Shown here piece by piece: positions 1-64,000 of a DNA stretch of 64,000 nucleotides. A model generated the notes under the pieces. That model did not search any database. It saw nothing but the letters and a program-made list of their open reading frames with translations, and was not told the origin of the DNA. The translations under genes were made by a program, and so were the position numbers. Source of the DNA: Cryptosporangium arvum DSM 44712 (GTDB taxonomy: Bacteria > Actinomycetota > Actinomycetes > Mycobacteriales > Cryptosporangiaceae); assembly GCF_000585375.1 (NCBI RefSeq), contig NZ_KK073874.1, forward strand, positions 2,728,001 to 2,792,000. The letters run 5' to 3'. Numbering within the stretch: the stretch's first letter is position 1; each line of letters begins with the position of its first letter.

Positions 1-813
1 GACGAGCTGCCACTCGAAGTCGACGTCCTCACCGATCGGCAGGTCGGTGTCGAACGTGCGGCCGCGCACCGCGTCCATGCGGACGAGCAGCGTCGCGGTG
101 GGCACGTACGGCACCAGCGCCCCGGCGCGGACCAGGCCGGGGGACGCTCCCATGTCGAGCGGGGAGTGCGCCGACTCGTACTCGCCGAGCCAGCCGCTCC
201 CGTCGCCGTGGCCGGTGACCCGGGGCGCGACCGCTGCGGCCTTCTCGTCGCCGAAGTAGGGGCGCAGCGCGTGCAGCCAGCCGTCCGGAACCACCACATC
301 GGAGTCGACGAGCGCCGCGAACGGGGTCTCGACCGCGGCCAGGCCGGTGTTGCGGGCGGCGGAGGGACCGCGGTTCCCGGCGTGCGACACCAGCCGGGCG
401 CCGAACCGGGCGGCGATCCCGGCGATCCCGGCGTCGGCCGGCGACCCGTCGTCGACGACCAGGACCGGGACCCCGGGGGCGGTGCGCCGGACCGCTTCCA
501 GGCAGCGGGCCAGCTCCACCGGCCGGGCGTAGGTCGGGACGACGACCGTGACGTCCTCGACGTTCTCCGCGGGGGCCCAGACGGGGTGGGCCATCCCGGC
601 GTCGAGGAGGCGGCGGGCGAGCGCGCGGTGCGAGTCCGCGGCCCCGACCGCGGCGCCGTCGCGCCACTCCCGGATCAGCGGTACCGCCGCTTCCGCCACC
701 CGCAGCAGCCGCCCCGGTGAACCCCCGAGCAGGGTCCGGCCGTCCGGGCTGATCCGGAGCGCCTCGTCCAGCCGGAGCCGGATCCCGGCCGGCGCGAGCT
801 CCCGCCCGCTCAC
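1..813 (-). CDS. mftF: Mycofactocin glycosyltransferase MftF, cut by the left window edge
   Basis: This is the first 271 codons of a family 2 glycosyltransferase; the gene continues beyond position 1. MftF adds glucose units to the mycofactocin core. The N-terminus holds RTLLGGSPGRLLR, as in MftF proteins, followed by a GT-A fold start (VTVVVPTYARP), the acceptor of nucleotide-sugar VLVVDDGSPAD, the DSDVVVPDGW region (DxD-like) and GEDVDFEWQLV, the acidic motif near the visible end. The GTG start overlaps the stop of mftR (GTGA at 810-813), so the two are one operon. The strand assignment rests on the conserved motifs; overlapping frames on the other strand are not real. The C-terminal half is not visible. 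Confidence 0.9.
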   Translation of the reverse strand, partial: MSGRELAPAGIRLRLDEALRISPDGRTLLGGSPGRLLRVAEAAVPLIREWRDGAAVGAADSHRALARRLLDAGMAHPVWAPAENVEDVTVVVPTYARPVELARCLEAVRRTAPGVPVLVVDDGSPADAGIAGIAARFGARLVSHAGNRGPSAARNTGLAAVETPFAALVDSDVVVPDGWLHALRPYFGDEKAAAVAPRVTGHGDGSGWLGEYESAHSPLDMGASPGLVRAGALVPYVPTATLLVRMDAVRGRTFDTDLPIGEDVDFEWQLV

Positions 814-1481
814 GGCGCGTCGGCCGGGGCGGTCCCGTGGTCGGTGAACCCGGCGGCGGTCTCGGAGCCGGCGCGCTTCTCGTGGCCGGCGAAGCCGGTG
901 GCGAGCTCGGCGATCGCCTCGTCGAGCAGCGGCTCGAGGTCGGCGTCCTCGTGGTGCAGCCAGTCGGTGTAGGCGGCGATCGCGCACCCCAGCGCGGCGT
1001 GCGCGACGAGCTGGGGGAGCAGGGCGCCGCTCGGCCGCCCGACCCGCACACCGACGAACTCCGCGATCACGTCCCGCCAGCCGGTGAACCGCAGCGTGGA
1101 GTGCGCGAACAGGCTCGGCACCCCCAGGATCAGCGCCATCCGGCGGCGGTGCAGCGCGACGTGGGCGGCGTCGACCCGGTTGAACGCGACCACCGCCTCG
1201 CGCAGCGCCGCCATCATCGGAACGCTCGGCGGGGTGGCGGCGAGGCGCTCACGTAGCCGGGACAATTCCGCGTCGAAATCCCCCCAGACAAGATCATTCT
1301 TGGACGTGTAGTAACGAAAGAACGTCCGACGGCTGATTCCCGCGGCCCCGGCGATCTCGTCGATCGTCGTCTCTTCGAACCCGCGGGTGGTGAAGAGTTC
1401 CAGCCCGATCCGCTCCAACTCGTCGTGCGACGTCGCCGGTGGCCGGCCCATTCGCACTGCTGGAACGGGGTCGTTCGCCAT
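810..1481 (-). CDS. mftR: TetR-family mycofactocin regulator MftR
   Basis: A 223-residue TetR-type repressor. The N-terminal helix-turn-helix lies at about residues 22-68 (IGLELFTTRGFEETTIDEIAGAAGISRRTFFRYYTSKNDL, split here only by its helices), and the rest is the helical ligand domain. It is transcribed away from mftA, and its stop overlaps the start of mftF. In mycobacteria MftR represses mft genes and responds to long-chain acyl-CoA; that is family knowledge and the ligand here is inferred. A purine-rich Shine-Dalgarno (aggaagaggag on the minus strand) precedes the ATG. The 60-odd-base region towards mftA is the expected operator region. Confidence 0.9.
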   Translation of the reverse strand: MANDPVPAVRMGRPPATSHDELERIGLELFTTRGFEETTIDEIAGAAGISRRTFFRYYTSKNDLVWGDFDAELSRLRERLAATPPSVPMMAALREAVVAFNRVDAAHVALHRRRMALILGVPSLFAHSTLRFTGWRDVIAEFVGVRVGRPSGALLPQLVAHAALGCAIAAYTDWLHHEDADLEPLLDEAIAELATGFAGHEKRAGSETAAGFTDHGTAPADAP

Positions 1482-1585
1482 CTCCTCTTCCTTTCTGCAT
1501 CCAGTGTCATTAGTGTTGTGCCTGTTCCGGAGATGATGCCCGCTGTTTCAACGGCGAGCTCCCCATCAGCGCAAAGGAGCTTTTC
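1482..1585. promoter_or_regulatory. Divergent mftR/mftA promoter region
   Basis: This 104-base gap separates the divergent mftR and mftA genes and should hold both promoters. A direct repeat AGTGT-N4-AGTGT lies at 1503-1516. No convincing long palindrome or sigma-A hexamer pair could be picked out by eye. The mftA ribosome site is AAAGGAG at 1573-1579, six bases before its ATG. Confidence 0.45.
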
Positions 1586-1702
1586 ATGCCTGTCGAGACT
1601 CTGGAGAGCACGGCTGCGACCGAGACTGTCGAGGTCGACCTGGTGGAGGAAGACCTGCTGGTCGAGGACGTTTCGATCGACGGTATGTGCGGCGTCTACT
1701 GA
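1586..1702 (+). CDS. mftA: Mycofactocin precursor peptide MftA
   Basis: A 38-residue peptide that ends in IDGMCGVY, the invariant C-terminal tail of MftA precursors. The last two residues, Val and Tyr, are the ones cross-linked by MftC and become the redox core. The leader is strongly acidic (runs such as DLVEEDLLVED), as expected for recognition by the RRE protein MftB. A clear Shine-Dalgarno (AAAGGAG) precedes the ATG, and mftB begins 12 bases after the stop. It is short, so automated gene calling may miss it, but the tail makes the call near certain. Confidence 0.97.
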   Translation: MPVETLESTAATETVEVDLVEEDLLVEDVSIDGMCGVY

Positions 1703-1714
1703 GCCGGTGACGTC

Positions 1715-2029
1715 ATGACGGCCGTACCGGAAAGCCCTGCGGCCCTGACGAGCTTCGACCTGGACCGCGCCTGGGGGGTCCACCCCTCGGTCGCGGTCCG
1801 GCCGGAGCCGTTCGGCGCCCTGCTCTACCACTTCGGCACCCGCCGGCTCTCCTTCCTCAAGGACCCGACGCTGCTCTCCGTGGTCACCACGCTGGCGGAC
1901 CACCCGTCGGCCCGCGCCGCCCTCGCGGCGAGCGGCGCCGACGTGACGCAGCAGCGACGCCTCGCCCGTGCGCTGGCGACGCTCGCCTCGACCGAGATGA
2001 TCACCGAACGGACGGAGGCGTCCCGATGA
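1715..2029 (+). CDS. mftB: Mycofactocin RRE chaperone MftB
   Basis: A 104-residue PqqD-like protein. MftB binds the MftA leader and presents it to the radical SAM enzyme MftC. The sequence has the family features AWGVHPSVAVRPEPFGALLYH (shown as its first 20 or so residues), then FGTRRLSFLK, a predicted winged-helix/beta RRE fold. It starts 12 bases after mftA and its stop overlaps the mftC start (ATGA at 2026), indicating translational coupling. Length and position both match MftB of known clusters. Confidence 0.95.
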   Translation: MTAVPESPAALTSFDLDRAWGVHPSVAVRPEPFGALLYHFGTRRLSFLKDPTLLSVVTTLADHPSARAALAASGADVTQQRRLARALATLASTEMITERTEASR

Positions 2030-3297
2030 CGGCACCGACAGCCACCCGGCTGATCGACCACTTCAAGCTCGGCCTCGACGCGCCGATCTGCCTGACCTGG
2101 GAACTGACCTACGCGTGCAACCTGTCCTGCGTCCACTGCCTGTCCAGCTCCGGACGCCGTGACCCGCGCGAGCTGACGACCGCGGAAGCCAAGGCCGTCA
2201 TCGACGAGCTCGAGCGGATGCAGGTCTTCTACGTGAACATCGGCGGTGGCGAGCCCACCGTCCGCTCCGACTTCTGGGAGCTCGTCGACTACGCGACCGA
2301 GCACAAGGTCGGCGTCAAGTTCTCCACCAACGGCGTGAAGATCTCGCCCGAGGTGGCCGAGCGCCTGGCCGCCAGCGACTACGTCGACGTGCAGATCTCA
2401 CTCGACGGCGCGACCGCCGAGGTCAACGACCACGTGCGGGGCCCGGGTTCGTACGCGACGGCCGTGCGCGCGATGGAGAACCTGAAGAACGCCGGGTTCA
2501 GCGGCTTCAAGCTCTCCGTGGTCTGCACCCGGCAGAACGTCGGCCAGCTCGACGAGTTCAAGGCGATCGCCGACAGGTACGGCGCCCAGCTGCGCCTCAC
2601 CCGGCTGCGTCCCTCGGGGCGCGGCGCGGACGTATGGGACGAGCTGCACCTCCTCCCGCACCAGCAGAAGGAGCTCTACGACTGGCTGGTCGCGCACGGC
2701 GAGCAGGTGCTCACCGGCGACTCGTTCTTCCACCTCGCCGCGTTCGGCGACGCGCTGCCCGGTCTGAACCTCTGCGGCGCGGGTCGGGTCGTCTGCCTGA
2801 TCGACCCGGTCGGCGACGTCTACGCCTGCCCGTTCGCGATCCACGAGAACTTCCTCGCCGGGTCGGTGCGTGAGCCCGGGGGCTTCCAGGGGGTGTGGCG
2901 CGACTCGGAGCTGTTCCGGGAGCTGCGTCAGCCGCAGACCGGGGGTGCCTGCCAGTCGTGCCAGCACTACGACGCCTGCCAGGGCGGGTGCATGGCGGCG
3001 AAGTTCTTCACCGGGCTTCCGCTGGACGGGCCCGACCCCGAGTGCGTCCAGGGGTACGGCGAGTCCGCACTGGCCGGGGTGGTGGCGGGGTCGGCCCCGA
3101 AGCCGTCGCTGGACCACTCGCACCGCACCACGCGCAAGTCCCGTCCGGTGGCTCTGACGCTGAGCCGCCGCCCACCCGCGCTGCTGCCTCAATCGGCTCC
3201 CCCCGGGCGGGCGTGCGACGAGAGCCCGCTCTCCGGGTTCGAGCTGATCGGTCCGTCGTCGGGCTCCGGGTGCGCGTCCGGCGCCTGCGGCTGCTGA
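2026..3297 (+). CDS. mftC: Mycofactocin radical SAM maturase MftC
   Basis: A 423-residue radical SAM/SPASM enzyme. MftC oxidatively decarboxylates the C-terminal Tyr of MftA and then joins it to the preceding Val. The SAM cluster motif CNLSCVHC (C31, C35, C38) follows WELTYA, and GGGEP near residue 67-71 is the SAM-binding motif. A SPASM domain with auxiliary Fe-S cysteines lies at about residues 250-335 (CGAG, YACPF, ACQSCQHYDACQGGC, DPEC). The C-terminus ends with CDESPLSGFELIG and then a short Cys/Gly tail, GCASGACGC, which I do not recall as a constant family feature. Start overlaps mftB; the next gene begins 4 bases after the stop. Confidence 0.96.
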   Translation: MTAPTATRLIDHFKLGLDAPICLTWELTYACNLSCVHCLSSSGRRDPRELTTAEAKAVIDELERMQVFYVNIGGGEPTVRSDFWELVDYATEHKVGVKFSTNGVKISPEVAERLAASDYVDVQISLDGATAEVNDHVRGPGSYATAVRAMENLKNAGFSGFKLSVVCTRQNVGQLDEFKAIADRYGAQLRLTRLRPSGRGADVWDELHLLPHQQKELYDWLVAHGEQVLTGDSFFHLAAFGDALPGLNLCGAGRVVCLIDPVGDVYACPFAIHENFLAGSVREPGGFQGVWRDSELFRELRQPQTGGACQSCQHYDACQGGCMAAKFFTGLPLDGPDPECVQGYGESALAGVVAGSAPKPSLDHSHRTTRKSRPVALTLSRRPPALLPQSAPPGRACDESPLSGFELIGPSSGSGCASGACGC

Positions 3298-3301
3298 CGC
3301 C

Positions 3302-5260
3302 ATGAGAACCCCGGCGACCGGCTCGCTTCTCACCGAAGCGGTGCCGGTCGCCGGTGCCCTGGCCCCGTCCCGGGTCGTGTTCGGTCCGCACGAGACCAAC
3401 CTGGCCCGGGACCGGGCGCCGGGCGAGGAGGCCAGCGCGTACTACGCCGCCCGGGCCGCGGGCGGCGCGGGTGTGGTGATCACCGAGATCGCGTCGGTGA
3501 CACCGGACGACTGGCCGTACGAGCGGGCGCCGCTGGCCGGCTCCTGCGGCCCGGGCTGGGCCGCGATCGCGGACGCCTGCCGCCCGTACGGCACGGTCGT
3601 GCTGGCCGGGCTCGGGCACGCGGGCCTGCAGGGGTCGAGCGCGTACTCGCAGTCGGTGCTGTGGGGGCCGTCGCCGGTCGCCGACGTCGTGACGCGGGAG
3701 CTGCCCGCCGTCCTGGAGCCGCCGCAGATCGACGCGGTGATCGACGGGTTCGCCGCGGCCGCGGCGCTTGCCGTGTCGTCCGGGCTCGCCGGGGTCGAGC
3801 TCAACGCGGGCACGTATTCGCTGGTGCGTCAGTTCCTCTCCGGCCTCACGAACACGCGGTCGGACGCGTACGGCGTGGACCGTTGCCGTTTCCTGCGTGA
3901 CCTGGTCGCCTCGGTCCGGGCCGCCGTCGGCCCGGACCGAGTGCTCGCCCTGCGCCTGTCCGCGGACGAGGACGCCCCGTGGGCGGGGATCACGCCGTCG
4001 CTCGCCGCTTCGGTGGTCGACGAGGTGGCCGGGAGCATCGACCTGCTGACCGTCGTGCGCGGCGGGCACTACTCGTCGACGCGGTACCGGCCGGTCGCGC
4101 GGGTCGAGCCCGGGTTCAACCGGGAGCTGTGCCGCGCGCTGCGGACCGTCGCGGCCGGGAGGGTGCCGGTGGTGCTGCAGGGCAGCGTCGTCTCCCCGGT
4201 GATGGCCCAGGAGGCGCTGGACTCCGGGGTCGCCGACCTGGTCGAGATGACACGGGCGCAGATCGCCGAGCCGCGGCTCGTCGCGCTGGTGCGGGCCGGT
4301 TCGGCCGACCGGATCCGGCCGTGCCTGCTGTGCAACCAGGCGTGCCAGGTGCGCGACGTCCGCAACCCGGTGGTGAGCTGCGTGGTCGAGCCCGGCGCCG
4401 GCCACGAGACGCGCGAACCCGCGGCGGCGGATCCCGGCTCCGGTGAGGTGCTCGTCGTCGGGGGCGGGCCCGCGGGGCTCGAAGCGGCGCGGGTACTGGC
4501 GTTACGGGGGCACCGGGTGCGGCTGGCCGAGCGCTCCGGGGTGCTCGGCGGTGCGCTCCGCGCCGCCGCCACCGGCCCCGGCCGGGAGCGCCTGGCCGCG
4601 TTCACCCACTGGCAGGAGGCCGAGTGCCGGGCGCTCGGCGTACGCATCGCGCTGCACACCGAGGTGACCCCGGCCGACGTCGCCGCGGCCGAGACCCCGG
4701 TGGTCCTGGCCACCGGCTCGCGCTCGGCCACCCCGGCCCGCGCCGAAACCTGGCGCACGGGCGGAGCGGTGGTCGTGGACGTCCTGGACCTGCTGGCCGG
4801 GAACGCGGAGGTGCCACCGGGAGCCGTCCTCGTGGACGACCCCACCGGGGGGCCGATCGGCGTCGGGGTCGCCGAGCTGCTCGCCGGGCGCGGCCACGCC
4901 GTGCACGTCGTCACGCCGGACCCGGTCCTCGGCGCGCGCACCCCCGAACTGGCCGACGCCAACTTCCGGCTCGAGGCGCTCGGCGTCCACCGTGAACTGC
5001 GTACCCGCATCCGCGCCGTGGGCGACGGCGAGGCCGAGCTCGAGCACGTCTGGACCGGTGCGCGGCGCGTGCTCGCCTGCGCCGCGGTCGTCGACTGCGG
5101 CCACCGCCTTCCCGACGACACGTTCGCCGCGCTCGACGACGTCCCCCGCGCCGGCGACTGCGTCGCTCCCCGCACCCTGCTCGAAGCCGTCCTGGAAGGC
5201 CGCCGGGCGGCCACCCGAACTCGCGGGGCGTCAGCCCCGCGTCTCAGCACGGCGCGGTGA
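3302..5260 (+). CDS. Mycofactocin-system FadH/OYE-type oxidoreductase 1
   Basis: A 652-residue flavoprotein with the 2,4-dienoyl-CoA reductase architecture. An N-terminal FMN TIM barrel (about 15-330, with AYYAARAAGGAGVVITE and the substrate region FLSGLTNTRSDAYG) is followed by a 4Fe-4S motif C-x2-C-x3-C-x11-C (C341, C344, C348, C360) and an FAD/NAD(P) dinucleotide domain from about residue 382 (VVGGGPAG). Families of this type recur in mycofactocin loci and are presumed to pass electrons between a substrate or nicotinamide and MFT; the actual substrate is unknown. It begins 4 bases after mftC, so it is co-transcribed with the maturation genes. No mftD stands in its usual place. Confidence 0.85.
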   Translation: MRTPATGSLLTEAVPVAGALAPSRVVFGPHETNLARDRAPGEEASAYYAARAAGGAGVVITEIASVTPDDWPYERAPLAGSCGPGWAAIADACRPYGTVVLAGLGHAGLQGSSAYSQSVLWGPSPVADVVTRELPAVLEPPQIDAVIDGFAAAAALAVSSGLAGVELNAGTYSLVRQFLSGLTNTRSDAYGVDRCRFLRDLVASVRAAVGPDRVLALRLSADEDAPWAGITPSLAASVVDEVAGSIDLLTVVRGGHYSSTRYRPVARVEPGFNRELCRALRTVAAGRVPVVLQGSVVSPVMAQEALDSGVADLVEMTRAQIAEPRLVALVRAGSADRIRPCLLCNQACQVRDVRNPVVSCVVEPGAGHETREPAAADPGSGEVLVVGGGPAGLEAARVLALRGHRVRLAERSGVLGGALRAAATGPGRERLAAFTHWQEAECRALGVRIALHTEVTPADVAAAETPVVLATGSRSATPARAETWRTGGAVVVDVLDLLAGNAEVPPGAVLVDDPTGGPIGVGVAELLAGRGHAVHVVTPDPVLGARTPELADANFRLEALGVHRELRTRIRAVGDGEAELEHVWTGARRVLACAAVVDCGHRLPDDTFAALDDVPRAGDCVAPRTLLEAVLEGRRAATRTRGASAPRLSTAR

Positions 5261-5320
5261 CATCGATTACCGCGCGGTGCGTCCCCCAGAAATACGCAAT
5301 ACAGATAGAGGAGGCGCGCG

Positions 5321-6133
5321 ATGGGGCGTGTCGAAGGAAAAGTCGCATTCATCACCGGTGCCGCGCGCGGACAGGGTCGTAGCCACGCGATCCGGCTCGC
5401 CGAGGAGGGCGCCGACATCATCGCGGTGGACCTGTGCGCGCCGGTCCGCAACGTGCCGTACCCGGCGGCCACGCCGGACGACCTCGCCGAGACCGTCAAG
5501 CTCGTCGAGGCCCTGGACCGCCGCATCATCGCGACCCAGGTCGACACCCGCGACCGCAGCGCGTTGAAGACCGCGATCGACGCCGGCGTCGCCGAGCTCG
5601 GCAAGCTCGACATCGTCGTCGCGAACGCCGGTATCTGCATCATCGGCGGCTGGGACCAGATCACGCCCGAGGTCTGGCAGGACACGCTCGACGTCAACCT
5701 GACCGGCACCTGGAACACCGTCCAGCTCGCGGCGCCGCACTTGGTCGCCAACGGTGGCGGCTCGGTCGTCATGACCAGCTCCGCCGCCGGCCTCAAGGGG
5801 CTGCCGTTCCTGACGCCGTACGTCGCCAGCAAGTTCGGTGTCACCGGCCTCGGCAAGGCGTTCGCGCACGAGCTGGCCGAGCACAACATCCGGGTCAACA
5901 CCCTGCACCCGACCGGCGTGGAGACCCCGATGGGCAGCAGTGAGGGCACGTCGGCGTTCGGCGAGCTGCTGGCCGCCCACCCCACGCTGGGCGGCATGCT
6001 CGCCAACAGCCTGCCGATCGAGACCACGCAGCCGGTCGACCAGAGCAACGCGGTGCTGTTCCTCGCGTCCGACGAAGCGCGCTACATCACCGCGCTGAGC
6101 ATGACCGTCGACGCCGGCAACACCCAGTACTAA
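5321..6133 (+). CDS. Mycofactocin-dependent SDR oxidoreductase (first copy)
   Basis: A 270-residue short-chain dehydrogenase. The nucleotide motif TGAARGQGRSHA at residues 12-23 is typical of the SDR subfamily that holds NAD(H) without exchange and relies on mycofactocin as external electron carrier. The family insertion after the second strand (VRNVPYPAATPDDLAETVKL) is present. Catalytic Ser-Tyr-Lys are visible: SS near 149, Y167 and K171 (YVASK). A GAGG ribosome site precedes the ATG. It likely oxidises an alcohol; the substrate cannot be read from sequence. The next gene, 14 bases on, is a paralogue. Confidence 0.88.
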   Translation: MGRVEGKVAFITGAARGQGRSHAIRLAEEGADIIAVDLCAPVRNVPYPAATPDDLAETVKLVEALDRRIIATQVDTRDRSALKTAIDAGVAELGKLDIVVANAGICIIGGWDQITPEVWQDTLDVNLTGTWNTVQLAAPHLVANGGGSVVMTSSAAGLKGLPFLTPYVASKFGVTGLGKAFAHELAEHNIRVNTLHPTGVETPMGSSEGTSAFGELLAAHPTLGGMLANSLPIETTQPVDQSNAVLFLASDEARYITALSMTVDAGNTQY

Positions 6134-6147
6134 AGGAGGAACGACGA

Positions 6148-6987
6148 ATGGGACGAGTCGAGGGAAAAGTAGCCTTCATCACCGGCGCCGCGCGCGGCCA
6201 GGGGCGTAGCCACGCGCTCCGGTTGGCGCAGGAGGGCGCGGACATCATCGCGATCGACGTCGCCGAGGACATCCCCAGCGTCACCCGGTTCTACCCGGGC
6301 GCCACCGAGGCCGACCTCGCCGAGACCGTCGCCCAGGTCGAGGCGCTCGACCGGCGGATCGTCGCCAGCAAGGTCGACGTCCGCGACTACGACGCGCTCA
6401 AGGGCGCACTCGACACCGGGGTCGCCGAACTCGGCCACGTCGACATCGTGAGCGCGAACGCGGGCATCTTCCTGCACAGCGACAAGACGCACGAGGTCAG
6501 CGACAGTGACTGGGACGACGTGCTGGACATCAACCTCAAAGGCGTCTGGCACACGGTCAAGGCCGCGATCCCGCACCTGATCGCGCAGGGCACCGGCGGT
6601 TCGATCGTGCTCACCAGCTCGACCGCGGGCATCAAGGGCACGCCGAACGTCGCGCCGTACACCGCGAGCAAGCACGGCGTCGTCGGCCTGATGAAGACGC
6701 TCGCGCTGGAGCTGGCCGAGCACAACATCCGCGTCAACAGCATCCACCCGACCGGGGTGGCGACGGACATGATCCTCAACGAGACCACGTTCAAGCTGTT
6801 CCTGCCGGACGAGGAGCACCCGACGCGCGAGCAGGCCGCGCCGGTGTTCCAGAGCACGAACGCGCTGCCGGTGCCGTGGGTCGAGCCCATCGACATCAGC
6901 AACGCGCTGCTGTTCCTCGCGTCCGACGAGGCCCGGTACGTCACCGGCCTCGAGCTGAAGGTCGACGCGGGTTACACGACGAAGTAA
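6148..6987 (+). CDS. Mycofactocin-dependent SDR oxidoreductase (second copy)
   Basis: A 279-residue SDR closely related to the preceding gene. Its first 20 residues are nearly the same, with TGAARGQGRSHA at 12-23, followed by the subfamily insertion (DIPSVTRFYPGATEADLAET). The active site has SS near 153, Y171 and K175 (YTASK). A strong AAAGGAGG site sits just before the ATG, in the 14-base gap. Tandem duplication with divergence in the substrate loop (residues 195-240) suggests two alcohols of different shape. Role in MFT-coupled oxidation is by subfamily; the substrate is unknown. Confidence 0.88.
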   Translation: MGRVEGKVAFITGAARGQGRSHALRLAQEGADIIAIDVAEDIPSVTRFYPGATEADLAETVAQVEALDRRIVASKVDVRDYDALKGALDTGVAELGHVDIVSANAGIFLHSDKTHEVSDSDWDDVLDINLKGVWHTVKAAIPHLIAQGTGGSIVLTSSTAGIKGTPNVAPYTASKHGVVGLMKTLALELAEHNIRVNSIHPTGVATDMILNETTFKLFLPDEEHPTREQAAPVFQSTNALPVPWVEPIDISNALLFLASDEARYVTGLELKVDAGYTTK

Positions 6988-7041
6988 CACCCTCGTGGCC
7001 GGCCCTGGCGAAGGGCCGGCCACCCACACCGAGGAAGCTGA

Positions 7042-7974
7042 ATGACCACATACGCCACCCCTGACGTGGTCGCGGCCCGAGGCCGGGTCGGAGCCCGGCT
7101 GGTCGGCCGGGAACGCGAACTCGACCTCGTGCTCGCCGCCGTCGCGGCGGGCCGGGACATCGTCCTGGAGGGTCCGCCCGGCACCAGCAAGACGACGATG
7201 CTCACCGCGATCACGGCCGAGTGGGGCATCCCGCTGCTGTTCGTCGAGGGCAACGCCGACCTGACCCCGGCCAAGCTGGTCGGCCACCACAACCCGGCGC
7301 GTGTGCTCACGGAGGACTACAGCGAGGACAACTTCGTCCCCGGCCCGCTCTCCGAGGCGATGCGCCAGGGCGGCTTCCTCTACATCGAGGAGTTCAACCG
7401 CGCCCCCGACGACACGCTGAACACCCTGCTCACCGCGATGGCCGACCGGCGGCTGTCGATTCCGCGGGCGGGCACGATCGAGGCGCTGCCGACGTTCCGG
7501 ATCATCGCGTCGATGAACCCGTACGACAACGTGGGCACCACGCGGCTGTCCTCGAGCGTCCACGACCGGCTCTGCCGACTGGCCGTCGACTACCAGGACG
7601 CATCGGCCGAAGAGGGGATCGTCGCGCTGCGTACCGGTCTGGCCGCCGGTGCGGACCTGGTGGGTGACGCGGTGACCGTCACCAGGGCCACCCGGGAACA
7701 CCCGGACGTGCGCCAGGGCTCGAGCGTCCGCGGTGCGATCGACACCGCGCTCGTCGCGGTGCAACTGGGTGCGCTGCGCGGGCTGACGGTCACCGGTCCG
7801 GTGACGCGCGCGTCCACCGACCCGTACGCCCAGCTCTTCCTGGACGCGATGCTGGTGGCGCTGTCCGGCCGCATCCACCTCGACGAAGCCGCCGACACCA
7901 CACCGGAACGGGTGCTCCGGGAGATCTGGGAGGACCGGTTCATCCTCCAGCCGTCGGCGGCCCGGCCCGGTTGA
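7042..7974 (+). CDS. MoxR-family AAA+ ATPase
   Basis: A 310-residue AAA+ ATPase of the MoxR/CoxD type. It shows Walker A GPPGTSKT (residues 44-51), Walker B with FLYIEEFNR at about 112-120, and sensor 1 IIASMNP. MoxR proteins work with VWA-domain partners to insert metals or remodel client enzymes, as in methanol dehydrogenase and CO dehydrogenase maturation. Here the VWA partner follows directly in the same reading frame. Placement between MFT-dependent SDRs and a 4Fe-4S FadH/OYE enzyme makes one of these the likely client; this is inference. Starts 54 bases after the SDR stop, behind a GAGGAAG site. Confidence 0.9.
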   Translation: MTTYATPDVVAARGRVGARLVGRERELDLVLAAVAAGRDIVLEGPPGTSKTTMLTAITAEWGIPLLFVEGNADLTPAKLVGHHNPARVLTEDYSEDNFVPGPLSEAMRQGGFLYIEEFNRAPDDTLNTLLTAMADRRLSIPRAGTIEALPTFRIIASMNPYDNVGTTRLSSSVHDRLCRLAVDYQDASAEEGIVALRTGLAAGADLVGDAVTVTRATREHPDVRQGSSVRGAIDTALVAVQLGALRGLTVTGPVTRASTDPYAQLFLDAMLVALSGRIHLDEAADTTPERVLREIWEDRFILQPSAARPG

Positions 7975-8115
7975 AGAGAAGTCGCGGCGGAGTCGCCGGT
8001 CACGCGGAAGCGGGACGGTGCCGGCCGGGGCAAGCCGCTCAAGCGCAAACCCAAGCAGCTCGACGAGGAGCCGACCGAGTTCCGGCCGTCACGCTCGTCG
8101 TCCGGGTCGGGACGG

Positions 8116-8985
8116 GTGCTGACCGGGCGCGGCAAGCGCGACCGGAAGGGGCCGCAACTGCCGGGTTCGGTGGCGCCCGGGACCACCGACGAAGGGTCGG
8201 ACCTCGTCACGCTGGACCCGTCCGGCACCGGGCCGGATCCGGCGGTGCGGGCCCGGGCCCGGCAGATCGCGGCGCGGCTGTCGCTGCGGCGTCCGCGCCG
8301 GGACCCGCGGCGGCACCGGGGCGTCGGTGACCTGGCGTCGCTGCCGTACCGCGACGGCTCCGCCGACCTGGACCTGGACCGCACGCTCGACGCGCTGATC
8401 GGCGACCCCGGCGGGGCCGACGACGCGTCCGGCGTCGACCGGCGCATCATCGTGCGCGAACGGGTGCGGACCCGGCGGTCGGTCGTGCTCGTCGTCGACG
8501 TGTCGGGGTCGATGAAGGGTGAGCGCATCCGGACCGCCGCGGCCACCGTGGGCGCGGTCGCCGGTGAACTCGCCGACGACGACCTCGCGGTGATCGCGTT
8601 CTGGTCGGACGCGGCCGTGCTGCATCCGCTCGGCCGCCCGGCGCGCCCGGTCGACCTGCTCGATCTGCTGCTGTCCGTGCCGGCGAGGGGACTGACGAAC
8701 GTCGGGTTCCCGCTGCAGCTGGCCGCACGCGAGCTGGCTCGGGTACCGGCCCGGGACGCCCGGGTGCTGCTGCTCTCGGACTGCGTGCACAACGCCGGGC
8801 CCGATCCCCGGCCGACGGCCGCCCGGCTGCCGCGGCTGGACGTGCTGCTCGACGTCGGCACGCCGCCGGGGGAGCACGACCTGGAGCTCGGCCGGGACCT
8901 GGCGCACGCCGGACGCGGCCGGCTCCGCCCGATCCACTCCCACCGGGACGTCGCGCCCGCGCTGACGTCGATCTTCGGGTCCTAG
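8116..8985 (+). CDS. VWA-domain protein, partner of MoxR; start uncertain
   Basis: From the GTG at 8116 this is 289 residues. The von Willebrand A domain occupies the C-terminal half; the MIDAS motif DVSGS is at residues 128-132 and LLLSDC supplies a later MIDAS segment. Upstream the same frame stays open and coding-like back to 7975 (Lys/Arg-rich residues such as RGKPLKRKPKQLDEEP) but has no ATG, GTG or TTG. The frame then meets the MoxR stop TGA at 7972-7974. A TTG at 7971 overlapping that stop lies in another frame. So the natural start may be lost to an indel in 7971-8040, or the TGA may be read through. The protein resembles CoxE-like MoxR partners. The next gene starts 1 base after the stop. 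Confidence 0.82.
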   Translation: MLTGRGKRDRKGPQLPGSVAPGTTDEGSDLVTLDPSGTGPDPAVRARARQIAARLSLRRPRRDPRRHRGVGDLASLPYRDGSADLDLDRTLDALIGDPGGADDASGVDRRIIVRERVRTRRSVVLVVDVSGSMKGERIRTAAATVGAVAGELADDDLAVIAFWSDAAVLHPLGRPARPVDLLDLLLSVPARGLTNVGFPLQLAARELARVPARDARVLLLSDCVHNAGPDPRPTAARLPRLDVLLDVGTPPGEHDLELGRDLAHAGRGRLRPIHSHRDVAPALTSIFGS

Positions 8986-8986
8986 C

Positions 8987-10885
8987 GTGCCGACGCTCGC
9001 GACCGGGTTGCGGCTGGGTCGGCTGACCCTCCGCAACCGGGTCGTGTTCTCGGCGCACCTGACCAACTTCGCGGTCGACGGGGCGGTGACCGATCAGCAC
9101 GTCGCCTACTACGCGGCCCGGGCGGCGGGCGGGGCCGGGCTGATCGTCACCGAGGAGCACACCGTGCACCCCTCGGACCGGCCCTACCAGAAGATGATCC
9201 GGGGCTACCGGCGCCAGCCGGGCTACCGGGCGCTGACCACCGCCGTGCATACCGCCGGTGCCGCGGTGTTCGCGCAGCTCAACCACAACGGTGGACAGTC
9301 GTCGGGGCTGTACACACGGCAGCCGGTACTCGCGCCGAGCCCCGTACCGGACGCTCTGTTCCGCGAGGTACCAGCCGCGCTGACGACCACGCAGATCGCC
9401 GAGATCGTGGCCGGCTACGCGGCGACGGCGGCACGGTGCGTCGAGGGCGGGTTCGACGGGGTCGAGCTGCAGGCGTCGCACTCGTCGCTGATCCGGCAGT
9501 TCCTGTCCGGCGCGACGAACCACCGCACCGACGTCTACCGGGAGCGGTTCCGCTTCCTGGGCGAGGTGATCGCGGCGGTGCGTGCGGCGATCGGGCCGTC
9601 GCCGGTGCTGGGTGTGCGGCTCGGCGGCGACGAGATGATCGAGGCCGGGATCACCGTGGACGAGGCGGTGGCGACGGCCCGGGCGGTCGAGGCGACCGGT
9701 CAGGTGGACTACCTGAACACCTCGATCGGGGTGGCGACCGAGACGCTCTTCCTGATCCAGGCGAGCATGCGGGTGCCGCCGCGGTACGCACTGCACATCC
9801 CGGCCGCGCTGCGGGCGGCGGTGTCGCTTCCGGTCGTCGGCGTGGGTCGGTTCAAGAGCCTGGCCCAGGCCGAGAAGGCGTTGCAGGAGGGCGCCGCGGA
9901 CCTGATCGGCGCGGTGCGGGCGCAGATCGCGGACCCGGACTGGGCGCGCGGGGGAGCGCGGACCTGCCTGTCGTGCAACCAGGAGTGCGTGGGGCGGGTC
10001 GGCTTCAACCGCTGGATCGGCTGCGTCGTGAACCCCGCCGCCGGCCACGAGGCCGTGCCCGTGGCGGCGCCCCGGCGTCGGCAGCGGGTGGTGGTCGTCG
10101 GGGGTGGGCCGGCCGGGATGCGTGCGGCGGTCACCGCGGCCGAGCGTGGGCACGCGGTGACGCTGTACGAGCGGTCGGAGCAGCTCGGCGGCGTGGTGCC
10201 GCTGGCCGCGTCGGTGCCGAGCCGGGCCGAGTTCGCCGAGCTGACCCGGTCGCTGGCGGCGGCGGTCTCCCGGGCGGGGGTCGCGGTGCGTCTCGGTGTC
10301 GCGGCGACCGCGGAGACCCTGCTGACGGTGGCCCCGGACGCGGTCGTGCTCGCGACCGGCGCGCGGCCGGTGCGGCCCCCGTGGGGCGCTTCGCCCCGGG
10401 TGGTCGACGTCCGGCTGGTGCTGTCGGGGCGCGTGGCGCCGTCCGGGAACGTGCTCGTCTACGACGAACTCGGGTTCCACGAGGGCACGTCGGTGGCCGA
10501 ACTGCTCGCCGACCGGGGGTGCCGGGTGGAGATCGCCACGCCCGGGATGATCGTCGGGCAGGACCTGGGCCCGACGCTGGACCTGGAGCTCTGGACGATC
10601 GCGGCGCACGCGCGCGGAGTGGTGTGCACGCCCGACGTCACGGTGTCCGCGGCCGAGGACGAGGGAGAGCGGCTGCGTGTCGTGCTCGCGCACCACCCGA
10701 CCGGGACGCGGCGCACCCGGACCGTGGACTGGGTCGTGACGTCCGTGCACCCGCGCGCCGACGACACGCTCTGGCACGAACTGCGCGGCGCGCCCTTCCC
10801 GGTGCACCGGATCGGCGACTGCCTGGCCCCTCGCCGCGCCCACGCCGCCGTCCTGGAGGGCGAGCGCGTGGCGGCGGCGCTGTGA
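8987..10885 (+). CDS. Mycofactocin-system FadH/OYE-type oxidoreductase 2
   Basis: A 632-residue paralogue of the enzyme after mftC, with the same order: FMN barrel (RLTLRNRVVFSAHLTNFA near the start, AYYAARAAGGAGLIVTEEH), 4Fe-4S motif C327, C330, C334 and C346 (C-x2-C-x3-C-x11-C), then a dinucleotide-binding domain (VVVVGGGPAG at about 369). The barrel region HTVHPSDRPYQ matches the family. It starts with GTG one base after the VWA stop and its own stop overlaps the next start (GTGA), so it is tightly coupled to its neighbours. Electron partner and substrate are unknown; an ETF-like domain gene follows at once. Confidence 0.86.
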   Translation: MPTLATGLRLGRLTLRNRVVFSAHLTNFAVDGAVTDQHVAYYAARAAGGAGLIVTEEHTVHPSDRPYQKMIRGYRRQPGYRALTTAVHTAGAAVFAQLNHNGGQSSGLYTRQPVLAPSPVPDALFREVPAALTTTQIAEIVAGYAATAARCVEGGFDGVELQASHSSLIRQFLSGATNHRTDVYRERFRFLGEVIAAVRAAIGPSPVLGVRLGGDEMIEAGITVDEAVATARAVEATGQVDYLNTSIGVATETLFLIQASMRVPPRYALHIPAALRAAVSLPVVGVGRFKSLAQAEKALQEGAADLIGAVRAQIADPDWARGGARTCLSCNQECVGRVGFNRWIGCVVNPAAGHEAVPVAAPRRRQRVVVVGGGPAGMRAAVTAAERGHAVTLYERSEQLGGVVPLAASVPSRAEFAELTRSLAAAVSRAGVAVRLGVAATAETLLTVAPDAVVLATGARPVRPPWGASPRVVDVRLVLSGRVAPSGNVLVYDELGFHEGTSVAELLADRGCRVEIATPGMIVGQDLGPTLDLELWTIAAHARGVVCTPDVTVSAAEDEGERLRVVLAHHPTGTRRTRTVDWVVTSVHPRADDTLWHELRGAPFPVHRIGDCLAPRRAHAAVLEGERVAAAL

Positions 10886-11433
10886 GCCTCGGCCGGGCCC
10901 GGGTGGTGGTCGGCGCCGGAGGCGGGCTGCTGGGCGGCTCACCCGGCGTGGTGCGTGCTCTGCTCGCGGACGTGGCCGGCGCGCTCGGGGGAGAGGTGGG
11001 CGCGACGCGTGCGCTCGTGGACGCGGGCTGGTTCGGGCCCGAGCGGCTCGTCGGTGTCTCCGGCGTCACGATCGGCCCGGTGCTCTACCTCGGGTTCGGG
11101 GTGGCCGGAACCGTGTTCCACGAGATCGGCCACCCGGCCCACGTGATCGGCGTGAACACCGACCCGGGTGCCCCGCTGCTGGTCCGCGCCACGCTGCCGC
11201 TGTGCACCGACGCCACCGCGCTCCTCACCGAACTGGCCCCGCGTCTGCGCGGCCGCACCTGGGCGGACATCCGCTCGCCCGACGTCGACCGGAGCCGACC
11301 GGGCGGAACCGTGCCCGAGCGGTTGCGGACGCTGACCGGGGTGCCCGCCGGGCCGGTACGGCCCGTCCCACCGCTGAGCGCGGAGCAGGCCGCCACCGCG
11401 CTCCTGGCCTACCTGGAAGAATGCTGCGGATGA
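10882..11433 (+). CDS. Stand-alone ETF alpha C-terminal FAD-domain protein
   Basis: A 183-residue protein that aligns by eye with only the FAD-binding C-terminal domain of electron transfer flavoprotein alpha. Recognisable pieces are GAGGGLLG, EVGATRALVDAGW, VGVSGVTIGPVLYLGFGVAGT and VIGVNTDPGAPLL. The usual N-terminal ETF-alpha domain and a beta subunit are missing from this locus. GTG start overlaps the upstream flavoenzyme stop, and its own stop overlaps the mftE start. ETF proteins carry electrons from dehydrogenases to the quinone pool. Here it probably takes electrons from the adjacent OYE-type flavoenzyme or MFT chemistry; this is inference. Canonical HLAGM is replaced by FHEIG. Confidence 0.82.
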   Translation: MSLGRARVVVGAGGGLLGGSPGVVRALLADVAGALGGEVGATRALVDAGWFGPERLVGVSGVTIGPVLYLGFGVAGTVFHEIGHPAHVIGVNTDPGAPLLVRATLPLCTDATALLTELAPRLRGRTWADIRSPDVDRSRPGGTVPERLRTLTGVPAGPVRPVPPLSAEQAATALLAYLEECCG

Positions 11434-12107
11434 GCGAACTGGCCGACCGCGTGTGGCCGGAGATCACCGGCGCGGGTGTGCTGGCGATCCCGGTGGGGTC
11501 GACGGAGCAGCACGGCCCTCATCTCCCGTTCTCCACCGACACCGACATCGCCGTCGCGCTCGCCCGGGCGCTGGCCGCGCGCCGCGCCGACGTGCTGGTC
11601 GCGCCGGCGATGCCGTACGGGTCGTCGGGGGAGCACCAGGGTTTCCCCGGCACCCTCTCGATCGGACCGTCGGCCATCGAGACCGTGCTGCTCGAACTCG
11701 GACGCTCGGCCACCGAGACGTTCGGGCGCATCCTGTTCGTCTCCGGCCACGGCGGCAACGCGATACCGGTCAACCGGGCCGTCCGGCGGCTGCGCAGCGA
11801 GGGCCGCGACGCGCTGGCCTGGGCGCCGCGCTGGCGCGGGGACGCCCACGCGGGGCGCACCGAGACGTCGGTGCAGCTCGCGCTGGACCCCTCCCGGGTG
11901 CGGCTGGACCGGGCCGCCCCGGGCAACACCGCAGCGCTGAGCGAACTGCTGCCGGTGATGCGTGAGCAGGGGCTCCGGCCGGTCACCGAGAACGGCGTGC
12001 TGGGCGATCCGTCCGGCGCCGACGCCGACGAGGGCGCGCGCTTGCTCACCGAGGCCACCGACGACCTGGCGACGACGGTGTCCCGGTGGCTGGGGGAAGA
12101 CGCGTAG
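11430..12107 (+). CDS. mftE: Mycofactocin peptidase MftE (creatininase family)
   Basis: A 225-residue creatininase-type metallopeptidase. MftE cleaves the modified MftA to free the Val-Tyr-derived core. The metal-site motif STEQHGPHLPFSTDTD (E26, H28, D37) and the SGHGGN segment are present, as is HAGRTETS further on. The ATG at 11430 overlaps the stop of the ETF-like gene (ATGA); an in-frame ATG three codons earlier is a less likely start. Length is close to other MftE proteins. In other clusters mftE follows mftD; here it is separated from mftC by seven genes and mftD is not seen. Confidence 0.95.
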   Translation: MSELADRVWPEITGAGVLAIPVGSTEQHGPHLPFSTDTDIAVALARALAARRADVLVAPAMPYGSSGEHQGFPGTLSIGPSAIETVLLELGRSATETFGRILFVSGHGGNAIPVNRAVRRLRSEGRDALAWAPRWRGDAHAGRTETSVQLALDPSRVRLDRAAPGNTAALSELLPVMREQGLRPVTENGVLGDPSGADADEGARLLTEATDDLATTVSRWLGEDA

Positions 12108-12134
12108 CAACCTTTCGGCCCACGGCGGCGTACT
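12107..12134 (+). promoter_or_regulatory. ECF-type promoter upstream of the SigE-family sigma gene
   Basis: GCAACC at 12107-12112 and CGTACT at 12129-12134 are spaced by exactly 16 bases. This matches the -35/-10 pattern (AAC and CGT cores) of actinobacterial ECF promoters. Transcription would start near 12141, giving a short leader that contains GGAAGGAG (12146-12153) before the GTG at 12160. The simplest reading is positive autoregulation of the sigma gene. The -35 element overlaps the last base of the mftE stop codon. Confidence 0.7.
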
Positions 12135-12159
12135 TGGTGGGCGACGGAAGGAGTTGCCC

Positions 12160-12687
12160 GTGCGCGGGAAACCGCAAGCCTTCGCCGGACTGGAAGAGTT
12201 CGTCGCCGACCGTGGTGACGCTCTGCTGGCGACGGCGATCCTCCTGGCCGGCGGCCGGGACGCCGGCCAGGACCTGCTCCAGGCCGCCATCGAGCGCGCG
12301 ATGCGCCGCTGGCACACGATCGACGGCGACCCCGAGGGGTACGTGCGCCGGATCCTGTACCACCTCGCGGTCGACAGCTGGCGACGCCGGAGCCGGCGTC
12401 CCGAGGTGCTCACCGCGGTGGACACCGAGGCGGTCCCGGACGCGACCGCGACGCTCGACCTGCGTGACGCGCTGATCCGCGCGCTGGCGCAACTGCCGCC
12501 GAAGCAGCGGGCGGTGCTGGTGCTCCGGTTCTTCGAGCACCTGACCGAGGCCGAGGCCGCCGAGCGGCTGGGTTGCTCGATCGGCACGGTGAAGTCCGCG
12601 ACGTCACGCGGGCTGGCCCGGTTACGAGAACTCACGAACGACTGGGCCGCCGAGCGGCCCCGCACCACGAACGGAGCACGGGCATGA
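12160..12687 (+). CDS. SigE-family ECF RNA polymerase sigma factor
   Basis: A 175-residue sigma factor of the short Streptomyces SigE-like family. Region 2 lies at about 10-80 (FVADRGDALLATAILLAGGRD, split by helices; RRWHTIDGDPEGYVRRIL) and region 4 at about 110-165 (LPPKQRAVLVLRFFEHLTEAEAA, then GCSIGTVKSATSRGL, the recognition helix). The GTG at 12160 is chosen because GGAAGGAG lies six bases upstream; TTG at 12154 is possible. The next gene overlaps by ATGA, so sigma and a membrane partner are co-translated. Which stress it senses is not visible. Confidence 0.88.
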   Translation: MRGKPQAFAGLEEFVADRGDALLATAILLAGGRDAGQDLLQAAIERAMRRWHTIDGDPEGYVRRILYHLAVDSWRRRSRRPEVLTAVDTEAVPDATATLDLRDALIRALAQLPPKQRAVLVLRFFEHLTEAEAAERLGCSIGTVKSATSRGLARLRELTNDWAAERPRTTNGARA

Positions 12688-13547
12688 GGCTGGACGAGGA
12701 GCTGTCGTTCGCGATGCGGTCCCGGGTCGCGGGCGAGCGGCTGGACGGTGCGGCGCTGGTGGCGGCGGCCGAGCGGGCCCACCGCCGGCGGCGCACCGCG
12801 CGCCGGGGCGCGGTGTTCGCGGCGGGAGGTCTCACGCTGGCCGCGGCGGTGACCGGGGTCGTCGCGCTGTCCGGAACCCCGACGGCGGTGACGCCGACCG
12901 CACCGCCGCCGGCCGAGGTGGCGGTGCGGCCGGTCAGCTACGTGGTGGCGCGGGCCAGCGACGCGATCGACCGGAACAAGTCGAAGGTCACGTACGTGCG
13001 GACGCACACCACCGCGAACGGCGAGACCCGCGACGAGGAGGAGTGGTGGGACGGCGCGACCGGCGACTGGCGCCGCCACGGCGACGGCGTCGACGCGGCG
13101 ATCACGACCGACGGGACACGGGACAAGTTCCTGGTGATCGACCACACCACCCGGACCTGGTGGGCGGTCACGTACCCGGCGACCGACCAGCAGGGGAGCT
13201 GGTCGAAGCAGGACGTCCAGGCCGCGCTGCAGGAGAAGGGGAAGTTCGTCCTGGTCGGCGAGGAGTCGCTGGACGGCCGCGCGACCCTGCACCTGCGAGC
13301 CGACCCGGCCAAGCGCGACCGGACGGAGCTCGACCTCTGGGTCGACGCGTCGACCTACGACCTGGTGCGGACGGTGAGCCGGTTGAAGCCGTCGGGAACT
13401 CCGGACGTGATCGTGAGCACGTACGACTACACGTTCGTTCCGCGCTCGGCCGAGGAGCTGGAGCGGTTCCGGCTGGAGCCACCCGCCGACTACCGCCGCG
13501 ACCAGTCGGACGCCCCCCAGAAGTCCGGCGTCGAACCGGCGAAGTAG
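12684..13547 (+). CDS. Membrane-anchored partner of the ECF sigma factor (hypothetical)
   Basis: A 287-residue protein with a cytoplasmic N-terminus (about 1-45), one membrane segment at about 46-65 (AVFAAGGLTLAAAVTGVVAL) and an outside domain. The layout is that of sigma-linked membrane proteins such as the CU044_5270-like family found again at 59343-62238. The outside part has repeated beta-type phrases (KVTYVRTHTTANGET, LHLRADPAK, TELDLWVDAST) that recall LolA-like lipoprotein-binding folds. Start overlaps the sigma gene by ATGA. A role as anti-sigma or sensor is inferred from position and topology; no zinc motif is seen. Confidence 0.75.
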   Translation: MRLDEELSFAMRSRVAGERLDGAALVAAAERAHRRRRTARRGAVFAAGGLTLAAAVTGVVALSGTPTAVTPTAPPPAEVAVRPVSYVVARASDAIDRNKSKVTYVRTHTTANGETRDEEEWWDGATGDWRRHGDGVDAAITTDGTRDKFLVIDHTTRTWWAVTYPATDQQGSWSKQDVQAALQEKGKFVLVGEESLDGRATLHLRADPAKRDRTELDLWVDASTYDLVRTVSRLKPSGTPDVIVSTYDYTFVPRSAEELERFRLEPPADYRRDQSDAPQKSGVEPAK

Positions 13548-13633
13548 CGCGGTGCTCGAGATGCGGGGTGCCCCGGGCGGTGATCTGATGTCGGAGAAGG
13601 TCAGATACGACCGTTCCGAGTGAAGGGGGAACT

Positions 13634-13990
13634 ATGGCCACGGGTGTCGCTTCGGTATGGGTTCCGGTGGACGACATGGAGCGGGCCGTCGGGTTCTACC
13701 GCGACGTGCTCGGCCTGGAGCTGACCGACCAGCAACCGCAGTGGAGCGAGCTCGACGCGGGCGGCCTGCGGATCGGGCTCAACGCCCGAGAGGGCGTGTC
13801 CCAGCACGCCGACGGCGGCGCGGTGATCAGCTTCCGCCCGGACGACGACCTGGAGTCCGAGGTGGATCGCCTGCGCGGCGCCGGGGTGCGGTTCACCGGC
13901 GACATCAGCGACCACGAGTGGGGCCGGATCGTGCCGTTCAAGGACAGCGAAGGCAACGATCTGCAGCTGTACGCACCGCCGAAGAACTGA
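13634..13990 (+). CDS. VOC-family (glyoxalase-fold) protein
   Basis: A 118-residue vicinal-oxygen-chelate protein. Two beta-alpha-beta-beta-beta modules are visible: ASVWVPVDDMERAVGFYRDV in the first and a second ending KDSEGNDLQLYAPP, a typical end of these proteins with the metal-binding Glu/Gln position. A GAAGGGGGAAC Shine-Dalgarno precedes the ATG. Members include glyoxalases, dioxygenases and antibiotic-binding proteins; nothing here picks one. Its last 53 bases overlap the convergent DedA gene. Confidence 0.85.
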   Translation: MATGVASVWVPVDDMERAVGFYRDVLGLELTDQQPQWSELDAGGLRIGLNAREGVSQHADGGAVISFRPDDDLESEVDRLRGAGVRFTGDISDHEWGRIVPFKDSEGNDLQLYAPPKN

Positions 13991-14606
13991 TTACCGCCGT
14001 CCTGCCGCCGGTTCGCCGGCGGCGGGACACCGCGGCGAGAACGCCGGAGACGACCAGGCCCAGGCTGAGCCCGGCGATCATGCCCAGCCACGGGGTCTGC
14101 GCGAACGCGACACCGCCCACGTAGCCGAGCAGGGCCGTGACCGTCGCCCAGGCCGCGGTCGCCAACGCCGTCCAGGCGCTGAACCGCCGCAGCGGGTAGC
14201 GGCCCGCGCCGCACGCGAGCGTCACCGCGAGCCGTCCGCACGGGATGAAACGCCCGGTCAGGATCACCACGCCGGCGCCGCTGCCGAGGCTCCCGGCGGC
14301 CCGCTCGGCCAACGACGCGAGCCACCGGCCCAGCCGCCCGAGCCGGCGCGGCCGCCCGCCGCCGGCCGCGGTGGTTCCGCGCCCCAGGAGCAGCCGCCCG
14401 ATCCCGTACGCGATGTGGTCGCCGACGAACGCCCCGACCGCGGCCACGAGCACGACGACCAGGAGCACCGGCCGCCCCGAGACCGCGAACGACGAGGCGG
14501 CGATCACGGCCGACTCCGACGGCACGACGGGCGCGAACCCGTCCAGCAGCGTCAGCACGAACACCAGCGGGTAGACGACGGGCGAGGTCAGGAGCTCCAG
14601 GTGCAT
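13938..14606 (-). CDS. DedA-family membrane protein
   Basis: A 222-residue integral membrane protein of the DedA/SNARE-associated (VTT) family. The N-terminal reentrant segment with SPVVYPLVFVLTLLDGFAPVVPSE, cited here by its VVPSE motif, is followed by GDHIAYGIGR and the FIPCGRLAVTLACGAGRYPLRRF motif (F-x-P-x-x-R and G pattern). Four to five membrane segments are likely. DedA proteins take part in lipid carrier (undecaprenyl phosphate) flipping and membrane homeostasis. The gene is monocistronic by appearance and overlaps the VOC gene tail to tail. Confidence 0.88.
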   Translation of the reverse strand: MHLELLTSPVVYPLVFVLTLLDGFAPVVPSESAVIAASSFAVSGRPVLLVVVLVAAVGAFVGDHIAYGIGRLLLGRGTTAAGGGRPRRLGRLGRWLASLAERAAGSLGSGAGVVILTGRFIPCGRLAVTLACGAGRYPLRRFSAWTALATAAWATVTALLGYVGGVAFAQTPWLGMIAGLSLGLVVSGVLAAVSRRRRTGGRTAVISSSAVRTAADRCLRCP

Positions 14607-14662
14607 GACCCAAGCGTGCCGACCGGCGGGCCGCCGGTCGTCACGCTGTGCGGTCGTGCCGA

Positions 14663-14682
14663 CCTAGCCCCGGGGAGCTAGG
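14663..14682 (-). terminator. Weak hairpin after the ABC exporter operon
   Basis: CCTAGC and GCTAGG pair around a CCCC/GGGG inner stem with a bulged A. It lies 10 bases past the stop of the second ABC gene on the minus strand, with no T tract. It may end the operon, but the evidence is modest. Confidence 0.35.
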
Positions 14683-14691
14683 GGCGAACCC

Positions 14692-16845
14692 TCAGACGTC
14701 CGCGACCGGCTGCGCGAACTGCGCCGAGTACAGCCGCGCGTACGCGCCGTCGGCCGCGAGCAGGTCGGTGTGGGTGCCCTGCTCGACGATGCTGCCGTTC
14801 TCCATCACCAGGATCAGGTCGGCGTCGCGGATCGTGGAGAGCCGGTGCGCGATGACGAAGCTGGTGCGCCCCTGCCGCAGCGAGCTCATGGCCTGCTGGA
14901 TGAGCAGCTCGGTGCGGGTGTCGACCGAGCTGGTGGCCTCGTCGAGGATGAGGATCGCCGGTTCGGCCAGGAACGCGCGGGCGATCGTGATCAGCTGCCG
15001 CTCACCGGCCGAGACGCCCGACCCCTCCTCGTCCAGGACCGTGTCGTAGCCGTCGGGCAGCGTCCGGACGAAGTGGTCGACGTGGGTGGCCACGGCGGCT
15101 TCCTCGATCTCGGCCTGGGTGACGTCACGCCGCGACCCGTAGGCGATGTTGTCGGCGATCGTCCCGCCGAACAGCCAGGCGTCCTGCAGCACCATGCCGG
15201 TCGCCGCCCGCAGGTCGGCCCGCGACATCGACGCGATGTCGACGCCGTCGAGCGTGATCCGGCCGCCGGTGACCTCGTAGAACCGCATCAGCAGGTTGAC
15301 CAGCGTGGTCTTGCCGGCGCCGGTGGGGCCGACGATCGCGACCGTCTGCCCGGGGTCGACGCTCAGCGACAGGTCGTCGATGAGCGGCTTGTCGGGTACG
15401 TAGCGGAAGCTCACGTGCTCGAACTCGACGCGCCCGCGGACGCGTTCCGGCGTCGACGGGGTCTCCGGGTCGGGGTCCTGCTCGTGCGCGTCGAGCAGCG
15501 CGAACACCCGCTCCGCCGACGCCACGCCCGACTGGAGCAGGTTGGCCATGCTCGCCACCTGGGTGAGCGGCTGGCTGAACTGCCGGGAGTACTGGATGAA
15601 CGCCTGGACCTCGCCGAGCGTCAGCGCGCCCGACGCGACACGCAGCGCACCGACGACCGCCACCAGCACGTAGTTGACGTTGCCGATGAACATCATCGCG
15701 GGCTGGATGAGGCCGGAGATGAACTGGGCCCGGTAACTGGACTGGTAGAGCGCCTCGTTCTGGGCCTGGAAGACCTGGCGGGTCTCGTCCTGGCGGCCGA
15801 ACGCCTTCACCAGCGCGTGGCCGGTGAACGCCTCTTCGACGTGGCCGTTGAGCTTGCCGGTGGTGGACCACTGGCCGATGAACTGCGGCCGGGCGCGCTT
15901 GCCGATCACCCCGGCGACCCAGGTCGACAGCGGGATCGTGACCAGGGCGATCAGGGCGAGCAGCGGGGAGATCCAGAACATCAGGCTGAGCACGCCGACG
16001 ATCGTGAACAGCGAGATGATCACCTGGCTCAGCGTCTGCTGGAGGGTCTGGGCCAGGTTGTCGATGTCGTTGGTGACGCGGGACAGGATCTCGCCGCGGG
16101 GCTGGCGGTCGAAGTAGTTGAGCGGGAGCCGCGCGAGTTTGGACTGGGTGTCCTCGCGGAGGCGGTAGACCACGCGCTGGACGATCGTCGTCGTCACGCG
16201 GCCCTGCAGGAGCGCGAAGAGCGACGCGACCAGGTAGATGCCGAGCACGAACAGCAGGACCCGCCCGACCGCGTCGAAGTCGATGCCCTGGCCGGGGACG
16301 ACGTCGATGTGGCTGATCAGGTCGGCCATGGTGTTCTCGCCGCGGTCGCGGAGGGCCTCGACGGCCTGGTCCTTGGTGACACCGGAGGGCAGGGAGCGGC
16401 CGATGACGCCGGCGAAGATCAGGTCGGTGGCGTGGCCGAGGATCTTCGGGCCGGTCACCGAGAGCGCGACGCTGGCGGCGGCCAGCGCGAGGCCGAGGCC
16501 CATCAGCGGGCGCTCGGGGCGGAGGGTGGCGAGCAGGCGCCGGCTGGAGCTCTTGAAGTCCAGCGCCTTCTCGCCGGGGCCGGACATGAACCGGGCCGGC
16601 CCAGGGCCGGGCGCCCCACCGGGCCCCCGGGCGGCGCTCGGGCGCTCCCCGACCGCGGTGGCGACCCCGCTGTCCGCGCCGGTCGGGCCGCCGGGCGCGG
16701 CCAGGCCGTCCGGCGTGCCTACCCCGGCGCCGCCCGGCGCCTCCGCGCCGGCCATCGCACCGGGGACCGCGGCACCGCCGCCGCCGTCGGGGCTCGTTCC
16801 GTTGGGGCCGGAGCCGTTGGGCCTGGAACCGTTGGGGCCGGTCAT
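14692..16845 (-). CDS. ABC exporter half-transporter, catalytically complete subunit
   Basis: A 717-residue fused membrane/ATPase protein. Residues about 1-95 are a Gly/Pro/Asn-rich, probably disordered extension; the exporter fold begins near EKALDFKSSSRRLLATLRPERP. The ATPase domain has Walker A GPTGAGKT, a signature VSAGERQ and Walker B LILDEATSSVD with the catalytic Glu. Start overlaps the upstream subunit's stop (ATGA), which supports the long N-terminus over the internal Met at residue 87 (MSGPGEKA). It should pair with the upstream half-transporter as a heterodimeric exporter, as in BmrCD or TM287/288. Substrate is unknown; a TetR gene in the operon suggests drug or toxic metabolite efflux. 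Confidence 0.9.
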   Translation of the reverse strand: MTGPNGSRPNGSGPNGTSPDGGGGAAVPGAMAGAEAPGGAGVGTPDGLAAPGGPTGADSGVATAVGERPSAARGPGGAPGPGPARFMSGPGEKALDFKSSSRRLLATLRPERPLMGLGLALAAASVALSVTGPKILGHATDLIFAGVIGRSLPSGVTKDQAVEALRDRGENTMADLISHIDVVPGQGIDFDAVGRVLLFVLGIYLVASLFALLQGRVTTTIVQRVVYRLREDTQSKLARLPLNYFDRQPRGEILSRVTNDIDNLAQTLQQTLSQVIISLFTIVGVLSLMFWISPLLALIALVTIPLSTWVAGVIGKRARPQFIGQWSTTGKLNGHVEEAFTGHALVKAFGRQDETRQVFQAQNEALYQSSYRAQFISGLIQPAMMFIGNVNYVLVAVVGALRVASGALTLGEVQAFIQYSRQFSQPLTQVASMANLLQSGVASAERVFALLDAHEQDPDPETPSTPERVRGRVEFEHVSFRYVPDKPLIDDLSLSVDPGQTVAIVGPTGAGKTTLVNLLMRFYEVTGGRITLDGVDIASMSRADLRAATGMVLQDAWLFGGTIADNIAYGSRRDVTQAEIEEAAVATHVDHFVRTLPDGYDTVLDEEGSGVSAGERQLITIARAFLAEPAILILDEATSSVDTRTELLIQQAMSSLRQGRTSFVIAHRLSTIRDADLILVMENGSIVEQGTHTDLLAADGAYARLYSAQFAQPVADV

Positions 16846-18578
16846 GCTGCCGCCTCCTGGGCGGTGAGCTGGGACAGGACGATTTCGCGGTAGGTGTCGT
16901 TGGACTCGAGCAACTCGGCGTGGGTGCCCGAGCCGACGACCCGGCCCTGGTCGAGCACGACGATGCGGTCGGCGGTGCGGATCGTGCTGACCCGCTGGGC
17001 GACGATCACGACCGTCGCCTCGGTGGTCTCGCGGGCCAGCGCGGCGCGCAGCGCGGCGTCGGTGGCGTAGTCGAGCGCCGAGAACGAGTCGTCGAACAGG
17101 TAGATCTCCGGTTCGTGCACGAGCGCCCGCGCGATCGCCAGGCGCTGCCGCTGCCCACCGGACACATTCGAACCACCCTGCGCGATCGGCGCGTCCAACC
17201 CTTCGGGCAGACCGCGCACGAACGCCGCCGCCTGCGCGATCTCCAGCGCGTGCCAGAGCTGTTCGTCGGTGGCGTCGGGGTTGCCGTAGCGCAGGTTCGA
17301 CGCGATCGTGCCGGTGAACAGGTAGGGCCGCTGGGGTACCACCCCGATGACCCGGGACAGGTCGGCCGGGTCGAGCTCGCGCACGTCGACCCCGTCGACG
17401 AACACGGCTCCCGCGGTGACGTCCGCCAACCGGGGGATCAGGTTCAGCAGCGTGGTCTTGCCGGCGCCGGTGCTGCCGATGATCGCGGTGACCTCACCGG
17501 GGCCTGCGACCAGATCGACGTCGCACAGGATCGGGTGCTCGGCGCCCGGGAACTGGAACGACGCACCGCGCAGCTCGAGCCGGCCGCGCGCCTCGGGCAG
17601 CGGGGTGGCCGTGGACGGCGGAACCACCGTGGTGTCGGTGTCGAGCACCTCGCTGAGCCGCTCCGCACCCACCTGCGCCCGGGGCGCCATCATGAACATG
17701 AACGTGGCCATCATGACCGACATCAGCGTCTGCATCAGGTAGCTCAGGAACGCGGTGAGCGCGCCGATCTGCATCTCCCCGGCGTCGATGCGGTGCCCGC
17801 CGAACCACAGCACGGCCACACTCGACACGTTCACGACCACCATCACCGACGGGAACATCACCGACAGCAGCCGGCCGACGCGCAGCGACACGTCGTAGAG
17901 CTCGTCGTTGGCCTCGGCGAACCGCTTGCGCTCGTACGGCTCCCGGACGAACGCGCGGATCACCCGGATACCGCTGATCTGCTCGCGCAGCACCCGGTTG
18001 ATGTCGTCGAGCTTGACCTGCATGATCCGGAACTGCGGCCCCAGCCGGGCGATGACGAACCCGATCACCGCGACCAGCACCGGCAGCGCGACCAGCAGGA
18101 TCGACCCCAGCGGCACGTCCTGGCGCAGCGCGAGGAGGATGCTGCCGACGCACATCACCGGGGCCGCGATCACCATCGTGAGCGTCATCACGACGAGCAT
18201 CTGCACCTGTTGGACGTCGTTGGTGATGCGGGTGATCAGCGACGGGGTGCCGAACGTGCCGACCTCCCGGGCGGAGAACGCCTGCACCCGGTCGAACACC
18301 GCGCCGCGGACGTCACGCCCGAGGGCCATCGCGACCTTCGCGCCGACGTAGACCGCGCCCACCGCACAGACGATCTGCCCGACGCTGATCGCCAGCATGA
18401 TGCCGCCGAGGCGCATGATGTAGCCGGTGTCGCCCTTCACCACGCCGTAGTCGATGATGTCGGCGTTGAGCGTCGGCAGGTAGAGCATCGCCAGCGTCTG
18501 CAGGAATTGCAGCACGACGACCACGGTCAGTGACCGCCGATAGGGACGCAGGTGCGTCCGCAACAGCCTGATCAGCAC
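16842..18578 (-). CDS. ABC exporter half-transporter, degenerate-site subunit
   Basis: A 578-residue fused exporter subunit with six predicted membrane helices and a C-terminal ATPase (Walker A GSTGAGKT, signature VSGGQRQRLAIARA). Walker B reads YLFDDSFSALD: Asp stands where the catalytic Glu should be. Such a substitution in one of two half-transporters marks an asymmetric heterodimer with one weak ATP site. It has a GTG start that overlaps the TetR stop by 7 bases, and its own stop overlaps the next subunit. Transport direction is export by family. Confidence 0.9.
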   Translation of the reverse strand: MLIRLLRTHLRPYRRSLTVVVVLQFLQTLAMLYLPTLNADIIDYGVVKGDTGYIMRLGGIMLAISVGQIVCAVGAVYVGAKVAMALGRDVRGAVFDRVQAFSAREVGTFGTPSLITRITNDVQQVQMLVVMTLTMVIAAPVMCVGSILLALRQDVPLGSILLVALPVLVAVIGFVIARLGPQFRIMQVKLDDINRVLREQISGIRVIRAFVREPYERKRFAEANDELYDVSLRVGRLLSVMFPSVMVVVNVSSVAVLWFGGHRIDAGEMQIGALTAFLSYLMQTLMSVMMATFMFMMAPRAQVGAERLSEVLDTDTTVVPPSTATPLPEARGRLELRGASFQFPGAEHPILCDVDLVAGPGEVTAIIGSTGAGKTTLLNLIPRLADVTAGAVFVDGVDVRELDPADLSRVIGVVPQRPYLFTGTIASNLRYGNPDATDEQLWHALEIAQAAAFVRGLPEGLDAPIAQGGSNVSGGQRQRLAIARALVHEPEIYLFDDSFSALDYATDAALRAALARETTEATVVIVAQRVSTIRTADRIVVLDQGRVVGSGTHAELLESNDTYREIVLSQLTAQEAAA

Positions 18579-19240
18579 GAGTCAGCCTCTCGGTGCGGGT
18601 GGGACGCGCGCACGCTCGCCTCCAGGCCCCGGGCCGCGGGAGCGACCCGGTCGAGCGCGGTACGCAGGAAGTCAGTGAACGGCAGATCGCTGTCGTCGCG
18701 AAGCCAATATTCGCTCGCGGCGCGGATGGCGAGGGCGTAGGCCCCGCCGACGACCCGCGCCGAGAGCTGGTCACAGCCGGTACGCGTGGCGACGATCTCG
18801 GCCAGCGCGAACTCGGTCATGACCGAGTGCCGCAGGTACTCGCCCTGCATGGCCGGCGTGGCCGCGACCAGGCGGATCGTCGCCTTGTCGGGCTCGCGGC
18901 GGCCGCGCACCTCGAGCAGGGCGCCGGCGATCGTGTCGTGGAGCGGAGCGTCGCCGGGGCGGGAGTGGACGACGGTGAGGAACTCCTCCGCCCAGCGGAT
19001 CCGCTGCGCGAAGATCGCCTCCTCGCGGCTGGAGTAGTAGTTGTTGAACGTGCGGGCCGAGACGCCCGCCGCCGCCGCGATGTCGTCGACCCGGACGTTC
19101 TCCGGGCCGACCTCGCAGGCGAGTTTCCAGGCCGCGTCGGCGAGCGCCTCGCGGGTGGCCTGCTTCTTGCGCTCCCGCCAGGTGACCAGGCCGGTCGGGT
19201 GCTGCTCGATGGTGACGTACGGGGTCTCGCCCTCGGACAT
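18572..19240 (-). CDS. TetR-family regulator of the ABC exporter operon
   Basis: A 222-residue TetR protein. The helix-turn-helix lies at about residues 28-74 (ALADAAWKLACEVGPENVRVDDIAAAAGVSARTFNNYYSSREE in outline), and the remainder is a helical ligand domain. It is the first gene of the operon and its stop overlaps the start of the degenerate ABC subunit. A minus-strand TATCTT six bases before the ATG and a near-palindrome further upstream suggest a leaderless, self-repressed promoter. The ligand is probably a transported compound; this is inference. Confidence 0.87.
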   Translation of the reverse strand: MSEGETPYVTIEQHPTGLVTWRERKKQATREALADAAWKLACEVGPENVRVDDIAAAAGVSARTFNNYYSSREEAIFAQRIRWAEEFLTVVHSRPGDAPLHDTIAGALLEVRGRREPDKATIRLVAATPAMQGEYLRHSVMTEFALAEIVATRTGCDQLSARVVGGAYALAIRAASEYWLRDDSDLPFTDFLRTALDRVAPAARGLEASVRASHPHREADSC

Positions 19241-19246
19241 GCCGTC

Positions 19247-19252
19247 AAGATA
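19247..19252 (-). promoter_or_regulatory. Likely -10 element of the TetR-ABC operon
   Basis: TATCTT on the minus strand lies six bases before the ATG at 19240, leaving no room for a Shine-Dalgarno. The transcript is probably leaderless. Confidence 0.5.
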
Positions 19253-19261
19253 GTCCCGTTA

Positions 19262-19276
19262 TTGCGGGCCGCGCAA
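19262..19276. promoter_or_regulatory. Candidate TetR operator
   Basis: TTGCGGGCCGCGCAA is a 15-base near-palindrome (six of seven pairs match). It sits where the -35 element of the TetR-ABC operon should be, so the encoded TetR protein is the natural binder. A second GCGCAA-like half follows at about 19286-19292. Confidence 0.45.
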
Positions 19277-19315
19277 ATTTTCGGAGCGCGCAATGTGATC
19301 CGCAGCACCGAGGGA

Positions 19316-19336
19316 ATTGAGTCGACCCGGCTCAAG
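19316..19336. promoter_or_regulatory. HspR-type HAIR operator upstream of hsp20
   Basis: ATTGAGT-N7-GCTCAAG matches the HspR inverted repeat consensus CTTGAGT-N7-ACTCAAG at 12 of 14 positions with the exact spacer. It lies 54 bases before the hsp20 start. HspR represses dnaK, clpB and hsp20-type genes in actinomycetes and releases on heat shock. No hspR gene is in this window, so control would be in trans. Confidence 0.75.
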
Positions 19337-19389
19337 TTTCATGACACGTGAGCCGGTTTTCGCCGGTCGGAGATAGTCAGGAGAACGCC

Positions 19390-19884
19390 ATGAGCATCAC
19401 TCTCTGGACCCGCCGTGACCCGTTCGCCGAGTTCGACGCGCTGGTCCGCCGCTCGTTCGGCCCGGTCGCGACGCGCCCGGCCGAGACGCGCCGCAACTTC
19501 ACCCCCGCCGCCGAGGTCACCCGCGACGGTGACGACGCCGTCGTCCGCCTCGAGGTCCCCGGCGTCGACGTGGAGAACGACGTCACGGTCGAGGTCGACG
19601 CCGGACAGCTCGTCGTCCGGGGCGAGCGCCGGGGCGAGCACGACGGCCGCTCGTTCAGCGAGGTCCGCTACGGCTCCTTCCGGCGGACGTTCCGCCTCCC
19701 CGAGCACGTGGGCGCCGACGCCGTCACCGCGTCGTACGACCAGGGCGTGCTGAGCGTCCGGGTGGCCGGTGCGCACACCGCTCCGGCGCAGCCGGAGACC
19801 CGCCGGATCGCGATCACGACCGCCCCCGCGGCCGAGTCGCCGACGGAGTCGCCGGCAGCGTCCACCGTGGACCACACCGCCTGA
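19390..19884 (+). CDS. Small heat shock protein, Hsp20 family
   Basis: A 164-residue alpha-crystallin-type chaperone. The N-terminal arm (about 1-35, MSITLWTRRDPFAEFDAL start) is followed by the crystallin domain at about 36-130 with PAAEVTRDGDDAVVRLEVPG in its first part and DQGVLSVRV in its last strand. The C-terminal tail contains RRIAIT, an I-x-I motif, then an acidic Pro/Ser-rich end. AGGAG lies seven bases before the ATG at 19390. The HAIR site upstream implies heat induction through HspR. Downstream is a strong hairpin. Confidence 0.92.
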   Translation: MSITLWTRRDPFAEFDALVRRSFGPVATRPAETRRNFTPAAEVTRDGDDAVVRLEVPGVDVENDVTVEVDAGQLVVRGERRGEHDGRSFSEVRYGSFRRTFRLPEHVGADAVTASYDQGVLSVRVAGAHTAPAQPETRRIAITTAPAAESPTESPAASTVDHTA

Positions 19885-19903
19885 TCCGGTGCGTCATTAG
19901 TAC

Positions 19904-19928
19904 AGGCCGGGCCCCCTGGGTCCGGCCT
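19904..19928 (+). terminator. Hairpin terminator after hsp20
   Basis: An 11-base stem (19904-19914 with 19918-19928, one G-T pair) around a three-base loop lies 20 bases past the hsp20 stop. There is no T tract, as is common for hairpin terminators in GC-rich actinomycetes. Confidence 0.6.
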
Positions 19929-20087
19929 CGCCCATATGTAATAGACCGAACGAACTAAGTCGCCATCCTGCGTTCGGGAGATGCGCCGTTCCGCTTCGCT
20001 GTGTGACCCCACGACCGCTCTCCGGTGCGATATCACTGTTTGGGGAAGCGTTCAGCGTCCTCAGGCGACGAAACGGGTCACATAGCA

Positions 20088-20693
20088 ATGACGACGAAGC
20101 GACGGGGCAAAAGCCGCGAGATCGCCCGCTCGGCAATTTCCGTGTTGAGCGAGCACGGAGTTCGCAACGCTCGGCTGGCGGACATCGGAGCGGGGTTGGG
20201 CATGACCGGCGCCCATCTCCTCTACTACTTCGAGAGCAAGACCGACCTGTTCATGGCTTCGTTGCGGATCGTCGAGTCCGACCTCCGCGAACGGGCCGAG
20301 TCCGCGTTCGCCGAGCTGGCCACCGCGCAGGAGCGCTGGCGGTGGCTCGTCGACGCCGCCGCACCGAGCGGCCTGCGCGACAGCAACCTGATGATGTGGC
20401 TGGAGGCCTGGTCGGAGGCGGTGCACGACCCGGCGGTGCACCAGCTGATCACCGAGCTCGAGACCGGCTGGCAGGGGCTGGTGCGCGAGGTGCTGGAGTA
20501 CGGGGTCGAGACCGGCGAACTCGATGCCGATCTGGACGTCGAGACGTTCGTCGAGGGCTTCTCCGCGCTCCTGGACGGGCTGACGATCCGGGCGGTCGTC
20601 GGTTACCGCCCGGTCGACAAGGCGCGCATCGTCGAGATCTGCGACCGGTTCGCCGAGGCCCACCTGCGCTGGAACACCCCGGCTCCGGTCTAG
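20088..20693 (+). CDS. TetR-family regulator
   Basis: A 201-residue TetR-type protein. The DNA-binding domain covers about residues 5-55 (KSREIARSAISVLSEHGVRN, then ADIGAGLGMTGAHLLYYFESK). The ATG at 20088 is chosen because it gives the normal spacing to the first helix; an upstream ATG at 20025 in the same frame adds 21 unusual residues. The region 19929-20087 holds TGTGACCC at 20002-20009 and its complement GGGTCACA at 20075-20082, possible half-sites for looping. The gene is convergent with the next TetR gene and has no obvious partner, so its target is unknown. Confidence 0.85.
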   Translation: MTTKRRGKSREIARSAISVLSEHGVRNARLADIGAGLGMTGAHLLYYFESKTDLFMASLRIVESDLRERAESAFAELATAQERWRWLVDAAAPSGLRDSNLMMWLEAWSEAVHDPAVHQLITELETGWQGLVREVLEYGVETGELDADLDVETFVEGFSALLDGLTIRAVVGYRPVDKARIVEICDRFAEAHLRWNTPAPV

Positions 20694-20700
20694 GGCCTGT

Positions 20701-21345
20701 TCACGCGCCCGGGCTGACCTCGGGTTCCCGGTAGTACGCGCCGCGTAGGGTCATGTCGACGACGTCGGTCACGTACGACTGGGCCTGCTCGATCATCCGG
20801 GGGCGCAGCTCCATCGGGGTGACGAGCACGTGCAGCAGCACGGCGCCGAACACGCTGTCGATGATCGCGGTGGGGGAGGCGTCGGCCGGGAGCCGGCCGG
20901 CCGCGATCGCGTCCCGTACGAGCTGACGCGCGGCCAGCACGGCCGGGGTGATGACCTCGCGGTGGAACAGGTCGAGCAGCTCCGGATCCTGCGGCGCTTC
21001 GACGTAGAGCCGGATCAGCGCGTGCCCGCCCGGCGCGAGGTACCGCTCGAGGCTGCTCAGCGCGGCCCGGAGCAGCGCGTCACGCAGCGACAGACCTTCC
21101 AGCGGGGCCGGTGCCGGCGGAACCCGGCCGATCGCGTCGACGAGCAGCCCGCGCCGGTCGTTCCAGCGGCGGTAGAGCGAGTCCCGGCTGACGTCGGCGG
21201 CGCGGGCGACCGACTCGAAGTTGAAGCCGGCCCAGCCGTGATCGCCGTAGATCGTCAGCGCGGCCGCGGCGATGCGCTGCTCCACCGCGGGGTTCCGCGG
21301 ACGCCCTCGCGTGGTGCGCGTCACTGCTCTCCGCCTCCCCGACAT
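20701..21345 (-). CDS. TetR-family regulator divergent from the MBL hydrolase
   Basis: A 214-residue TetR protein from the ATG at 21345 (MSGRRRAVTRTTRGRPRNP). The helix-turn-helix spans about 20-65 (AALTIYGDHGWAGFNFESVA, then ADVSRDSLYRRWNDRRGLL) and the C-terminal part resembles the TetR_C_16/PsrA-like ligand domains. It is divergent from the metallo-hydrolase gene, 35 bases away, with a perfect palindrome between them. The arrangement implies that it represses itself and the hydrolase. A longer start at 21390 would overlap the divergent gene and is less likely. Confidence 0.87.
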   Translation of the reverse strand: MSGRRRAVTRTTRGRPRNPAVEQRIAAAALTIYGDHGWAGFNFESVARAADVSRDSLYRRWNDRRGLLVDAIGRVPPAPAPLEGLSLRDALLRAALSSLERYLAPGGHALIRLYVEAPQDPELLDLFHREVITPAVLAARQLVRDAIAAGRLPADASPTAIIDSVFGAVLLHVLVTPMELRPRMIEQAQSYVTDVVDMTLRGAYYREPEVSPGA

Positions 21346-21349
21346 ATTG

Positions 21350-21366
21350 CCGACGACCGTCGTCGG
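21350..21366. promoter_or_regulatory. Perfect palindromic operator between TetR and MBL genes
   Basis: CCGACGACcGTCGTCGG has 8-base perfect arms around one central C. It fills most of the 35-base gap between the two divergent start codons and abuts GATAAT (21366-21371), a likely -10 for the hydrolase gene. Binding by the adjacent TetR protein would block both promoters. Confidence 0.75.
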
Positions 21367-21380
21367 ATAATAATGGATGC

Positions 21381-22460
21381 GTGGCAGCAACTGAAACGCA
21401 CGGGTTCGTCGTGCTGGGTACCGAGCAGCAGGCGGCCTGGGGGCGGCGGGAGCTACCGCCGGTCGAGAAACTCGCCGGCGGGGTCTGGTCGGTGCCGGTG
21501 CCGATCCCCGACAACCCGCTGCGGTACACGCTGAGCTACCTGCTCCCCGGCGACAGCGGGGTGGTGATCGTCGACCCGGGCTGGAACGACGAGGACACCT
21601 GGGCGGCGCTGACGACCGGGCTCGCCACCGCGGGCTACCGGCTGGGGGACGTGCTCGGGGTGGTCGCCACCCACGTGCACCCCGATCACCACGGGTTGTC
21701 GCTGCGGCTACGCGAGGAGACCGGCGCCTGGGTGGCGATGCACCCGGCCGAGGCCGCGAGCATGCCCCAGCGGATGGGCGCGACCACGTCGGAGATCCGG
21801 CGCACGGGCATGACGCGGATCCTGCGGATGTCCGGCACCTCGGAGGAGGAGATCAGCGGCCTGCTGGGCAGCTTCAACCCCCGGTTCGAGCCCGACCTGG
21901 TGATGGCCGAGCCCGACGTGCTGCTCGAGGACGGCGCCCTGGTGCCGCTGGCGGGCCGGCGGATCCGGACGGTGTGGACACCGGGGCACACCCCCGGCCA
22001 CATCTGCCTGGCCGACGAGGAGACCAGGACACTGCTCACCGGCGACCACGTGCTGCCGCGGATCAGCCCCAACATCGGCCTGGGACCGTCGTCGGACGCG
22101 AAGCCGCTGGCCGACTTCCTGACGTCGCTGGAGAAGGTCGGGGCCTACGACGACCACGACGCGCTGCCCGCGCACGAGTACCGGTTCCGTGGCCTGGCCG
22201 CGCGGACGGCGGAGCTGATCGCGCACCACGAGGAGCGCTGCCGGGAACTGATCGCGGTGGTCCAGGCACTGGGCGAGCCGACGCTGTGGAGCATCGCGCA
22301 GGGGCTGACCTGGTCGCGCCCGTGGGAGGAGATCGGCCGGATGCGGTTCGCCGCGCTCGGTGAGACGGCCGCCCACGTGCAGCACCTGGTCGACCGCGGT
22401 GACTTGAGGTGGGTGGCGCCGGACGCCGAGGGCGGCGCGCCGCGGGTCACCCGACCGTAG
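21381..22460 (+). CDS. MBL-fold metallo-hydrolase
   Basis: A 359-residue metallo-beta-lactamase-fold hydrolase. The zinc motif THVHPDHHG lies at about 96-104, a further His is in TPGHTPGHIC, and the metal-bridging Asp is in LLTGDHVLP. A C-terminal winged-helix-like segment (about 270-345) is common in the subgroup that acts on thioesters or lactones. GTG start at 21381; GATAAT at 21366-21371 nine bases earlier suggests a nearly leaderless transcript. The substrate is unknown. Control by the divergent TetR protein is likely. Confidence 0.87.
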   Translation: MAATETHGFVVLGTEQQAAWGRRELPPVEKLAGGVWSVPVPIPDNPLRYTLSYLLPGDSGVVIVDPGWNDEDTWAALTTGLATAGYRLGDVLGVVATHVHPDHHGLSLRLREETGAWVAMHPAEAASMPQRMGATTSEIRRTGMTRILRMSGTSEEEISGLLGSFNPRFEPDLVMAEPDVLLEDGALVPLAGRRIRTVWTPGHTPGHICLADEETRTLLTGDHVLPRISPNIGLGPSSDAKPLADFLTSLEKVGAYDDHDALPAHEYRFRGLAARTAELIAHHEERCRELIAVVQALGEPTLWSIAQGLTWSRPWEEIGRMRFAALGETAAHVQHLVDRGDLRWVAPDAEGGAPRVTRP

Positions 22461-22929
22461 GGCTGCGTCGCTCGATCAGGACGGTGTCGCGCCAGACGCC
22501 GTCGAGCCGGCCGATGCGCTCGCGGGTGCCGATCACCCGGAATCCCCGGCGCGTGTGCAGCGCGAGGCTCGCGTGGTTCTCCGGGAACACCGCGGACTGA
22601 ATCGTCCAGATGCCGTCGTTCTCGGTGGACGTGATGAGCGCGTCGAGCAGCCGGCCGCCGATGCCCCGGCCGCTCGCGTCCGGGCGCACGTAGACCGAGT
22701 GCTCGACGACGCCCGCGTAGGCCGGCCGCCGGGAAACGGCCGAGCAGGCGACCCACCCCACCACGTCGGTCCCGTCCAGCTCCACGAACCGGTGCCCGGG
22801 CAGGCGAGCCGCGTCGAACTCCGCCCATGGCGGCACGACCGTCTCGAACGTGGCCTGCCGCGTCGCGATCCCGGCCCGGTAGATCTCCAGCACCTGTGCG
22901 GCGTGCCGCTCGGCCATCGCGTCGATCAT
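22447..22929 (-). CDS. GNAT N-acetyltransferase, phosphinothricin/methionine sulfoximine type
   Basis: A 160-residue GNAT enzyme. The order MAERHAAQVLEIYRAGIATR, then FVELDGTDVVGWVA, VEHSVYVRPDASGRGIGG (acetyl-CoA loop, R-G-x-G-G) and FPENHASLALHTRRGFRVIG is that of the phosphinothricin/methionine-sulfoximine acetyltransferase family. These acetylate small amino acid analogues. The ATG at 22929 overlaps the GntR stop (ATGA). It is the last gene of the permease-racemase-GntR operon and its tail overlaps the convergent hydrolase by 14 bases. Confidence 0.87.
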   Translation of the reverse strand: MIDAMAERHAAQVLEIYRAGIATRQATFETVVPPWAEFDAARLPGHRFVELDGTDVVGWVACSAVSRRPAYAGVVEHSVYVRPDASGRGIGGRLLDALITSTENDGIWTIQSAVFPENHASLALHTRRGFRVIGTRERIGRLDGVWRDTVLIERRSPTVG

Positions 22930-23633
22930 GGGGTCGCGAACAAGCCGGTCTCGGGCGGGAGGTCGGCGATCGAGTTCTCCAGCCGGTGGTGATGGGTGGC
23001 GGAGATGTCGAGCAGCAGCTTCGCGTCGCGGGCGGTGAAGGCGTCGAGCATGGCGTGGTGGTCGGCGTGCAGGGCGGTGCGTTCCTCGACGCCGATGTAG
23101 GCCATCGGCCGGCACGGCTCGGTGACGTTCCAGGCCGATTCGAGCACGTAGCGCAGCCGCTGCATGCCGGCCGGAGCGAGCAGCGCCATGTGGAACCGGC
23201 GGCTCTCGCGGTGGTAGCCGGCCGAGTCGTCGTCGGTCACCGCGCGTTCCAGCGCCGCGAGCGCCTCGGCCGCGCGCACGTCGTCGGCGTGATCGGCGGC
23301 CACCACGGCGGCGGCGAGCGCGGCCGCCTCCAGCACGCGGCGCACGACGTAGACCTCGCGCAGTTCGGCCAGCGTGAGCTGGGCGACGGTGTAGCCGGAG
23401 CGGGGACGGTGGTCGACCAGGCCTTCGCCGATCAGCGTCATCAGCGACTCGCGCACCGGGATCGGGCTGATGCCGAAGCGTTCCGCGACGTCGCCGACCG
23501 GGATCTGGACACCCGGCGGTACCTCGCCGGCGAGGATCACCCGGCGCAGTTCGTTGAGCACCTCGGCCTGGGAGGCGCCCGGTATCGCCGTGACTTTGCC
23601 CGCGAAATACGAGTGCCGTCTCTTGGGTGCCAT
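22926..23633 (-). CDS. GntR-family regulator (FadR/VanR type)
   Basis: A 235-residue regulator. The winged helix is at about residues 20-85 (EVLNELRRVILAGEVPPGVQ, then GDVAERFGISPIPVRESL and LVDHRPRSGYTVAQL), followed by an FCD ligand domain with metal-type His residues (HMALL, HADHHAMLDAF, ATHHHRLE). GGGGAGG precedes the ATG. It sits between a racemase gene and a GNAT gene in one operon, so it probably controls uptake and use of the permease substrate. FCD domains usually bind organic acids. Confidence 0.9.
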   Translation of the reverse strand: MAPKRRHSYFAGKVTAIPGASQAEVLNELRRVILAGEVPPGVQIPVGDVAERFGISPIPVRESLMTLIGEGLVDHRPRSGYTVAQLTLAELREVYVVRRVLEAAALAAAVVAADHADDVRAAEALAALERAVTDDDSAGYHRESRRFHMALLAPAGMQRLRYVLESAWNVTEPCRPMAYIGVEERTALHADHHAMLDAFTARDAKLLLDISATHHHRLENSIADLPPETGLFATP

Positions 23634-23713
23634 GTGCGCCTCCCCCCGCCGTTTTCCCTGAAGCAGTGGGGACACGGTAGGCCCGATCGGTTTCGCTCGT
23701 ATGTCGGTCGGGG

Positions 23714-24463
23714 TCAGATTGTTGCTCCTGTTTCGAGTGAGAACGAGCTGAGCAGCCCGGTGTAGGGCTTGGTCGGCGGCCGCGCGAACTCCAGCCGCGT
23801 GCTGGTCGTGAGCCCGAGCGCGACCAGGCTCTCCACCATCTTGGTGGCCGCGGCGACCCCGTCGACGACCGGCACGCCGACCGCCGCGCTGATCCGGGCG
23901 CACAGGTCGGCCATGCCCGCGCAGCCGAGCACGACGACGTCGGCGTCGTCCTCGGCGACCGCGCGGCGGCACTCCTCGGTGATGCGGTGTTCGGCGTTCG
24001 AGCCGGGCCGTTCCAAGTCGAGCACGGGGATCTCGCAGGCCCGCACCTGGCGGCACTGGGCCGCCAGACCGAACCGGGCGGCCAGTTCCCAGGCGCGCCC
24101 GGCCGTGCGGCTCAGCGTGGTCACGACGCTGAACGTCCGGCCGAGCAGCACCGCCGTGCGCATCGCGGCCTCGGCGATGCCGATCACCGGACCCCGGGCC
24201 AGCTCGCGGGCGGCGTCGACGCCGGGGTCGCCGAAGCAGCCGACCACGTAGCCGTCGACGCCGTCGCGTTCGCCCGCCGCCACGACCCGCAGCAGGCCGG
24301 GGACGGCGAGCGCCTCGTCGTAGTGGCTCTCGATCGAGGCCGGCCCCATCGGGGACGTGACGGCCTCGACCGTGGTGCCGACCGCGGCCACCGCTCGCGC
24401 GCACGCGCCCATCGTCGCGGTCATCGTCTCGGTGGTGTTGGGGTTCACGACCTGGATCCGCAC
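23714..24463 (-). CDS. Asp/Glu/hydantoin racemase
   Basis: A 249-residue cofactor-independent racemase. The start MRIQVVNPNTTETMT is characteristic of the hydantoin racemase branch, and the two catalytic cysteines are C76 (VGCFGD) and C181 (LGCAGM). It follows the permease gene by 28 bases, so both likely serve one pathway, such as allantoin or hydantoin use. No hydantoinase or allantoinase is in the window, so the precise substrate stays open. Confidence 0.9.
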   Translation of the reverse strand: MRIQVVNPNTTETMTATMGACARAVAAVGTTVEAVTSPMGPASIESHYDEALAVPGLLRVVAAGERDGVDGYVVGCFGDPGVDAARELARGPVIGIAEAAMRTAVLLGRTFSVVTTLSRTAGRAWELAARFGLAAQCRQVRACEIPVLDLERPGSNAEHRITEECRRAVAEDDADVVVLGCAGMADLCARISAAVGVPVVDGVAAATKMVESLVALGLTTSTRLEFARPPTKPYTGLLSSFSLETGATI

Positions 24464-24491
24464 TGATCCTCCCTGGAGGTTCCGACCGGAA

Positions 24492-26009
24492 TCAGCTCTC
24501 CGGCGAAGCCGCCGGAACCGTCGCCGGCGCGTGCACCGGGATCTGCGACTTCAGCCCGAGGTAGAGCGCGAACGCGATGCCGGCGCCGATGAACCAGCTG
24601 AACGCGGCCACGTCGGCCGAGGCGAGGAACACCACGAGCACGCCGATCACCGCCGCCACCGCCGTGGCCACGATCGCGACCGGGTTGTAGCCCTTCACGT
24701 AGTGGTAGGTCCCGTCGCGGCGCATCGTGTACAGGTCGTCGACCACGACCGTCTGCCGCTTGACCAGGTAGTAGTCCGCGATCAGCACCCCGTAGAGCGG
24801 GCCGATGAACGCACCCAGCACGTCCAGGGTGTAGTGGATCGTGTCCGGCGAGTTGTACAGGTTCCAGGGCGTGATCAGCACCGAGCCGATCGCCGCGATC
24901 ATGCCGCCGGCCCGCCAGCTGATCTTCTGCGGCGCGACGTTCGAGAAGTCGAACGCGGGCGAGACGAAGTTCGCGACGATGTTGATGCCGATCGTGGCGA
25001 TCATGAACGTCAGCGCGCCGAGCACGATCGCGAACGTGTTGTCGAGGCGGGCCACGGTCTCGACCGGGTCGGTGAGGATCTCCCCGAACACCGGCCGGGT
25101 CGCCGCCGCGGTCACCACGACGAGGATCGCGAACACCAGGAAGTTCACCGGCAGCCCGAGGAAGTTGCCCTTCTTCACGGCCCCGAACGTCGTGCCGTAC
25201 CGGGCGAAGTCGCCGTAGTTGAGCATCGGGCCGGAGAAGTACGAGACGACGAGCGCGATCGCGATGATCGTCTCCTGCCAGGCCGGCCAGCCGGTGAGCG
25301 TCTTGCCGCCCTCGGCCAGGTTGAAGTCCAGGTTGGACCAGCCGGCCTTCCAGACCAGGTAGGCCGCGAGCAGGAACATCACCAGGTAGACGGCGGGGCC
25401 GCAGAAGTCGATGAACTTCTTGATCGCCTCCATGCCGCGCCAGAACACGACCGCCTGCAGCACCCACATCACGCCGAACCCGAGCCAGCCCAGCGCCGAC
25501 AGCCCCAGGAAGCCGTGTTGGTCCACGTCGGCCCAGGGCGCGAGGCCGGGGTCGAGCCGCAGCGCGACCACGATGAGCGCGGCCGACGCCAGGTAGGTCT
25601 GGATGCCGTACCAGGCGACCGCGATCAGGCCCCGGATGATCGCCGGGATGTTGGCGCCGAGCACGCCGAACGGGATCCGCGAGGCCACCGGGTAGGGCGT
25701 GCCGGTGCGCTGGCTGGGCCGGGCGACCAGGTTGCAGAGGAAGTACACGATCGTGATGCCGATCAGCAGCGCGATCAGCACCTGCCAGGCCACCAGCCCC
25801 AGCGCGAACAGGCTGCCGGCCGTGAGGTAACCACCGACGCTGTGGACGTCGGACATCCAGAACGCGAAGAAGTTGTACGACGTCCAGTTCTGGTTCTTCA
25901 GCGGAGCGAGGTCCTCGTTGGCCAGCCGGGGGTCGTAGCCGGGCTTGATGATCCCGTCGCCGGCGGCGTGGCTGTGCGTGGTCTCCGCGGGTAAGGTCGT
26001 TTCGCTCAT
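24492..26009 (-). CDS. NCS1-family nucleobase/hydantoin permease
   Basis: A 505-residue transporter with about 12 membrane helices. NCS1 features include the N-terminal NEDLAPLKNQNWTSYNFFAF and the GSLFALGL, GIQTYLAS and YGVLIADYYLVKRQ segments. It would import purines, allantoin or hydantoins with Na+ or H+. The ATG at 26009 is chosen because GGAGGG lies just before it; upstream in-frame codons look non-coding. First gene of an operon with racemase, GntR regulator and GNAT enzyme. Confidence 0.9.
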   Translation of the reverse strand: MSETTLPAETTHSHAAGDGIIKPGYDPRLANEDLAPLKNQNWTSYNFFAFWMSDVHSVGGYLTAGSLFALGLVAWQVLIALLIGITIVYFLCNLVARPSQRTGTPYPVASRIPFGVLGANIPAIIRGLIAVAWYGIQTYLASAALIVVALRLDPGLAPWADVDQHGFLGLSALGWLGFGVMWVLQAVVFWRGMEAIKKFIDFCGPAVYLVMFLLAAYLVWKAGWSNLDFNLAEGGKTLTGWPAWQETIIAIALVVSYFSGPMLNYGDFARYGTTFGAVKKGNFLGLPVNFLVFAILVVVTAAATRPVFGEILTDPVETVARLDNTFAIVLGALTFMIATIGINIVANFVSPAFDFSNVAPQKISWRAGGMIAAIGSVLITPWNLYNSPDTIHYTLDVLGAFIGPLYGVLIADYYLVKRQTVVVDDLYTMRRDGTYHYVKGYNPVAIVATAVAAVIGVLVVFLASADVAAFSWFIGAGIAFALYLGLKSQIPVHAPATVPAASPES

Positions 26010-26329
26010 GAGCACCCTCCGTCGTCGAGGGCTCACGCTAGGCCCGGCAAATTGCGCCTCTATTGCCTTGCGGATATATCTGCCGCCGGGGGCCCGTGAA
26101 CCTTCCTCGATGCGGGCGCGTGTAGCCGGTGCAGTCCAGCCGGCTTGAGGGGCCCACCGTGACCGTCCTGAGCGTTTCACCCAGCGCGTTCGGCGTCGAC
26201 CGCGCCGTTCGACCCGTCCCCGACGTCTCGCCCCGCCGCCACAGTGGAAACGCCGCCCGGCGGCCGGAGGGGCCGGTGGCCTACAGTCAGGGGCTAACTC
26301 GGGAGACGGCGCAGCGAGGGGAGCGGCGG
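26010..26329. other. Divergent intergenic region with sigma-gene leader
   Basis: The 320-base gap between the permease and sigma-gene starts holds the permease Shine-Dalgarno and an AT-rich stretch at about 26050-26080 (likely permease promoter). It also holds the SigL-type promoter at 26097-26124 and an open frame from GTG 26129 that runs into the sigma gene. Apart from this frame no further gene is seen. Confidence 0.5.
26097..26124 (+). promoter_or_regulatory. SigL-type ECF promoter
   Basis: TGAACC (26097-26102), 16 bases, then CGTGTA (26119-26124). This is the pattern known for mycobacterial SigL promoters, and the downstream gene encodes a SigL-like sigma factor with an RslA-type anti-sigma, so autoregulation is likely. 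The predicted start of transcription (about 26131) coincides with a GTG codon in frame with the sigma gene. Confidence 0.75.
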
Positions 26330-26875
26330 ATGGTCCGAAGCGCTGGTCAGCGACAAGGCCCGGCCGGGAACGAGGCGCTGATTCGGTCGCTGTTCGCCGA
26401 ACACGGTCGGGCGTTGCTGGCCTACGTCACACGCTTGACCGAGGACCGCTCGCTCGCGGAGGACATCGTCCAGGAGACGATCCTGCGCGCCTGGCGCAAT
26501 CCGGACGTCATGGTGAACGGCAAGGGCTCGGTCCGTGGCTGGTTGCTCACGGTGGCGCGCAACATCGTCATCGACCAGAGCCGCGCCCGGGCGGCCCGGC
26601 CGACCGAGGTGCCGGAAGTGCCCTACAAGCCGCCGGTGGCGCGCGACCACGCCGACAACGTCGTCAACCAGATGGTCGTCATGGAGGCGTTGGAGCAGCT
26701 GCCCCCGGAGCACCGGGACGTGCTCGTCCAGATCTACCTCAAGGGCCGGACGATCAAGGAGGCCGCCGAGGCGCTCGGCGTGCCGGTCGGAACCGTGAAG
26801 AGCAGAACGTTCTACGCGCTGAGAACCTTGCGTGACGGCTTCGGTGGCCGCGACCTCGGGATGGTGACCCGATGA
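26330..26875 (+). CDS. ECF sigma factor, SigL-like
   Basis: A 181-residue sigma factor from the ATG at 26330, which has AGGGGAG just upstream. Region 2 is at about 18-85 (LFAEHGRALLAYVTRLTEDR, then LAEDIVQETILRAWRNPDV and VRGWLLTVARNIVIDQSRAR); region 4 is at about 118-172 (LEQLPPEHRDVLVQIYLKGR, then GVPVGTVKSRTFYALRTL). The same frame is open to GTG 26129, directly at the predicted start of the SigL-type transcript. A leaderless form with 67 extra residues is therefore possible. The stop overlaps the anti-sigma start (ATGA). The factor is expected to respond to a signal through its zinc-type anti-sigma. Confidence 0.9.
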   Translation: MVRSAGQRQGPAGNEALIRSLFAEHGRALLAYVTRLTEDRSLAEDIVQETILRAWRNPDVMVNGKGSVRGWLLTVARNIVIDQSRARAARPTEVPEVPYKPPVARDHADNVVNQMVVMEALEQLPPEHRDVLVQIYLKGRTIKEAAEALGVPVGTVKSRTFYALRTLRDGFGGRDLGMVTR

Positions 26876-27582
26876 CCGCGCCGCACGGACACGTCGACAT
26901 CGCCGGTTACCTGTTCGGCCTGCTCGACCCGGTCGAGTTCCGGCGGGTCGAGGAACACCTCGCCACCTGCGCCGCGTGCCGCCACGAGGTGACGGTGCTG
27001 CGTGAGATCGAGGACGCGCTCGACGAGGTGCCGCCGGAGCTGTTCCTGGACGGCCCCGACCCGCAGGCCGACCTGCTGCTGCAGCGGACGCTGCGGGCCG
27101 CACGCGCGGAGAGCGCCGGTCCGCGCCGATCGCGGGGGCGCTCCCTGGTGGCCGGTGCGGCGGCGGTGGTCGCGCTCGCGGCCGCGGTCGGCGGCGGGGT
27201 GGTGCTGGGCCGGGGCGGTGGATCGGAGACCCCGTCGGTCGCCCTCCCCTCGGAATCGGCGTCGGTGCAGGGAACCCGCAGCGGCTCGAACACCGATCCC
27301 GCGACCGGGGCCCGGATGACCGCGTCGGTCGTGCCCTCGACCGGCTGGGTACGGGTGAACGTCAAGCTCACCGGCATCAAGGTCGGTGAGGAGTGCGAGA
27401 TGGTCGTGCACAGCACCCACAGCGACCCGGTGCTCGCCGGCAGCTGGGTGATCTCGGAGAAGGCGGCGTCGATGCCGGGCGGGTGGCCCGTCACCGGCAA
27501 CGCCGCGGTCGCGCCGGAGGACGTCGACGCGATCGAGATCCGGACGACGGCCGGCCGCCATCTCGTCACCGTGGACTTCTGA
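26872..27582 (+). CDS. Zinc-type anti-sigma factor (RslA/RsrA-like)
   Basis: A 236-residue membrane protein. The N-terminal anti-sigma domain carries H29-x3-C33-x2-C36 (HLATCAAC), the zinc motif of ZAS proteins that can sense redox state. One membrane helix lies at about 88-108 (SLVAGAAAVVALAAAVGGGV), and the outside domain (about 140-236) resembles those of Streptomyces and mycobacterial anti-sigma-L proteins. Coupled to the sigma gene by an ATGA overlap. It should hold the sigma factor at the membrane until an oxidative or envelope signal releases it. Confidence 0.9.
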   Translation: MTAPHGHVDIAGYLFGLLDPVEFRRVEEHLATCAACRHEVTVLREIEDALDEVPPELFLDGPDPQADLLLQRTLRAARAESAGPRRSRGRSLVAGAAAVVALAAAVGGGVVLGRGGGSETPSVALPSESASVQGTRSGSNTDPATGARMTASVVPSTGWVRVNVKLTGIKVGEECEMVVHSTHSDPVLAGSWVISEKAASMPGGWPVTGNAAVAPEDVDAIEIRTTAGRHLVTVDF

Positions 27583-27619
27583 CGGCGCCTACCTCCCCGG
27601 ACGCCGAGCCGGGGATCGG

Positions 27620-27625
27620 TAGGGT
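27620..27625 (+). promoter_or_regulatory. Likely -10 element for the leaderless gene at 27633
   Basis: TAGGGT lies seven bases before the GTG at 27633, with no Shine-Dalgarno between. This matches the TANNNT-N6/7-start pattern seen at several other genes in the window. Confidence 0.45.
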
Positions 27626-27632
27626 CGTTCAG

Positions 27633-28415
27633 GTGTCCGATACCGTGTCGCACCACCCCGCCGCCGAGGCCCCGGCCGTCGACGAGGACGCGGGCGGGCT
27701 CGCGTTCGTCGGGGAGTCGATGGGCGAGGAGCCGCCACCTCGTCGCCGGCGGCGCTGGTTGGTGTTGCTGCTGGTCGCCGCGCTCGCGGTGCCGGGCGTG
27801 GTCTGTGTCGGTTTCGCGGCGTCGTTCAGCAGCGTCGTGCACCGCGACCCACCACCGGACCTGGAGTCACCCGCGGTCATCGGCGCGCACGAGGACACCG
27901 TCCGCCTGGTCACGGCCGCGCTCACCACCGCGACCCCGGCGGGCACGACACCGGTCACGACCGCGCGGTACGACGCGTGCGTCCGGGGCTCACGTCAGCT
28001 GAAGGCGTGGGACGACTTCGACTGGGTGTGCGCGACCCGCGGCGCCGCCGTGCTGAGCCTCCCGGCAGCCGACCTGCGCGCCACGCTGTCGGCCGAGCGC
28101 TCCCGGCTGGCCGCGGCCGGCTGGACCGTCGTCGCCGACCGTCTCGACGCGCGTTTCGCCTCCGCCGAGGAGCGCGCGTGGAACGTCGTCGAGCTGGACC
28201 GGGACGGCGTCCGCCTCGCGCTCTCCTACGGCCCGGCCGACCGCGCGTTCGCCGGGGACTGCGTGCTGCTGCAGAAGGTGGACGTGAGCGCGTGGGCCAC
28301 CCCGAACTGGGAGGTCGGCTCGCCGGCGCTCGACGGTGCCGCCCTCGACGCCGCCCTCCGCCCCGGGGTCGCGCTCGTGCTGGTCACGGCCCAGCGGGTG
28401 TGGTTCGCGAACTGA
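27633..28415 (+). CDS. Single-pass membrane protein, function unknown
   Basis: A 260-residue protein I do not recognise. An acidic cytoplasmic N-terminus (1-34) ends in PPPRRRRR, followed by one membrane helix at about 42-63 (WLVLLLVAALAVPGVVCVGF) and an outside domain with cysteines near C113, C129 and C211 that could form disulphides. TAGGGT seven bases before the GTG at 27633 suggests a leaderless transcript separate from the sigma operon. Its last 32 bases overlap the convergent epoxide hydrolase gene. Confidence 0.75.
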   Translation: MSDTVSHHPAAEAPAVDEDAGGLAFVGESMGEEPPPRRRRRWLVLLLVAALAVPGVVCVGFAASFSSVVHRDPPPDLESPAVIGAHEDTVRLVTAALTTATPAGTTPVTTARYDACVRGSRQLKAWDDFDWVCATRGAAVLSLPAADLRATLSAERSRLAAAGWTVVADRLDARFASAEERAWNVVELDRDGVRLALSYGPADRAFAGDCVLLQKVDVSAWATPNWEVGSPALDGAALDAALRPGVALVLVTAQRVWFAN

Positions 28416-29610
28416 CGTTCGTCCTCGGGGCCGGCCCGAGCCCAGGCTCGTTCTCCGTGCCCACGGTCGCCGGGCCGCTCGACGTGCCCTGACCCCGCAC
28501 CAGGTCGAAGAACGTCACCAGCTCGGCGGTGAAGAGCTCCGGCTGCTCGAACGCCGCGAAGTGGCCACCGCGATCGAGCTCGTTCCAGTGCCGGATGTCG
28601 GCGAACCGCCGCTCCGCCCACCGCCGTGAGGCCCGGGGGTTCTCCTTCGGGAAGATCGAGCACCCGGTCGGGACCCGGACCACGTCGGGCGTCGCGCTGG
28701 TGAACCACTGCTGCACGGTCGCGAAGCTCTCCCAGTACAGCCGCGCGGACGACGCCCCGGTGCCGGGCAGCCAGTAGAGCATCAGGTTGTCGAGCAGGTC
28801 GTCGCGGCTCAGCGCGTCGCCGTCGCTCCACGCGTGGAACTTCTCGACGATCCACGCGCACAGCGCGACCGGCGAGTCGACCAGCCCGTAGCCGACGGTC
28901 TGGGGCCGGGTCGAGTGTTCGAGCGAGTAGCCGTCCTCGGTCTTCCGCGCCCGTTCCAGGTCGGCCAGCGCGGCCCGCTCGGCCGGTGTGAGGTCGTCGA
29001 ACGTGGCCGGGTCCGGCGCGGCCAGCGGCGGCACCAGGTGGATCCCGGCCAGGTGCGCCGGGTCGCGGTGGGCCAGCACCGTGCTGACGCTCGTGCCCCA
29101 GTCGCTCCCGGCGGCGCCGTACCGCTGGTAGCCCAGGCGGGCCATCAGCTGCGCCCAGGCGTCGGCGATGCGGTCGATGCCCCAGCCCGGGCCGACCGGC
29201 TTGCCGCTGAAGCCGTACCCGGGCAGCGACGGCACGACGACGTGGAAGCCGGCGTCGGTGAGCGGGCCGACGACTTTCAGGTACTCGACGACCGAGCCGG
29301 GCCAGCCGTGCGTGAGCACCAGCGGCAGGGCGTCGGGACGCGGCGAGCGGGCGTGCAGGAAATGGATGCTCAGACCGTCGATCTCGGTGCGGAACTGCGG
29401 GACGGCGTTGAGCCGGGCCTCGGTGGCGCGCCAGTCGTAGTCCTCTGCCCAATAGCGACAAAGCTCGCGAAGATGTTCGAGTGGGACGCCCTGCGACCAG
29501 TCGCCGACGGTCTCCGGTTCGGGCCAGCGCGTCCGGCGGAGGCGGTCGCGGAGGTCGTCCAGGTCGGCGTCGGGTACGGCTATAACGAGCGGATGGATGG
29601 CAGCGGGCAT
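28384..29610 (-). CDS. Epoxide hydrolase, microsomal type (alpha/beta hydrolase)
   Basis: A 408-residue alpha/beta hydrolase with the N-terminal EHN meander (about 1-110; RLRRTRWPEPETVGDWSQG, LCRYWAEDYDWR) followed by the hydrolase core. HGWPGS forms the oxyanion region and the nucleophile elbow is GSDWGTS. The late His lies in ELDRGGHFAAFEQPE. Such enzymes open epoxides to diols. Residues past about 385 are a variable Pro/Thr-rich tail that overlaps the convergent gene. No clear Shine-Dalgarno is visible. Confidence 0.92.
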   Translation of the reverse strand: MPAAIHPLVIAVPDADLDDLRDRLRRTRWPEPETVGDWSQGVPLEHLRELCRYWAEDYDWRATEARLNAVPQFRTEIDGLSIHFLHARSPRPDALPLVLTHGWPGSVVEYLKVVGPLTDAGFHVVVPSLPGYGFSGKPVGPGWGIDRIADAWAQLMARLGYQRYGAAGSDWGTSVSTVLAHRDPAHLAGIHLVPPLAAPDPATFDDLTPAERAALADLERARKTEDGYSLEHSTRPQTVGYGLVDSPVALCAWIVEKFHAWSDGDALSRDDLLDNLMLYWLPGTGASSARLYWESFATVQQWFTSATPDVVRVPTGCSIFPKENPRASRRWAERRFADIRHWNELDRGGHFAAFEQPELFTAELVTFFDLVRGQGTSSGPATVGTENEPGLGPAPRTNVSSRTTPAGP

Positions 29611-29739
29611 AAGGTTCAGTGTTGCCGGAGTTGGACTCCGGGAACGCTGTGAACCAGAACTCGTCGCCCGACGTGTTCACCTGGTGAAATTCTGCTCCTC
29701 GCATTTCGTCCCGGCCCCGATAGTGGAAGGTGGTGACCG

Positions 29740-30393
29740 GTGACCGCGACCGCACCAGCGACCGTGCGTGTTCTCGCCCGGGCCAAGCTCCCGACCCGGC
29801 ACGGCGTTTTCGACGCCGTCTGTTTCTCCGGTGCTGACGACGTCGAACACCTGGCTCTCTCGATGCGGACGCCACCCGCCGCGCCTCCGGACCCCGAACC
29901 GCCACTGATCCGGGTGCACTCGGAGTGCCTGACCGGCGAGGCGCTCGGGTCCCAGCGGTGCGACTGCGGCCCCCAGCTGGACACCGCGCTCGCGCTGATC
30001 GCCGAGGAGGGCCGCGGAATGGTCCTCTACCTGCGCGGACACGAGGGCCGGGGGATCGGCCTGGCGCAGAAGATCCGGGCCTACGCGCTGCAGGAGGCCG
30101 GGCTCGACACGGTCGAGGCCAACCTGGAGCTCGGTGAGCCGGTCGACCGCCGCAGCTACGGCCCGGCGGCGGCGTACCTGCGCCAGATCGGCGTCGAGCA
30201 GGTCCGGCTGCTGACCAACAACCCCGACAAGGTGGCCGCGTTACGCGCGGCCGGCATCGGGATCGCCGAGGTGCACGCGATGCCGGCGGCGCCGCTCCCG
30301 GCCAACGAGGCCTACCTCGCGACCAAAACGCAGAAGATGGGCCACCGGGGTCTGCGCCCTGGCGAGGAACCGCTCTCGTACTCCGCGGACTGA
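29740..30393 (+). CDS. ribA: GTP cyclohydrolase II, stand-alone
   Basis: A 217-residue GTP cyclohydrolase II. It converts GTP to the pyrimidine precursor of riboflavin, formate and pyrophosphate. Zinc ligands C63, C74 and C76 (SECLTGEALGSQRCDCG) are present, as are GRGIGL and the LTNNP segment. It lacks a fused DHBP synthase domain, and no other rib gene is near. A GGAAGG site precedes the GTG. In a flavoenzyme-rich region it could boost flavin supply, or serve a special pterin or deazaflavin route; neither is shown. No FMN riboswitch was found upstream. Confidence 0.93.
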   Translation: MTATAPATVRVLARAKLPTRHGVFDAVCFSGADDVEHLALSMRTPPAAPPDPEPPLIRVHSECLTGEALGSQRCDCGPQLDTALALIAEEGRGMVLYLRGHEGRGIGLAQKIRAYALQEAGLDTVEANLELGEPVDRRSYGPAAAYLRQIGVEQVRLLTNNPDKVAALRAAGIGIAEVHAMPAAPLPANEAYLATKTQKMGHRGLRPGEEPLSYSAD

Positions 30394-30406
30394 CGAACGA
30401 CGCGAC

Positions 30407-30436
30407 GGGCGGGTCACGGGCTTCCGTGGCCCGCCC
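30407..30436 (+). terminator. Terminator hairpin after ribA
   Basis: A 13-base stem (30407-30419 with 30424-30436, one G-T pair) around GCTT starts 14 bases after the ribA stop. It is GC-rich without a clear T tract. Confidence 0.6.
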
Positions 30437-30455
30437 GAGTCGTGTGACCTCACTC

Positions 30456-30486
30456 TCTTACGCACCCGGGGGAGGAGCGCGTAAGA
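30456..30486 (+). promoter_or_regulatory. Inverted repeat next to the DUF2889 ribosome site
   Basis: TCTTACGC (30456-30463) and GCGTAAGA (30479-30486) are perfect complements separated by 15 bases. The right arm ends where AAGGAGGG, the only Shine-Dalgarno, begins. It may be an operator or a hairpin that gates translation. Confidence 0.45.
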
Positions 30487-30493
30487 AGGAGGG

Positions 30494-31471
30494 ATGCACC
30501 CGCGTCACGGGATCCACCGGCCGACGTCCGGGAGCCCGGGCCGGCGCCCCGGTTCGGTGCGGCGGACGAGCACCGTGGACATGCTGCGACCCGACGGGCT
30601 GCCCGGTGCGGTCGTCGTCGACGCGCGGGCCCGGGACCTGCGGACCGACCCGGACGGGAACCCGGTCGCGGCCGAGACCCACCTGTCGGCCGAGATCGAC
30701 TACCACGGCGGCTGGCGGCTGACGGCCCTCTGCGCCGACCCGCCCGACGGCCGGCTCACGGAGCTGCTCGGGGCGTCGGTGGCCGCGGGGTTCCGCCGCC
30801 GGGTGCAGGAGGTGCTGCCCGAGCAGTACGCCGACGCCAGCCGGCTGCACCTGCTGCTCGACGACTTCCCGGTGGCGACGCTGGTGAGCGGCGTCGCGTT
30901 CGGCGCGGTTCCGGTCGGCGGAGACGGTCCGGTGCACCTGCCCCAGACCGACCTCTGCTCCGGCTGGCGCAGCGACGGCACGATCATGCTGGAGATCACC
31001 CGCGACCGGATCGTCCCCGCGGTGACCGGCCCGGAGGCCCCCGACCTGGCGTCCGCGGACGACCTGGCCTGGCACGAGCGGCCGCCATTGACGCCGCTCG
31101 CCCTGCGCCGGGCGCGCCGGCTGGACGTCTGGGACGAGGACGGGGTACTGCGGCTGGACAGCCTGTACCGGGATTCGCACGTCGACGCGGACGGGCACGA
31201 GACGGTCGTCCACGAGTACACGCTGAGTGGTCGCGTCGACCCGGACGACTTCCGGATCGTGGACGTCGTCGCGACCCCGCGGGTGCTGCCGTGGATCGAG
31301 TGCCCGTCCGCGGCCGCGAGCGCCCAGCGCCTGGCCGGGCGGCCGGTGCGTGAGCTGCGGCCGGCCGTGCGTCGCGAATTCACCGGTGTGTCGACGTGCA
31401 CGCACCTCAACGACCAGATGCGACAGCTGGCGGACGTCCCGGCGCTGGTGTGGTTTTCCGCAGTGCGCTGA
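30494..31471 (+). CDS. DUF2889-containing protein
   Basis: A 325-residue protein. The start (SVRRTSTVDMLRPDG) and the end (STCTHLNDQMRQLADVPAL) match the two conserved ends of the DUF2889 family, whose function is unknown; the middle contains SLYRDSHVDADGHETVVHEY. The Shine-Dalgarno AAGGAGGG is almost directly against the ATG at 30494, which is unusually close, so a later start is possible, but no good in-frame Met exists before residue 30. Soluble, no membrane helix. The neighbouring two-component system has its own promoter. Confidence 0.8.
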   Translation: MHPRHGIHRPTSGSPGRRPGSVRRTSTVDMLRPDGLPGAVVVDARARDLRTDPDGNPVAAETHLSAEIDYHGGWRLTALCADPPDGRLTELLGASVAAGFRRRVQEVLPEQYADASRLHLLLDDFPVATLVSGVAFGAVPVGGDGPVHLPQTDLCSGWRSDGTIMLEITRDRIVPAVTGPEAPDLASADDLAWHERPPLTPLALRRARRLDVWDEDGVLRLDSLYRDSHVDADGHETVVHEYTLSGRVDPDDFRIVDVVATPRVLPWIECPSAAASAQRLAGRPVRELRPAVRREFTGVSTCTHLNDQMRQLADVPALVWFSAVR

Positions 31472-31486
31472 CGCCGGGCCGAGCCG

Positions 31487-31492
31487 TACGGT
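31487..31492 (+). promoter_or_regulatory. Likely -10 element for the leaderless histidine kinase gene
   Basis: TACGGT lies six bases before the ATG at 31499, and no ribosome site intervenes. Confidence 0.45.
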
Positions 31493-31498
31493 CGAGGG

Positions 31499-32638
31499 AT
31501 GCGGAGCGTGGCGGCGCGGGTGGCCCGGACGTCGGTGGGTGTGGGCCTCGGCGGTTTCACCGGTCTGCTCGCGCTCGGGTTCCTGGTCGTGGCGGGCATC
31601 GTCCTGGCGGTCACGGCGGGGCGGGGACGGCCCCGGATCGAACGCGCCGCCATCCGGCTGACCGCGCTCGATCGGCGGCGGGTGCACCGGTTCCTCGGGC
31701 CCGGCGTCGCCGGGGAGGTCTGCGGTGCGCGCGCGGTGGCCTACCAGGGTGCACGGGCCGCGATCGGTTCGTTCGGCGGCCTGCTCTGGGGCCTGCTGCT
31801 CTGGGGCGCGGCCACGGTGGTGGCGCTGATCGTCGGCTGGGTGGTGGGGTGGCCGGTCGACGACATCGAGGCCACCCCGTTCACCGTCGTCTACCTCGCC
31901 GGGCTGGCCGCGGTGCTGGCGTTCCTGAACGTCGAGGGCATCCTCGCGGTGGGCCGGATCGACCGGTGGACGGCTGACCGGTTGCTCGGCCCCGGCCCCG
32001 GTGCCGCCTACGAGCGGCGGATCGCGGAACTGTCCACCGCGCGCTCGGAGGTGGTCGCCGCGGTCGACGCGGAACGTCGCCGGATCGAACGGGACCTGCA
32101 CGACGGCGTCCAGCAGCGGCTGGTGGCGGTGGGCATGCTGCTCGGCCGCGCCCGGCGCCTGCCCTCCGCCGACGCCAAGCTCGCGGCCCTGCTGCGTCAG
32201 GCCCACGACGAGGCGGCGGACGCGCTCGTGGAGCTGCGTGAGGTGTCCTGGCGGGTCTTCCCGGCCGCGCTGGACGCCGGTGGCCTGCCGGCCGCGCTGG
32301 AGACCGTGGCCGACCGGTCGCCGGTGCCGGTCGTGCTGGACGTCGAGCTCGACGACCGGCCGGCGCCCCCGGTGGAGACCGTCGCGTACTTCGTGGTCAG
32401 CGAGGCGGTGACGAACGCGGTGAAACACGCGTCGGCGTCCCGCGTGGAGGTGCGGGTGCGCGGCAGCGCCGACGAGCTGGCGGTGACGATCCGCGACGAC
32501 GGGCTCGGCGGAGCGGCCCCGGGCGGTGCGGGCCTCACCGGGCTCGACCGGCGGGTGACCGCGCTCGACGGGCGGTTCCGCGTGGACAGCCCGGCCGGCG
32601 GCCCGACGACGATCGAGGCGGTCCTGCCGTGCGGTTGA
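31499..32638 (+). CDS. Sensor histidine kinase, NarL-system type (HisKA_3)
   Basis: A 379-residue kinase. Two or three N-terminal membrane regions (about 12-38, 95-120, 130-150) form a small sensor; the dimerisation domain carries the phospho-accepting His in RRIERDLHDGVQQR. The ATP domain follows, with the N box SEAVTNAVKHA and the G box DDGLGGAAPGGAGLTGL. The next gene, its response regulator, overlaps by 10 bases. The signal is not evident; the short membrane sensor suggests an envelope or lipid cue. Confidence 0.92.
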   Translation: MRSVAARVARTSVGVGLGGFTGLLALGFLVVAGIVLAVTAGRGRPRIERAAIRLTALDRRRVHRFLGPGVAGEVCGARAVAYQGARAAIGSFGGLLWGLLLWGAATVVALIVGWVVGWPVDDIEATPFTVVYLAGLAAVLAFLNVEGILAVGRIDRWTADRLLGPGPGAAYERRIAELSTARSEVVAAVDAERRRIERDLHDGVQQRLVAVGMLLGRARRLPSADAKLAALLRQAHDEAADALVELREVSWRVFPAALDAGGLPAALETVADRSPVPVVLDVELDDRPAPPVETVAYFVVSEAVTNAVKHASASRVEVRVRGSADELAVTIRDDGLGGAAPGGAGLTGLDRRVTALDGRFRVDSPAGGPTTIEAVLPCG

Positions 32639-33267
32639 TGCTGGCCGAGGACTCCGCGCTGCTCCGGGTCGGGCTCGAACGGCTGGTCACCGACGAGGGG
32701 CACGAGGTCGTGGCGTCGGTGGGCACCGCGGACGAACTGCTGGTGGCGGTGGCTCGCGACCGGCCCGACGTGGTCGTCGTCGACGTGCGGATGCCCCCCA
32801 CCCACACCGACGAGGGGCTGCGTGCGGCGCTGCGGATCCGCGCGGAGTGGCCGGACGTGGGCGTGCTGGTGCTGTCGCAGTACGTCGAGAAGCGGTATGC
32901 GACCGAGTTGCTGGGCCGCACCGCCTCGGGCATCGGCTACCTGCTGAAGGACCGGGTCGTGCGGGTGGAGGAGTTCCTCGACGCGCTGGCCCGGGTCGGG
33001 GAGGGGCGCGCGGCGTTCGACCCCGAGGTCGTGCGTCAGCTGCTCGCCCGCCCCGCCTACCCGGTGTCCGCGCTCACCGTCCGGGAGCGCGAGGTGCTCG
33101 CGCGGATGGCGCAGGGACAGACGAACGGCCGGATCGGCACCGAGCTCTCGATCTCGCAGAGCGCGGTGGAGAAGCACGTCAACGCGATCTTCGAGAAGCT
33201 GGGCCTGTCGGCCGAGGGCGGCTACAGCCGCCGCGTGCTCGCGGTGCTGCGTCACCTGGGGGCCTGA
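32629..33267 (+). CDS. Response regulator, NarL/LuxR type
   Basis: A 212-residue response regulator. The receiver domain has the acidic pair ED near residues 7-8, phospho-Asp in VVVVDVRMPP and Lys in YLLKDRV. The C-terminal LuxR helix-turn-helix is at about 145-205 (LTVREREVLARMAQGQTNGR, then LSISQSAVEKHVNAIFEKL). GTG start overlaps the kinase gene by 10 bases, so both are made from one message. Targets are not known. Confidence 0.93.
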   Translation: MRLMLAEDSALLRVGLERLVTDEGHEVVASVGTADELLVAVARDRPDVVVVDVRMPPTHTDEGLRAALRIRAEWPDVGVLVLSQYVEKRYATELLGRTASGIGYLLKDRVVRVEEFLDALARVGEGRAAFDPEVVRQLLARPAYPVSALTVREREVLARMAQGQTNGRIGTELSISQSAVEKHVNAIFEKLGLSAEGGYSRRVLAVLRHLGA

Positions 33268-33347
33268 ACGTCCCGGCCCGCTGCCGGTGCCGACTCCGGG
33301 TGGACCGCGGCCGCGTGCGGGCGGCGGAGGCGGGGAATGGTCTCCGC

Positions 33348-34130
33348 ATGAACATCGACCTCTCGGGCCGGCGCGCGCTGGTCACCGGATCCACCCAGGG
33401 CATCGGCCACGCGATCGCCGCCGGATTGGCGGCGGCCGGGGCCGAGGTGCTCGTCAACGGCCGCTCGGCCGACCGGGTCGAGGCGGCGGTCGCCTCGATC
33501 GGGGGCGCGAACGTGCGTGGCGTGGTGGCCGACGTGGCGTCGGCCGAGGGCTGCGACGCCGTGTCGGAGGCCGCGCCCGACCTCGACATCCTGGTCAACA
33601 ACCTCGGCATCTTCGGCGCCAAGCCGGTGCTCGAGGTCTCCGACGACGAGTGGCGCCGGTACTTCGAGGTGAACGTGCTGTCGGGCGTGCGCCTCACCCG
33701 CACCTACCTGCCCGGGATGATGGACCGCGGGTGGGGCCGGGTGATGTACATCAGCAGCGACTCGTCGGTGGTCACGCCGGTCGAGATGGTGCACTACGGG
33801 GTTACGAAGACGGCGCTGCTCGGGGTGTCGCGCGGCTTCGCGAAGGCCGCCGCCGGCACCGGCGTGACCGTGAACTCCGTGCTCGCGGGGCCGACGCACA
33901 CCGGCGGCGTGGAGGAGTTCGTGTCCGAACTGGTCGGCGACGACCTGCCGTGGGACGAGGCGCAGCGGCAGTTCATGCGCGAGCACCGTCCGCAGTCGTT
34001 GCTGCAGCGGCTGATCGAACCGCCGGAGATCGCGAACCTCGTCGCGTACCTGGCGTCCGATCTGGCCTCCGCGACGACCGGCGGCGCGGTCCGGGTCGAC
34101 GGCGGTTACGTGGACGCGATCGTGCCCTGA
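33348..34130 (+). CDS. SDR-family oxidoreductase
   Basis: A 260-residue classical short-chain dehydrogenase. The nucleotide motif TGSTQGIG is at residues 14-21, NNLG stands for the usual NNAG, and the catalytic Ser and Tyr-Lys lie in YISSDSS and YGVTK. The C-terminus GGAVRVDGGYVDAIVP is typical. The NADP preference suggested by NGRSADR after the second strand is tentative. The ATG at 33348 follows AATGGT by six bases. Its last 25 bases overlap the convergent crotonase gene. Substrate unknown. Confidence 0.9.
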   Translation: MNIDLSGRRALVTGSTQGIGHAIAAGLAAAGAEVLVNGRSADRVEAAVASIGGANVRGVVADVASAEGCDAVSEAAPDLDILVNNLGIFGAKPVLEVSDDEWRRYFEVNVLSGVRLTRTYLPGMMDRGWGRVMYISSDSSVVTPVEMVHYGVTKTALLGVSRGFAKAAAGTGVTVNSVLAGPTHTGGVEEFVSELVGDDLPWDEAQRQFMREHRPQSLLQRLIEPPEIANLVAYLASDLASATTGGAVRVDGGYVDAIVP

Positions 34131-35176
34131 ACCTCGTCGACCAGGCCCCAGCGCAGGGCTCCGGTGGCGTCCAGGCGGCGGCCGGAGAGACCGAGCCAGG
34201 CCGTGCGCTGGCGGCCGATCCGGCGCGGCAGGCTCACCGTGCCCCCGGCCCCCGGCACCAGGCCCAGCGACACTTCCGGCAGCCCGATTGACGTGTCGGG
34301 CCCGGCCACCACCCGGCCGGCGAAGGCGGGTAGCTCGATGCCGGCGCCGAGGCAGGCGCCGTGCAGGTGAGCGGTCGCGCGTCGGGCCACGCCGTGCAGC
34401 AGCCGGGCGGGGCTGCGCGTGAGCCGGGTGAGGTGGCCGACGGCCGGGTCGGGGCGGGTGCCGAACTCGTCCAGATCGCCACCGGCGCAGAAGTCCGGGC
34501 CGTCGCCGCGCAGCTCCAGCGTCACCGCCGGGTCGGCGGCGGCCAGCGCGAACGCCTCGGTGAGGGCGTCGCGCATCGCCGCGTCGAGCGCGTTGCGTCG
34601 CGCGGCCCTGGTCATCGTGACCCGGAGGACGTCCCCCGCCCGCTCGACCAGGACCCGGTCGCCGTCGGAACCGGCCGGCCTCGGCGGCCGGCCCGCGCGC
34701 CAGCGCGCGAACTCCGCGCCGGCCTGGAGCGTCGAGTACGTCGCCGACTCGGACACCAGCCCGGCCGGGACGTCGAGCCCTTCGGCCGAGCGGAGCAGCA
34801 GGGCCAGGGCGGCCGCCGCGAGCGGGTTCGCGGCCGCGGTGGTGCGTAGCGCGGCGAGGCCACCGGCGCTCCCGTCGGCCGGCGTGACGTACGGGCGCGG
34901 CGCGTCCGGATCGTCGGTGAGCAGGACGTCGCCGAGGATCAGCGGCACGTGCCCGGCCCCGGCGAACACCGCCGGGTCCGGCACGACGAGCACGGTCACG
35001 CACGGCAGGGCACGCAGGTCGGTGACCGACCGGCTCGGGTCGACGATCATCGCCAGCCCGGCCGCCGACGCCGCGTCCGGCACGTCGATCGCGAGCACCG
35101 GTTCGCCGAGCGCCGCCGAGAACGTCTCCGGCGCTCCCGGGTCGCCGAGCGCGTCGAGCAGGTCGCGGACGTTCAC
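34106..35176 (-). CDS. Enoyl-CoA hydratase/isomerase-family protein with N-terminal extension
   Basis: A 356-residue protein. The crotonase domain occupies about 175-350, with oxyanion-hole segments DFCAGGDLDEFG and HGACLGAGIELPAFA and the acidic SIGLPEVSLGLVPGAGG. The first 170 residues look like a decayed crotonase or small unknown domain (AIDVPDAASAAGLAMIVDPS). Total length exceeds the usual 260. Start overlaps the MarR stop by 4 bases, so the pair is an operon. It may act on acyl-CoA of aromatic or steroid routes; this is inference. Confidence 0.85.
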   Translation of the reverse strand: MNVRDLLDALGDPGAPETFSAALGEPVLAIDVPDAASAAGLAMIVDPSRSVTDLRALPCVTVLVVPDPAVFAGAGHVPLILGDVLLTDDPDAPRPYVTPADGSAGGLAALRTTAAANPLAAAALALLLRSAEGLDVPAGLVSESATYSTLQAGAEFARWRAGRPPRPAGSDGDRVLVERAGDVLRVTMTRAARRNALDAAMRDALTEAFALAAADPAVTLELRGDGPDFCAGGDLDEFGTRPDPAVGHLTRLTRSPARLLHGVARRATAHLHGACLGAGIELPAFAGRVVAGPDTSIGLPEVSLGLVPGAGGTVSLPRRIGRQRTAWLGLSGRRLDATGALRWGLVDEVQGTIAST

Positions 35177-35673
35177 TTCTTCCGGCTCCTCGGGGTGGCC
35201 GAGCGCGGCGGATCGGCGCGCATGTGGTCGCGGACGCGCGTGAGCAGGCCGCTGAGCGCGCTCAGGTCCTCGCGCGGGAGCGGGTCGAGCAGCAACCTCC
35301 GGACGACCTCCACGTGTCCGGGCAGGACGGTGAAGATCCGGTCCCGGCCGGCCGCGGTGAGGCTGACCGTCGTGCTGCGCTCGTCGTCGGGGGAGGGTGC
35401 CCGCGCGATCAGCCCGGCCCTCTCCAGCAGCCCGGCCTGATAGGTGAGCCCGCTCCGGCTCACGACCAGGCCGTCGGCCAGGTCGGTCATCCGCAACTGC
35501 CCGCCGGGGGCGTCGAACAACTGCATCAAGACCTTGAATTGGACGCTGGTCAAGCCCTCGCCGCGCAGGTGCTGCTCGATCGCGTGGGCGAGCAGGCTGC
35601 TGACCTCCTCGAGCGCGAAGTAGGCGCCGAGTTCGGCCGGGTCCAGCCCTGCTCCGTCCGTCACGCCGTCCAT
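35173..35673 (-). CDS. MarR-family regulator
   Basis: A 166-residue MarR protein with the winged helix at about 45-110 (LTSVQFKVLMQLFDAPGGQL, then LADGLVVSRSGLTYQAGLLE, ARAPSPDDERSTTVSLTAAGR as the wing). Divergent from the quinone-oxidoreductase gene across an 80-base gap with two like palindromes, which are its probable operators. MarR regulators of this sort often sense phenolic or reactive electrophiles, in keeping with the neighbouring enzyme. Confidence 0.9.
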   Translation of the reverse strand: MDGVTDGAGLDPAELGAYFALEEVSSLLAHAIEQHLRGEGLTSVQFKVLMQLFDAPGGQLRMTDLADGLVVSRSGLTYQAGLLERAGLIARAPSPDDERSTTVSLTAAGRDRIFTVLPGHVEVVRRLLLDPLPREDLSALSGLLTRVRDHMRADPPRSATPRSRKK

Positions 35674-35679
35674 TCTACT

Positions 35680-35697
35680 TGCTTCGAATTCAAAGCA
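35680..35697. promoter_or_regulatory. MarR-type operator 1
   Basis: TGCTTCGAATTCAAAGCA is an 18-base palindrome with one mismatched pair, seven bases upstream of the MarR start codon. The same motif recurs at 35715-35732. Confidence 0.7.
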
Positions 35698-35714
35698 TGC
35701 TACGGTCGGTCATG

Positions 35715-35732
35715 TGCTTCGAGTTCGAAGCA
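35715..35732. promoter_or_regulatory. MarR-type operator 2
   Basis: TGCTTCGAGTTCGAAGCA repeats the first operator with 16 of 18 identical bases. The centres are 35 bases apart. It lies 21 bases before the GTG of the oxidoreductase gene. Confidence 0.7.
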
Positions 35733-35753
35733 TAGCGACGAGAGGAGTGGGCC

Positions 35754-36656
35754 GTGAAGGCAGTGCGTTACGCGAAGTACGGGGCGCCGTCGGTGCTGGA
35801 GGTCATGGACGTCGAGCCGCCGGAGCCGGCGGCGGGGCAGGCGTTGGTGCGTGTCGCCGCCACCACGTTCAACCCGGTCGACGCCGTGATCCGCTCCGGG
35901 GCCATGCGCCGGGCGTTCCCACTGACGCTTCCCTGCACGCCGGGGATGGAGGTGGCGGGAACCGTCGTGTCGGGCGGCCGGTTCGCGCCCGGCGACGCGG
36001 TGATCGGGCTGTTATCCATGATGGAGGACGGGGCGTCGGCGGAGTACGCGGTCGTCGACGAGGCGGTGCTGGCCGCAGCCCCGAGCGGCGTGCCGCTGGC
36101 CGACGCGGCCGGGTTCCCGGTCGGCGCCCTCACCGCCTGGCAGGGCCTGTTCGAGCACGCCGGGGTGCGCGCGGGGCAGGGGGTGCTGGTCAACGGCGCC
36201 GGTGGAACGGTCGGCGGGTACGCGGTGCAGCTGGCCGCGCGCGCCGGGGCGCACGTGATCGCGTCCGCGAGCCCGCGCAGCGCTCCCCGCGCGCACCGCT
36301 ACGGCGCGGCGCAGGTCGTCGACCACACCGCGGGGCCGGTCGCCGACGCGCTCACCGAACCGGTCGACGTGGTGTTCGACGTCGTGCCGCGGTCGGACGC
36401 CGCGCTGGTGGCGGCGGTCGCGCCGGGCGGGGTGTACGTGACCGCGTCGACCGAGCCACCGCCGGACGCGCCCGTGCGTGCGACGCGGATGTTCGTGCGT
36501 GCGGACGCCGAGCGGCTGGCCGCGCTCGTCGCCCTGCTCGACGCCGGGGAGCTCGAGCTCGACGTCGCCGAGCGGTTGCCGCTGAGCGACCTGGCGTCGG
36601 TGCACGAGCGCGCGGAGGCCGGAAGGCTCGCGGGCAAGGTCGTGCTAGTCCCGTAG
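35754..36656 (+). CDS. Zinc-independent alcohol dehydrogenase/quinone oxidoreductase (MDR family)
   Basis: A 300-residue medium-chain dehydrogenase of the NADPH:quinone reductase branch. It shows the N-terminal GroES-like fold (MKAVRYAKYGAPSVLEVMDV start, FNPVDAVIRSG) and the nucleotide motif GAGGTVGGYAVQLA. Structural and catalytic zinc ligands are absent. GAGGAG lies before the GTG at 35754. The divergent MarR gene and two operators suggest induction by quinones or other electrophiles. Stop is overlapped by the convergent amidohydrolase. Confidence 0.9.
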   Translation: MKAVRYAKYGAPSVLEVMDVEPPEPAAGQALVRVAATTFNPVDAVIRSGAMRRAFPLTLPCTPGMEVAGTVVSGGRFAPGDAVIGLLSMMEDGASAEYAVVDEAVLAAAPSGVPLADAAGFPVGALTAWQGLFEHAGVRAGQGVLVNGAGGTVGGYAVQLAARAGAHVIASASPRSAPRAHRYGAAQVVDHTAGPVADALTEPVDVVFDVVPRSDAALVAAVAPGGVYVTASTEPPPDAPVRATRMFVRADAERLAALVALLDAGELELDVAERLPLSDLASVHERAEAGRLAGKVVLVP

Positions 36657-38009
36657 CACCGCGCGGACCTGCTCCGCGGACGGCTCGGCCAGCGCCACGG
36701 CCAGCGGGGTGTGCAGGAGGCACAGGTCACCCGGTTGCCCCACCGCCACCCGCCGCCGGTGCCCGCCGTGGTCGGGGTCGGTGAGGAAGAGGGCCAGCGC
36801 GGTCGCGGGCGACACGCGTTCGTCCGGGCCGAGCACTACGCCGGAGCCCGTGCGGCGGGTGGTCGCGGCGGCGACGGCCACCCAGGGATCGGCGGGGCCG
36901 AACGGGACGTCGGTGGCGGCGGCCACCGTGACGCCCGCGTCGAGCAGGGACCGCACCGGGTAGAGCCAGTCCCGCTCGGGTGCCGGGACGTCCCGCAGAT
37001 AGGCGTCACCGCGGTCGGCCAGGAACCCCGGGTTGGTCACCACCGCGACGCGCAGCGCGGCGAGCCGGGCGGCGTGGCCCGGCGGGACGATCCCGGCGTG
37101 TTCGACCCGGTCGCCGCGGACCGGGCCGGCCTCCTCGAGCGCGGCGACGAACGTCACCAGCTGCTCGGCCGTGACGCAGTGCACCGCCACCGGGCTGCCG
37201 GCCGCGTGGCTCTCCCCGATGATCGCGGCCAGCTCGCCGGGGGAGGGCAGCGTGCGGTCGTCGAGCACGATCTTGTGCGGCCCGCGCCGCAGCCCCGGGA
37301 CGTCGGTCCGCGTGCCGGGCGGTGACATCACCACGAGCTCCGGGTAACGCGCGGACCACCCGGCGGCGAGGGCGTCGGTCTCGGCGTCCGAACGGCCGGG
37401 GGTCGCGTCGGTCCAGCGGGTGACGCCGAACCGGGTGGCTTCGGCGGCCAGCGCGGCCAGCGTCGCCGGGAACGGGTCGCGGGCCGGCGCGGTGCGCTCA
37501 CGGAGCCAGTCGTCGGCGCGCCAGAGCCGGCCGGTGGGTTCGCCGGCCGGATCGCGCTCGATCCCGTCGACCGTGCTGCCCGCCGCGCCGGTCCGGGCCA
37601 GGGCCGCGCTGTTGAGCACCCAGAGCGCGCCGGTGCGGTGCTGGATCCGGGTCGGACGGTCACCGGTCAGCGCGTCGAGGCGGTGCCGGTCGAGGTCACC
37701 CGCGGTGCTCTCGTGCCAGCCGACGCCACGCACCCAGCCGTCGGCGCGGGCCGCCGCGTCCCGGACCTGGCGGTCGAACTCGGCCGGGGTACGGACGTCG
37801 GCCAGCCGCACCGACGACCGGGCCGCGGCCCAGGCACGCAGATGGACGTGGTGATCGTGCAGGCCGGGGAGCAACGCCCCGCCCCGGGCGTTCACGGTCG
37901 GCTCCCCGTTCCGCCGCGCGAGCCCGGCCCCGACCTCGACGACGCGGCCCCCACCGATCCGCACATCGATCCCGTCGATCCCGTCGACCTCCGCGCGACG
38001 GATCAACAC
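36645..38009 (-). CDS. Amidohydrolase family 3 protein (YtcJ-like)
   Basis: A 454-residue metal-dependent hydrolase. The start MLIRRAEVDGIDGIDVRIGG and the metal motif LLPGLHDHHVHLRAW (H-x-H) are typical, with later metal ligands in VAVHCVTAEQ and GDRVEHAGIVPP and the final Asp in AAATDVPFG. The C-terminal ATALALFLTDPDHGG is also usual. These enzymes cleave C-N bonds of amides or cyclic imides; substrate unknown. GTG start at 38009. The four 30-base tandem repeats begin 2 bases upstream of the start, exactly where the promoter or leader must lie. Confidence 0.88.
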   Translation of the reverse strand: MLIRRAEVDGIDGIDVRIGGGRVVEVGAGLARRNGEPTVNARGGALLPGLHDHHVHLRAWAAARSSVRLADVRTPAEFDRQVRDAAARADGWVRGVGWHESTAGDLDRHRLDALTGDRPTRIQHRTGALWVLNSAALARTGAAGSTVDGIERDPAGEPTGRLWRADDWLRERTAPARDPFPATLAALAAEATRFGVTRWTDATPGRSDAETDALAAGWSARYPELVVMSPPGTRTDVPGLRRGPHKIVLDDRTLPSPGELAAIIGESHAAGSPVAVHCVTAEQLVTFVAALEEAGPVRGDRVEHAGIVPPGHAARLAALRVAVVTNPGFLADRGDAYLRDVPAPERDWLYPVRSLLDAGVTVAAATDVPFGPADPWVAVAAATTRRTGSGVVLGPDERVSPATALALFLTDPDHGGHRRRVAVGQPGDLCLLHTPLAVALAEPSAEQVRAVLRD

Positions 38010-38010
38010 G

Positions 38011-38130
38011 GCGCTGTCTCCGTGCCTCGGGTCGCGCGCGGGGCTGTCTCCGTGCCTCGGATCGTCCGCGGGGCTGTCTCCGTGCCTCGGATCGTCCGCG
38101 GGGCTGCCTCCGTGCCTCGGGTCATCGTGG
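38011..38130. repeat. Four tandem 30-base repeats
   Basis: Four head-to-tail copies of a unit beginning GGGCTGTCTCCGTGCCTCGG cover 38011-38040, 38041-38070, 38071-38100 and 38101-38130. Copies 2 and 3 are identical; 1 and 4 differ at a few positions. They lie between two leftward genes: the last copy contains the stop of the CoA-transferase gene and the first abuts the amidohydrolase start. There are no unique spacers, so this is not a CRISPR array. Confidence 0.9.
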
Positions 38131-40263
38131 GCGGCCGTGGTGGAGGGTGCCGTCGGGGGAGCGGTGGTGGGAGTGGCGCGGGGTGTTTCCCGCGCGGTTC
38201 ATGTCGGCGGCGACCCCGGCCATCGCGACGTCGAGCAGGTGGCCTCCCCCGGCGCGGACCGACGCCAACGCGGCCGCCGCGGCGAACAGCCCGGTGAGGG
38301 GGTCGGCGATCGCGTCGCCGCAGAACACCGGGGAGCCGTCGGGAGCCTCCGCGAGCAGCCCACCGGCGACGGCGGCGTCGTCCCCGAACGCCACCCGCTG
38401 CTCAGCGTCGTCGCGGCCGTAGCCGGTGATCGAGATCCAGGTGCGGCCGGGTCGGGCGGCGAGCCAGTCCTCGGCGACGAGCCCGAGCCGGCGCAGGGCC
38501 CGGGGACGGCTGCTCTCCACGACGACGTCGGCCTCGGCGGCCAGCCCGGTCAGCGCGGCCCGCCCGGCGGGGGTCGCGAAGTCGAGGACGACGCTCGCGT
38601 GGCCCGTGTGCAGCCCGTCGTAGAACTCCGGCGGCCCGAACCGGGCCCCGTCCGGCCGCCCGACGTCCTCGACCTTCACGACCTGCGCCCCGGCCCGCCC
38701 GAGGAGGTGCGCGCAGAGCGGCCCGGCCCACATCGCCGACAGATCCAACACCACCGCTCCACTGAGCCCGGGCGTCTCGTTGGATCCGGGTGTCTGACGG
38801 GGTTCAGGTGTCTGGTGGGGTTCAGGTGTCTGGTGGGGTTCAGGTGTCTGGTGGGGTTCGGATGCCTGGTGGGGTTCGGGCACCTGGTGGGGTTCGGGCA
38901 CCTCGTGGGTTCTGAGCGTCTGGTGGGGTTCAGGTGCCTGGTGAGGTTTGGGTATCTCGCGGGGTTCGAGATCCTTATGGGGTTCGGGGGTTTCACGGGG
39001 CTCGAGTACCTCATTGAGTCCGAGCGCCTCACCGGTCACGCGGGTCCCACTGGGCCTGAGCACCTCACCGGTTCCGTGCACGCCGCCGGTTCCGTGCACG
39101 CCGCCGGGTCCGTGAGCCCCATCAGCTCCTTGCGTGCCGCCAGTCCCATCCGTCCCGCTAGTTCCGTGCGCCCCATCGTTACCCAGCGCCTCGCCGGTTT
39201 CCGGCGTCCCATCGGTTTCGTGTGTTCCGCGGGGTCTGTGAGCCCCATCAGCTCCTTGCGTGCCGCCAGTCCCATCCGTCCCGCTAGTTCCGTGCGCCCC
39301 ATCGTTACCCAGCGCCTCGCCGGTTTCCGGCGTCCCATCGGTTTCGTGCGTTCCGCCGGATCCGTGAGCCCCACCAACTCTTTGCGTGCCGCCAGTCCCA
39401 CGCGTTCCACCAGTCCTATGCGTTCCACCAGTTGCGTGCGTTGCGTCGGGTCCTAGCGCTCCGCTGGGCCGGTCGAGCGTTGGGTCGAGTCGATCGGGCT
39501 CCCTGTCGCGCTGGCCGAGCGGCTCGCCCGGGCGGGTGACGCGGAGGGGTGCCAGGTGGGCGGCGCTGCCGGGAACGGCGGCGGGGATGCCCAGGAGCTG
39601 GGCGCGGGCCGCCAGCTCGGCGGCCGGCCGGGTCGCGGCGGCGGATTCGAGGGTGGACCAGTGGTCGGCGCCCGGCCCGGTTTCCGGCTCGGCTTCCAGC
39701 AGTGCGGGGAGCAGCTCCAGGTCGGTGGGGCGGGACAGGTTCACCGCCAGCCAGCCGTCGGGTGTGCGGAGAAGGCGGCAACTTCCGTTCACCGAGACCT
39801 GTCCGGCTCGGCTCCACCCGTGCAGCGCCGCGCGGCCGGTGAGCACGTGACCGACGTCTACCGGGAGCCCGGAGAGCGCGGAGACGACGGCCCGCACCCG
39901 GGCCGCGACCGGTGCCGTCGGAGCGGTGGGCGGACCGTCCGGTGCGCCGGTCAGTTCCCCCAGCCCCCACGAGAACCAGGTCTCCACCGCGCACTCCCCG
40001 GTCGCACCGGCCGGAACGTCGGCCGCGAACAGGGCCGGACCGCCAGGGAGCCGAGCCGGATCGCCAGGAAGCGGGGACGCGTCGCCGGAGAGCGGGGCCG
40101 CACCAGCCTGGACGTCGGCCGGGAGCAGGGAGGCTGAGACGCCGGCCGGGAACGGAGCGCCCGGAAACCCGGCATCCGAAAACCTCGCGGCCGGGAGCAA
40201 AGTCGCGAGGTGGCGCTCCTCGTCGTGGGGCGGCGGCGCGCAGCGGGCCGGGAACGGGCTCAC
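38122..40263 (-). CDS. CoA-transferase (CaiB/BaiF family) with a long repetitive linker
   Basis: A 713-residue protein from a GTG at 40263. Residues about 75-250 look like one family III CoA-transferase half (ETWFSWGLGELTGAPDGPP, CRLLRTPDGWLAVNLSRPTD). Residues about 503-700 are a second, better-kept half (GAVVLDLSAMWAGPLCAHLL, GAQVVKVEDVGRPD, WISITGYGRDD). Between them some 235 residues are low-complexity repeats: Gly/Thr-rich with a duplicated 42-residue unit, then 13 hexapeptide units of the EPHQTP type. Such two-half CoA-transferases normally lack this linker. The start is only a few bases past the dctA terminator and has no Shine-Dalgarno, so expression is uncertain. Confidence 0.75.
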   Translation of the reverse strand: MSPFPARCAPPPHDEERHLATLLPAARFSDAGFPGAPFPAGVSASLLPADVQAGAAPLSGDASPLPGDPARLPGGPALFAADVPAGATGECAVETWFSWGLGELTGAPDGPPTAPTAPVAARVRAVVSALSGLPVDVGHVLTGRAALHGWSRAGQVSVNGSCRLLRTPDGWLAVNLSRPTDLELLPALLEAEPETGPGADHWSTLESAAATRPAAELAARAQLLGIPAAVPGSAAHLAPLRVTRPGEPLGQRDREPDRLDPTLDRPSGALGPDATHATGGTHRTGGTRGTGGTQRVGGAHGSGGTHETDGTPETGEALGNDGAHGTSGTDGTGGTQGADGAHRPRGTHETDGTPETGEALGNDGAHGTSGTDGTGGTQGADGAHGPGGVHGTGGVHGTGEVLRPSGTRVTGEALGLNEVLEPRETPEPHKDLEPREIPKPHQAPEPHQTLRTHEVPEPHQVPEPHQASEPHQTPEPHQTPEPHQTPEPRQTPGSNETPGLSGAVVLDLSAMWAGPLCAHLLGRAGAQVVKVEDVGRPDGARFGPPEFYDGLHTGHASVVLDFATPAGRAALTGLAAEADVVVESSRPRALRRLGLVAEDWLAARPGRTWISITGYGRDDAEQRVAFGDDAAVAGGLLAEAPDGSPVFCGDAIADPLTGLFAAAAALASVRAGGGHLLDVAMAGVAADMNRAGNTPRHSHHRSPDGTLHHGRPR
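38789..39022 (-). repeat. Thirteen 18-base repeats encoding EPHQTP-like hexapeptides
   Basis: The plus-strand unit is GGTGTCTGGTGGGGTTCA, repeated 13 times in frame with the CoA-transferase gene. Units towards 38800 are nearly identical, while those towards 39020 have diverged, so the array seems to grow at the end nearer the C-terminal domain. Confidence 0.9.
39112..39363 (-). repeat. Direct duplication of a 126-base unit inside the CoA-transferase gene
   Basis: Two adjacent copies (39112-39237 and 39238-39363) differ at only about four bases. They encode a 42-residue Gly/Thr/Asp-rich segment (GTHETDGTPETGEALGNDGA and on). The high identity shows recent in-frame duplication by slippage or unequal crossing-over. 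Confidence 0.9.
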
Positions 40264-40275
40264 CGGAAAAACATA

Positions 40276-40315
40276 CGTGGCACCCGGACCAGAGAGGCCG
40301 GGCCCGGGTGCCACG
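40276..40315 (-). terminator. Rho-independent terminator of the dctA-like gene
   Basis: A perfect 12-base stem (CGTGGCACCCGG at 40276-40287 with its complement at 40304-40315) is followed on the minus strand by TATG and a TTTTT run at 40267-40271. It lies about 150 bases beyond the transporter stop and directly before the CoA-transferase start. Confidence 0.8.
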
Positions 40316-40465
40316 CGGTGCTGCGAACGGCCCGTGGTTCCCCGGCAGCTGACCGGGGCGGTACCGGCGAACCGGCCGTCCGCGCGGGTGGGGGCGCGAA
40401 GGCGCACTCCACCCGAGTGGAGAGGCCCGCCGCCGCCGGGTGCCCTCGGCGACGGCGGACGGCTG

Positions 40466-41917
40466 CTACCCCTTGGCCCCGGCCAGCGCCGGCTCCGGCT
40501 CGGACGCCTGGCCACCGCCGTGGTGGTCGTCGTCGACCATCGTCGCCTCGTCGAACGGAGCGTCACCGGCCAGTACCCGCGCGGCCTGGTCGCGGTCGAA
40601 CGCGCCGGTCCAGTTGCCGATCAGCACGGTCGCGACCGCGTTGCCGGCGAAGTTCGTGAGCGCGCGCGCCTCGGACATGAAGCGGTCGATGCCGACGATC
40701 AGGCCGACGCCGTCGAGCAGCGCGGGCTTGTGCGAGGCCAGACCACCGGCGAGCGTGGCGAGACCGGCGCCGGTGACGCCCGCCGCTCCCTTGGACGCGA
40801 TGATCATGAACAGCAGCAGGCCGATCTGCTCGCTGATCGACATCGGCTGGCCCAGGGCGTCGGCGATGAACAGCGACGCCATCGTCAGGTAGATCGCGGT
40901 GCCGTCCAGGTTGAACGAGTAACCGGTGGGCACCGTGATGCCGACGACCGGCCGGGAGACGCCGAAGTGCTCCATCTTCGCGATGAGCCGCGGCAGCGCC
41001 GACTCCGACGAGGACGTCGACAGGATCAGCAGGAACTCGCGGGCCAGGTACTTCAGCAGCGAGAAGATGTTGATCCGCGCGCCGAACCAGAGGATCGTGC
41101 CGAGGATGCCGAACACGAAGATCGCGCAGGTGATGTAGAAGCCGAGCATGACCTGGAGCAGCGCGGTGAGCGCGTCCCAGCCGGTCTCGCCGACCACCGC
41201 GGCGATCGCGCCGAACGCGCCGATCGGGGCGACCCACATGATCATCGCCAGCACTCGGAACACGAGTTTCTGGAAGTAGCCGATGCCGCGCAGGATCGGT
41301 TCCCCGGTGCGGCCCATCGCCTGGATCGCGAAGCCGACGAGCAGCGCCACGAACAGCGCCTGGAGCACGACGCCCGAGGTCAGCGACGAGACCATCGTCT
41401 CGGGGATGATGCCGAGCAGGAACTCGGTGGTCGTGCCCTCGGCGTCGGCGGCCAGGTCCTTGCCGGCGTCGGCGTTGCCGGAGAGGTCCAGGCCGGAACC
41501 CGGCTGGATGATGTTGCCGACGACCAGGCCGATGGCCAGCGCGAACGTCGACATCGTCAGGAAGTAGCCGAGCGCGAGGCCACCGACCTTGCCGACGGCG
41601 GCGGCGCTGCGGATCGACCCGATGCCCAGGACGATCGTGCAGAAGATGACCGGGCCGATCATCATCTTGATCAGGTTGACGAAGCCGGTGCCGAGCGGCT
41701 TGAGCTCCTTGCCAAGGTCGGGCCAGATGAGCCCGACGGTGGCGCCGAGCACGACGGCGACGATGACCGCAATGTAGAGGAAGTGGGTCCGGTCCCGCTT
41801 GCGGGGTGCGGGCGGCTGCGGCGGGTTCTCGTCGCGCGGCGGGGGTGTGCTGCCGGGCGGGGGCGTGTCACCAGGAGGGGGCGTGTCGCCGGGCGGGGCG
41901 TCAGCGGTGGTGGACAT
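40466..41917 (-). CDS. C4-dicarboxylate/amino acid:cation symporter (DctA/GltP family)
   Basis: A 483-residue transporter with eight helices and two hairpins. The family motifs TSSSESALPRL (serine-rich hairpin 1) and GYSFNLDGTAIY, plus the region NFAGNAVATVLIGNW, are present. The first 40 residues are an unusual Pro/Asp-rich tail with three to four copies of PPPGDTP before DRTHFLYIAV. The divergent two-component genes resemble CitA/DcuS systems, which normally control such carriers, so succinate, malate or fumarate is the likely substrate. A strong terminator follows. Confidence 0.92.
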   Translation of the reverse strand: MSTTADAPPGDTPPPGDTPPPGSTPPPRDENPPQPPAPRKRDRTHFLYIAVIVAVVLGATVGLIWPDLGKELKPLGTGFVNLIKMMIGPVIFCTIVLGIGSIRSAAAVGKVGGLALGYFLTMSTFALAIGLVVGNIIQPGSGLDLSGNADAGKDLAADAEGTTTEFLLGIIPETMVSSLTSGVVLQALFVALLVGFAIQAMGRTGEPILRGIGYFQKLVFRVLAMIMWVAPIGAFGAIAAVVGETGWDALTALLQVMLGFYITCAIFVFGILGTILWFGARINIFSLLKYLAREFLLILSTSSSESALPRLIAKMEHFGVSRPVVGITVPTGYSFNLDGTAIYLTMASLFIADALGQPMSISEQIGLLLFMIIASKGAAGVTGAGLATLAGGLASHKPALLDGVGLIVGIDRFMSEARALTNFAGNAVATVLIGNWTGAFDRDQAARVLAGDAPFDEATMVDDDHHGGGQASEPEPALAGAKG

Positions 41918-42059
41918 GTGGGGGCCTTCTTTCTGCGCGGTGTCGACGACGGCACTGCGGCTGAATGCTTTTCGACCGACCCCTACGGGCCGTGTTCAGC
42001 CATCCGGGTGACGTGAGATGGAAAAGCGTTCAGTAGTTGGAGCCCAGAATCGCGGTCGG

Positions 42060-42075
42060 AGTGACACCCGTCACT
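42060..42075. promoter_or_regulatory. Inverted repeat at the kinase promoter
   Basis: AGTGAC-N4-GTCACT has perfect six-base arms. It overlaps the place of a -35 element for TACATT at 42082-42087, in the gap between the divergent transporter and kinase genes. It is a candidate site for the response regulator. Confidence 0.45.
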
Positions 42076-42081
42076 GTTCTG

Positions 42082-42087
42082 TACATT
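42082..42087 (+). promoter_or_regulatory. Likely -10 element for the leaderless kinase gene
   Basis: TACATT ends six bases before the ATG at 42094. This spacing favours that ATG over the in-frame ATG at 42037. Confidence 0.5.
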
Positions 42088-42093
42088 GCGATC

Positions 42094-43662
42094 ATGGCCT
42101 TACGACCGCAGGAATGGAGCCTCGCGCGGCAGTTGTTCGCGCTCCAGATCGCGGTGGTGACCGTGGTGGTGGCGGCCGGGCTGGGAGCCGCGGTCGTGCA
42201 GGCCGAGCACTCGACCGAGGAGAACGCCGCCACCCGGGCCCTCGCGATCGCCCGCGGGGTGGCCGCGACCCCCGACGTGCGTGCCGCGCTGAGCCTGCCG
42301 GACCCGACCTCGGTGCTCCAAGCGGACGCCGAGGCCGTGCGCCGGGCGACCGGCACGGACTTCGTCGTCGTGATGAACACCGACGGCATCCGCTACAGCC
42401 ACCCCGACACCACGCAGATCGGCGGCAAGTTCCTCGGACACATCGACGCGGGGCTGCGCGGCGAGGACCTCACCGAGACCTACACCGGCACGCTCGGGCC
42501 GTCCGTGCGCGCGGTGGTGCCCATCCGGGCCGACGGCCGGGTGCTGGGGCTGGTCTCGGTCGGCATCAAGCGCAGCGCGATCGACCGGAGCCTGCAGGGG
42601 CAGCTGCCGCTGCTCGCGCTGGCCGGCGGGCTGGCGCTGCTGGTCGCCGCGGGCGGCACCGGGCTGGTCACCCGGCGGCTGCGCCGCCAGACCCACGACC
42701 TGGGCCCGCGTGAGCTCAGCCGGATGTACGCCTACTACGACGCCGTGCTGCACGCCGTTCACGAGGGGTTGCTGCTGCTCGACGACAAGGGACGGGTCCA
42801 GCTCGTCAACGACGAGGCGCGGCGGCTGCTGGGCCTGCCCGCCGACGTGGTGGGCCTCCCGGTCGCCGACCTGCCGCTGGGCGCGTCGCTGAGCAAGGGG
42901 GAGGACCAGACCGACGAGCTGCACCTCACCGGGGACCGGGTCCTGGTCGTCAACCAGCGCAGGGCGGCCGGCGGCAGCGTCGTCACCCTGCGCGACCACA
43001 CCGACCTGCAGGCGCTCACCGGCGAGCTGGACTCGGTCCGCGGGTTCGCCGAGTCGCTGCGCTCGGCCGCGCACGAGGCCGCGAACCGGCTGCACACGGT
43101 CGTCTCGCTGATCGGCCTGGGCCGGGTCACCGACGCGCTGGAGTTCGCGACCGGCGAGCTCGCGCTGAGCCAGCAGCTGGCCGACCGGGTGGTCGAGGCG
43201 GTGGAGGAGCCGGTGCTCGTCGCGCTGCTGCTCGGTAAGGTGGCGCAGGCCTCGGAGCGGGGCGTCGAGCTGGTGCTCGACCCGGAGGCAGCGGTGCCGC
43301 CCGGCGTCGCCGACCCGAGGGACCTGGTGACGATCGTCGGCAACCTGATCGACAACGCGGTGGACGCGGCGGTGGCCGCGCCGCCACCGCGCCGGGTCGA
43401 AGTGGCGGCCTGGGTGGTCGGGGAGGAGCTCGTGCTCGAGGTGGCCGATTCCGGTACCGGGCTGGACGCCGAGCAGGTCGAGCAGGCGTTCGCGCGGGGC
43501 TGGTCGACGAAGACCGACGAGCGGCTGATCGGCCGCGGGCTGGGGCTCGCGCTGGTCGGGCAGGCCGTGCACCGGCACGGCGGGACGATCGACGTCACCG
43601 GGGACGCCGGCGCGGTGTTCACGGTCCGGCTGCCGACGCGGGCCCGGGTCACCACGTCGTGA
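42094..43662 (+). CDS. Sensor histidine kinase, CitA/DcuS type
   Basis: A 522-residue membrane kinase. A first membrane helix (about 13-35), an outside PASTA-free PDC-type sensor domain (about 36-165; TGTDFVVVMNTDGIRYSHPD) and a second helix (about 172-193) are followed by a PAS domain (AVHEGLLLLDDKGRVQLVND). The kinase core has the CitA-type H-box AAHEAANRLHTVVSLIGLG and the ATP motifs GNLIDNAVDAA and GRGLGLALVGQAVHRHGG. PDC domains of this group bind di- and tricarboxylates. Divergent from the DctA-like gene and coupled to its regulator by a 4-base overlap. Confidence 0.92.
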   Translation: MALRPQEWSLARQLFALQIAVVTVVVAAGLGAAVVQAEHSTEENAATRALAIARGVAATPDVRAALSLPDPTSVLQADAEAVRRATGTDFVVVMNTDGIRYSHPDTTQIGGKFLGHIDAGLRGEDLTETYTGTLGPSVRAVVPIRADGRVLGLVSVGIKRSAIDRSLQGQLPLLALAGGLALLVAAGGTGLVTRRLRRQTHDLGPRELSRMYAYYDAVLHAVHEGLLLLDDKGRVQLVNDEARRLLGLPADVVGLPVADLPLGASLSKGEDQTDELHLTGDRVLVVNQRRAAGGSVVTLRDHTDLQALTGELDSVRGFAESLRSAAHEAANRLHTVVSLIGLGRVTDALEFATGELALSQQLADRVVEAVEEPVLVALLLGKVAQASERGVELVLDPEAAVPPGVADPRDLVTIVGNLIDNAVDAAVAAPPPRRVEVAAWVVGEELVLEVADSGTGLDAEQVEQAFARGWSTKTDERLIGRGLGLALVGQAVHRHGGTIDVTGDAGAVFTVRLPTRARVTTS

Positions 43663-44333
43663 TCAGGGTGCTCGTCGTCGAGGACGATCCGATCGCCGCC
43701 GACGCGCACGCGGCGTACGTGGAGCGGGTAGCGGGGTTCACGGTGGCCGGGAAGGCCCTCACGGCCGCCGACGCGCTGCGTGAGATGGGGCGTGCGCCGA
43801 TCGACCTGGTGCTGCTCGACATGCACCTGCCGGACATGCACGGCCTGGACATCTGCCGCCGGATGCGCGCCCGCGGGCACCGCGCCGACGTCGTGGCCGT
43901 CACGTCCGCCCGGGACCTGAACACCGTGCGGGCGGCGGTCTCGCTCGGCATCGTCCAGTACCTGATCAAGCCGTTCGTGTTCGCCACGTTCGCGGAGAAG
44001 CTCGAGCAGTACGCCGCGTACCGGTCGAAGCTCGCCGGGGGTGGCGTGCTGAGCGGTCAGCACGAGGTGGACCGGGCGCTCGCGCTGCTGCACGGCCGCG
44101 GGCAGACCGGCCTGCCCAAGGGGATGAGCCCGGAGTCGCTGGACGCGGTGACGGCCGCGCTCCGGGCGGCCGACGTGCCGGTCTCGGCCAGCGAGATCGC
44201 CGAGGACCTGGGGATGTCACGGATCACCGCGCGCCGGTACCTGGAGCACCTCACCGACGCCGGGCTGGCGACCCGCGCGGCCCGCTACGGCCGCGCCGGT
44301 CGCCCCGAGCTCGAGTACACCTGGAACGCCTAG
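43659..44333 (+). CDS. Response regulator, CitB/DctR type
   Basis: A 224-residue response regulator. The receiver has [19 protein letters not shown] at the start, phospho-Asp in [13 protein letters not shown] and Lys in YLIKPFVF. The C-terminal part is the CitB-type winged helix ([44 protein letters not shown]). GTG start overlaps the kinase stop. It most likely activates the divergent dicarboxylate transporter gene. Confidence 0.92.
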
Positions 44334-45403
44334 CCGAGCCAGTCCCGGAGGACGTCGGCGTTGTCCCGGCCGGGGCCGGGGGGAGCGGTGGGCGCGCCGG
44401 GTGACGTCCGGGAGAAGCGCGGTGCCGGGGCGGCCTGGGGTACGCCGTTCGGTTCGACGACCGTGCCGCGCGCGGCCACGTGCGGATGCGCGGGCGCCTC
44501 CGCGAACGTCAGCACCGGGGTGACGCACGCGTCGGTGCCGTCGAAGATCGCCGCCCACTCGTCCCGCGTCCGGGTGGCGAACGCCTCGGTGAAGCGCTTG
44601 CGCAGCTCCGGCCAGTTCGCGGGGTCGTCGCGGTCGGGCACGTCGATCGCCAGACCGGTCAGCAGCGCCGCGTAGAACTGTGGCTCGAGCGCGCCGACGG
44701 CCACGTACCGTCCGTCGCCGCACTCGTACGTGTCGTACCAGGGTGCGCCGCCGTCGAGCAGGTTGACGCCCCGCTCGTCGCTCCACACGCCCACGGCCCG
44801 GAACGACCAGAACATCTGGGAGAGCAGGGTCGCGCCGTCGACCATCGCGGCGTCGACGGTCTGGCCCCGGCCCGACTGCTGACGTTCGAACAACGCCGAG
44901 AGGATGCCGACGAGCAGCAGCATCGAGCCGCCGCCGAAGTCACCGACGTAGTTCAGCGGTGGCACCGGCCGCTCGCCGGGGCGGCCGATCGCGTGCAGCG
45001 CACCGGTCACCGAGATGTAGTTGATGTCGTGGCCGGCGGTGTGCGCCCACGGCCCGTCCTGGCCCCAGCCGGTCATCCGGGCGTAGACCAGCCGGGGGTT
45101 GACCGCGGCGCAGTCGTCCGGGCCGATGCCCAGGCGTTCGGTGACGCCCGGCCGGTAGCCCTCGAGCAGCACGTCGGCCTGCTCGATCAGGCGCAACAGC
45201 GTCGCTTTGTCCTCGGCGTCCTTCAGGTTCAGCGCGACCGAGCGGCGGTTGCGCAGCGTCTGGTCGGAGGCCTCGCCGCCCGACGCCGGTGGCCGGTCGA
45301 CGCGGACGACGTCGGCGCCCAGGTCGGCGAGCACCATCGCGGCGTGCGGGCCCGGTCCGATGCCCGCCAGCTCGATGACCTTGAGACCGGTCAGCGGACC
45401 CAT
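44330..45403 (-). CDS. Alpha-methylacyl-CoA racemase (CoA-transferase family III)
   Basis: A 357-residue protein from the ATG at 45403 ([20 protein letters not shown]). H125 (AGHDINY), D155 ([10 protein letters not shown]) and E240 (ALEPQFY) line up with the catalytic His126, Asp156 and Glu241 of the mycobacterial racemase Mcr, offset by one, so racemase is preferred over transferase. It converts 2R- to 2S-methylacyl-CoA in breakdown of branched or sterol side chains. The start overlaps the enoyl-CoA hydratase stop (TGATG). Tail overlaps the convergent regulator by 4 bases. Confidence 0.9.
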
Positions 45404-46167
45404 CAGCGGCCCTTCCAGACCGGAGCGCGCTTCTCGGCGAACGCGATCGAGCCCTCGCGGGCGTCCTCGGACGCCATCACCGGCCCGACGATCGCGCCCT
45501 GCTTCTGCCACAGCTCGGCGTCGGTCCAGTCCTGCGACTGGACGATCAGCTGCTTCGACGCGGCGACCGCGAGCGGGCCGTTGGCGGCGATCCGGGCCGC
45601 GAGCGCCTTGGCCCCTTCGAGCGCGCCTCCGGACGGCGTCAGCGAGTTGACCAGGCCGTACTTGTGCGCGTCGGCGGCGCTCAGCGGGTCACCGGTCAGC
45701 GCCAGCTCCATCGCGACGGCCGGCGGGATCCGGCGGGGGAGGCGCACCAGCCCGCCCGCGGCCGCGACCAGCCCGCGCTTCACCTCGGGGATGCCGAACT
45801 TCGCGTCCTCGGCGGCGACGATCAGGTCGCAGGCCAGCGCGACCTCGCAGCCGCCGGCCAGCGCCCAGCCTTCGACCGCGGCGATGACCGGCTTGCGGGG
45901 CGGCAGCGCCGTGATGCCCCCGAAGCCGCGCTTCTCGTCGCTCGGGTTCTCGCCGGCGACGAACGCCTTGAGGTCCATCCCGGCGCAGAACGAGCCGCCG
46001 GCACCGGTGATGATGCCCAGCGTCAGGTCGTCCCGTTCGTCCAGCTCGTCGAGCGCGGCCGAGATCCCGGCCGACACCGCGCCGTTTATCGCGTTCCGGG
46101 CCTTCGGACGGTTGATCGTGATGATCGATACGCCGTCGGCGTGTTCGACCTGCACCTCGTCGCTCAC
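45403..46167 (-). CDS. Enoyl-CoA hydratase
   Basis: A 254-residue crotonase from the GTG at 46167 ([20 protein letters not shown]). Oxyanion-hole segments are [11 protein letters not shown] and [16 protein letters not shown], and [16 protein letters not shown] carries the acidic residue. It hydrates enoyl-CoA in fatty acid or branched-acid breakdown. Operon with the racemase gene; divergent from a thioesterase gene across a 20-base palindrome. The first Glu of the usual hydratase pair is replaced in GGCEVALA-type members, so isomerase activity cannot be excluded. Confidence 0.9.
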
Positions 46168-46235
46168 GTGAACAGCCTTCCGCCGTTGGATGCTTTCAGG
46201 CAACGTATCGGGAGTCGGCAGGCGCCGCCCGGGGA

Positions 46236-46255
46236 TCCGGTCAGCTCTGACCGGA
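46236..46255. promoter_or_regulatory. Perfect 20-base palindromic operator
   Basis: TCCGGTCAGCTCTGACCGGA has nine-base perfect arms around CT. It lies between the divergent enoyl-CoA hydratase/racemase operon and the thioesterase gene. A further half-site CGGTCACA follows at about 46270-46277. No regulator gene is adjacent. Confidence 0.65.
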
Positions 46256-46305
46256 AACTCGTGAGAGAGCGGTCACAGCGCCCATTTACCGGGCAAACGG
46301 CGGGC

Positions 46306-46311
46306 TAGCGT
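46306..46311 (+). promoter_or_regulatory. Likely -10 element for the leaderless thioesterase gene
   Basis: TAGCGT ends seven bases before the GTG at 46319. The spacing decides for this start over the GTG at 46310, which lies inside the hexamer. Confidence 0.45.
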
Positions 46312-46318
46312 GCGGGTC

Positions 46319-47128
46319 GTGACGCAGACGACCACGGGTGCGCCGACGATCCTCGACCTGTTCGCGCTGGACGAGCTCGAGCCCGGTCTCTACCGCGCCG
46401 GCACCGTCTTCGACGAGGACTTCCCGCTCTACGGCGGCCAGGTCGCGGCGCAGGCGCTGCGTGCCGCCGGGCTCACCGTCCCGGACGGCCGGTCGCCGCA
46501 CTCGCTGCACGGCTACTTCCTGCGCGGCGGTGACGCCGGCCGCCCGACGGACTTCCGGGTCGAGCAGGACCGGGACGGGCGGTCGTACTCGGCCCGCCGG
46601 GTCGTCGCGGCGCAGGACGGCGAGGTCATCTTCACGATGTCGTGCTCGTTCCACGTGGTCGAGGACGGGGCCGACCGGGACGTGGTGCCCGCGCCCGACG
46701 TCCCGCACCCGTCGACGCTGCGAACCGGCCCGATGCCGCGGATGTTCTCGATGCTGGGCGCGTTGCCGCCCGCGCCCCACCCGGGCAGCGAGTGGCCGAC
46801 GCGGTGGTGGGCCCGGTGCGTGGCCGACCTGCCCTCCGACGCGCTGACCCACGCCTGCGTGCTGACCTACCTGTCGGACATCTCGACCGGGTTGGCGCCG
46901 TACCACGACGAGAGCTCCTCGTCCGGGTCGAGCCTGGACCACGCGCTCTGGTTCCACCGCCCGATCCCGCTGGACGAGTGGGTGCTGATGGACCTGCAGG
47001 GGCACTCGACCGCGCACGGCCGCGGCTTCTACACCGGCACGATCCGATCGGCCGACGGTGTGCTGGGGGCGACGATCGCGCAGGAGGCCCTGTTCCGTTC
47101 CCGCGAACGCAGCATCTTCACCCGGTAG
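46319..47128 (+). CDS. Acyl-CoA thioesterase II (TesB family)
   Basis: A 269-residue double-hotdog thioesterase. The N-terminal hotdog has LYGGQVAAQALRAAG and LHGYFLRGGD; the second has LTYLSDISTGLAPY and LDHALWFHRPIPLDEWVLMD, ending SAHGRGFYTGTI-like (STAHGRGFYTGTIRSADG). D and Q/T residues of the TesB active site (LSD and the AHGRGF region) are in place. It releases fatty acids from acyl-CoA. Leaderless start at 46319 is inferred from the -10 spacing. Divergent partner genes of acyl-CoA breakdown suggest shared control through the palindrome at 46236-46255. Confidence 0.9.
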   Translation: MTQTTTGAPTILDLFALDELEPGLYRAGTVFDEDFPLYGGQVAAQALRAAGLTVPDGRSPHSLHGYFLRGGDAGRPTDFRVEQDRDGRSYSARRVVAAQDGEVIFTMSCSFHVVEDGADRDVVPAPDVPHPSTLRTGPMPRMFSMLGALPPAPHPGSEWPTRWWARCVADLPSDALTHACVLTYLSDISTGLAPYHDESSSSGSSLDHALWFHRPIPLDEWVLMDLQGHSTAHGRGFYTGTIRSADGVLGATIAQEALFRSRERSIFTR

Positions 47129-47162
47129 GGAACTTTATGCCCGAATAGTCCATTATTGGGGT

Positions 47163-47930
47163 GTGGAGACTTCTGGCTCACCTTCGCCCCTGGCCGGGCG
47201 GCGCGCGCTCATCACCGGTGGGAGCCGCGGGATCGGCCGGACGATCGCGCTCGCACTGGCCGACGCCGGCGCGGACGTCGCGATCACGTTCAACCGCGAC
47301 ACCGCCGCCGCCGCGACCACCGTCGACGAGATCACCGCGCGCGGCCGCGTCGGCCGGTCCTACCAGGGCTCGGTCGTGATCCCGGCCGACGTCGCCTGGC
47401 AGATGGAAGCGGCCGCCCGCGACCTGGGCGGACTCGACCTCGTGGTGAGCAACGCGGGCACCGCGGGCACCGGCGACCCGGTCGTCGAGACCGACCCGGC
47501 CGAGCTCGAGCGGATGCTGCGCGTGCACGCGTTCGGGCCGCACCACGTCGCCCACGCGGCCCTCCCGCACCTGCGCCGGAACAAACGCTCGGACCTGGTG
47601 TTCATCTCGAGCGTCGCGACCGACACCCACCCGGCCAACCGCGCCCCGCACTCGATGGGCAAGGCGGCGACCGAGGCGCTGGCCCACACCGTCGCGAAGG
47701 AGGAACGCAGCCGCGGTGTGCACGTGAACGTCGTCGCGCCCGGGCTGGTCGCGACCGACATGGGGCTGAACTTCGCCCGGCTCTCGGACATGGACCTGCG
47801 CGAACGCGAGGAGCGCTCGCCGTTCCGGCACATGTGCCAGCCCGAGGAGGTCGCCGAGGCCGTGCTGTTCCTGGTCACCGCGTCGTACGTGAACGACGTC
47901 CGCCTGGTGGTCGACGGCGGGACGTTCTGA
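47163..47930 (+). CDS. SDR-family oxidoreductase
   Basis: A 255-residue classical short-chain dehydrogenase. TGGSRGIG lies at residues 18-25, SNAG near 91-94, and the active-site SS and H-S-M-G-K region in ISSVATD and PHSMGKAA. The usual catalytic Tyr is replaced: HSMGK stands where Y-x3-K is expected. Loss of the Tyr should remove normal dehydrogenase chemistry, so the protein may be a binding or structural homologue. GTG start at 47163, with an AT-rich CATTAT at 47151-47156 just upstream. Confidence 0.87.
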   Translation: METSGSPSPLAGRRALITGGSRGIGRTIALALADAGADVAITFNRDTAAAATTVDEITARGRVGRSYQGSVVIPADVAWQMEAAARDLGGLDLVVSNAGTAGTGDPVVETDPAELERMLRVHAFGPHHVAHAALPHLRRNKRSDLVFISSVATDTHPANRAPHSMGKAATEALAHTVAKEERSRGVHVNVVAPGLVATDMGLNFARLSDMDLREREERSPFRHMCQPEEVAEAVLFLVTASYVNDVRLVVDGGTF

Positions 47931-47957
47931 GTTCGAGGGGCGGTAGTCCCGTCTGCC

Positions 47958-47963
47958 TAGGCT
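47958..47963 (+). promoter_or_regulatory. Likely -10 element for the leaderless HAD gene
   Basis: TAGGCT ends seven bases before the ATG at 47971; no ribosome site lies between. Confidence 0.5.
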
Positions 47964-47970
47964 GGGGCGC

Positions 47971-48705
47971 ATGACGCTGGGATTACCGCCCACGATCCGG
48001 GCTTGCCTGTTCGACCTGGACGGCGTGGTCACGCGCACCGCCGCGCAGCACGCCACGGCGTGGAAGACGATGTTCGACCGGTTCCTGGCCGACTACGCGC
48101 CCGATCAGCGGCCGTTCGGCATCGAGGACGACTACGTGCGTTACGTCGACGGCCGCAAGCGGCTGGACGGCACGCGCGCGTTCCTGGTGTCACGGGGGAT
48201 CGACCTGCCGGAGGGGACGCCGGACGACACGCTCGCCGACCACACCGTGCTCGGGCTCTCGAACGCGAAGAACACGCTCGTGCTGCGGCTGATCGAGGAC
48301 GAGGGCGTCGAGGTGTTCGACGACGCGGTGGCGTACGTCACCGCGCTGCGGGCGGCCGGCCTGCCCCGGGCGGTGGTCACGTCCAGCGCGAACGCCCAGC
48401 AGGTGCTCGAGGTGACCGGGCTGGCGCCGCTCTTCGACACGCGTGTCGACGCCGTGGTCGCGGCCGAGCGGGGCCTGGCCGGCAAGCCCTCCCCGGACAC
48501 GTTCCTGGCCGGAGCCGACCTGCTCGGCGTCGCCCCGGGCGAGGCCGCGGTGTTCGAGGACGCGCTGTCCGGGGTCGAGGCGGGCCGCGCAGGCGGGTTC
48601 GGATTCGTCGTCGGCGTGGACCGGGTGGGCCAGGCCGCCGCGCTCACGGAGCACGGGGCCGACGTCGTCGTCACCGCGCTCACCGACCTGCAGGACCTCT
48701 CGTGA
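47971..48705 (+). CDS. HAD hydrolase, beta-phosphoglucomutase type
   Basis: A 244-residue HAD enzyme. The nucleophile motif CLFDLDGVVTRTA (Asp and general acid Asp), Ser/Thr in VVTSSAN, Lys in GLAGKPSPD and the acidic FEDALSGVEAGRAGGF are in order. Mutases of this kind interconvert beta-glucose 1-phosphate and glucose 6-phosphate. The GH65 phosphorylase gene overlaps its stop (GTGA), which fits: the phosphorylase yields beta-glucose 1-phosphate. The same gene pair occurs in mycobacteria (Rv3400-Rv3401). Confidence 0.9.
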   Translation: MTLGLPPTIRACLFDLDGVVTRTAAQHATAWKTMFDRFLADYAPDQRPFGIEDDYVRYVDGRKRLDGTRAFLVSRGIDLPEGTPDDTLADHTVLGLSNAKNTLVLRLIEDEGVEVFDDAVAYVTALRAAGLPRAVVTSSANAQQVLEVTGLAPLFDTRVDAVVAAERGLAGKPSPDTFLAGADLLGVAPGEAAVFEDALSGVEAGRAGGFGFVVGVDRVGQAAALTEHGADVVVTALTDLQDLS

Positions 48706-51065
48706 TCGGGGACTCGCCGTTCGCGGTCGAGCCGTGGGCGGTGCGTGAGCCCTCGGTCGACCTCGACCGGCTCGGCGTCTCCGAATCGGTGTTCACGCTG
48801 TCCAACGGTCACATCGGCCTGCGCGGCAACCTCGACGAGGGCGAGCCGCACGGGCTGCCGGGCACGTACCTCAACTCGTTCTGCGAGCTGCGGCCGTTAC
48901 CGTACGCCGAGGGCGGCTACGGCTACCCGGAGTCGGGGCAGGCCATCGTCAACGTCACTAACGGCAAGCTGATCCGGCTCCTGGTCGACGACGAGCCGCT
49001 CGACGTCCGCTACGGGCAGGTCGTCGAGCACGAGCGGGTCCTCGACTTCCGCACCGGCCTGCTCACCCGCGACCTGCACTGGGTCTCCCCGGCGGGCAAG
49101 GCGGTGCGGCTGCGCTCCGAGCGGCTGGTCTCGCTGGTGCAGCGCTCGATCGCGGCGATCAGCTACACGGTCACCGCGGGTGACGAGCCGGTCCAGCTCG
49201 TCCTGCAGTCCGAGCTGTTCGCGAACGAGGACCTGCCGGCGGCCGAGGACGACCCACGCATCGAGGCGGCGCTGGCCCGGCCGCTGGTGCCCGAGGTGCA
49301 CACCGACAACACCACCGGTGCGACGCTGCTGCACAGCCTGCGCGGCACCGGCCTGCGGATGGCTGCGGCGACGGACCACGACGTCCACGGCCCGGCCGGC
49401 ACCGAGACGCACTCGAGCTCGAGCGAGAACATCGGCCGCACCACGGTGATCTGCCGGCTGGCCCCCGGCCGCTCGCTGCGGATCGTCAAGTACCTGGCCT
49501 ACGGCTGGTCGTCCCGGCGCTCGATGCCGGCGCTCAACGACCAGGTGCGCGCCGCGCTCACCGCGGCCCGCTACACCGGGTGGGACGGCCTGCTCGACGA
49601 GCAGCGCGCGTACCTCGACGAGTTCTGGGCCGGCGCGGACGTCGAGGTGGAAGGCGATCCGCAGCTGCAGCAGGCGGTGCGGTTCGGCCTGTTCCACGTG
49701 CTGCAGGCCGGGGCCCGCGCCGAGGGGCGCGCGATCCCGGCGAAGGGTCTCACCGGCCCGGGCTACGACGGCCACACGTTCTGGGACACCGAGACGTTCG
49801 TGCTGCCGATGCTCAGCCACACCGTGCCCGACGCCGCCGCGCACGCGCTGAGGTGGCGCCGCGAGACGCTGCCGCTGGCGCTCGAGCGGGCCCAGCAGCT
49901 CGGTTTCGAGGGCGCGGCGTTCCCGTGGCGCACGATCCGCGGCCAGGAGTGTTCCGGCTACTGGCCGGCCGGCACCGCCGCGCTGCACGTCAACGCCGAC
50001 ATCGCCGACGCCGTCCTGCGTCATGTCGGAGCGACCGGCGACGACGAGTTCGAGCGGACGGTCGGGCTCGAGCTGCTGACCGCGACCGCACGGCTCTGGC
50101 GCTCGGTCGGGCACCACGACGGCGACGGCGGGTTCCGCATCGACGGCGTCACCGGCCCCGACGAGTACAGCGCGATCGCCGACAACAACCTGTTCACCAA
50201 CCTCATGGCGCAACGCAACCTCCGCGGCGCCGCCGACGTCTGCCGCCGCCATCCCGACGAGGCCGCGGAACTCGGCGTCGGCCACGAGGAGATCGCCTCC
50301 TGGCAGGACGCGGCCGACGCGATGGTGCTGCCGTTCGACGCCAAGCGCGGGGTGCACGCGCAGTCGGAGAACTTCACCGAGCACGCGCTCTGGGACTTCG
50401 GCGGGACGCCACCGGAGAAGTACCCGCTGCTGCTGCACTTCCCCTACCTCGACCTGTACCGCAAGCAGGTCGTGAAGCAGGCCGACCTGGTGCTCGCGAT
50501 GCAGCTCTGCCCGGAGGCGTTCTCGCCCGAGCAGAAGCAGCGCAACTTCGCCTACTACGAGCAGATCACCGTGCGTGACTCGTCGCTCTCGGCCGCGACC
50601 CAAGGCGTGCTGGCCGCCGAGACCGGCCACCTCGGGCTGGCCTACGAGTACCTCTGCGAGACCGGCATGCTCGACCTGCACGACCTGGCCGGCAACACCG
50701 AGCACGGGCTGCACCTCGCGGCGCTGTCCGGGGTGTGGTCCGGTGTCGTCGCCGGGTTCGGCGGCCTGCGTCACCTCGCGGCGGGCCTGTCGTTCGCGCC
50801 CCGGCTCCCGGAGGAGCTCAGCCGGATCGCGTTCATGATCCGGTGGCGCGGGCGTCGGCTCCGGGTGGAGGTGCACCCGGGGGAGGCCCGCTACCGCTTG
50901 ATCGACGGGGCCGATCTGGAGCTGTTGCACCACGGCGAGCGGCTGACCGTGGGTAAGGCCGAGGTCACGGCCGGAATCCCGGCGTTCGGCCCGGTCGAAC
51001 CGGTGCGGCAGCCGGTCGGCCGGGAGCCGCTGGTCCGGCGTCTGCGTGCCGGCGGTTCGTCCTAA
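48702..51065 (+). CDS. Glycoside hydrolase family 65 phosphorylase
   Basis: A 787-residue GH65 protein. The N-terminal beta domain (FTLSNGHIGLRGNLDEG) is followed by the alpha/alpha barrel with the region GPGYDGHTFWDTETFVLP and the catalytic acid E488 in GVTGPDEYS. A His-Ala-Gln-Ser phosphate site (GVHAQSENF) and LSAATQGVLAAETGHLG are also present. It should phosphorolyse maltose, trehalose or kojibiose to beta-glucose 1-phosphate; the exact disaccharide cannot be told. GTG start overlaps the HAD gene. A short cytosolic tail (VGREPLVRRLRAGGSS) ends the protein. Confidence 0.93.
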   Translation: MIGDSPFAVEPWAVREPSVDLDRLGVSESVFTLSNGHIGLRGNLDEGEPHGLPGTYLNSFCELRPLPYAEGGYGYPESGQAIVNVTNGKLIRLLVDDEPLDVRYGQVVEHERVLDFRTGLLTRDLHWVSPAGKAVRLRSERLVSLVQRSIAAISYTVTAGDEPVQLVLQSELFANEDLPAAEDDPRIEAALARPLVPEVHTDNTTGATLLHSLRGTGLRMAAATDHDVHGPAGTETHSSSSENIGRTTVICRLAPGRSLRIVKYLAYGWSSRRSMPALNDQVRAALTAARYTGWDGLLDEQRAYLDEFWAGADVEVEGDPQLQQAVRFGLFHVLQAGARAEGRAIPAKGLTGPGYDGHTFWDTETFVLPMLSHTVPDAAAHALRWRRETLPLALERAQQLGFEGAAFPWRTIRGQECSGYWPAGTAALHVNADIADAVLRHVGATGDDEFERTVGLELLTATARLWRSVGHHDGDGGFRIDGVTGPDEYSAIADNNLFTNLMAQRNLRGAADVCRRHPDEAAELGVGHEEIASWQDAADAMVLPFDAKRGVHAQSENFTEHALWDFGGTPPEKYPLLLHFPYLDLYRKQVVKQADLVLAMQLCPEAFSPEQKQRNFAYYEQITVRDSSLSAATQGVLAAETGHLGLAYEYLCETGMLDLHDLAGNTEHGLHLAALSGVWSGVVAGFGGLRHLAAGLSFAPRLPEELSRIAFMIRWRGRRLRVEVHPGEARYRLIDGADLELLHHGERLTVGKAEVTAGIPAFGPVEPVRQPVGREPLVRRLRAGGSS

Positions 51066-51113
51066 AAGGCGCGAGACCGCGTGCCGCGCGCGATAACTGA
51101 TCCGCGAGCGGGA

Positions 51114-51119
51114 TACTGT
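51114..51119 (+). promoter_or_regulatory. Likely -10 element for the leaderless Hsp70-like gene
   Basis: TACTGT ends five bases before the GTG at 51125, with another GTG at 51123. Confidence 0.45.
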
Positions 51120-51124
51120 GCCGT

Positions 51125-52645
51125 GTGTCTGGCTCTCGTGAGGATTCGGCGTTACGCCCGGCTGGGTCCGGGCCGCTGCTCGGCGTCGACCTGGGGCTGA
51201 CGAACACCGTCGCGCTGCTCCGGCGTCCCGACGGCCGGAGCAGCCCGCTGCTCTTCGACGGTGAGCCGGTGCTGCCCTCGGGCGTGTTGCTCGACGCCGA
51301 CGGGACGGTCCGGGTGGGCCGGGACGCCGAGCGCGCCGCCGCCTCCGATCCCGACCACTTCGAGCCCGCGCCGCGGCGACACATCACCGAGCAGAAGTTC
51401 CGCCTCGGTGAGCGCGACACCACGCCGACCGATCTGCTGGCCGGGGTCCTGACCGCGGTGGCGAAGTCGGCCGAGGCCACGCTCGGCACGGTGCCGCCCG
51501 CCGCGCTGACCTATCCGGTCCGGTGGGCGGCGGCCGAACAGCAGACGCTGCGCGAGGCCGCCGGGCACGCCGGGTTCGCCGACGTCACGCTGATCCCCGA
51601 GCCGGTCGCCGCGGTGGCCGCGGTCGGCGCGTCGATGGCGGTCGAACGCCGCCTCGTGGTCGTCGACGTCGGAGCGCGCGGCTTCGACGTCTCGGTGCTG
51701 GCCCCGTCGTCGGGGCGGCTCGCGGTCGTGGCCGTCGGCGGTGACCCCACGGTCGGCGGACGCCGGATCGACGCGGCGATCGCGGCCCACCTCGCAGCGG
51801 CCGCCGGTCGCCAGCGGCGCGAGATCTGGCGGGCGATCGACCGCCCCCGCACCCTCGACCAGCGCCGCGCGCAGCGGGAGTTCTGGGCCGACGTCCGCGC
51901 GGCCAAGGAAGCGCTCGACGAGGCCGAGTTCGTGCCGGTCTCGGTGCCGGGCACCGCCGACATCGTGCCGCTGACCCGGGCCGACCTGGAGCGCTTCGCC
52001 CGGCCGGTGGCCGACCGGGTGGCCCGGGTGACCGCGCGGGTGCTGCGCGAGGCGCAGGTGACGCCGGAGGAACTCGACGCGATCGTCCTGGTGGGTGGCT
52101 CGGCGCCGTTGCCCACGCTGTGGGTGACGCTGCGCGACACGCTGGGCATCGAGCCGGTCCAGCCCGACCCGCCCGCGTTCGCGATGGCCGGTGGGGCGCT
52201 CGGCCGGCTCGCCGCGGACCTCGCGCTGCCGGTCGGTACCCGGCCGGCCGCCGGTGGAGCGGCGATGGGCGTTCCGCGGCCACCCCGGGTGGTGGCGCCG
52301 CCTCGACTGCCGGTGGCCGGGGGTGCGTTCACCCGGGTCGCCCGGGCCGCCGCCCGCCTGGTGCGGCGCCCGGTCGCCGAGATCAGCGCGCCACCGCGCC
52401 GGGCCGCGTTACCCGCCCCGCGCCAGCCCGAGGACGGTCTGCCCGGCCTGGCCGCGCTCCCGGCCCTGCGCCCGATCCCGGAGGTACCGGACCAACGCCG
52501 CGCCCCGCTGCACTCGGCCGCGCACCGCGATCCGTCCCAGCCCTACGAGCGCGCGGCGCTGGCCTGGACCCGCTTCGGCTGGTTCCTGGTCCTGCTGGCG
52601 ATCGTCGCCGTACTGGCCGTCGCCGGGTTCGTCCTTGTTCTTTAG
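51125..52645 (+). CDS. Hsp70-like ATPase with C-terminal membrane anchor
   Basis: A 506-residue protein. Residues about 18-360 form an actin/Hsp70-type ATPase (phosphate 1 LLGVDLGLTNTVALL, phosphate 2 VVVDVGARGFDVSVL, adenosine IVLVGGSAPLPTLW). In place of the substrate-binding domain there is a Pro/Arg-rich linker (about 380-480) and one membrane helix at the very end (WFLVLLAIVAVLAVAGFVLV). Such truncated, membrane-tethered Hsp70-like proteins occur in actinomycetes, often with unknown clients. The GTG start with TACTGT close upstream suggests a leaderless transcript. A 17-base perfect hairpin follows. Confidence 0.88.
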   Translation: MSGSREDSALRPAGSGPLLGVDLGLTNTVALLRRPDGRSSPLLFDGEPVLPSGVLLDADGTVRVGRDAERAAASDPDHFEPAPRRHITEQKFRLGERDTTPTDLLAGVLTAVAKSAEATLGTVPPAALTYPVRWAAAEQQTLREAAGHAGFADVTLIPEPVAAVAAVGASMAVERRLVVVDVGARGFDVSVLAPSSGRLAVVAVGGDPTVGGRRIDAAIAAHLAAAAGRQRREIWRAIDRPRTLDQRRAQREFWADVRAAKEALDEAEFVPVSVPGTADIVPLTRADLERFARPVADRVARVTARVLREAQVTPEELDAIVLVGGSAPLPTLWVTLRDTLGIEPVQPDPPAFAMAGGALGRLAADLALPVGTRPAAGGAAMGVPRPPRVVAPPRLPVAGGAFTRVARAAARLVRRPVAEISAPPRRAALPAPRQPEDGLPGLAALPALRPIPEVPDQRRAPLHSAAHRDPSQPYERAALAWTRFGWFLVLLAIVAVLAVAGFVLVL

Positions 52646-52674
52646 CCGCGCCGGCGGCGTCGTAGTGACCTGGA

Positions 52675-52727
52675 GCCCGCTGAGAGCGGCGCGGCAGTCC
52701 AGCGCGCCGACGCCGCTCTCAGCGGGC
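52675..52727. terminator. Bidirectional terminator hairpin
   Basis: A perfect 17-base stem (52675-52691 with 52711-52727) around a 19-base loop lies between the convergent Hsp70-like and DUF3349 genes. Its centre is near the DUF3349 stop, so it can end both transcripts. Confidence 0.75.
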
Positions 52728-52734
52728 CGCCCAC

Positions 52735-53046
52735 CTAGGCCGGGGCGTCGGCCAGGGGCCAGCCGCCGGCCGCCAGGTGGGCGGAGACGCGGGCCACGTC
52801 CTCTTCGGACGCCTGGTCGAGCGTCGCCTCGTTGATCAGCTTCTCCACGTCGGCCGTGGTGATCTCCTCGCCCTGCAGGGCGAGGAGCGCGAGGTCGTCG
52901 GCGATCGAGCGGACCTCGTGCTCGGTCAGCTTGCGCCGGAGCAGACCCAGCAGCGCCACGTAGTCCTGGCGCGGGACACCGGACGGGTAGCCGGCGCGGA
53001 GCCACTCCACGGCGCGGGCGACGAAGTTGGAGCGCGGTTCGCTCAT
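52735..53046 (-). CDS. DUF3349 protein
   Basis: A 103-residue helical protein of the DUF3349 family (NFVARAVEWLRAGYPSGVPR, QDYVALLGLLRRKLTEHEVR, TTADVEKLINEATLDQ). Related to mycobacterial Rv0543c, which lies beside pitA as here. The structure known for the family is a helical bundle with no assigned function. The ATG at 53046 is just past the stop of the preceding membrane gene. Phosphate control is suggested only by location. Confidence 0.88.
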   Translation of the reverse strand: MSEPRSNFVARAVEWLRAGYPSGVPRQDYVALLGLLRRKLTEHEVRSIADDLALLALQGEEITTADVEKLINEATLDQASEEDVARVSAHLAAGGWPLADAPA

Positions 53047-53048
53047 CG

Positions 53049-53351
53049 TCAGTCCTTGTTCTGGATGGTGGGGTAGACGTGCTCGAAGCTCAGTTCCTTG
53101 CCGAACCCGTACGCGACGATGTACGTGATCCCCAGAACCACGGCGAGTAGTACGAGCGCGAAGCAGAGGATCCCGACGACCCGGCCGGCGGGGTGCGGCG
53201 CGGACGCGGTGTCCACCTCGGCCGAGCCGCCCTGGCCCCAGGCCATCGTCCGGATGCCGAACGCGAACAGCGTCGGTAGGCCGGCGCCGAGCACGAGGCC
53301 GATGAGCAGGACTTTCCAGGCCGCCTCGAAGGCGAGCGTCACGTTGTTCAC
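53049..53351 (-). CDS. Small membrane protein between pitA and DUF3349
   Basis: A 100-residue protein from the GTG at 53351 (VNNVTLAFEAAWKVLL). Two membrane helices are likely: about 12-32 (WKVLLIGLVLGAGLPTLFAF) and about 62-86 (VVGILCFALVLLAVVLGITY). It is the counterpart of the mycobacterial Rv0544c gene. It starts 8 bases after the pitA stop, so the two are probably made from one message. Role unknown. Confidence 0.85.
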   Translation of the reverse strand: MNNVTLAFEAAWKVLLIGLVLGAGLPTLFAFGIRTMAWGQGGSAEVDTASAPHPAGRVVGILCFALVLLAVVLGITYIVAYGFGKELSFEHVYPTIQNKD

Positions 53352-53359
53352 GATGTCCC

Positions 53360-54646
53360 TCAGACCGTCTCGGTGGCGCGATCGGCGGGCCGGTCCGCGC
53401 CGTCCCACTCGTCGTTGACGTTGCCCGCGTGCACCGGCTTCTGCCGCGACCGGTGGTACATGTATCCGGCCGCCGCGACGAGCAGCGCGAAGACGACGAT
53501 CGCGCCGAACAGACCGCCGCCGAGGACGTCACCGATGTACCAGAGCAGCGCGCCGACGATCGCCGCGCTCGGCAGCGTGATGACCCAGGCCGTCACCATG
53601 CGGCCGGCGACCTTCCAGCGGACCTCCGCGCCCCGCTTCCCGATGCCGGTTCCGAGGATGGAGCCGGTCGCCACGTGCGTGGTCGACAGTGCGAAACCGA
53701 GGTGGCTCGAGGTCAGGATGACCGCGGCCGACGCGCTCTCGGCCGCCATGCCCTGCGGGGGAGCGATCTCGACCAGGCCCTTGCCGAGCGTCCGGATGAT
53801 CCGCCAGCCACCGAGGTAGGTGCCGAGGGCGATCGCGAGCGCACAGCAGGCCTTCACCCAGAACGGGATGTTCTCGGTGTCGGTCCAGTGGCCGCTGGCG
53901 ATGAGCGCGAGCGTGATGACGCCCATCGTCTTCTGGGCGTCGTTGGTGCCGTGCGCGAGCGAGACGAGCGACGCGGAACCGATCTGGCCCCAGCGGAACC
54001 CGGTGTTCGTGTAGCGCTCGGCGACGCCCCGGACGACCGCGTAGATCAGCCACGTCCCGGCCGCGGCGATCAGACACGCGATCACCGGCGACAACAACGC
54101 GGGCAGGATCACTTTCCCGACGACGCCGTCGAGCTTGCTGCCGTCGCCGTTCCAGTTGACGCCGCTGAAGCCCAGACCGGCGATCGTGGCCCCGACCAGG
54201 CCGCCGAACAATGCGTGCGACGAGCTGGACGGCAGGCCGAGCAGCCAGGTCAGCAGGTTCCAGATGATGCCGCCGGCCAGACCGGCCAGCACGATGAACA
54301 GGAGCGCCTGGCCGCCGTCGGCGACGAGCGCGTCCTTGGGTGTTCCGTCCTTGTTCTGGATCTTCACCACGGCGTTGGTGACCGTGAGGGCGACCTCCAC
54401 GGACAGGAACGCGCCGATGAGGTTGAGGATCCCGGATAAGGCGACTGCGGTCTTGGGCTGCAGCGCCTTGGTGGCGATGGACGTGGCCATCGCGTTCGCG
54501 GTGTCGTGGAACCCGTTGGTGAAGTCGAAGGCCAACGCCGTGACCACGACTAGCACGAGAATGACGGTTGCGGCTGTCACGCTTTCAGGGTGCGCGTGCC
54601 AACCATGCCCGAAAAGCATCGGGAGCGAAGTTCGCCGGAAATTCAC
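53360..54646 (-). CDS. pitA: Low-affinity inorganic phosphate transporter PitA
   Basis: A 428-residue phosphate permease of the PiT family. Both signature repeats are seen: FDFTNGFHDTANAMATSI in the first half and SLAHGTNDAQKTMGVI in the second, with about ten membrane helices. It imports phosphate with a proton as a metal-phosphate complex. The GTG at 54646 gives 20 extra N-terminal residues compared with mycobacterial PitA; the ATG at 54619 is an alternative. It is the first gene of the pitA-small membrane protein-DUF3349 operon. Confidence 0.93.
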   Translation of the reverse strand: MNFRRTSLPMLFGHGWHAHPESVTAATVILVLVVVTALAFDFTNGFHDTANAMATSIATKALQPKTAVALSGILNLIGAFLSVEVALTVTNAVVKIQNKDGTPKDALVADGGQALLFIVLAGLAGGIIWNLLTWLLGLPSSSSHALFGGLVGATIAGLGFSGVNWNGDGSKLDGVVGKVILPALLSPVIACLIAAAGTWLIYAVVRGVAERYTNTGFRWGQIGSASLVSLAHGTNDAQKTMGVITLALIASGHWTDTENIPFWVKACCALAIALGTYLGGWRIIRTLGKGLVEIAPPQGMAAESASAAVILTSSHLGFALSTTHVATGSILGTGIGKRGAEVRWKVAGRMVTAWVITLPSAAIVGALLWYIGDVLGGGLFGAIVVFALLVAAAGYMYHRSRQKPVHAGNVNDEWDGADRPADRATETV

Positions 54647-54672
54647 CTTCGGTCGGGAACCCCGCGAGGGAC

Positions 54673-54711
54673 GGTCACGGGCTCCGCGCCTCCCGCGCGG
54701 AGCCCGTGACC
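54673..54711. terminator. Terminator hairpin beyond the MFS gene
   Basis: A perfect 17-base stem (54673-54689 with 54695-54711) around CTCCC lies just past the stop of the leftward MFS gene at 54734. It also sits upstream of pitA, so it should insulate pitA from the MFS transcript. Confidence 0.75.
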
Positions 54712-54733
54712 GCGTCTCAGCGGGGGCTGCCTC

Positions 54734-56374
54734 TCAGCGGTGGCGGACGCCCTCGGTGCGGTTCCCGTCCTCCACCCCGACGCCCCCGGCGACCTCGGTG
54801 AGCGGGGTGACCTCGTCGGGGTCGCGGTCGGCCCGGGCCAGGTCGACGGTGGTTCGCAGCTCGACCTTCGGCAGCGCGACCGCGGCCAGCACCCCCACCA
54901 CCGCGATCCCGGCGGCGATCAGGAAGATGTGGCCGGTGGCGTCGCCGTAGGCCGCGCGCACGATCTCCTGGAAAGCCGGCGGCAGGGACTTGAGGTCCAG
55001 CGTGCTGGTGTCGCCACCGGCGCTCGCCGGCACGCCGGCCGCACGCAGGTGGGCGGTGATGTCGGTGGTGACCTTGTTCGCGAGCACCGCGCCGAGCACC
55101 GAGACGCCGATCGTGCCGCCGAGCGAGCGGAAGAACGTGATCGCGCCGCTGGCCGCGCCGAGGTCGGAGAGCGCCACGGTGTTCTGGACCACCAGCACCA
55201 GGTTCTGCATCGACATGCCGACGCCGGTACCGACCAGGAACATGCCGACGCCGACCAGCCACAGACTGGTGAGGTGGTCGATCGTCCCGAGCACGCCGAA
55301 TCCGGCGACCAGCACGATCGTGCCGCCGACGATGTACGGCTTGATCGTGCCGGTCGCCGTGATCAGCCGCCCGGAGATCGTCGAGGAGAGCAGGACGCCG
55401 GCCATCATCGGGATCGTCAGCAGCCCGGCCTCGGTCGGGCTGTAGCCGCGGCCGATCTGGAAGTACTGACCGAGGAAGACCGCGCCGCCGAACATCGCCA
55501 TGCCGACCGAGAGGCTGGCGACGATCGCGAGCGCCGGGGTGCGCTGGGCGATGACGCGCAGCGGCACCACGGGTTCCTTCACCCGGCTCTCCACCCAGGT
55601 GGCGAACGCCAGCACGAGCACGCCGCCGCCGACCATCGCCGCGGTCGGCCAGGACACCCAGGCGAACGTGTCGCCGACGAACGTCACCCAGATCAGCAGG
55701 ATGCTCACGCCACCGGCGATCAGGATCGCGCCCGGGTAGTCGATCGAGACACCCGCACGCTTCACGACCGCCAGGTACAGCGTCCGCTGCAGGACGACGA
55801 GCGCGACGATCGCGATCGGCACCCCGATGAAGAAGCACCAGCGCCAGCCGAGCCACGAGGTGTCGACGATCAGGCCGCCCAGCAGCGGGCCGCCGACCGT
55901 GGCCAGCGCCATCACGCCGCCGAGGTAGCCGTTGTACCGGCCGCGCTCGCGGGGCGGGATCATCGCGGCCATCACGACCTGCACCAGCGCCTGCAGACCA
56001 CCCATGCCGAGGCCCTGGAAGGCGCGCGCGGCGATCAGTTCGCCGGCGTTCTGCGCGAAACCGCAGATGACCGAGCCGACCAGGAAGATCCCGATCGCGA
56101 TCTGGACCAGCAGCTTCTTGCTGAACAGGTCGGCGAGCTTGCCCCAGATCGGCGTCGTCGCGGTGGCCGCGAGCAGGCTGGCGGTCACCACCCAGGTGTA
56201 CTGCGACTGGCTGCCGTCGAGCGCGCCGATGATCGTCGGCAGCGCGGTGGAGACCACGGTGGCGCTGGTCATCGCGACGAAGAGGACCAGCAGGAGGCCG
56301 GAGAGCGCCTCCAGCGTCTGGCGGTGCGTCATGGCCTCGCCGGAGGCCGATCGTGGTGCGGTCTGCGCGGTCAT
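54734..56374 (-). CDS. MFS drug efflux transporter, DHA2 (14-helix) family
   Basis: A 546-residue transporter. Motif A GKLADLFSKKLLVQIAI, motif C GVMALATVGGPLLGGLIVD and motif B ARAFQGLGMGGLQALVQ mark a DHA2-type multidrug exporter with about 14 membrane helices. GGAGGG precedes the ATG at 56374. The divergent TetR gene starts 100 bases away with a palindrome in between, so this gene is its likely target. A soluble tail of about 45 residues follows the last helix. Confidence 0.92.
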   Translation of the reverse strand: MTAQTAPRSASGEAMTHRQTLEALSGLLLVLFVAMTSATVVSTALPTIIGALDGSQSQYTWVVTASLLAATATTPIWGKLADLFSKKLLVQIAIGIFLVGSVICGFAQNAGELIAARAFQGLGMGGLQALVQVVMAAMIPPRERGRYNGYLGGVMALATVGGPLLGGLIVDTSWLGWRWCFFIGVPIAIVALVVLQRTLYLAVVKRAGVSIDYPGAILIAGGVSILLIWVTFVGDTFAWVSWPTAAMVGGGVLVLAFATWVESRVKEPVVPLRVIAQRTPALAIVASLSVGMAMFGGAVFLGQYFQIGRGYSPTEAGLLTIPMMAGVLLSSTISGRLITATGTIKPYIVGGTIVLVAGFGVLGTIDHLTSLWLVGVGMFLVGTGVGMSMQNLVLVVQNTVALSDLGAASGAITFFRSLGGTIGVSVLGAVLANKVTTDITAHLRAAGVPASAGGDTSTLDLKSLPPAFQEIVRAAYGDATGHIFLIAAGIAVVGVLAAVALPKVELRTTVDLARADRDPDEVTPLTEVAGGVGVEDGNRTEGVRHR

Positions 56375-56431
56375 CGGCGCGCGCCCTCCGAACTGATTGC
56401 TTGACTGATGCAACCGGAGAATACTGCCCAG

Positions 56432-56447
56432 TGTGCAACTTTGCACA
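56432..56447. promoter_or_regulatory. TetR operator between MFS and TetR genes
   Basis: TGTGCAA-CT-TTGCACA has perfect seven-base arms. It lies 27 bases before the TetR start codon and 58 bases from the MFS start, upstream of TAGGCT (56461-56466). Confidence 0.65.
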
Positions 56448-56460
56448 TCGGGAAAAACGC

Positions 56461-56466
56461 TAGGCT
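56461..56466 (+). promoter_or_regulatory. Likely -10 element for the leaderless TetR gene
   Basis: TAGGCT ends seven bases before the GTG at 56474. The operator at 56432-56447 overlaps the matching -35 position. Confidence 0.5.
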
Positions 56467-56473
56467 GACCGGC

Positions 56474-57061
56474 GTGGACGGACTGCGTGAGCGGAAGAAG
56501 ACGGCGGCGCGCCAGGCGTTGCACGAGGCCGCGGTCCGGCTCGCGCTCGAGCAGGGTCTGGACCGGGTCACGACCGAGGCCATCGCGGACGCCGCCGAAC
56601 TCTCGCGCCGCACGTTCTCGAACTACTTCCCGAGCAAGGAGGACGCGATCCTGCACGGCGACGTCGAGCGGCTCCGGGAGTGGCTCGACGCGCTCCGGGA
56701 GCGACCGCGCGCCGAGCCGCCGTGGTGCGCGCTGCGGGAGAGCCTGCGCGCGCTGTACGGGCAGTGGGCCGACCCGAACCTGGCCCGCGCGACCGCGATG
56801 CGCGCGCTGCGTCAGCACCCGTCGCTCGTCGCCCGCCAGTCGGTCATCTACGGGGCGTTCGAGCGTGACGTCGCCCGGGTGCTCCAGGAGCGGTCCGGAA
56901 CCGACACCCCGGACGCGCGCCGGGCCACCCGCGTGCTGGCCGCCGCGTTCCTCGCCGGGCTGCGCGTCGCCACCGCGCTCTGGATCGAGGAACCCGAGGT
57001 CCGCGCGCTGATCCCGACGATCGACGAGGTACTAGACCAGGTGGGCGCCTCGTTCCGGTAA
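56474..57061 (+). CDS. TetR-family regulator of MFS exporters
   Basis: A 195-residue TetR protein from the GTG at 56474 (VDGLRERKKTAARQALHEAA). The helix-turn-helix is at about 15-55 (LDRVTTEAIADAAELSRRTF, SNYFPSKEDAIL). The upstream in-frame ATG at 56408 would add residues from the promoter region and is rejected. It lies between two MFS genes, one divergent and one 50 bases downstream in the same direction, and probably controls at least the divergent one through the palindrome at 56432-56447. Confidence 0.9.
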   Translation: MDGLRERKKTAARQALHEAAVRLALEQGLDRVTTEAIADAAELSRRTFSNYFPSKEDAILHGDVERLREWLDALRERPRAEPPWCALRESLRALYGQWADPNLARATAMRALRQHPSLVARQSVIYGAFERDVARVLQERSGTDTPDARRATRVLAAAFLAGLRVATALWIEEPEVRALIPTIDEVLDQVGASFR

Positions 57062-57069
57062 ATTACCGT

Positions 57070-57087
57070 GTTGTTGCTTTCAACAAC
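57070..57087. promoter_or_regulatory. Inverted repeat upstream of the second MFS gene
   Basis: GTTGTTG-N4-CAACAAC has perfect seven-base arms in the 50-base gap between the TetR and MFS genes. It differs in sequence from the operator at 56432-56447, so it may bind another regulator. Confidence 0.5.
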
Positions 57088-57111
57088 CAAAGCTTTCGGG
57101 GGGCGCGCACC

Positions 57112-58524
57112 GTGGTGGACGAGATGCTGCGAGCGCCCGCGGACGCGCCGGCGACACCCCGCTTCATCGTCCCCGTGCTCGCCAGCGGCGGCCTGGTCGC
57201 CGCGATCATGCAGACGATCGTCGTCCCGCTGATCCCGAGCCTGCCGACCCTGCTCGACGCCGCGCCCGACGACGCGTCCTGGGTACTCACCGCCACGCTG
57301 CTCGCCGGGGCCGTGGCGACGCCGGTCGCCGGCCGGATGGGCGACATGTTCGGCAAGCGCCGGATGATGATCGTCTCGCTCGGGCTGCTCGTCGTCGGCG
57401 CGGTGTGCTCGGCGCTCAGCGGTTCGCTCGCGCTGATGGTCGTCGGCCGGGTGCTGCAGGGCGCCGGAGCGGGCGCGATCCCGCTCGGCATCAGCCTGAT
57501 GAAAGACATCCTCCCGGCCGACCGGCAAGGCTCGGCGATCGCGTTCATGAGTTCGACGATGGGCACCGGCGCGGCGATCGGCCTGCCGGCGTCCGCGCTC
57601 GTCGCCGAGAACGCCGACTGGCACCTGCTGTTCTGGGGCGCGGGAGCGGTCGGCGCGCTGGCGCTGGTCGCGGTCGTCGCCGTCGTCCCGGAGTCGGGCC
57701 TGCGGGCCGGCGGCCGGTTCGACGTGGTCGGCGCCGCCGGGCTCGCGGTGTGGCTGACCGGCCTGCTGCTCGTCATCTCCAAGGGCAACACCTGGGGCTG
57801 GACCAGCCCGGCCGTGGTGGGCCCCGCCGCCGTCGCCGCGGTGGTGGCGCCGCTGTGGGCAATGTTCGAGCTGCGCCGGAAGGCTCCGCTCGTCGATCTG
57901 CGGACGACCGTGCGCCGGCCGGTGCTGGTGACCAACTGCGCGTCGGTGCTGATCGGCTTCGCGATGTACGGCAGCGTGATGATCCTGCCGCAACTGCTGC
58001 AGGCACCGCGCGGCACCGGCTTCGGGCTCGGTCAGTCGATGCTCGCCGCCGGGCTCTGCATGGCGCCCAGCGGTCTGGTGATGCTGTTCGCGTCGCCGCT
58101 CTCGGCCCGGCTGACCGCGGCCCGCGGCGCGCGGACGACGCTGCTGGTCGGGGCCACCGTGCTCGGGTCCGCGTTCGCGGCCGCGTCGTTCCTCATGCAC
58201 GCGGTCTGGCAGATCGTGCTCATCGCGATCGTCACCGGCCTCGGCATCGCGCTCGCCTACGCCGCCATGCCGACGCTGATCATGCAGAACGTCCCGGTGG
58301 GGGAGACCGCGGCGGCGAACGGGCTCAACACGCTGATGCGATCGCTGGGAACGTCGATGTCCAGCGCGATCATGGCGGTGCTGCTCGCCGACGCGTTCGT
58401 CACCACCGGCGGCGGCGCGCTGCCGACCGGTCTGGGCGCGTTCCGCCTCGCCTACACGGTCGCGGCGGCCGCGGCGCTCACCGGTGCCCTGCTCTGCCTG
58501 CTCCTGCCCCGCGAGCGCCGCTAG
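57112..58524 (+). CDS. MFS transporter, DHA2-like
   Basis: A 470-residue transporter with about 12-14 membrane helices. It has motif A GRMGDMFGKRRMMIVS, motif B GRVLQGAGAGAIPLGIS and motif C GTGAAIGLPASALVAE. Two adjacent GTG codons (57112 and 57115) are possible starts. Follows the TetR gene on the same strand; the palindrome at 57070-57087 suggests it also has a promoter of its own. The substrate is unknown. Its stop abuts the convergent sigma/CU044 remnant with no gap. Confidence 0.9.
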   Translation: MVDEMLRAPADAPATPRFIVPVLASGGLVAAIMQTIVVPLIPSLPTLLDAAPDDASWVLTATLLAGAVATPVAGRMGDMFGKRRMMIVSLGLLVVGAVCSALSGSLALMVVGRVLQGAGAGAIPLGISLMKDILPADRQGSAIAFMSSTMGTGAAIGLPASALVAENADWHLLFWGAGAVGALALVAVVAVVPESGLRAGGRFDVVGAAGLAVWLTGLLLVISKGNTWGWTSPAVVGPAAVAAVVAPLWAMFELRRKAPLVDLRTTVRRPVLVTNCASVLIGFAMYGSVMILPQLLQAPRGTGFGLGQSMLAAGLCMAPSGLVMLFASPLSARLTAARGARTTLLVGATVLGSAFAAASFLMHAVWQIVLIAIVTGLGIALAYAAMPTLIMQNVPVGETAAANGLNTLMRSLGTSMSSAIMAVLLADAFVTTGGGALPTGLGAFRLAYTVAAAAALTGALLCLLLPRERR

Positions 58525-59340
58525 TCACCACCTGCGCGTGAAGCCCTGGTCGGTGCCGTCGACGACCGATCGGGTGAAGCGCTGGACCTCCCGGCCGGTC
58601 GGCGTCGTGATCGAGACGACGTCCCGATCGGTCGTGACCTCGGGTGGCCCGGCGGGGTCGAGGGAGAGCAGCACCAGGAACGCGGGGCCGGGGAAGTCGG
58701 GGCCCGGCCGGCCGGTGAACCCGAGCACCACGTAGGCGACTCCCTCGGCGTCCCGGAGCTCGACCACGACGATCGCGGCCTCCGGCACCGGCCCGTCGGC
58801 CGCCCCGACCTGCTTCGGCGTCGGCTGCAGGTAGCGGACGGGGAAGCGGTGCGTGTCGATCGACAGGCGGTTCGCTCCGGCGACGGCCGTTCCCTCGGCG
58901 AAGTGCGCGACCAGCTGCTCGGCCACCAGCGGCGTGACCGAGAAGGACCCGTCCTCGCCCACCCGCAGCGGCACCCGCCAGTCGCCGTTCCGGAAATCCA
59001 CGTCCCGGACCGTCGCGGGCACCACCGCCGGCGCAAGGTCTCGAGCGCGGCCCGCACCGCCCGCCACCGCTCCCGCTCGGCGAGCTCGTCGACGAAGTCC
59101 GGTTCGGGAAGCGGATTCGGCAGCCGGGCCAGCGCCGCGGCGTGCCGACGCCGGGACCGGGCGGTGTTGCGCACGACGTTCGTCGCGATCCCGAGCAACC
59201 AGGGCAGCAGCGTGCCGCCGGCCGCGTCGATCCGCTCGCGGCAGCGCCAGGCCTCGGGGAGCGTCAGCGAGACCGTGTCCTCGGCCGCGGACCAGTCACC
59301 GTCACGCCCCTGTTCTGTCCACAGCGGAAGCGGAGTTCCC
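58525..59340 (-). pseudogene. Remnant: N-truncated ECF sigma factor fused to the C-terminal end of a CU044_5270-like gene
   Basis: Reading leftward, 59340-59045 encodes a sigma region that begins mid-domain (GDWSAAEDTVSLTLPEAWRC), matches the intact factor at 60140-60739 through WLLGIATNVVRNTAR, and stops before region 4. Near 59045 it jumps, with a frame change, to VPATVRDVDFRNGDW. The rest to 58525 matches the last third of the 500-residue protein at 60736-62238 (VRDVDF/RDLDF, FTGRPGPDFPGP/FSGQPGPLFPGP). So a deletion joined two genes of a lost sigma/partner pair. A short frame at 58525-59067 is still open but lacks a natural start. Confidence 0.75.
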
Positions 59341-59342
59341 GC

Positions 59343-60143
59343 CTATTTCGTCGGGCGAACGCCGGCCCAGCGGACGAGCGTGCCGGACAACACGGGTGGC
59401 CCCGGTGGACCGGACGACGCCTCGGCGAGCAGCGACCCGTCGTCGGGATCGAACAGGATCACCTGACGGCCCAGCGTCAACGCCCAGCCGGAGCGCCCGG
59501 CGGTGTCGGCGACGCCGGTCCGCACGGTCACGCCCGGCACGGACGCCGCGGCCCGGTACAGCCACGTCCGGGTCCGCTCCGGCACCAGGCCGCCGACCCG
59601 CAGCAGCGCGCGGACCGCCGCGAACGCGTCGCCCGGGGTGCGGTGGCGAACCAGCTCCGCGGGCGCCGTCCGGACCGGACCGTCCTGCAGCGCGAGGAGA
59701 CCGGTGAGGGACGGGTGGGCGATCACGCGCTCGACGGTCGCCGGTTTCCGGGCGTCCGGGGCCGGCACCAGCGGCTCGGTGGTGCGCAGCCCGTCCGCGT
59801 CGAGGACCGCACCGCGCTGGGTGCCGCCCTCCGAGAGCCAGGTCTCCGCCGACGGCGTCCGGACGTACACGAACTGGTCGGGGGAGTACGAGCGGGCGGT
59901 CGGCGGCACGGTCGCGTCGAGGTGGTCGAGCCGGGCCCGGAGCTCCGCCACGGTGGTGGCCGGCGACGGCGGTTCCCGCACGATCGTTCCGGCCAGCGCC
60001 GCGCCCAGCACGGTCACCGCCAGCGCGCCGGCGGCGAAGGCCGGCGCCAGGAGCCGCGGGCGGGCCACCGGCTCGCGCCGGAACTCCCGCAGGAGCGCCG
60101 CCCGCCGCCCGTCGGCGTCCGGTAGGTCGAGATCGGTGGTCAC
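59343..60143 (-). CDS. CU044_5270-like membrane protein, short form
   Basis: A 266-residue protein with one membrane helix at about 31-51 (LLAPAFAAGALAVTVLGAAL) after an Arg-rich cytoplasmic end, then an outside domain (QFVYVRTPSAETWL, TWLYRAAASVPGVTV). It matches the 60736-62238 protein up to about residue 330 of the latter but ends where that one continues with a further domain. GTG start overlaps the sigma stop (GTGA), so it is the sigma factor's cognate partner, probably a membrane anti-sigma or sensor. Truncation at the C-terminus is possible given the remnant that follows. Confidence 0.8.
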   Translation of the reverse strand: MTTDLDLPDADGRRAALLREFRREPVARPRLLAPAFAAGALAVTVLGAALAGTIVREPPSPATTVAELRARLDHLDATVPPTARSYSPDQFVYVRTPSAETWLSEGGTQRGAVLDADGLRTTEPLVPAPDARKPATVERVIAHPSLTGLLALQDGPVRTAPAELVRHRTPGDAFAAVRALLRVGGLVPERTRTWLYRAAASVPGVTVRTGVADTAGRSGWALTLGRQVILFDPDDGSLLAEASSGPPGPPVLSGTLVRWAGVRPTK

Positions 60144-60739
60144 CGGGTCACCCGCTCGGCCGGAACCGTGACGTCACGCAAGCGGGCGCGCGCCCGGGAG
60201 AGCCGGGACCGCACGGTGCCCACCGGGATCCCGAGCGCCTCGGCCGCCGCCGCGTAGTCCAGCGAGGCGTACACGCACAGCGCGAACACCTCCCGTTCCG
60301 GCCGACGCAACCGCGCCAGCGCCTCCTGGGCGGAGCGCGCGGAGGCCAGGACGTCGACCCGGTCGGCGACGTCGTCGGCGAAGTCGGGTTCGTCGTGCGG
60401 CATCGGTAACCGGCCCAGCGCGGCCGCGTGCCGGCGCCGGGCCCGCGCGGTGTTGCGGGCGACGTTCGTCGCGATGCCCAGCAGCCACGGCACCAGCGAA
60501 TCCCCGTCGGGCCGCACCCGCGAGCGGCACCGCCACGCCTCGAGGAACGTCAGCGAGACCGCGTCCTCGGCCGCGGACCAGTCGCCGAGCAGCCGGTACG
60601 CGTGGTTGTAGACGCGGCGGGCGGCCGTGTCGAACAGTTCGCCGAACGCGGCGGGGTCACCGGCGCGAACGCGGCTCCGCAGTGAAGTGGTCACACCGGT
60701 GTCCTGTCCACAGCGGTCACCCAGGTTCCCCGGGCTCAC
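60140..60739 (-). CDS. ECF RNA polymerase sigma factor
   Basis: A 199-residue sigma factor from GTG 60739 (an in-frame GTG at 60694 gives VTTSLRSRVRAGDP and is also plausible). Region 2 has FDTAARRVYNHAYRLLGDWS and WLLGIATNVARNTARARRR; region 4 has LARLRRPEREVFALCVYASL and GIPVGTVRSRLSRARARL. Its start overlaps the stop of one CU044-like gene and its stop overlaps the start of another, an unusual sandwich. No zinc-type anti-sigma gene is present. The stress it serves is not known. Confidence 0.9.
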   Translation of the reverse strand: MSPGNLGDRCGQDTGVTTSLRSRVRAGDPAAFGELFDTAARRVYNHAYRLLGDWSAAEDAVSLTFLEAWRCRSRVRPDGDSLVPWLLGIATNVARNTARARRRHAAALGRLPMPHDEPDFADDVADRVDVLASARSAQEALARLRRPEREVFALCVYASLDYAAAAEALGIPVGTVRSRLSRARARLRDVTVPAERVTR

Positions 60740-62238
60740 GGCTTCGGCTCGAAGCCGACGCCGTTGCGGACCGACCGGCGGACCGGAGCTCCCGGCCGCT
60801 CGGCGACCGACAGCGTGTCCCCGGACGCGCTGACGACCGGGCCGGGCCCACCGGTCACGATCAGCACGATCGACTGCGGCCCCGGGAACAGCGGCCCGGG
60901 TTGTCCGCTGAACGCGATGATCGCGTACTGGGTCGGCGCGCCCGCGCGGGTCATCCGCAGGACGACGACCGCGGTCTCGGCCGCGTCACCGCCGGTGGCG
61001 TCCGGCCCCACCTGGGCGGCGGTGGGCCGCACGTAGACGATCGCCGGGTCCAGCGTCAGCCGCAGCGGGTTCTTCCCGCCCGGCGGCACCAGCGCGACGC
61101 CGTCCCGGAACTTCCCGACCGGCCCGCCCGACCCCGAGTCGACACCCGCGATGACCTTCTCCGGGTCGTCGACGTTCAGCGGCAGCTCGTACTCGAGGTT
61201 GGCGAAGTCGAGGTCACGCACCGAGGCGGCCGGATCCCAGCTCTCCTTCGGCAGCGAGACGTCCGGCACGCTGCGCCGGGGCTCCGGACGGTAGACGACG
61301 AGCGGACCGCCCACCTCGTGCGTGAGCCCCGAGCGCAGGATCGCCGGCGCCGCTTCGTCGTCGGACCCGGCCTGGGAGAGCAGCGCGCCGGTGGTCGGGT
61401 CGAGCACGATCCGCTGCCGCTTCCCGTCGGCGGTCAGCGTGAGCGCGACGCCTCTGCGCCCGGCGACGTCGGCCTCGTCGCGGTCGTAGCGCACGCCGGG
61501 AACCAGCGCGGCGGCGTGGTAGAGCCAGGTCCGCACCTGGCCGTCCATGTGCCCGCCCACCCGCAGCATCCGGCGCAGCCGCGCGAACACCGCGGCGTCC
61601 GAGTCGTCGCCCTGCTTCGCGGTGGCTTTCCGGATCTCGGCGATCAGCGCCAGCGGCCCGTTCTCGGCGATGCCGACGCCGCCACCCAGCCGGTAGTACG
61701 TGGGGTCGGCCGCGATCACGGGCAGCGTGAAGACCGGGCCCGACGGTTTCCTCGCGCCGCTGGGCGACTCGGTCGTCGTCCCGCCGCGCGTGGTGACCAC
61801 CGGGCCGTCGCCGTCGACCGGGAACCATTCCTCCTGGGTCACGAGCGCACCGCTCGGAGTCCGGACCCGGGACTGCGTGTAGATGTAGTCCGCAGGCCCG
61901 AACCCCGGGTTGCGGTACCGCCGGCCGACCTCGTCGGCGCGCGCCAGCACCGCGTCGAGATCGGGGTCCCGCAGCACCGGGGCGGCCGGGCGCACCGCCG
62001 GTGACCCGGTGGTCGGCGCCGTGTCGTTCCGGTCGACGACCTGGGTGACGACGCCGGTGAGCGCCACTGTGGCGGCCAGCGCTCCGGCCGCCAACGCCGG
62101 CACGAGCACCCGACGGCGGCGGCCCGCTGTTCGACCGGGCGCCCGGTCGAACTCGCGGAGCAGCGCACCGCGCCGCGCGTCGGCCGCGGGTAGCAGAGCC
62201 TCGGGAAGGGGTGACGGATCCTGCGGGGAAGTGCTCAC
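60736..62238 (-). CDS. CU044_5270-like membrane protein, long form
   Basis: A 500-residue protein. The N-terminal segment ARRGALLREFDRAPGR is cytoplasmic, one membrane helix follows at about 45-65 (LVPALAAGALAATVALTGVV), and the rest is outside the cell. The first outside domain shares phrases with the short form (TWLYHAAALVPGVRY, GALLSQAGSDDE); the second, from about 325 (RDLDFANLEYELPL onward, GQPGPLFPGPQS), is kept only here and in the remnant at 58525. Paired with the sigma gene by a GTGA overlap. Sensor or anti-sigma role is inferred from operon and topology. Confidence 0.82.
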   Translation of the reverse strand: MSTSPQDPSPLPEALLPAADARRGALLREFDRAPGRTAGRRRRVLVPALAAGALAATVALTGVVTQVVDRNDTAPTTGSPAVRPAAPVLRDPDLDAVLARADEVGRRYRNPGFGPADYIYTQSRVRTPSGALVTQEEWFPVDGDGPVVTTRGGTTTESPSGARKPSGPVFTLPVIAADPTYYRLGGGVGIAENGPLALIAEIRKATAKQGDDSDAAVFARLRRMLRVGGHMDGQVRTWLYHAAALVPGVRYDRDEADVAGRRGVALTLTADGKRQRIVLDPTTGALLSQAGSDDEAAPAILRSGLTHEVGGPLVVYRPEPRRSVPDVSLPKESWDPAASVRDLDFANLEYELPLNVDDPEKVIAGVDSGSGGPVGKFRDGVALVPPGGKNPLRLTLDPAIVYVRPTAAQVGPDATGGDAAETAVVVLRMTRAGAPTQYAIIAFSGQPGPLFPGPQSIVLIVTGGPGPVVSASGDTLSVAERPGAPVRRSVRNGVGFEPKP

Positions 62239-62274
62239 GTCCTGTCCTGTCCGCGGCGCCCGGACAGGTTCCCG

Positions 62275-63435
62275 CTAGCTGCTCCGGTGGGAGGAAAGGT
62301 AGTCGGTGAAGCGCTCGTCGACCTGCCCGGGGGTCAGGCCGAAGTCGTCGAGCGTGTAGCGGTGCGCGGGTTTCCGGTCCCCGGTGCGGCTCTCCTCGTG
62401 CAGCGCGGCCATCGCGGCGCGGGCGGCGTCGGTGAGGTCGAGACCGAAGTGGCCGTAGACGCGCTCCGCGGTGCCGACCGGGTCGGCGACGAACTCCGAG
62501 TACTCGACGTCGCAGAATTGCGCCGGGTCGTACTTCGCCCGGTCGGCGCGGAACCGGTCGAGGCCGCGGGACCACAGGTCGAGCTGGTCGCGCCCGACCA
62601 CGTCGCCGGTGAAGCGCGTCGACCACCCGGCGGTGGCCGCCTGCGCGAGGCTGCACACCGACGCCATCGCGGTGCGCGGTGCGCGGTGGGTCTGGATCAC
62701 CAGCGCGTCGGGGTACGCGGCGAACAGCGCGTCGAGCGCGAAGAGGTGGCTGGGGTTCTTGAGCACCCAGCGTTTCCCGGCGTCCGGCAGGCCGATCAGC
62801 TGCAGGTTGTGCCGGTGCCGGGCGTACGCCGACACCCAGTCGCGCTCGGCCAGCCAGGCCGAGTACCGGGGCAGGTGCGCGAGGCACTCGAACGACACCG
62901 ACTCCATCGACTGGCGGAGCAGCTGCCAGCACTCCTCGACCTGGTCGGCCGACATGTAGTGCAACCCCATGAACTCGGGGTGCTCGACGTGGTGCTGCGC
63001 GAACGCGCCCTGGATGCGCTGGTAGAGCGGGTCGGCGTCCCAGGCCTCGCGCGGGGGCCGGGGCTGCGGGGCCTCGGTGAGCCACATCTCGAGGCCCTGG
63101 TGGGCCGGGTCGGCGGTGAGGAGCCGGTGGAGCGCGGTGGTACCGGTCCGGGGCAGCCCGGTGACGAAGATCGGACGCTCGACCGGCACCCGGGCGTACT
63201 CCGGGTGCTGCTTCCACGCGAACTCCGACAGCAGCCGGGCCACCAGCGCGCCCCGCAGGAACGCCCGTTTCACCGCGTTACCGAGCGGCGTGAGGGCGGC
63301 GTCCGCGGCGTAGGACTCCAGCAGGACGGCGAGGCCCTCGCGGTAGTCGTCGTCGCCGAAGTCGTCGAGCCCGGTGATCTTGGTGGCCGAGGCGTGCAGA
63401 TCCTCGACCGTGCCGACTTTGTCCCGTCCGGCCAT
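62275..63435 (-). CDS. Sulfotransferase family protein
   Basis: A 386-residue sulfotransferase from the ATG at 63435. The PAPS 5'-phosphosulfate loop IFVTGLPRTGTTALHRLL is at residues 89-106, and the 3'-phosphate region includes GKRWVLKNPSHLFALDAL and QTHRAPRTAMASVCSL. Similar actinobacterial proteins (Stf-type) often accompany lipid or sterol genes. Start overlaps the SDR stop (TGATG), so both are one operon. It transfers sulfate to an unknown alcohol, or acts in a related manner. Confidence 0.9.
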   Translation of the reverse strand: MAGRDKVGTVEDLHASATKITGLDDFGDDDYREGLAVLLESYAADAALTPLGNAVKRAFLRGALVARLLSEFAWKQHPEYARVPVERPIFVTGLPRTGTTALHRLLTADPAHQGLEMWLTEAPQPRPPREAWDADPLYQRIQGAFAQHHVEHPEFMGLHYMSADQVEECWQLLRQSMESVSFECLAHLPRYSAWLAERDWVSAYARHRHNLQLIGLPDAGKRWVLKNPSHLFALDALFAAYPDALVIQTHRAPRTAMASVCSLAQAATAGWSTRFTGDVVGRDQLDLWSRGLDRFRADRAKYDPAQFCDVEYSEFVADPVGTAERVYGHFGLDLTDAARAAMAALHEESRTGDRKPAHRYTLDDFGLTPGQVDERFTDYLSSHRSS

Positions 63436-64000
63436 CAGTGGTGCCACTCCCCGCAGTTGACGTCCAGGCACTGACCGGTGATGCCGCTGGCCATCGAGGA
63501 GGCCAGGAACACCACCGCGTCGGCGATCTCGTCGGGTTCGGGCAGCCGGCGCAGGTCGAGGTCGGCCGCGGTCTCGTCGTACACCTCCTTCGACGTCACC
63601 CCGCGCTCGCCGGCGAGGTAGTCGAAGTACCACTTGAGGTTGTCGGCCCAGATGTAGCCGGGCGCGACCGAGTTGACCCGGACCCCCTGCGGCCCGACCT
63701 CGGTGGCCAGGTTCTGAGCCAGCGCGAGCAGCGCGGCTTTGGCCATCTTGTAGGGGCCGAACGTCAGCCGGGAGTGGCGGAGCACCGCCGAGTTGATGAA
63801 GACGACCGCGCCCGCGCTGTCCTGCAGCGCTGGGAGGAACCGCCGGGTGAGCGCGAGCGCGGCCAGCACGTTGGTCTCGAAGCCGCGCCGGATGCCGTCC
63901 GGGTCGACGTCGGACAATTTTTCCAGCGGCGGGATCGCGAACGCGTTGTTGATCAGCGCGTCGACCCGCCCGAACGCCGTCAACGCACCCTCGGCGAGGG
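63435..64000 (-). CDS. SDR-family oxidoreductase, cut by the right window edge
   Basis: At least 188 residues of an SDR whose N-terminal nucleotide motif lies beyond position 64000; the frame is open to the edge (LAEGALTAFGRVDALINNAF). It shows NNA, INSA with the catalytic Ser, and YKMAK (Tyr and Lys), then ASSMASGITGQCLDVNCGEW at the end, close to other SDR tails (TGQ-x-L-x-V-x-G-G). Overlaps the sulfotransferase start, suggesting that the pair acts on the same substrate. The TTG at 63983 is not the natural start. Confidence 0.88.
   Translation of the reverse strand, partial: LAEGALTAFGRVDALINNAFAIPPLEKLSDVDPDGIRRGFETNVLAALALTRRFLPALQDSAGAVVFINSAVLRHSRLTFGPYKMAKAALLALAQNLATEVGPQGVRVNSVAPGYIWADNLKWYFDYLAGERGVTSKEVYDETAADLDLRRLPEPDEIADAVVFLASSMASGITGQCLDVNCGEWHH

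Follow-up and report, generated by a model that had tools for sequence, protein, structure and literature searches.

A mycofactocin operon with two FadH/OYE-type flavoenzymes and a residual EtfA domain in Cryptosporangium, and a probable ETF-linked role for OYE2 in related genomes

Introduction

Two known enzymes frame the redox chemistry of mycofactocin: MftD, the premycofactocin synthase, oxidises the peptide core AHDP, and MftG, the mycofactocin dehydrogenase, re-oxidises reduced mycofactocin. Two further flavoenzyme families, TIGR03996 and TIGR03997, are named in the databases by their neighbourhood, as mycofactocin-system FadH/OYE oxidoreductases 1 and 2 (here OYE1 and OYE2). No selective link between OYE2 and an ETF is stated in the literature and database descriptions consulted for these families. 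According to the 2025 MftG paper, MftG is lacking in about 25% of the genomes that encode MftC, and whether other enzymes complement it is left open there (PMC11778925).

Here we analyse a mycofactocin locus in a window of 64,000 nucleotides from Cryptosporangium arvum DSM 44712 (contig NZ_KK073874.1, positions 2,728,001 to 2,792,000), and compare it with related loci. Our preferred reading, to which we give a probability of about 0.6, is that this is a complete OYE1/OYE2-type mft operon in a genus that has switched its electron plumbing, and that the OYE2 of its relatives is most likely an ETF-linked dehydrogenase.

Results

Gene content and layout of the locus

The mftF, mftR, mftA, mftB, mftC and mftE genes that had been recognised from the letters of the window are all confirmed by NCBIfam profile scores, as is the presence among them of seven extra genes, coding for OYE1, two SDRs, MoxR, a VWA protein, OYE2 and an EtfA domain (Table 1). 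The combination of mftA, mftB, mftC, mftE and mftF that identifies a mycofactocin biosynthetic cluster is therefore found at the locus. By profile score, OYE1 and OYE2 are members of the already catalogued families TIGR03996 and TIGR03997: like these, they lie inside a mycofactocin cluster, and both exceed the curated cut-offs. Each carries four cysteines predicted to be 4Fe-4S ligands. SDR 1 and SDR 2 each occur in this genome and in one of the three other members of the genus examined, and MoxR in all three.

Table 1. Features of the mycofactocin locus (window coordinates)
Feature	Position	Strand	Profile evidence and remarks
mftF (glycosyltransferase)	1..810, past left edge to about window -596	-	TIGR03965 363 bits, cut-off 280; read in L003:4404-5987 minus
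mftR, TetR-type regulator	810..1481	-	TIGR03968 266.7 bits, cut-off 224.9
mftA precursor peptide	1586..1702	+	TIGR03969 46.7 bits; PF23709
mftB chaperone	1715..2029	+	TIGR03967 111 bits
mftC radical SAM maturase	2026..3297	+	TIGR03962 660.7 bits
OYE1, FadH/OYE-type flavoenzyme with four Fe-S cysteines	3302..5260	+	TIGR03996 850 bits, cut-off 628
Mycofactocin-type SDR 1	5321..6133	+	TIGR03971 370 bits
Mycofactocin-type SDR 2	6148..6987	+	TIGR03971 411 bits
MoxR-type AAA+ ATPase, TGA stop 7972-7974	7042..7974	+	PF07728, PF07726 (AAA_5)
VWA protein, in MoxR's frame; mechanical start 8116	7975..8985	+	PF13519 (VWA_2)
OYE2, 4Fe-4S FadH/OYE-type flavoenzyme	8987..10885	+	TIGR03997 860 bits, cut-off 793
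Stand-alone EtfA C-terminal FAD domain	10882..11433	+	PF00766 64 bits; NF038209 113 bits
mftE peptidase	11430..12107	+	TIGR03964 297.5 bits

Start-stop overlaps had been thought to tie most of these genes together. Between mftB and mftE there are nine junctions, of which no more than three (mftB/mftC, OYE2/EtfA and EtfA/mftE) are overlaps of four bases; at five others the genes are separated by 1 to 60 bases, yet the layout stays compatible with a putative single transcript. No tRNAs were found within the window.

MftD and MftG are encoded elsewhere in the genome

The original prediction had mftD and mftG out of view; they are missing from the window but not from the genome. The genome-wide family search that it had suggested recovered both, unlinked to the operon: MftD lies 330 kb away (TIGR03966, 688 bits, cut-off 470.85) and MftG 2.8 Mb away (TIGR03970, 423 bits, cut-off 387.45), on the same contig as the operon since the assembly is a single contig. 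True absence of the two enzymes is thereby ruled out. MftD is also encoded in the three other genus members examined. Compared with other GMC proteins, MftG is 39-42% identical to those in 10 Rhodococcus/Prescottella clusters, 38% to that of Aldersonia, 33-34% to those of two Pseudonocardia and 32% to a further one encoded in its own genome.

Because both enzymes are encoded elsewhere on the contig, their replacement by the flavoenzymes is unneeded here; with MftD elsewhere in the genus and MftG in this genome, the known route is available both for oxidising the core and for re-oxidising the cofactor. It is thus highly improbable that the OYE flavoenzymes perform the MftD and MftG steps in this organism, even though mftD and mftG both fall outside the window and OYE1 directly follows mftC, in the slot that mftD takes in Rhodococcus-type clusters: besides the MftD and MftG matches above, the OYE2 of the window is devoid of several residues that are invariant in 54 ETF-type rows. 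Furthermore, in Rhodococcus and its kin mftD, OYE1 and OYE2 stand side by side inside the cluster. This coexistence eliminates the presence of OYE genes alone as a marker of replacement. The idea of flavoenzymes replacing or supplementing MftD and MftG survives in modified form, for relatives in which OYE2 is accompanied by an ETF set. The original inference is partly supported: it singled out the OYE pair, and what correlates across genomes is OYE2 plus the ETF/FixCX set.

The ETF set and the absence of MftD and MftG in relatives

MftD and MftG are mostly missing where OYE2 has an ETF partner. To describe these relatives we used the best 80 of 363 loci by OYE1 similarity, a non-random choice that leaves out the other 283. 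From a phylum sample of 396 genomes, seven exceeded the OYE1 cut-off, one being the window's own; the six others were used together with G322, in which a single fragment scored 556 bits against the cut-off of 627.9. Three of these genomes are from the genus. Among the 80 loci, EtfA, FixC, FixX and EtfB were detected in this order in 47 of the 49 that bear EtfA, and in the two exceptions the sequence ends near EtfA or inside FixC. The same four components make up the FixABCX/EtfABCX system (7koe).

Of 90 scorable genomes with OYE1, MftD was found in 8/60 with a full-length mft-EtfA (missing in 52) against 29/30 without it. This count leaves out one locus (L143, genome G477) in which a contig edge truncates EtfA, and for 12 of the 60 EtfA-positive genomes the call was made on the local sequence only. 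For MftG, searched in 57 of 91 genomes with TIGR03970, one of three MftG models (the others being TIGR04542 and NF038210), the corresponding figures are 2/40 (missing in 38) and 14/17. In part of the MftD searches matches were listed down to an E-value of 1e-90, and in the MftG search down to 1e-85; mft_etfB was searched in 20 genomes. Some ETF genomes contain relatives below the cut-offs, of up to 420 bits for MftD and 367 bits for MftG, which might be divergent true enzymes. In at least one genome, G252 (97% complete, 7 contigs), where mftA, mftB, mftC, mftE and mftF were found in one locus (L053), no MftD relative above 28.1 bits was found; if premycofactocin is made there, another enzyme must therefore oxidise the peptide core.

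The OYE1 tree implies about five ETF switches and places the window's genus inside a starred group of eight rows with one ETF-bearing row. With so few switches and only three independent pairs, the association between ETF and MftD cannot reach significance, and the independent-pairs test was indeed not significant. The pattern could hence be lineage history only, clades having inherited either gene set with no functional exchange, and the eight genomes that carry ETF and MftD together fit this view. We nevertheless consider it unlikely. Pseudonocardia and the Frankia group each include both ETF states, and MftD is lacking in just one of the 30 ETF-less genomes, a MAG with an OYE1 contig of 3.4 kb. 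In Nocardiaceae, OYE1 and OYE2 persist beside MftD and MftG without ETF, and must therefore have some other role there.

Constraint on OYE2 follows the ETF set

The distance ratio of OYE2 to OYE1, with the Geodermatophilaceae lineage represented by one taxon, had a median of 0.568 in taxa that have ETF but lack MftD (n=47), 0.561 in taxa with both (n=7) and 0.839 in taxa without ETF (n=28). The ratios of 19 of the 28 ETF-less taxa lie above those of all 54 ETF taxa, and 9 of the 17 Nocardiaceae taxa overlap the ETF range. Conserved positions behaved alike: of 378 OYE2 columns conserved in ETF genomes 40 are lost without ETF, compared to 7/237 in OYE1 and 6/221 in MftC, the latter on fewer rows. 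OYE2 is therefore tightly constrained in company of the ETF set, also where MftD is present, and less tightly in the five ETF-less lineages, which is not the case for OYE1. This signal, far stronger in OYE2 than in OYE1 or MftC, also speaks against lineage history alone.

From these comparisons, the ETF-linked dehydrogenase in an alternative route for mycofactocin electrons is probably OYE2. As a candidate ETF partner OYE1 is weakened by its few lost columns, and by the absence of at least one of the four Fe-S cysteines in 20 of 90 aligned rows, these residues not being universal in the family; all four are present in the 83 aligned OYE2 rows.

A possible electron route and the direction of flow

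In the relatives, the operon encodes OYE1 and OYE2 along with a dedicated ETF/ETF-quinone set (EtfA, FixC, FixX and EtfB). OYE2 most likely works there as 4Fe-4S amine dehydrogenases from the same superfamily do, with a mycofactocin species oxidised at the FMN and electrons passing from FMN to the 4Fe-4S cluster, to EtfAB, to FixC/FixX and finally to quinone. The substrate would be reduced mycofactocin, the peptide core AHDP, or both. The gene content and order, the families, their co-occurrence and the joint constraint on OYE2 and the ETF set are observations; the direction of flow and the substrate are inferred. Trimethylamine dehydrogenase (TMADH) and histamine dehydrogenase are among the solved relatives of OYE2. 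Entries for TMADH include 1o94 and 1o95, which are titled as the TMADH-ETF complex. Both amine dehydrogenases are detectable sequence relatives, and an ETF is encoded beside OYE2 in the ETF-type relatives, but by overall score OYE2 resembles them no more than it does FadH/NCR.

Indeed, the best-scoring solved relatives of the OYE pair are NCR reductases and 2,4-dienoyl-CoA reductase, and OYE2 scores higher against reductases of the NCR/FadH type than against amine dehydrogenases both over its whole length and in its C-terminal half, so that it could run reductively. NCBIfam also names the pair as FadH/OYE family. The two enzymes could accordingly be FadH-like reductases driven by pyridine nucleotides, using or reducing unsaturated substrates with a link to mycofactocin, with the ETF set as an independent point of electron entry from other dehydrogenases. 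We hold this alternative to be improbable. The FadH alignment ends before the second Rossmann segment of OYE2, through which histamine dehydrogenase aligns, and a GxGxxG motif was not seen there in eight rows inspected, while OYE1 retains a partial glycine motif; moreover, the constraint on OYE2 follows the ETF set. The AlphaFold model of OYE2 is of low quality near its Fe-S site (mean pLDDT 72.6, pTM 0.59).

If OYE2 is an ETF-linked dehydrogenase, the intact ETF-bearing version of the operon may act in related genomes as a stand-in for MftD and MftG. OYE2 with mft-EtfAB and FixC/FixX is thus a candidate for complementing the absence of MftG, with Saccharopolyspora and Amycolatopsis as candidate hosts among named isolates; Saccharopolyspora spinosa (L095) is one ETF-type strain. 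Confirmation of this role could solve the missing-MftG problem in those genomes, and perhaps the missing-MftD problem too.

A residual EtfA domain in the genus

The stand-alone EtfA domain, 183 residues long, comes after OYE2, the place taken by the full EtfA in relatives with the mft ETF subunits (TIGR04503 mft_etfB, NF038209 mft_etfA) and FixC/FixX. NF038209 is its best match, but it covers only profile positions 177-302 of 303 and scores below the cut-off of 240 bits, so it does not qualify as a full-length mft EtfA. No full EtfA or mft_etfB above cut-off was found in the four genomes of the genus, and FixC and FixX are absent at the window's locus. The three other members likewise have a shortened EtfA between OYE2 and mftE, and in all four the domain ends in a genus-specific tail of about 60 residues with a new conserved motif. 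The best AlphaFold model (pLDDT 82.9; the other four, 69-71) matches EtfA chains in Foldseek, indicating an ETF-alpha-like predicted fold, and the domain resembles chain B of 7koe.

It could be argued that this domain is functionless, decaying debris. Its dN/dS is the highest of nine genes compared (0.39-0.56 against 0.11-0.43, the ranges overlapping through mftB), the conserved Gln of the FAD loop is lost and two residues are deleted. Contrary to this, dN/dS is below 1 in all six pairs, the reading frame is open and start-stop coupled to both OYE2 and mftE, the tail motif is kept across the four members, and the predicted fold is that of an ETF-alpha, though with less confidence in four of the five models. 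We therefore regard plain decay as rather unlikely.

In our preferred reading, the genus would have lost mft_EtfB, the N-terminal domain of EtfA and, from the locus, FixC and FixX, and with them apparently the ETF route, leaving the EtfA FAD domain with its new conserved tail as a remodelled protein of its own, next to OYE2 and the MoxR-VWA pair. OYE1 and OYE2 would here probably form a redox pair that is accessory, linked to mycofactocin and served by another electron partner. More tentatively, and somewhat short of an even chance, mycofactocin systems may come with two types of plumbing, one based on MftD/MftG and the other on OYE2 with EtfA-FixC-FixX-EtfB, which would make and/or re-oxidise mycofactocin without either MftD or MftG and feed the quinone pool; the genus would have switched from the second to the first and re-used a fossil EtfA domain, and read-through of the MoxR-VWA UGA may occur.

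The MoxR-VWA reading frame

MoxR and VWA lie in one frame, parted by a TGA that is kept in five of five genomes. The first GTG comes 141 bases after this TGA, which leaves the MoxR/VWA junction undefined, and no ATG, GTG, TTG, CTG, ATT, ATC or ATA start for VWA exists before codon 48 past it. Near the stop no Rfam element was found (the single match, with E 1.7, scored 12.1 bits where the gathering score is 101), nor was an unusual fold downstream of it (z-score 1.14). A block of ten bases around the stop (7969..7978, plus strand) is identical in the five genomes, and a second identical block of ten bases lies upstream, within the MoxR coding sequence.

MftD and MftG are encoded outside the mycofactocin locus

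The genome is a single contig (C1) of 9.196 Mb, of which the window represents bases 2728001-2792000, with a GC content of 69.5 to 77.6% in 2-kb steps. Profile searches bore out the gene list originally proposed for the mycofactocin locus: between mftC and mftE lie, in this order, OYE1, two SDRs, MoxR, VWA, OYE2 and the FAD domain of an EtfA, and mftF and mftR are in opposite orientation to the rest of the operon. This locus belongs to a known type of cluster and consists of catalogued families. Start-stop overlaps had been said to link most of the genes; between mftB and mftE, this holds at three junctions out of nine (four-base overlaps), but another five are separated by 1-60 bases, and the one between MoxR and VWA is not defined. 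Scanning the five genes upstream of mftF yielded four unrelated ones (methionine-synthase-like, GGDEF, chemotaxis receptor and arabinose isomerase) and a fifth without any match.

The original prediction further noted that neither mftD nor mftG was in view. We sought both across the whole genome with curated models, which placed them elsewhere on the contig, above their cut-offs, with no mycofactocin genes beside either among the neighbours scanned. The absence thus fails at the genome level, and the surprising part of the earlier finding is untrue of the organism.

Location of features in the genome (C1) and in the window
Feature	Position	Evidence
MftD	C1:3058671-3059825	688 bits vs cut-off 470.85
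MftG	C1:5560603-5562192	423 bits vs cut-off 387.45
SigE-family (ECF) sigma factor	window, mechanical ORF 11962-12687	HMM match from residue 77; directly after mftE
ORF after SigE-family gene	window, region 11962-13547	weak CU044_5270-family match, below cut-off
TGA between MoxR and VWA	window, region 7969-8115	

The ETF set and MftD tend to alternate among OYE1 genomes

Four of the five family genomes examined belong to the genus of the window, and all four carry OYE1. The other three members show the layout mftF-mftR / mftA-B-C-OYE1-(SDR-SDR)-MoxR-VWA-OYE2-EtfA domain-mftE (mftA had no match in locus L152), with the SDR pair in two of the four, and all three possess MftD. In a phylum sample, 7 of 396 genomes, the window's own among them, exceeded the OYE1 cut-off. 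Scanning a genome collection with the OYE1 alignment gave 363 relatives, the best 80 of which were kept with flanks and their layouts read by tblastn of the window's proteins. Two layouts predominate. Rhodococcus and Prescottella show mftA-B-C-D-OYE1-(SDR)-OYE2-...-E-F-G; elsewhere the layout is mftA-B-C-OYE1-(SDR)-OYE2-EtfA-...-mftE/mftF, and in some Pseudonocardia, Aldersonia, Geodermatophilus and Frankia loci neither mftD nor EtfA was seen locally. In the two loci inspected, the stretch 3' of EtfA encodes a FixC-like protein, a FixX-like one (seen in one of the two) and mft_etfB. The complete, ordered EtfA-FixC-FixX-EtfB set was found by tblastn in 47 of the 49 EtfA loci among these best 80 of 363, the sequence of L066 and L103 ending too early to show it whole. 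The same order occurs in three of six phylum-sample loci (L051, L053, L055) and is split in L050; L052 and L054 have none of the set within the sequence retrieved, EtfA lying on other contigs of those two genomes. In six Frankia and Pseudofrankia loci (L073, L076, L077, L086, L091, L096), mftR-OYE1-OYE2 occurs without mftABC within the fetched flanks, L076 and L096 additionally having EtfA-FixC-FixX-EtfB.

We then scored 91 OYE1 genomes (those of the best 80 of 363 relatives, 7 from the phylum sample, the window's own and the 3 genus members). Full mft-EtfA (NF038209) was above cut-off in 40/57 and 8/22 genomes searched, and 12 further EtfA-bearing genomes were scored from local sequence. With one ambiguous genome omitted, MftD was above cut-off in 8/60 EtfA-bearing vs 29/30 EtfA-less genomes, the sole EtfA-less exception being a MAG (G479) with an OYE1 contig of 3.4 kb. 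MftG followed the same direction (2/40 vs 14/17, one additional EtfA-less genome having a match of 382 bits at a contig edge), and mft_etfB (TIGR04503) the opposite one (8/8 EtfA-bearing vs 0/12 EtfA-less genomes tested). Counting against the reading of the two as alternatives are sub-cut-off MftD relatives in EtfA-bearing genomes (G436, 420 bits; G407, 334; G401, 332; G465, 309) and, from the MftG search, GMC proteins of about 300-367 bits in several of them. No MftD relative above 28.1 bits was found in G091, G188 and G252, the last of which (L053) has mftA, B, C, E and F. Saccharopolyspora ipomoeae (G414, L122) encodes two MftD-family proteins above cut-off (691 and 642 bits) and full mft-EtfA.

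On the OYE1 tree (90 rows, 89 scored), EtfA changed state at least 5 times and MftD 7 times. EtfA-less rows comprise Nocardiaceae, two Geodermatophilaceae (Modestobacter, Geodermatophilus), Frankia sensu stricto, the Pseudonocardia group and the window's genus. An independent-pairs test of EtfA vs MftD gave three supported pairs, which puts significance out of reach; on average 0.0 pairs went the same way and 1.7 the opposite way. Pseudonocardia includes both EtfA states, and two of its species with EtfA and MftD may be intermediates.

The founding paper of 2011 places the MftD family in most, not all, mycofactocin genomes, and in its main text OYE, old yellow, dienoyl and TIGR03996 do not appear (PMC3023750). 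Old yellow enzyme and mycofactocin are mentioned together in one paper, a coumarin study. Our literature searches returned no paper pairing mycofactocin with electron transfer flavoprotein or FixABCX, nor mftD with ETF; as far as they go, the pattern of OYE2 and ETF/FixCX vs MftD/MftG is unreported, and it is testable.

OYE2 is relaxed where the ETF set is absent

Solved relatives comprise NCR reductases and FadH, which have the highest scores, as well as histamine dehydrogenase and trimethylamine dehydrogenase. When the C-terminal half of OYE2 is aligned, the match to FadH ends ahead of the second nucleotide-binding segment, whereas NCR, 6l6j and histamine dehydrogenase align across it. No GxGxxG was seen in this segment in the eight OYE2 rows inspected; OYE1 retains a partial glycine motif. 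Trimethylamine dehydrogenase is an OYE-type 4Fe-4S enzyme whose oxidative deamination is established to feed ETF. The MftD reaction on AHDP is likewise a deamination, according to PMC11778925. On these two grounds, OYE2 and the ETF set would be a plausible substitute, acting on a substrate that we infer.

Taking as conserved the columns kept in 90% or more of the EtfA-bearing rows, EtfA-less rows lost 40/378 in OYE2 vs 7/237 in OYE1 (54 and 28 rows each) and 6/221 in MftC (fewer rows, 43 and 22). The median OYE2/OYE1 ratio of distances to the EtfA-bearing, MftD-less set was 0.568 with EtfA and without MftD (n=47), 0.561 with both (n=7) and 0.839 without EtfA (n=28). The five EtfA-less lineages have clade means of 0.76 to 1.08, compared with 0.567 for EtfA pairs. 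All 54 EtfA taxa are exceeded by 19 of the 28 EtfA-less taxa; the other nine are Rhodococcus species. Relative to MftC, distances rose from 0.94 among EtfA pairs to 1.90 among EtfA-less pairs of different clades for OYE2, and from 1.66 to 2.14 for OYE1. OYE2 is not relaxed by the presence of MftD; its relaxation accompanies absence of the ETF set.

Residues altered in the window's OYE2 include 347 and 348, adjoining the fourth Fe-S cysteine, where 54/54 EtfA-bearing rows have Ile-Glu; most Nocardiaceae retain the Glu. In trimethylamine dehydrogenase we take this region to be the exit to ETF. As for OYE1, one or more of the four Fe-S cysteines are missing from 20 of 90 proteins (L085, L108, L111, L123, L129, L081 and others), and the six Pseudonocardia-group rows have lost three.

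The residual EtfA domain is retained in the genus

The residual EtfA gene overlaps each neighbour by four bases and encodes 183 residues matching positions 177-302 of 303 in the mft-EtfA profile. Structure prediction gives it the fold of an EtfA C-terminal domain (pLDDT 82.9 in the best model, 69-71 in the remaining four), and Foldseek matched the model to 4kpu, 5ol2 and 7koe at about 2 A. All four genus members lack the RQxGTTG glutamine, have two residues deleted after the FAD-loop histidine and carry a conserved tail that is new. Its dN/dS (0.39-0.56) is the highest among nine genes compared, yet below 1 in 6/6 pairs. We read the domain as remodelled, not simply decaying.

Coding-type conservation across the MoxR-VWA junction

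A single reading frame, interrupted by a TGA, holds MoxR and VWA in the window, the three other genus members (L150, L151, L152) and a Modestobacter MAG (L088). Ten bases around the TGA are identical in all five genomes, but a second identical ten-base block lies upstream inside MoxR, so the identity by itself is not special. The stop is followed by AGA, a codon otherwise found once among 3080 codons in eight operon genes. In the window's VWA frame, none of ATG, GTG, TTG, CTG, ATT, ATC and ATA occurs before codon 48 after the TGA; in the other four genomes start-like codons come sooner (codons 9 to 29), none of them at a position common to all five. Before codon 48, differences at codon positions 1, 2 and 3 number 10, 10 and 37 (summed over the non-overlapping pairs window/L151 and L150/L152, the remaining four pairs being less skewed), and dN/dS is 0.12-0.60 across all six pairs. 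Coding-type conservation goes on immediately past the TGA, which suggests UGA read-through or a non-canonical start.

Among the best 80 of 363 OYE1-relative loci, MoxR occurs in L088 only. MoxR and VWA may act together in the maturation of mycofactocin-linked enzymes. MoxR is present in 5/6 phylum-sample loci and VWA was found in four; in three (L052, L053, L054) an NDMA-dependent alcohol dehydrogenase (TIGR03989) adjoins MoxR, near mftC.
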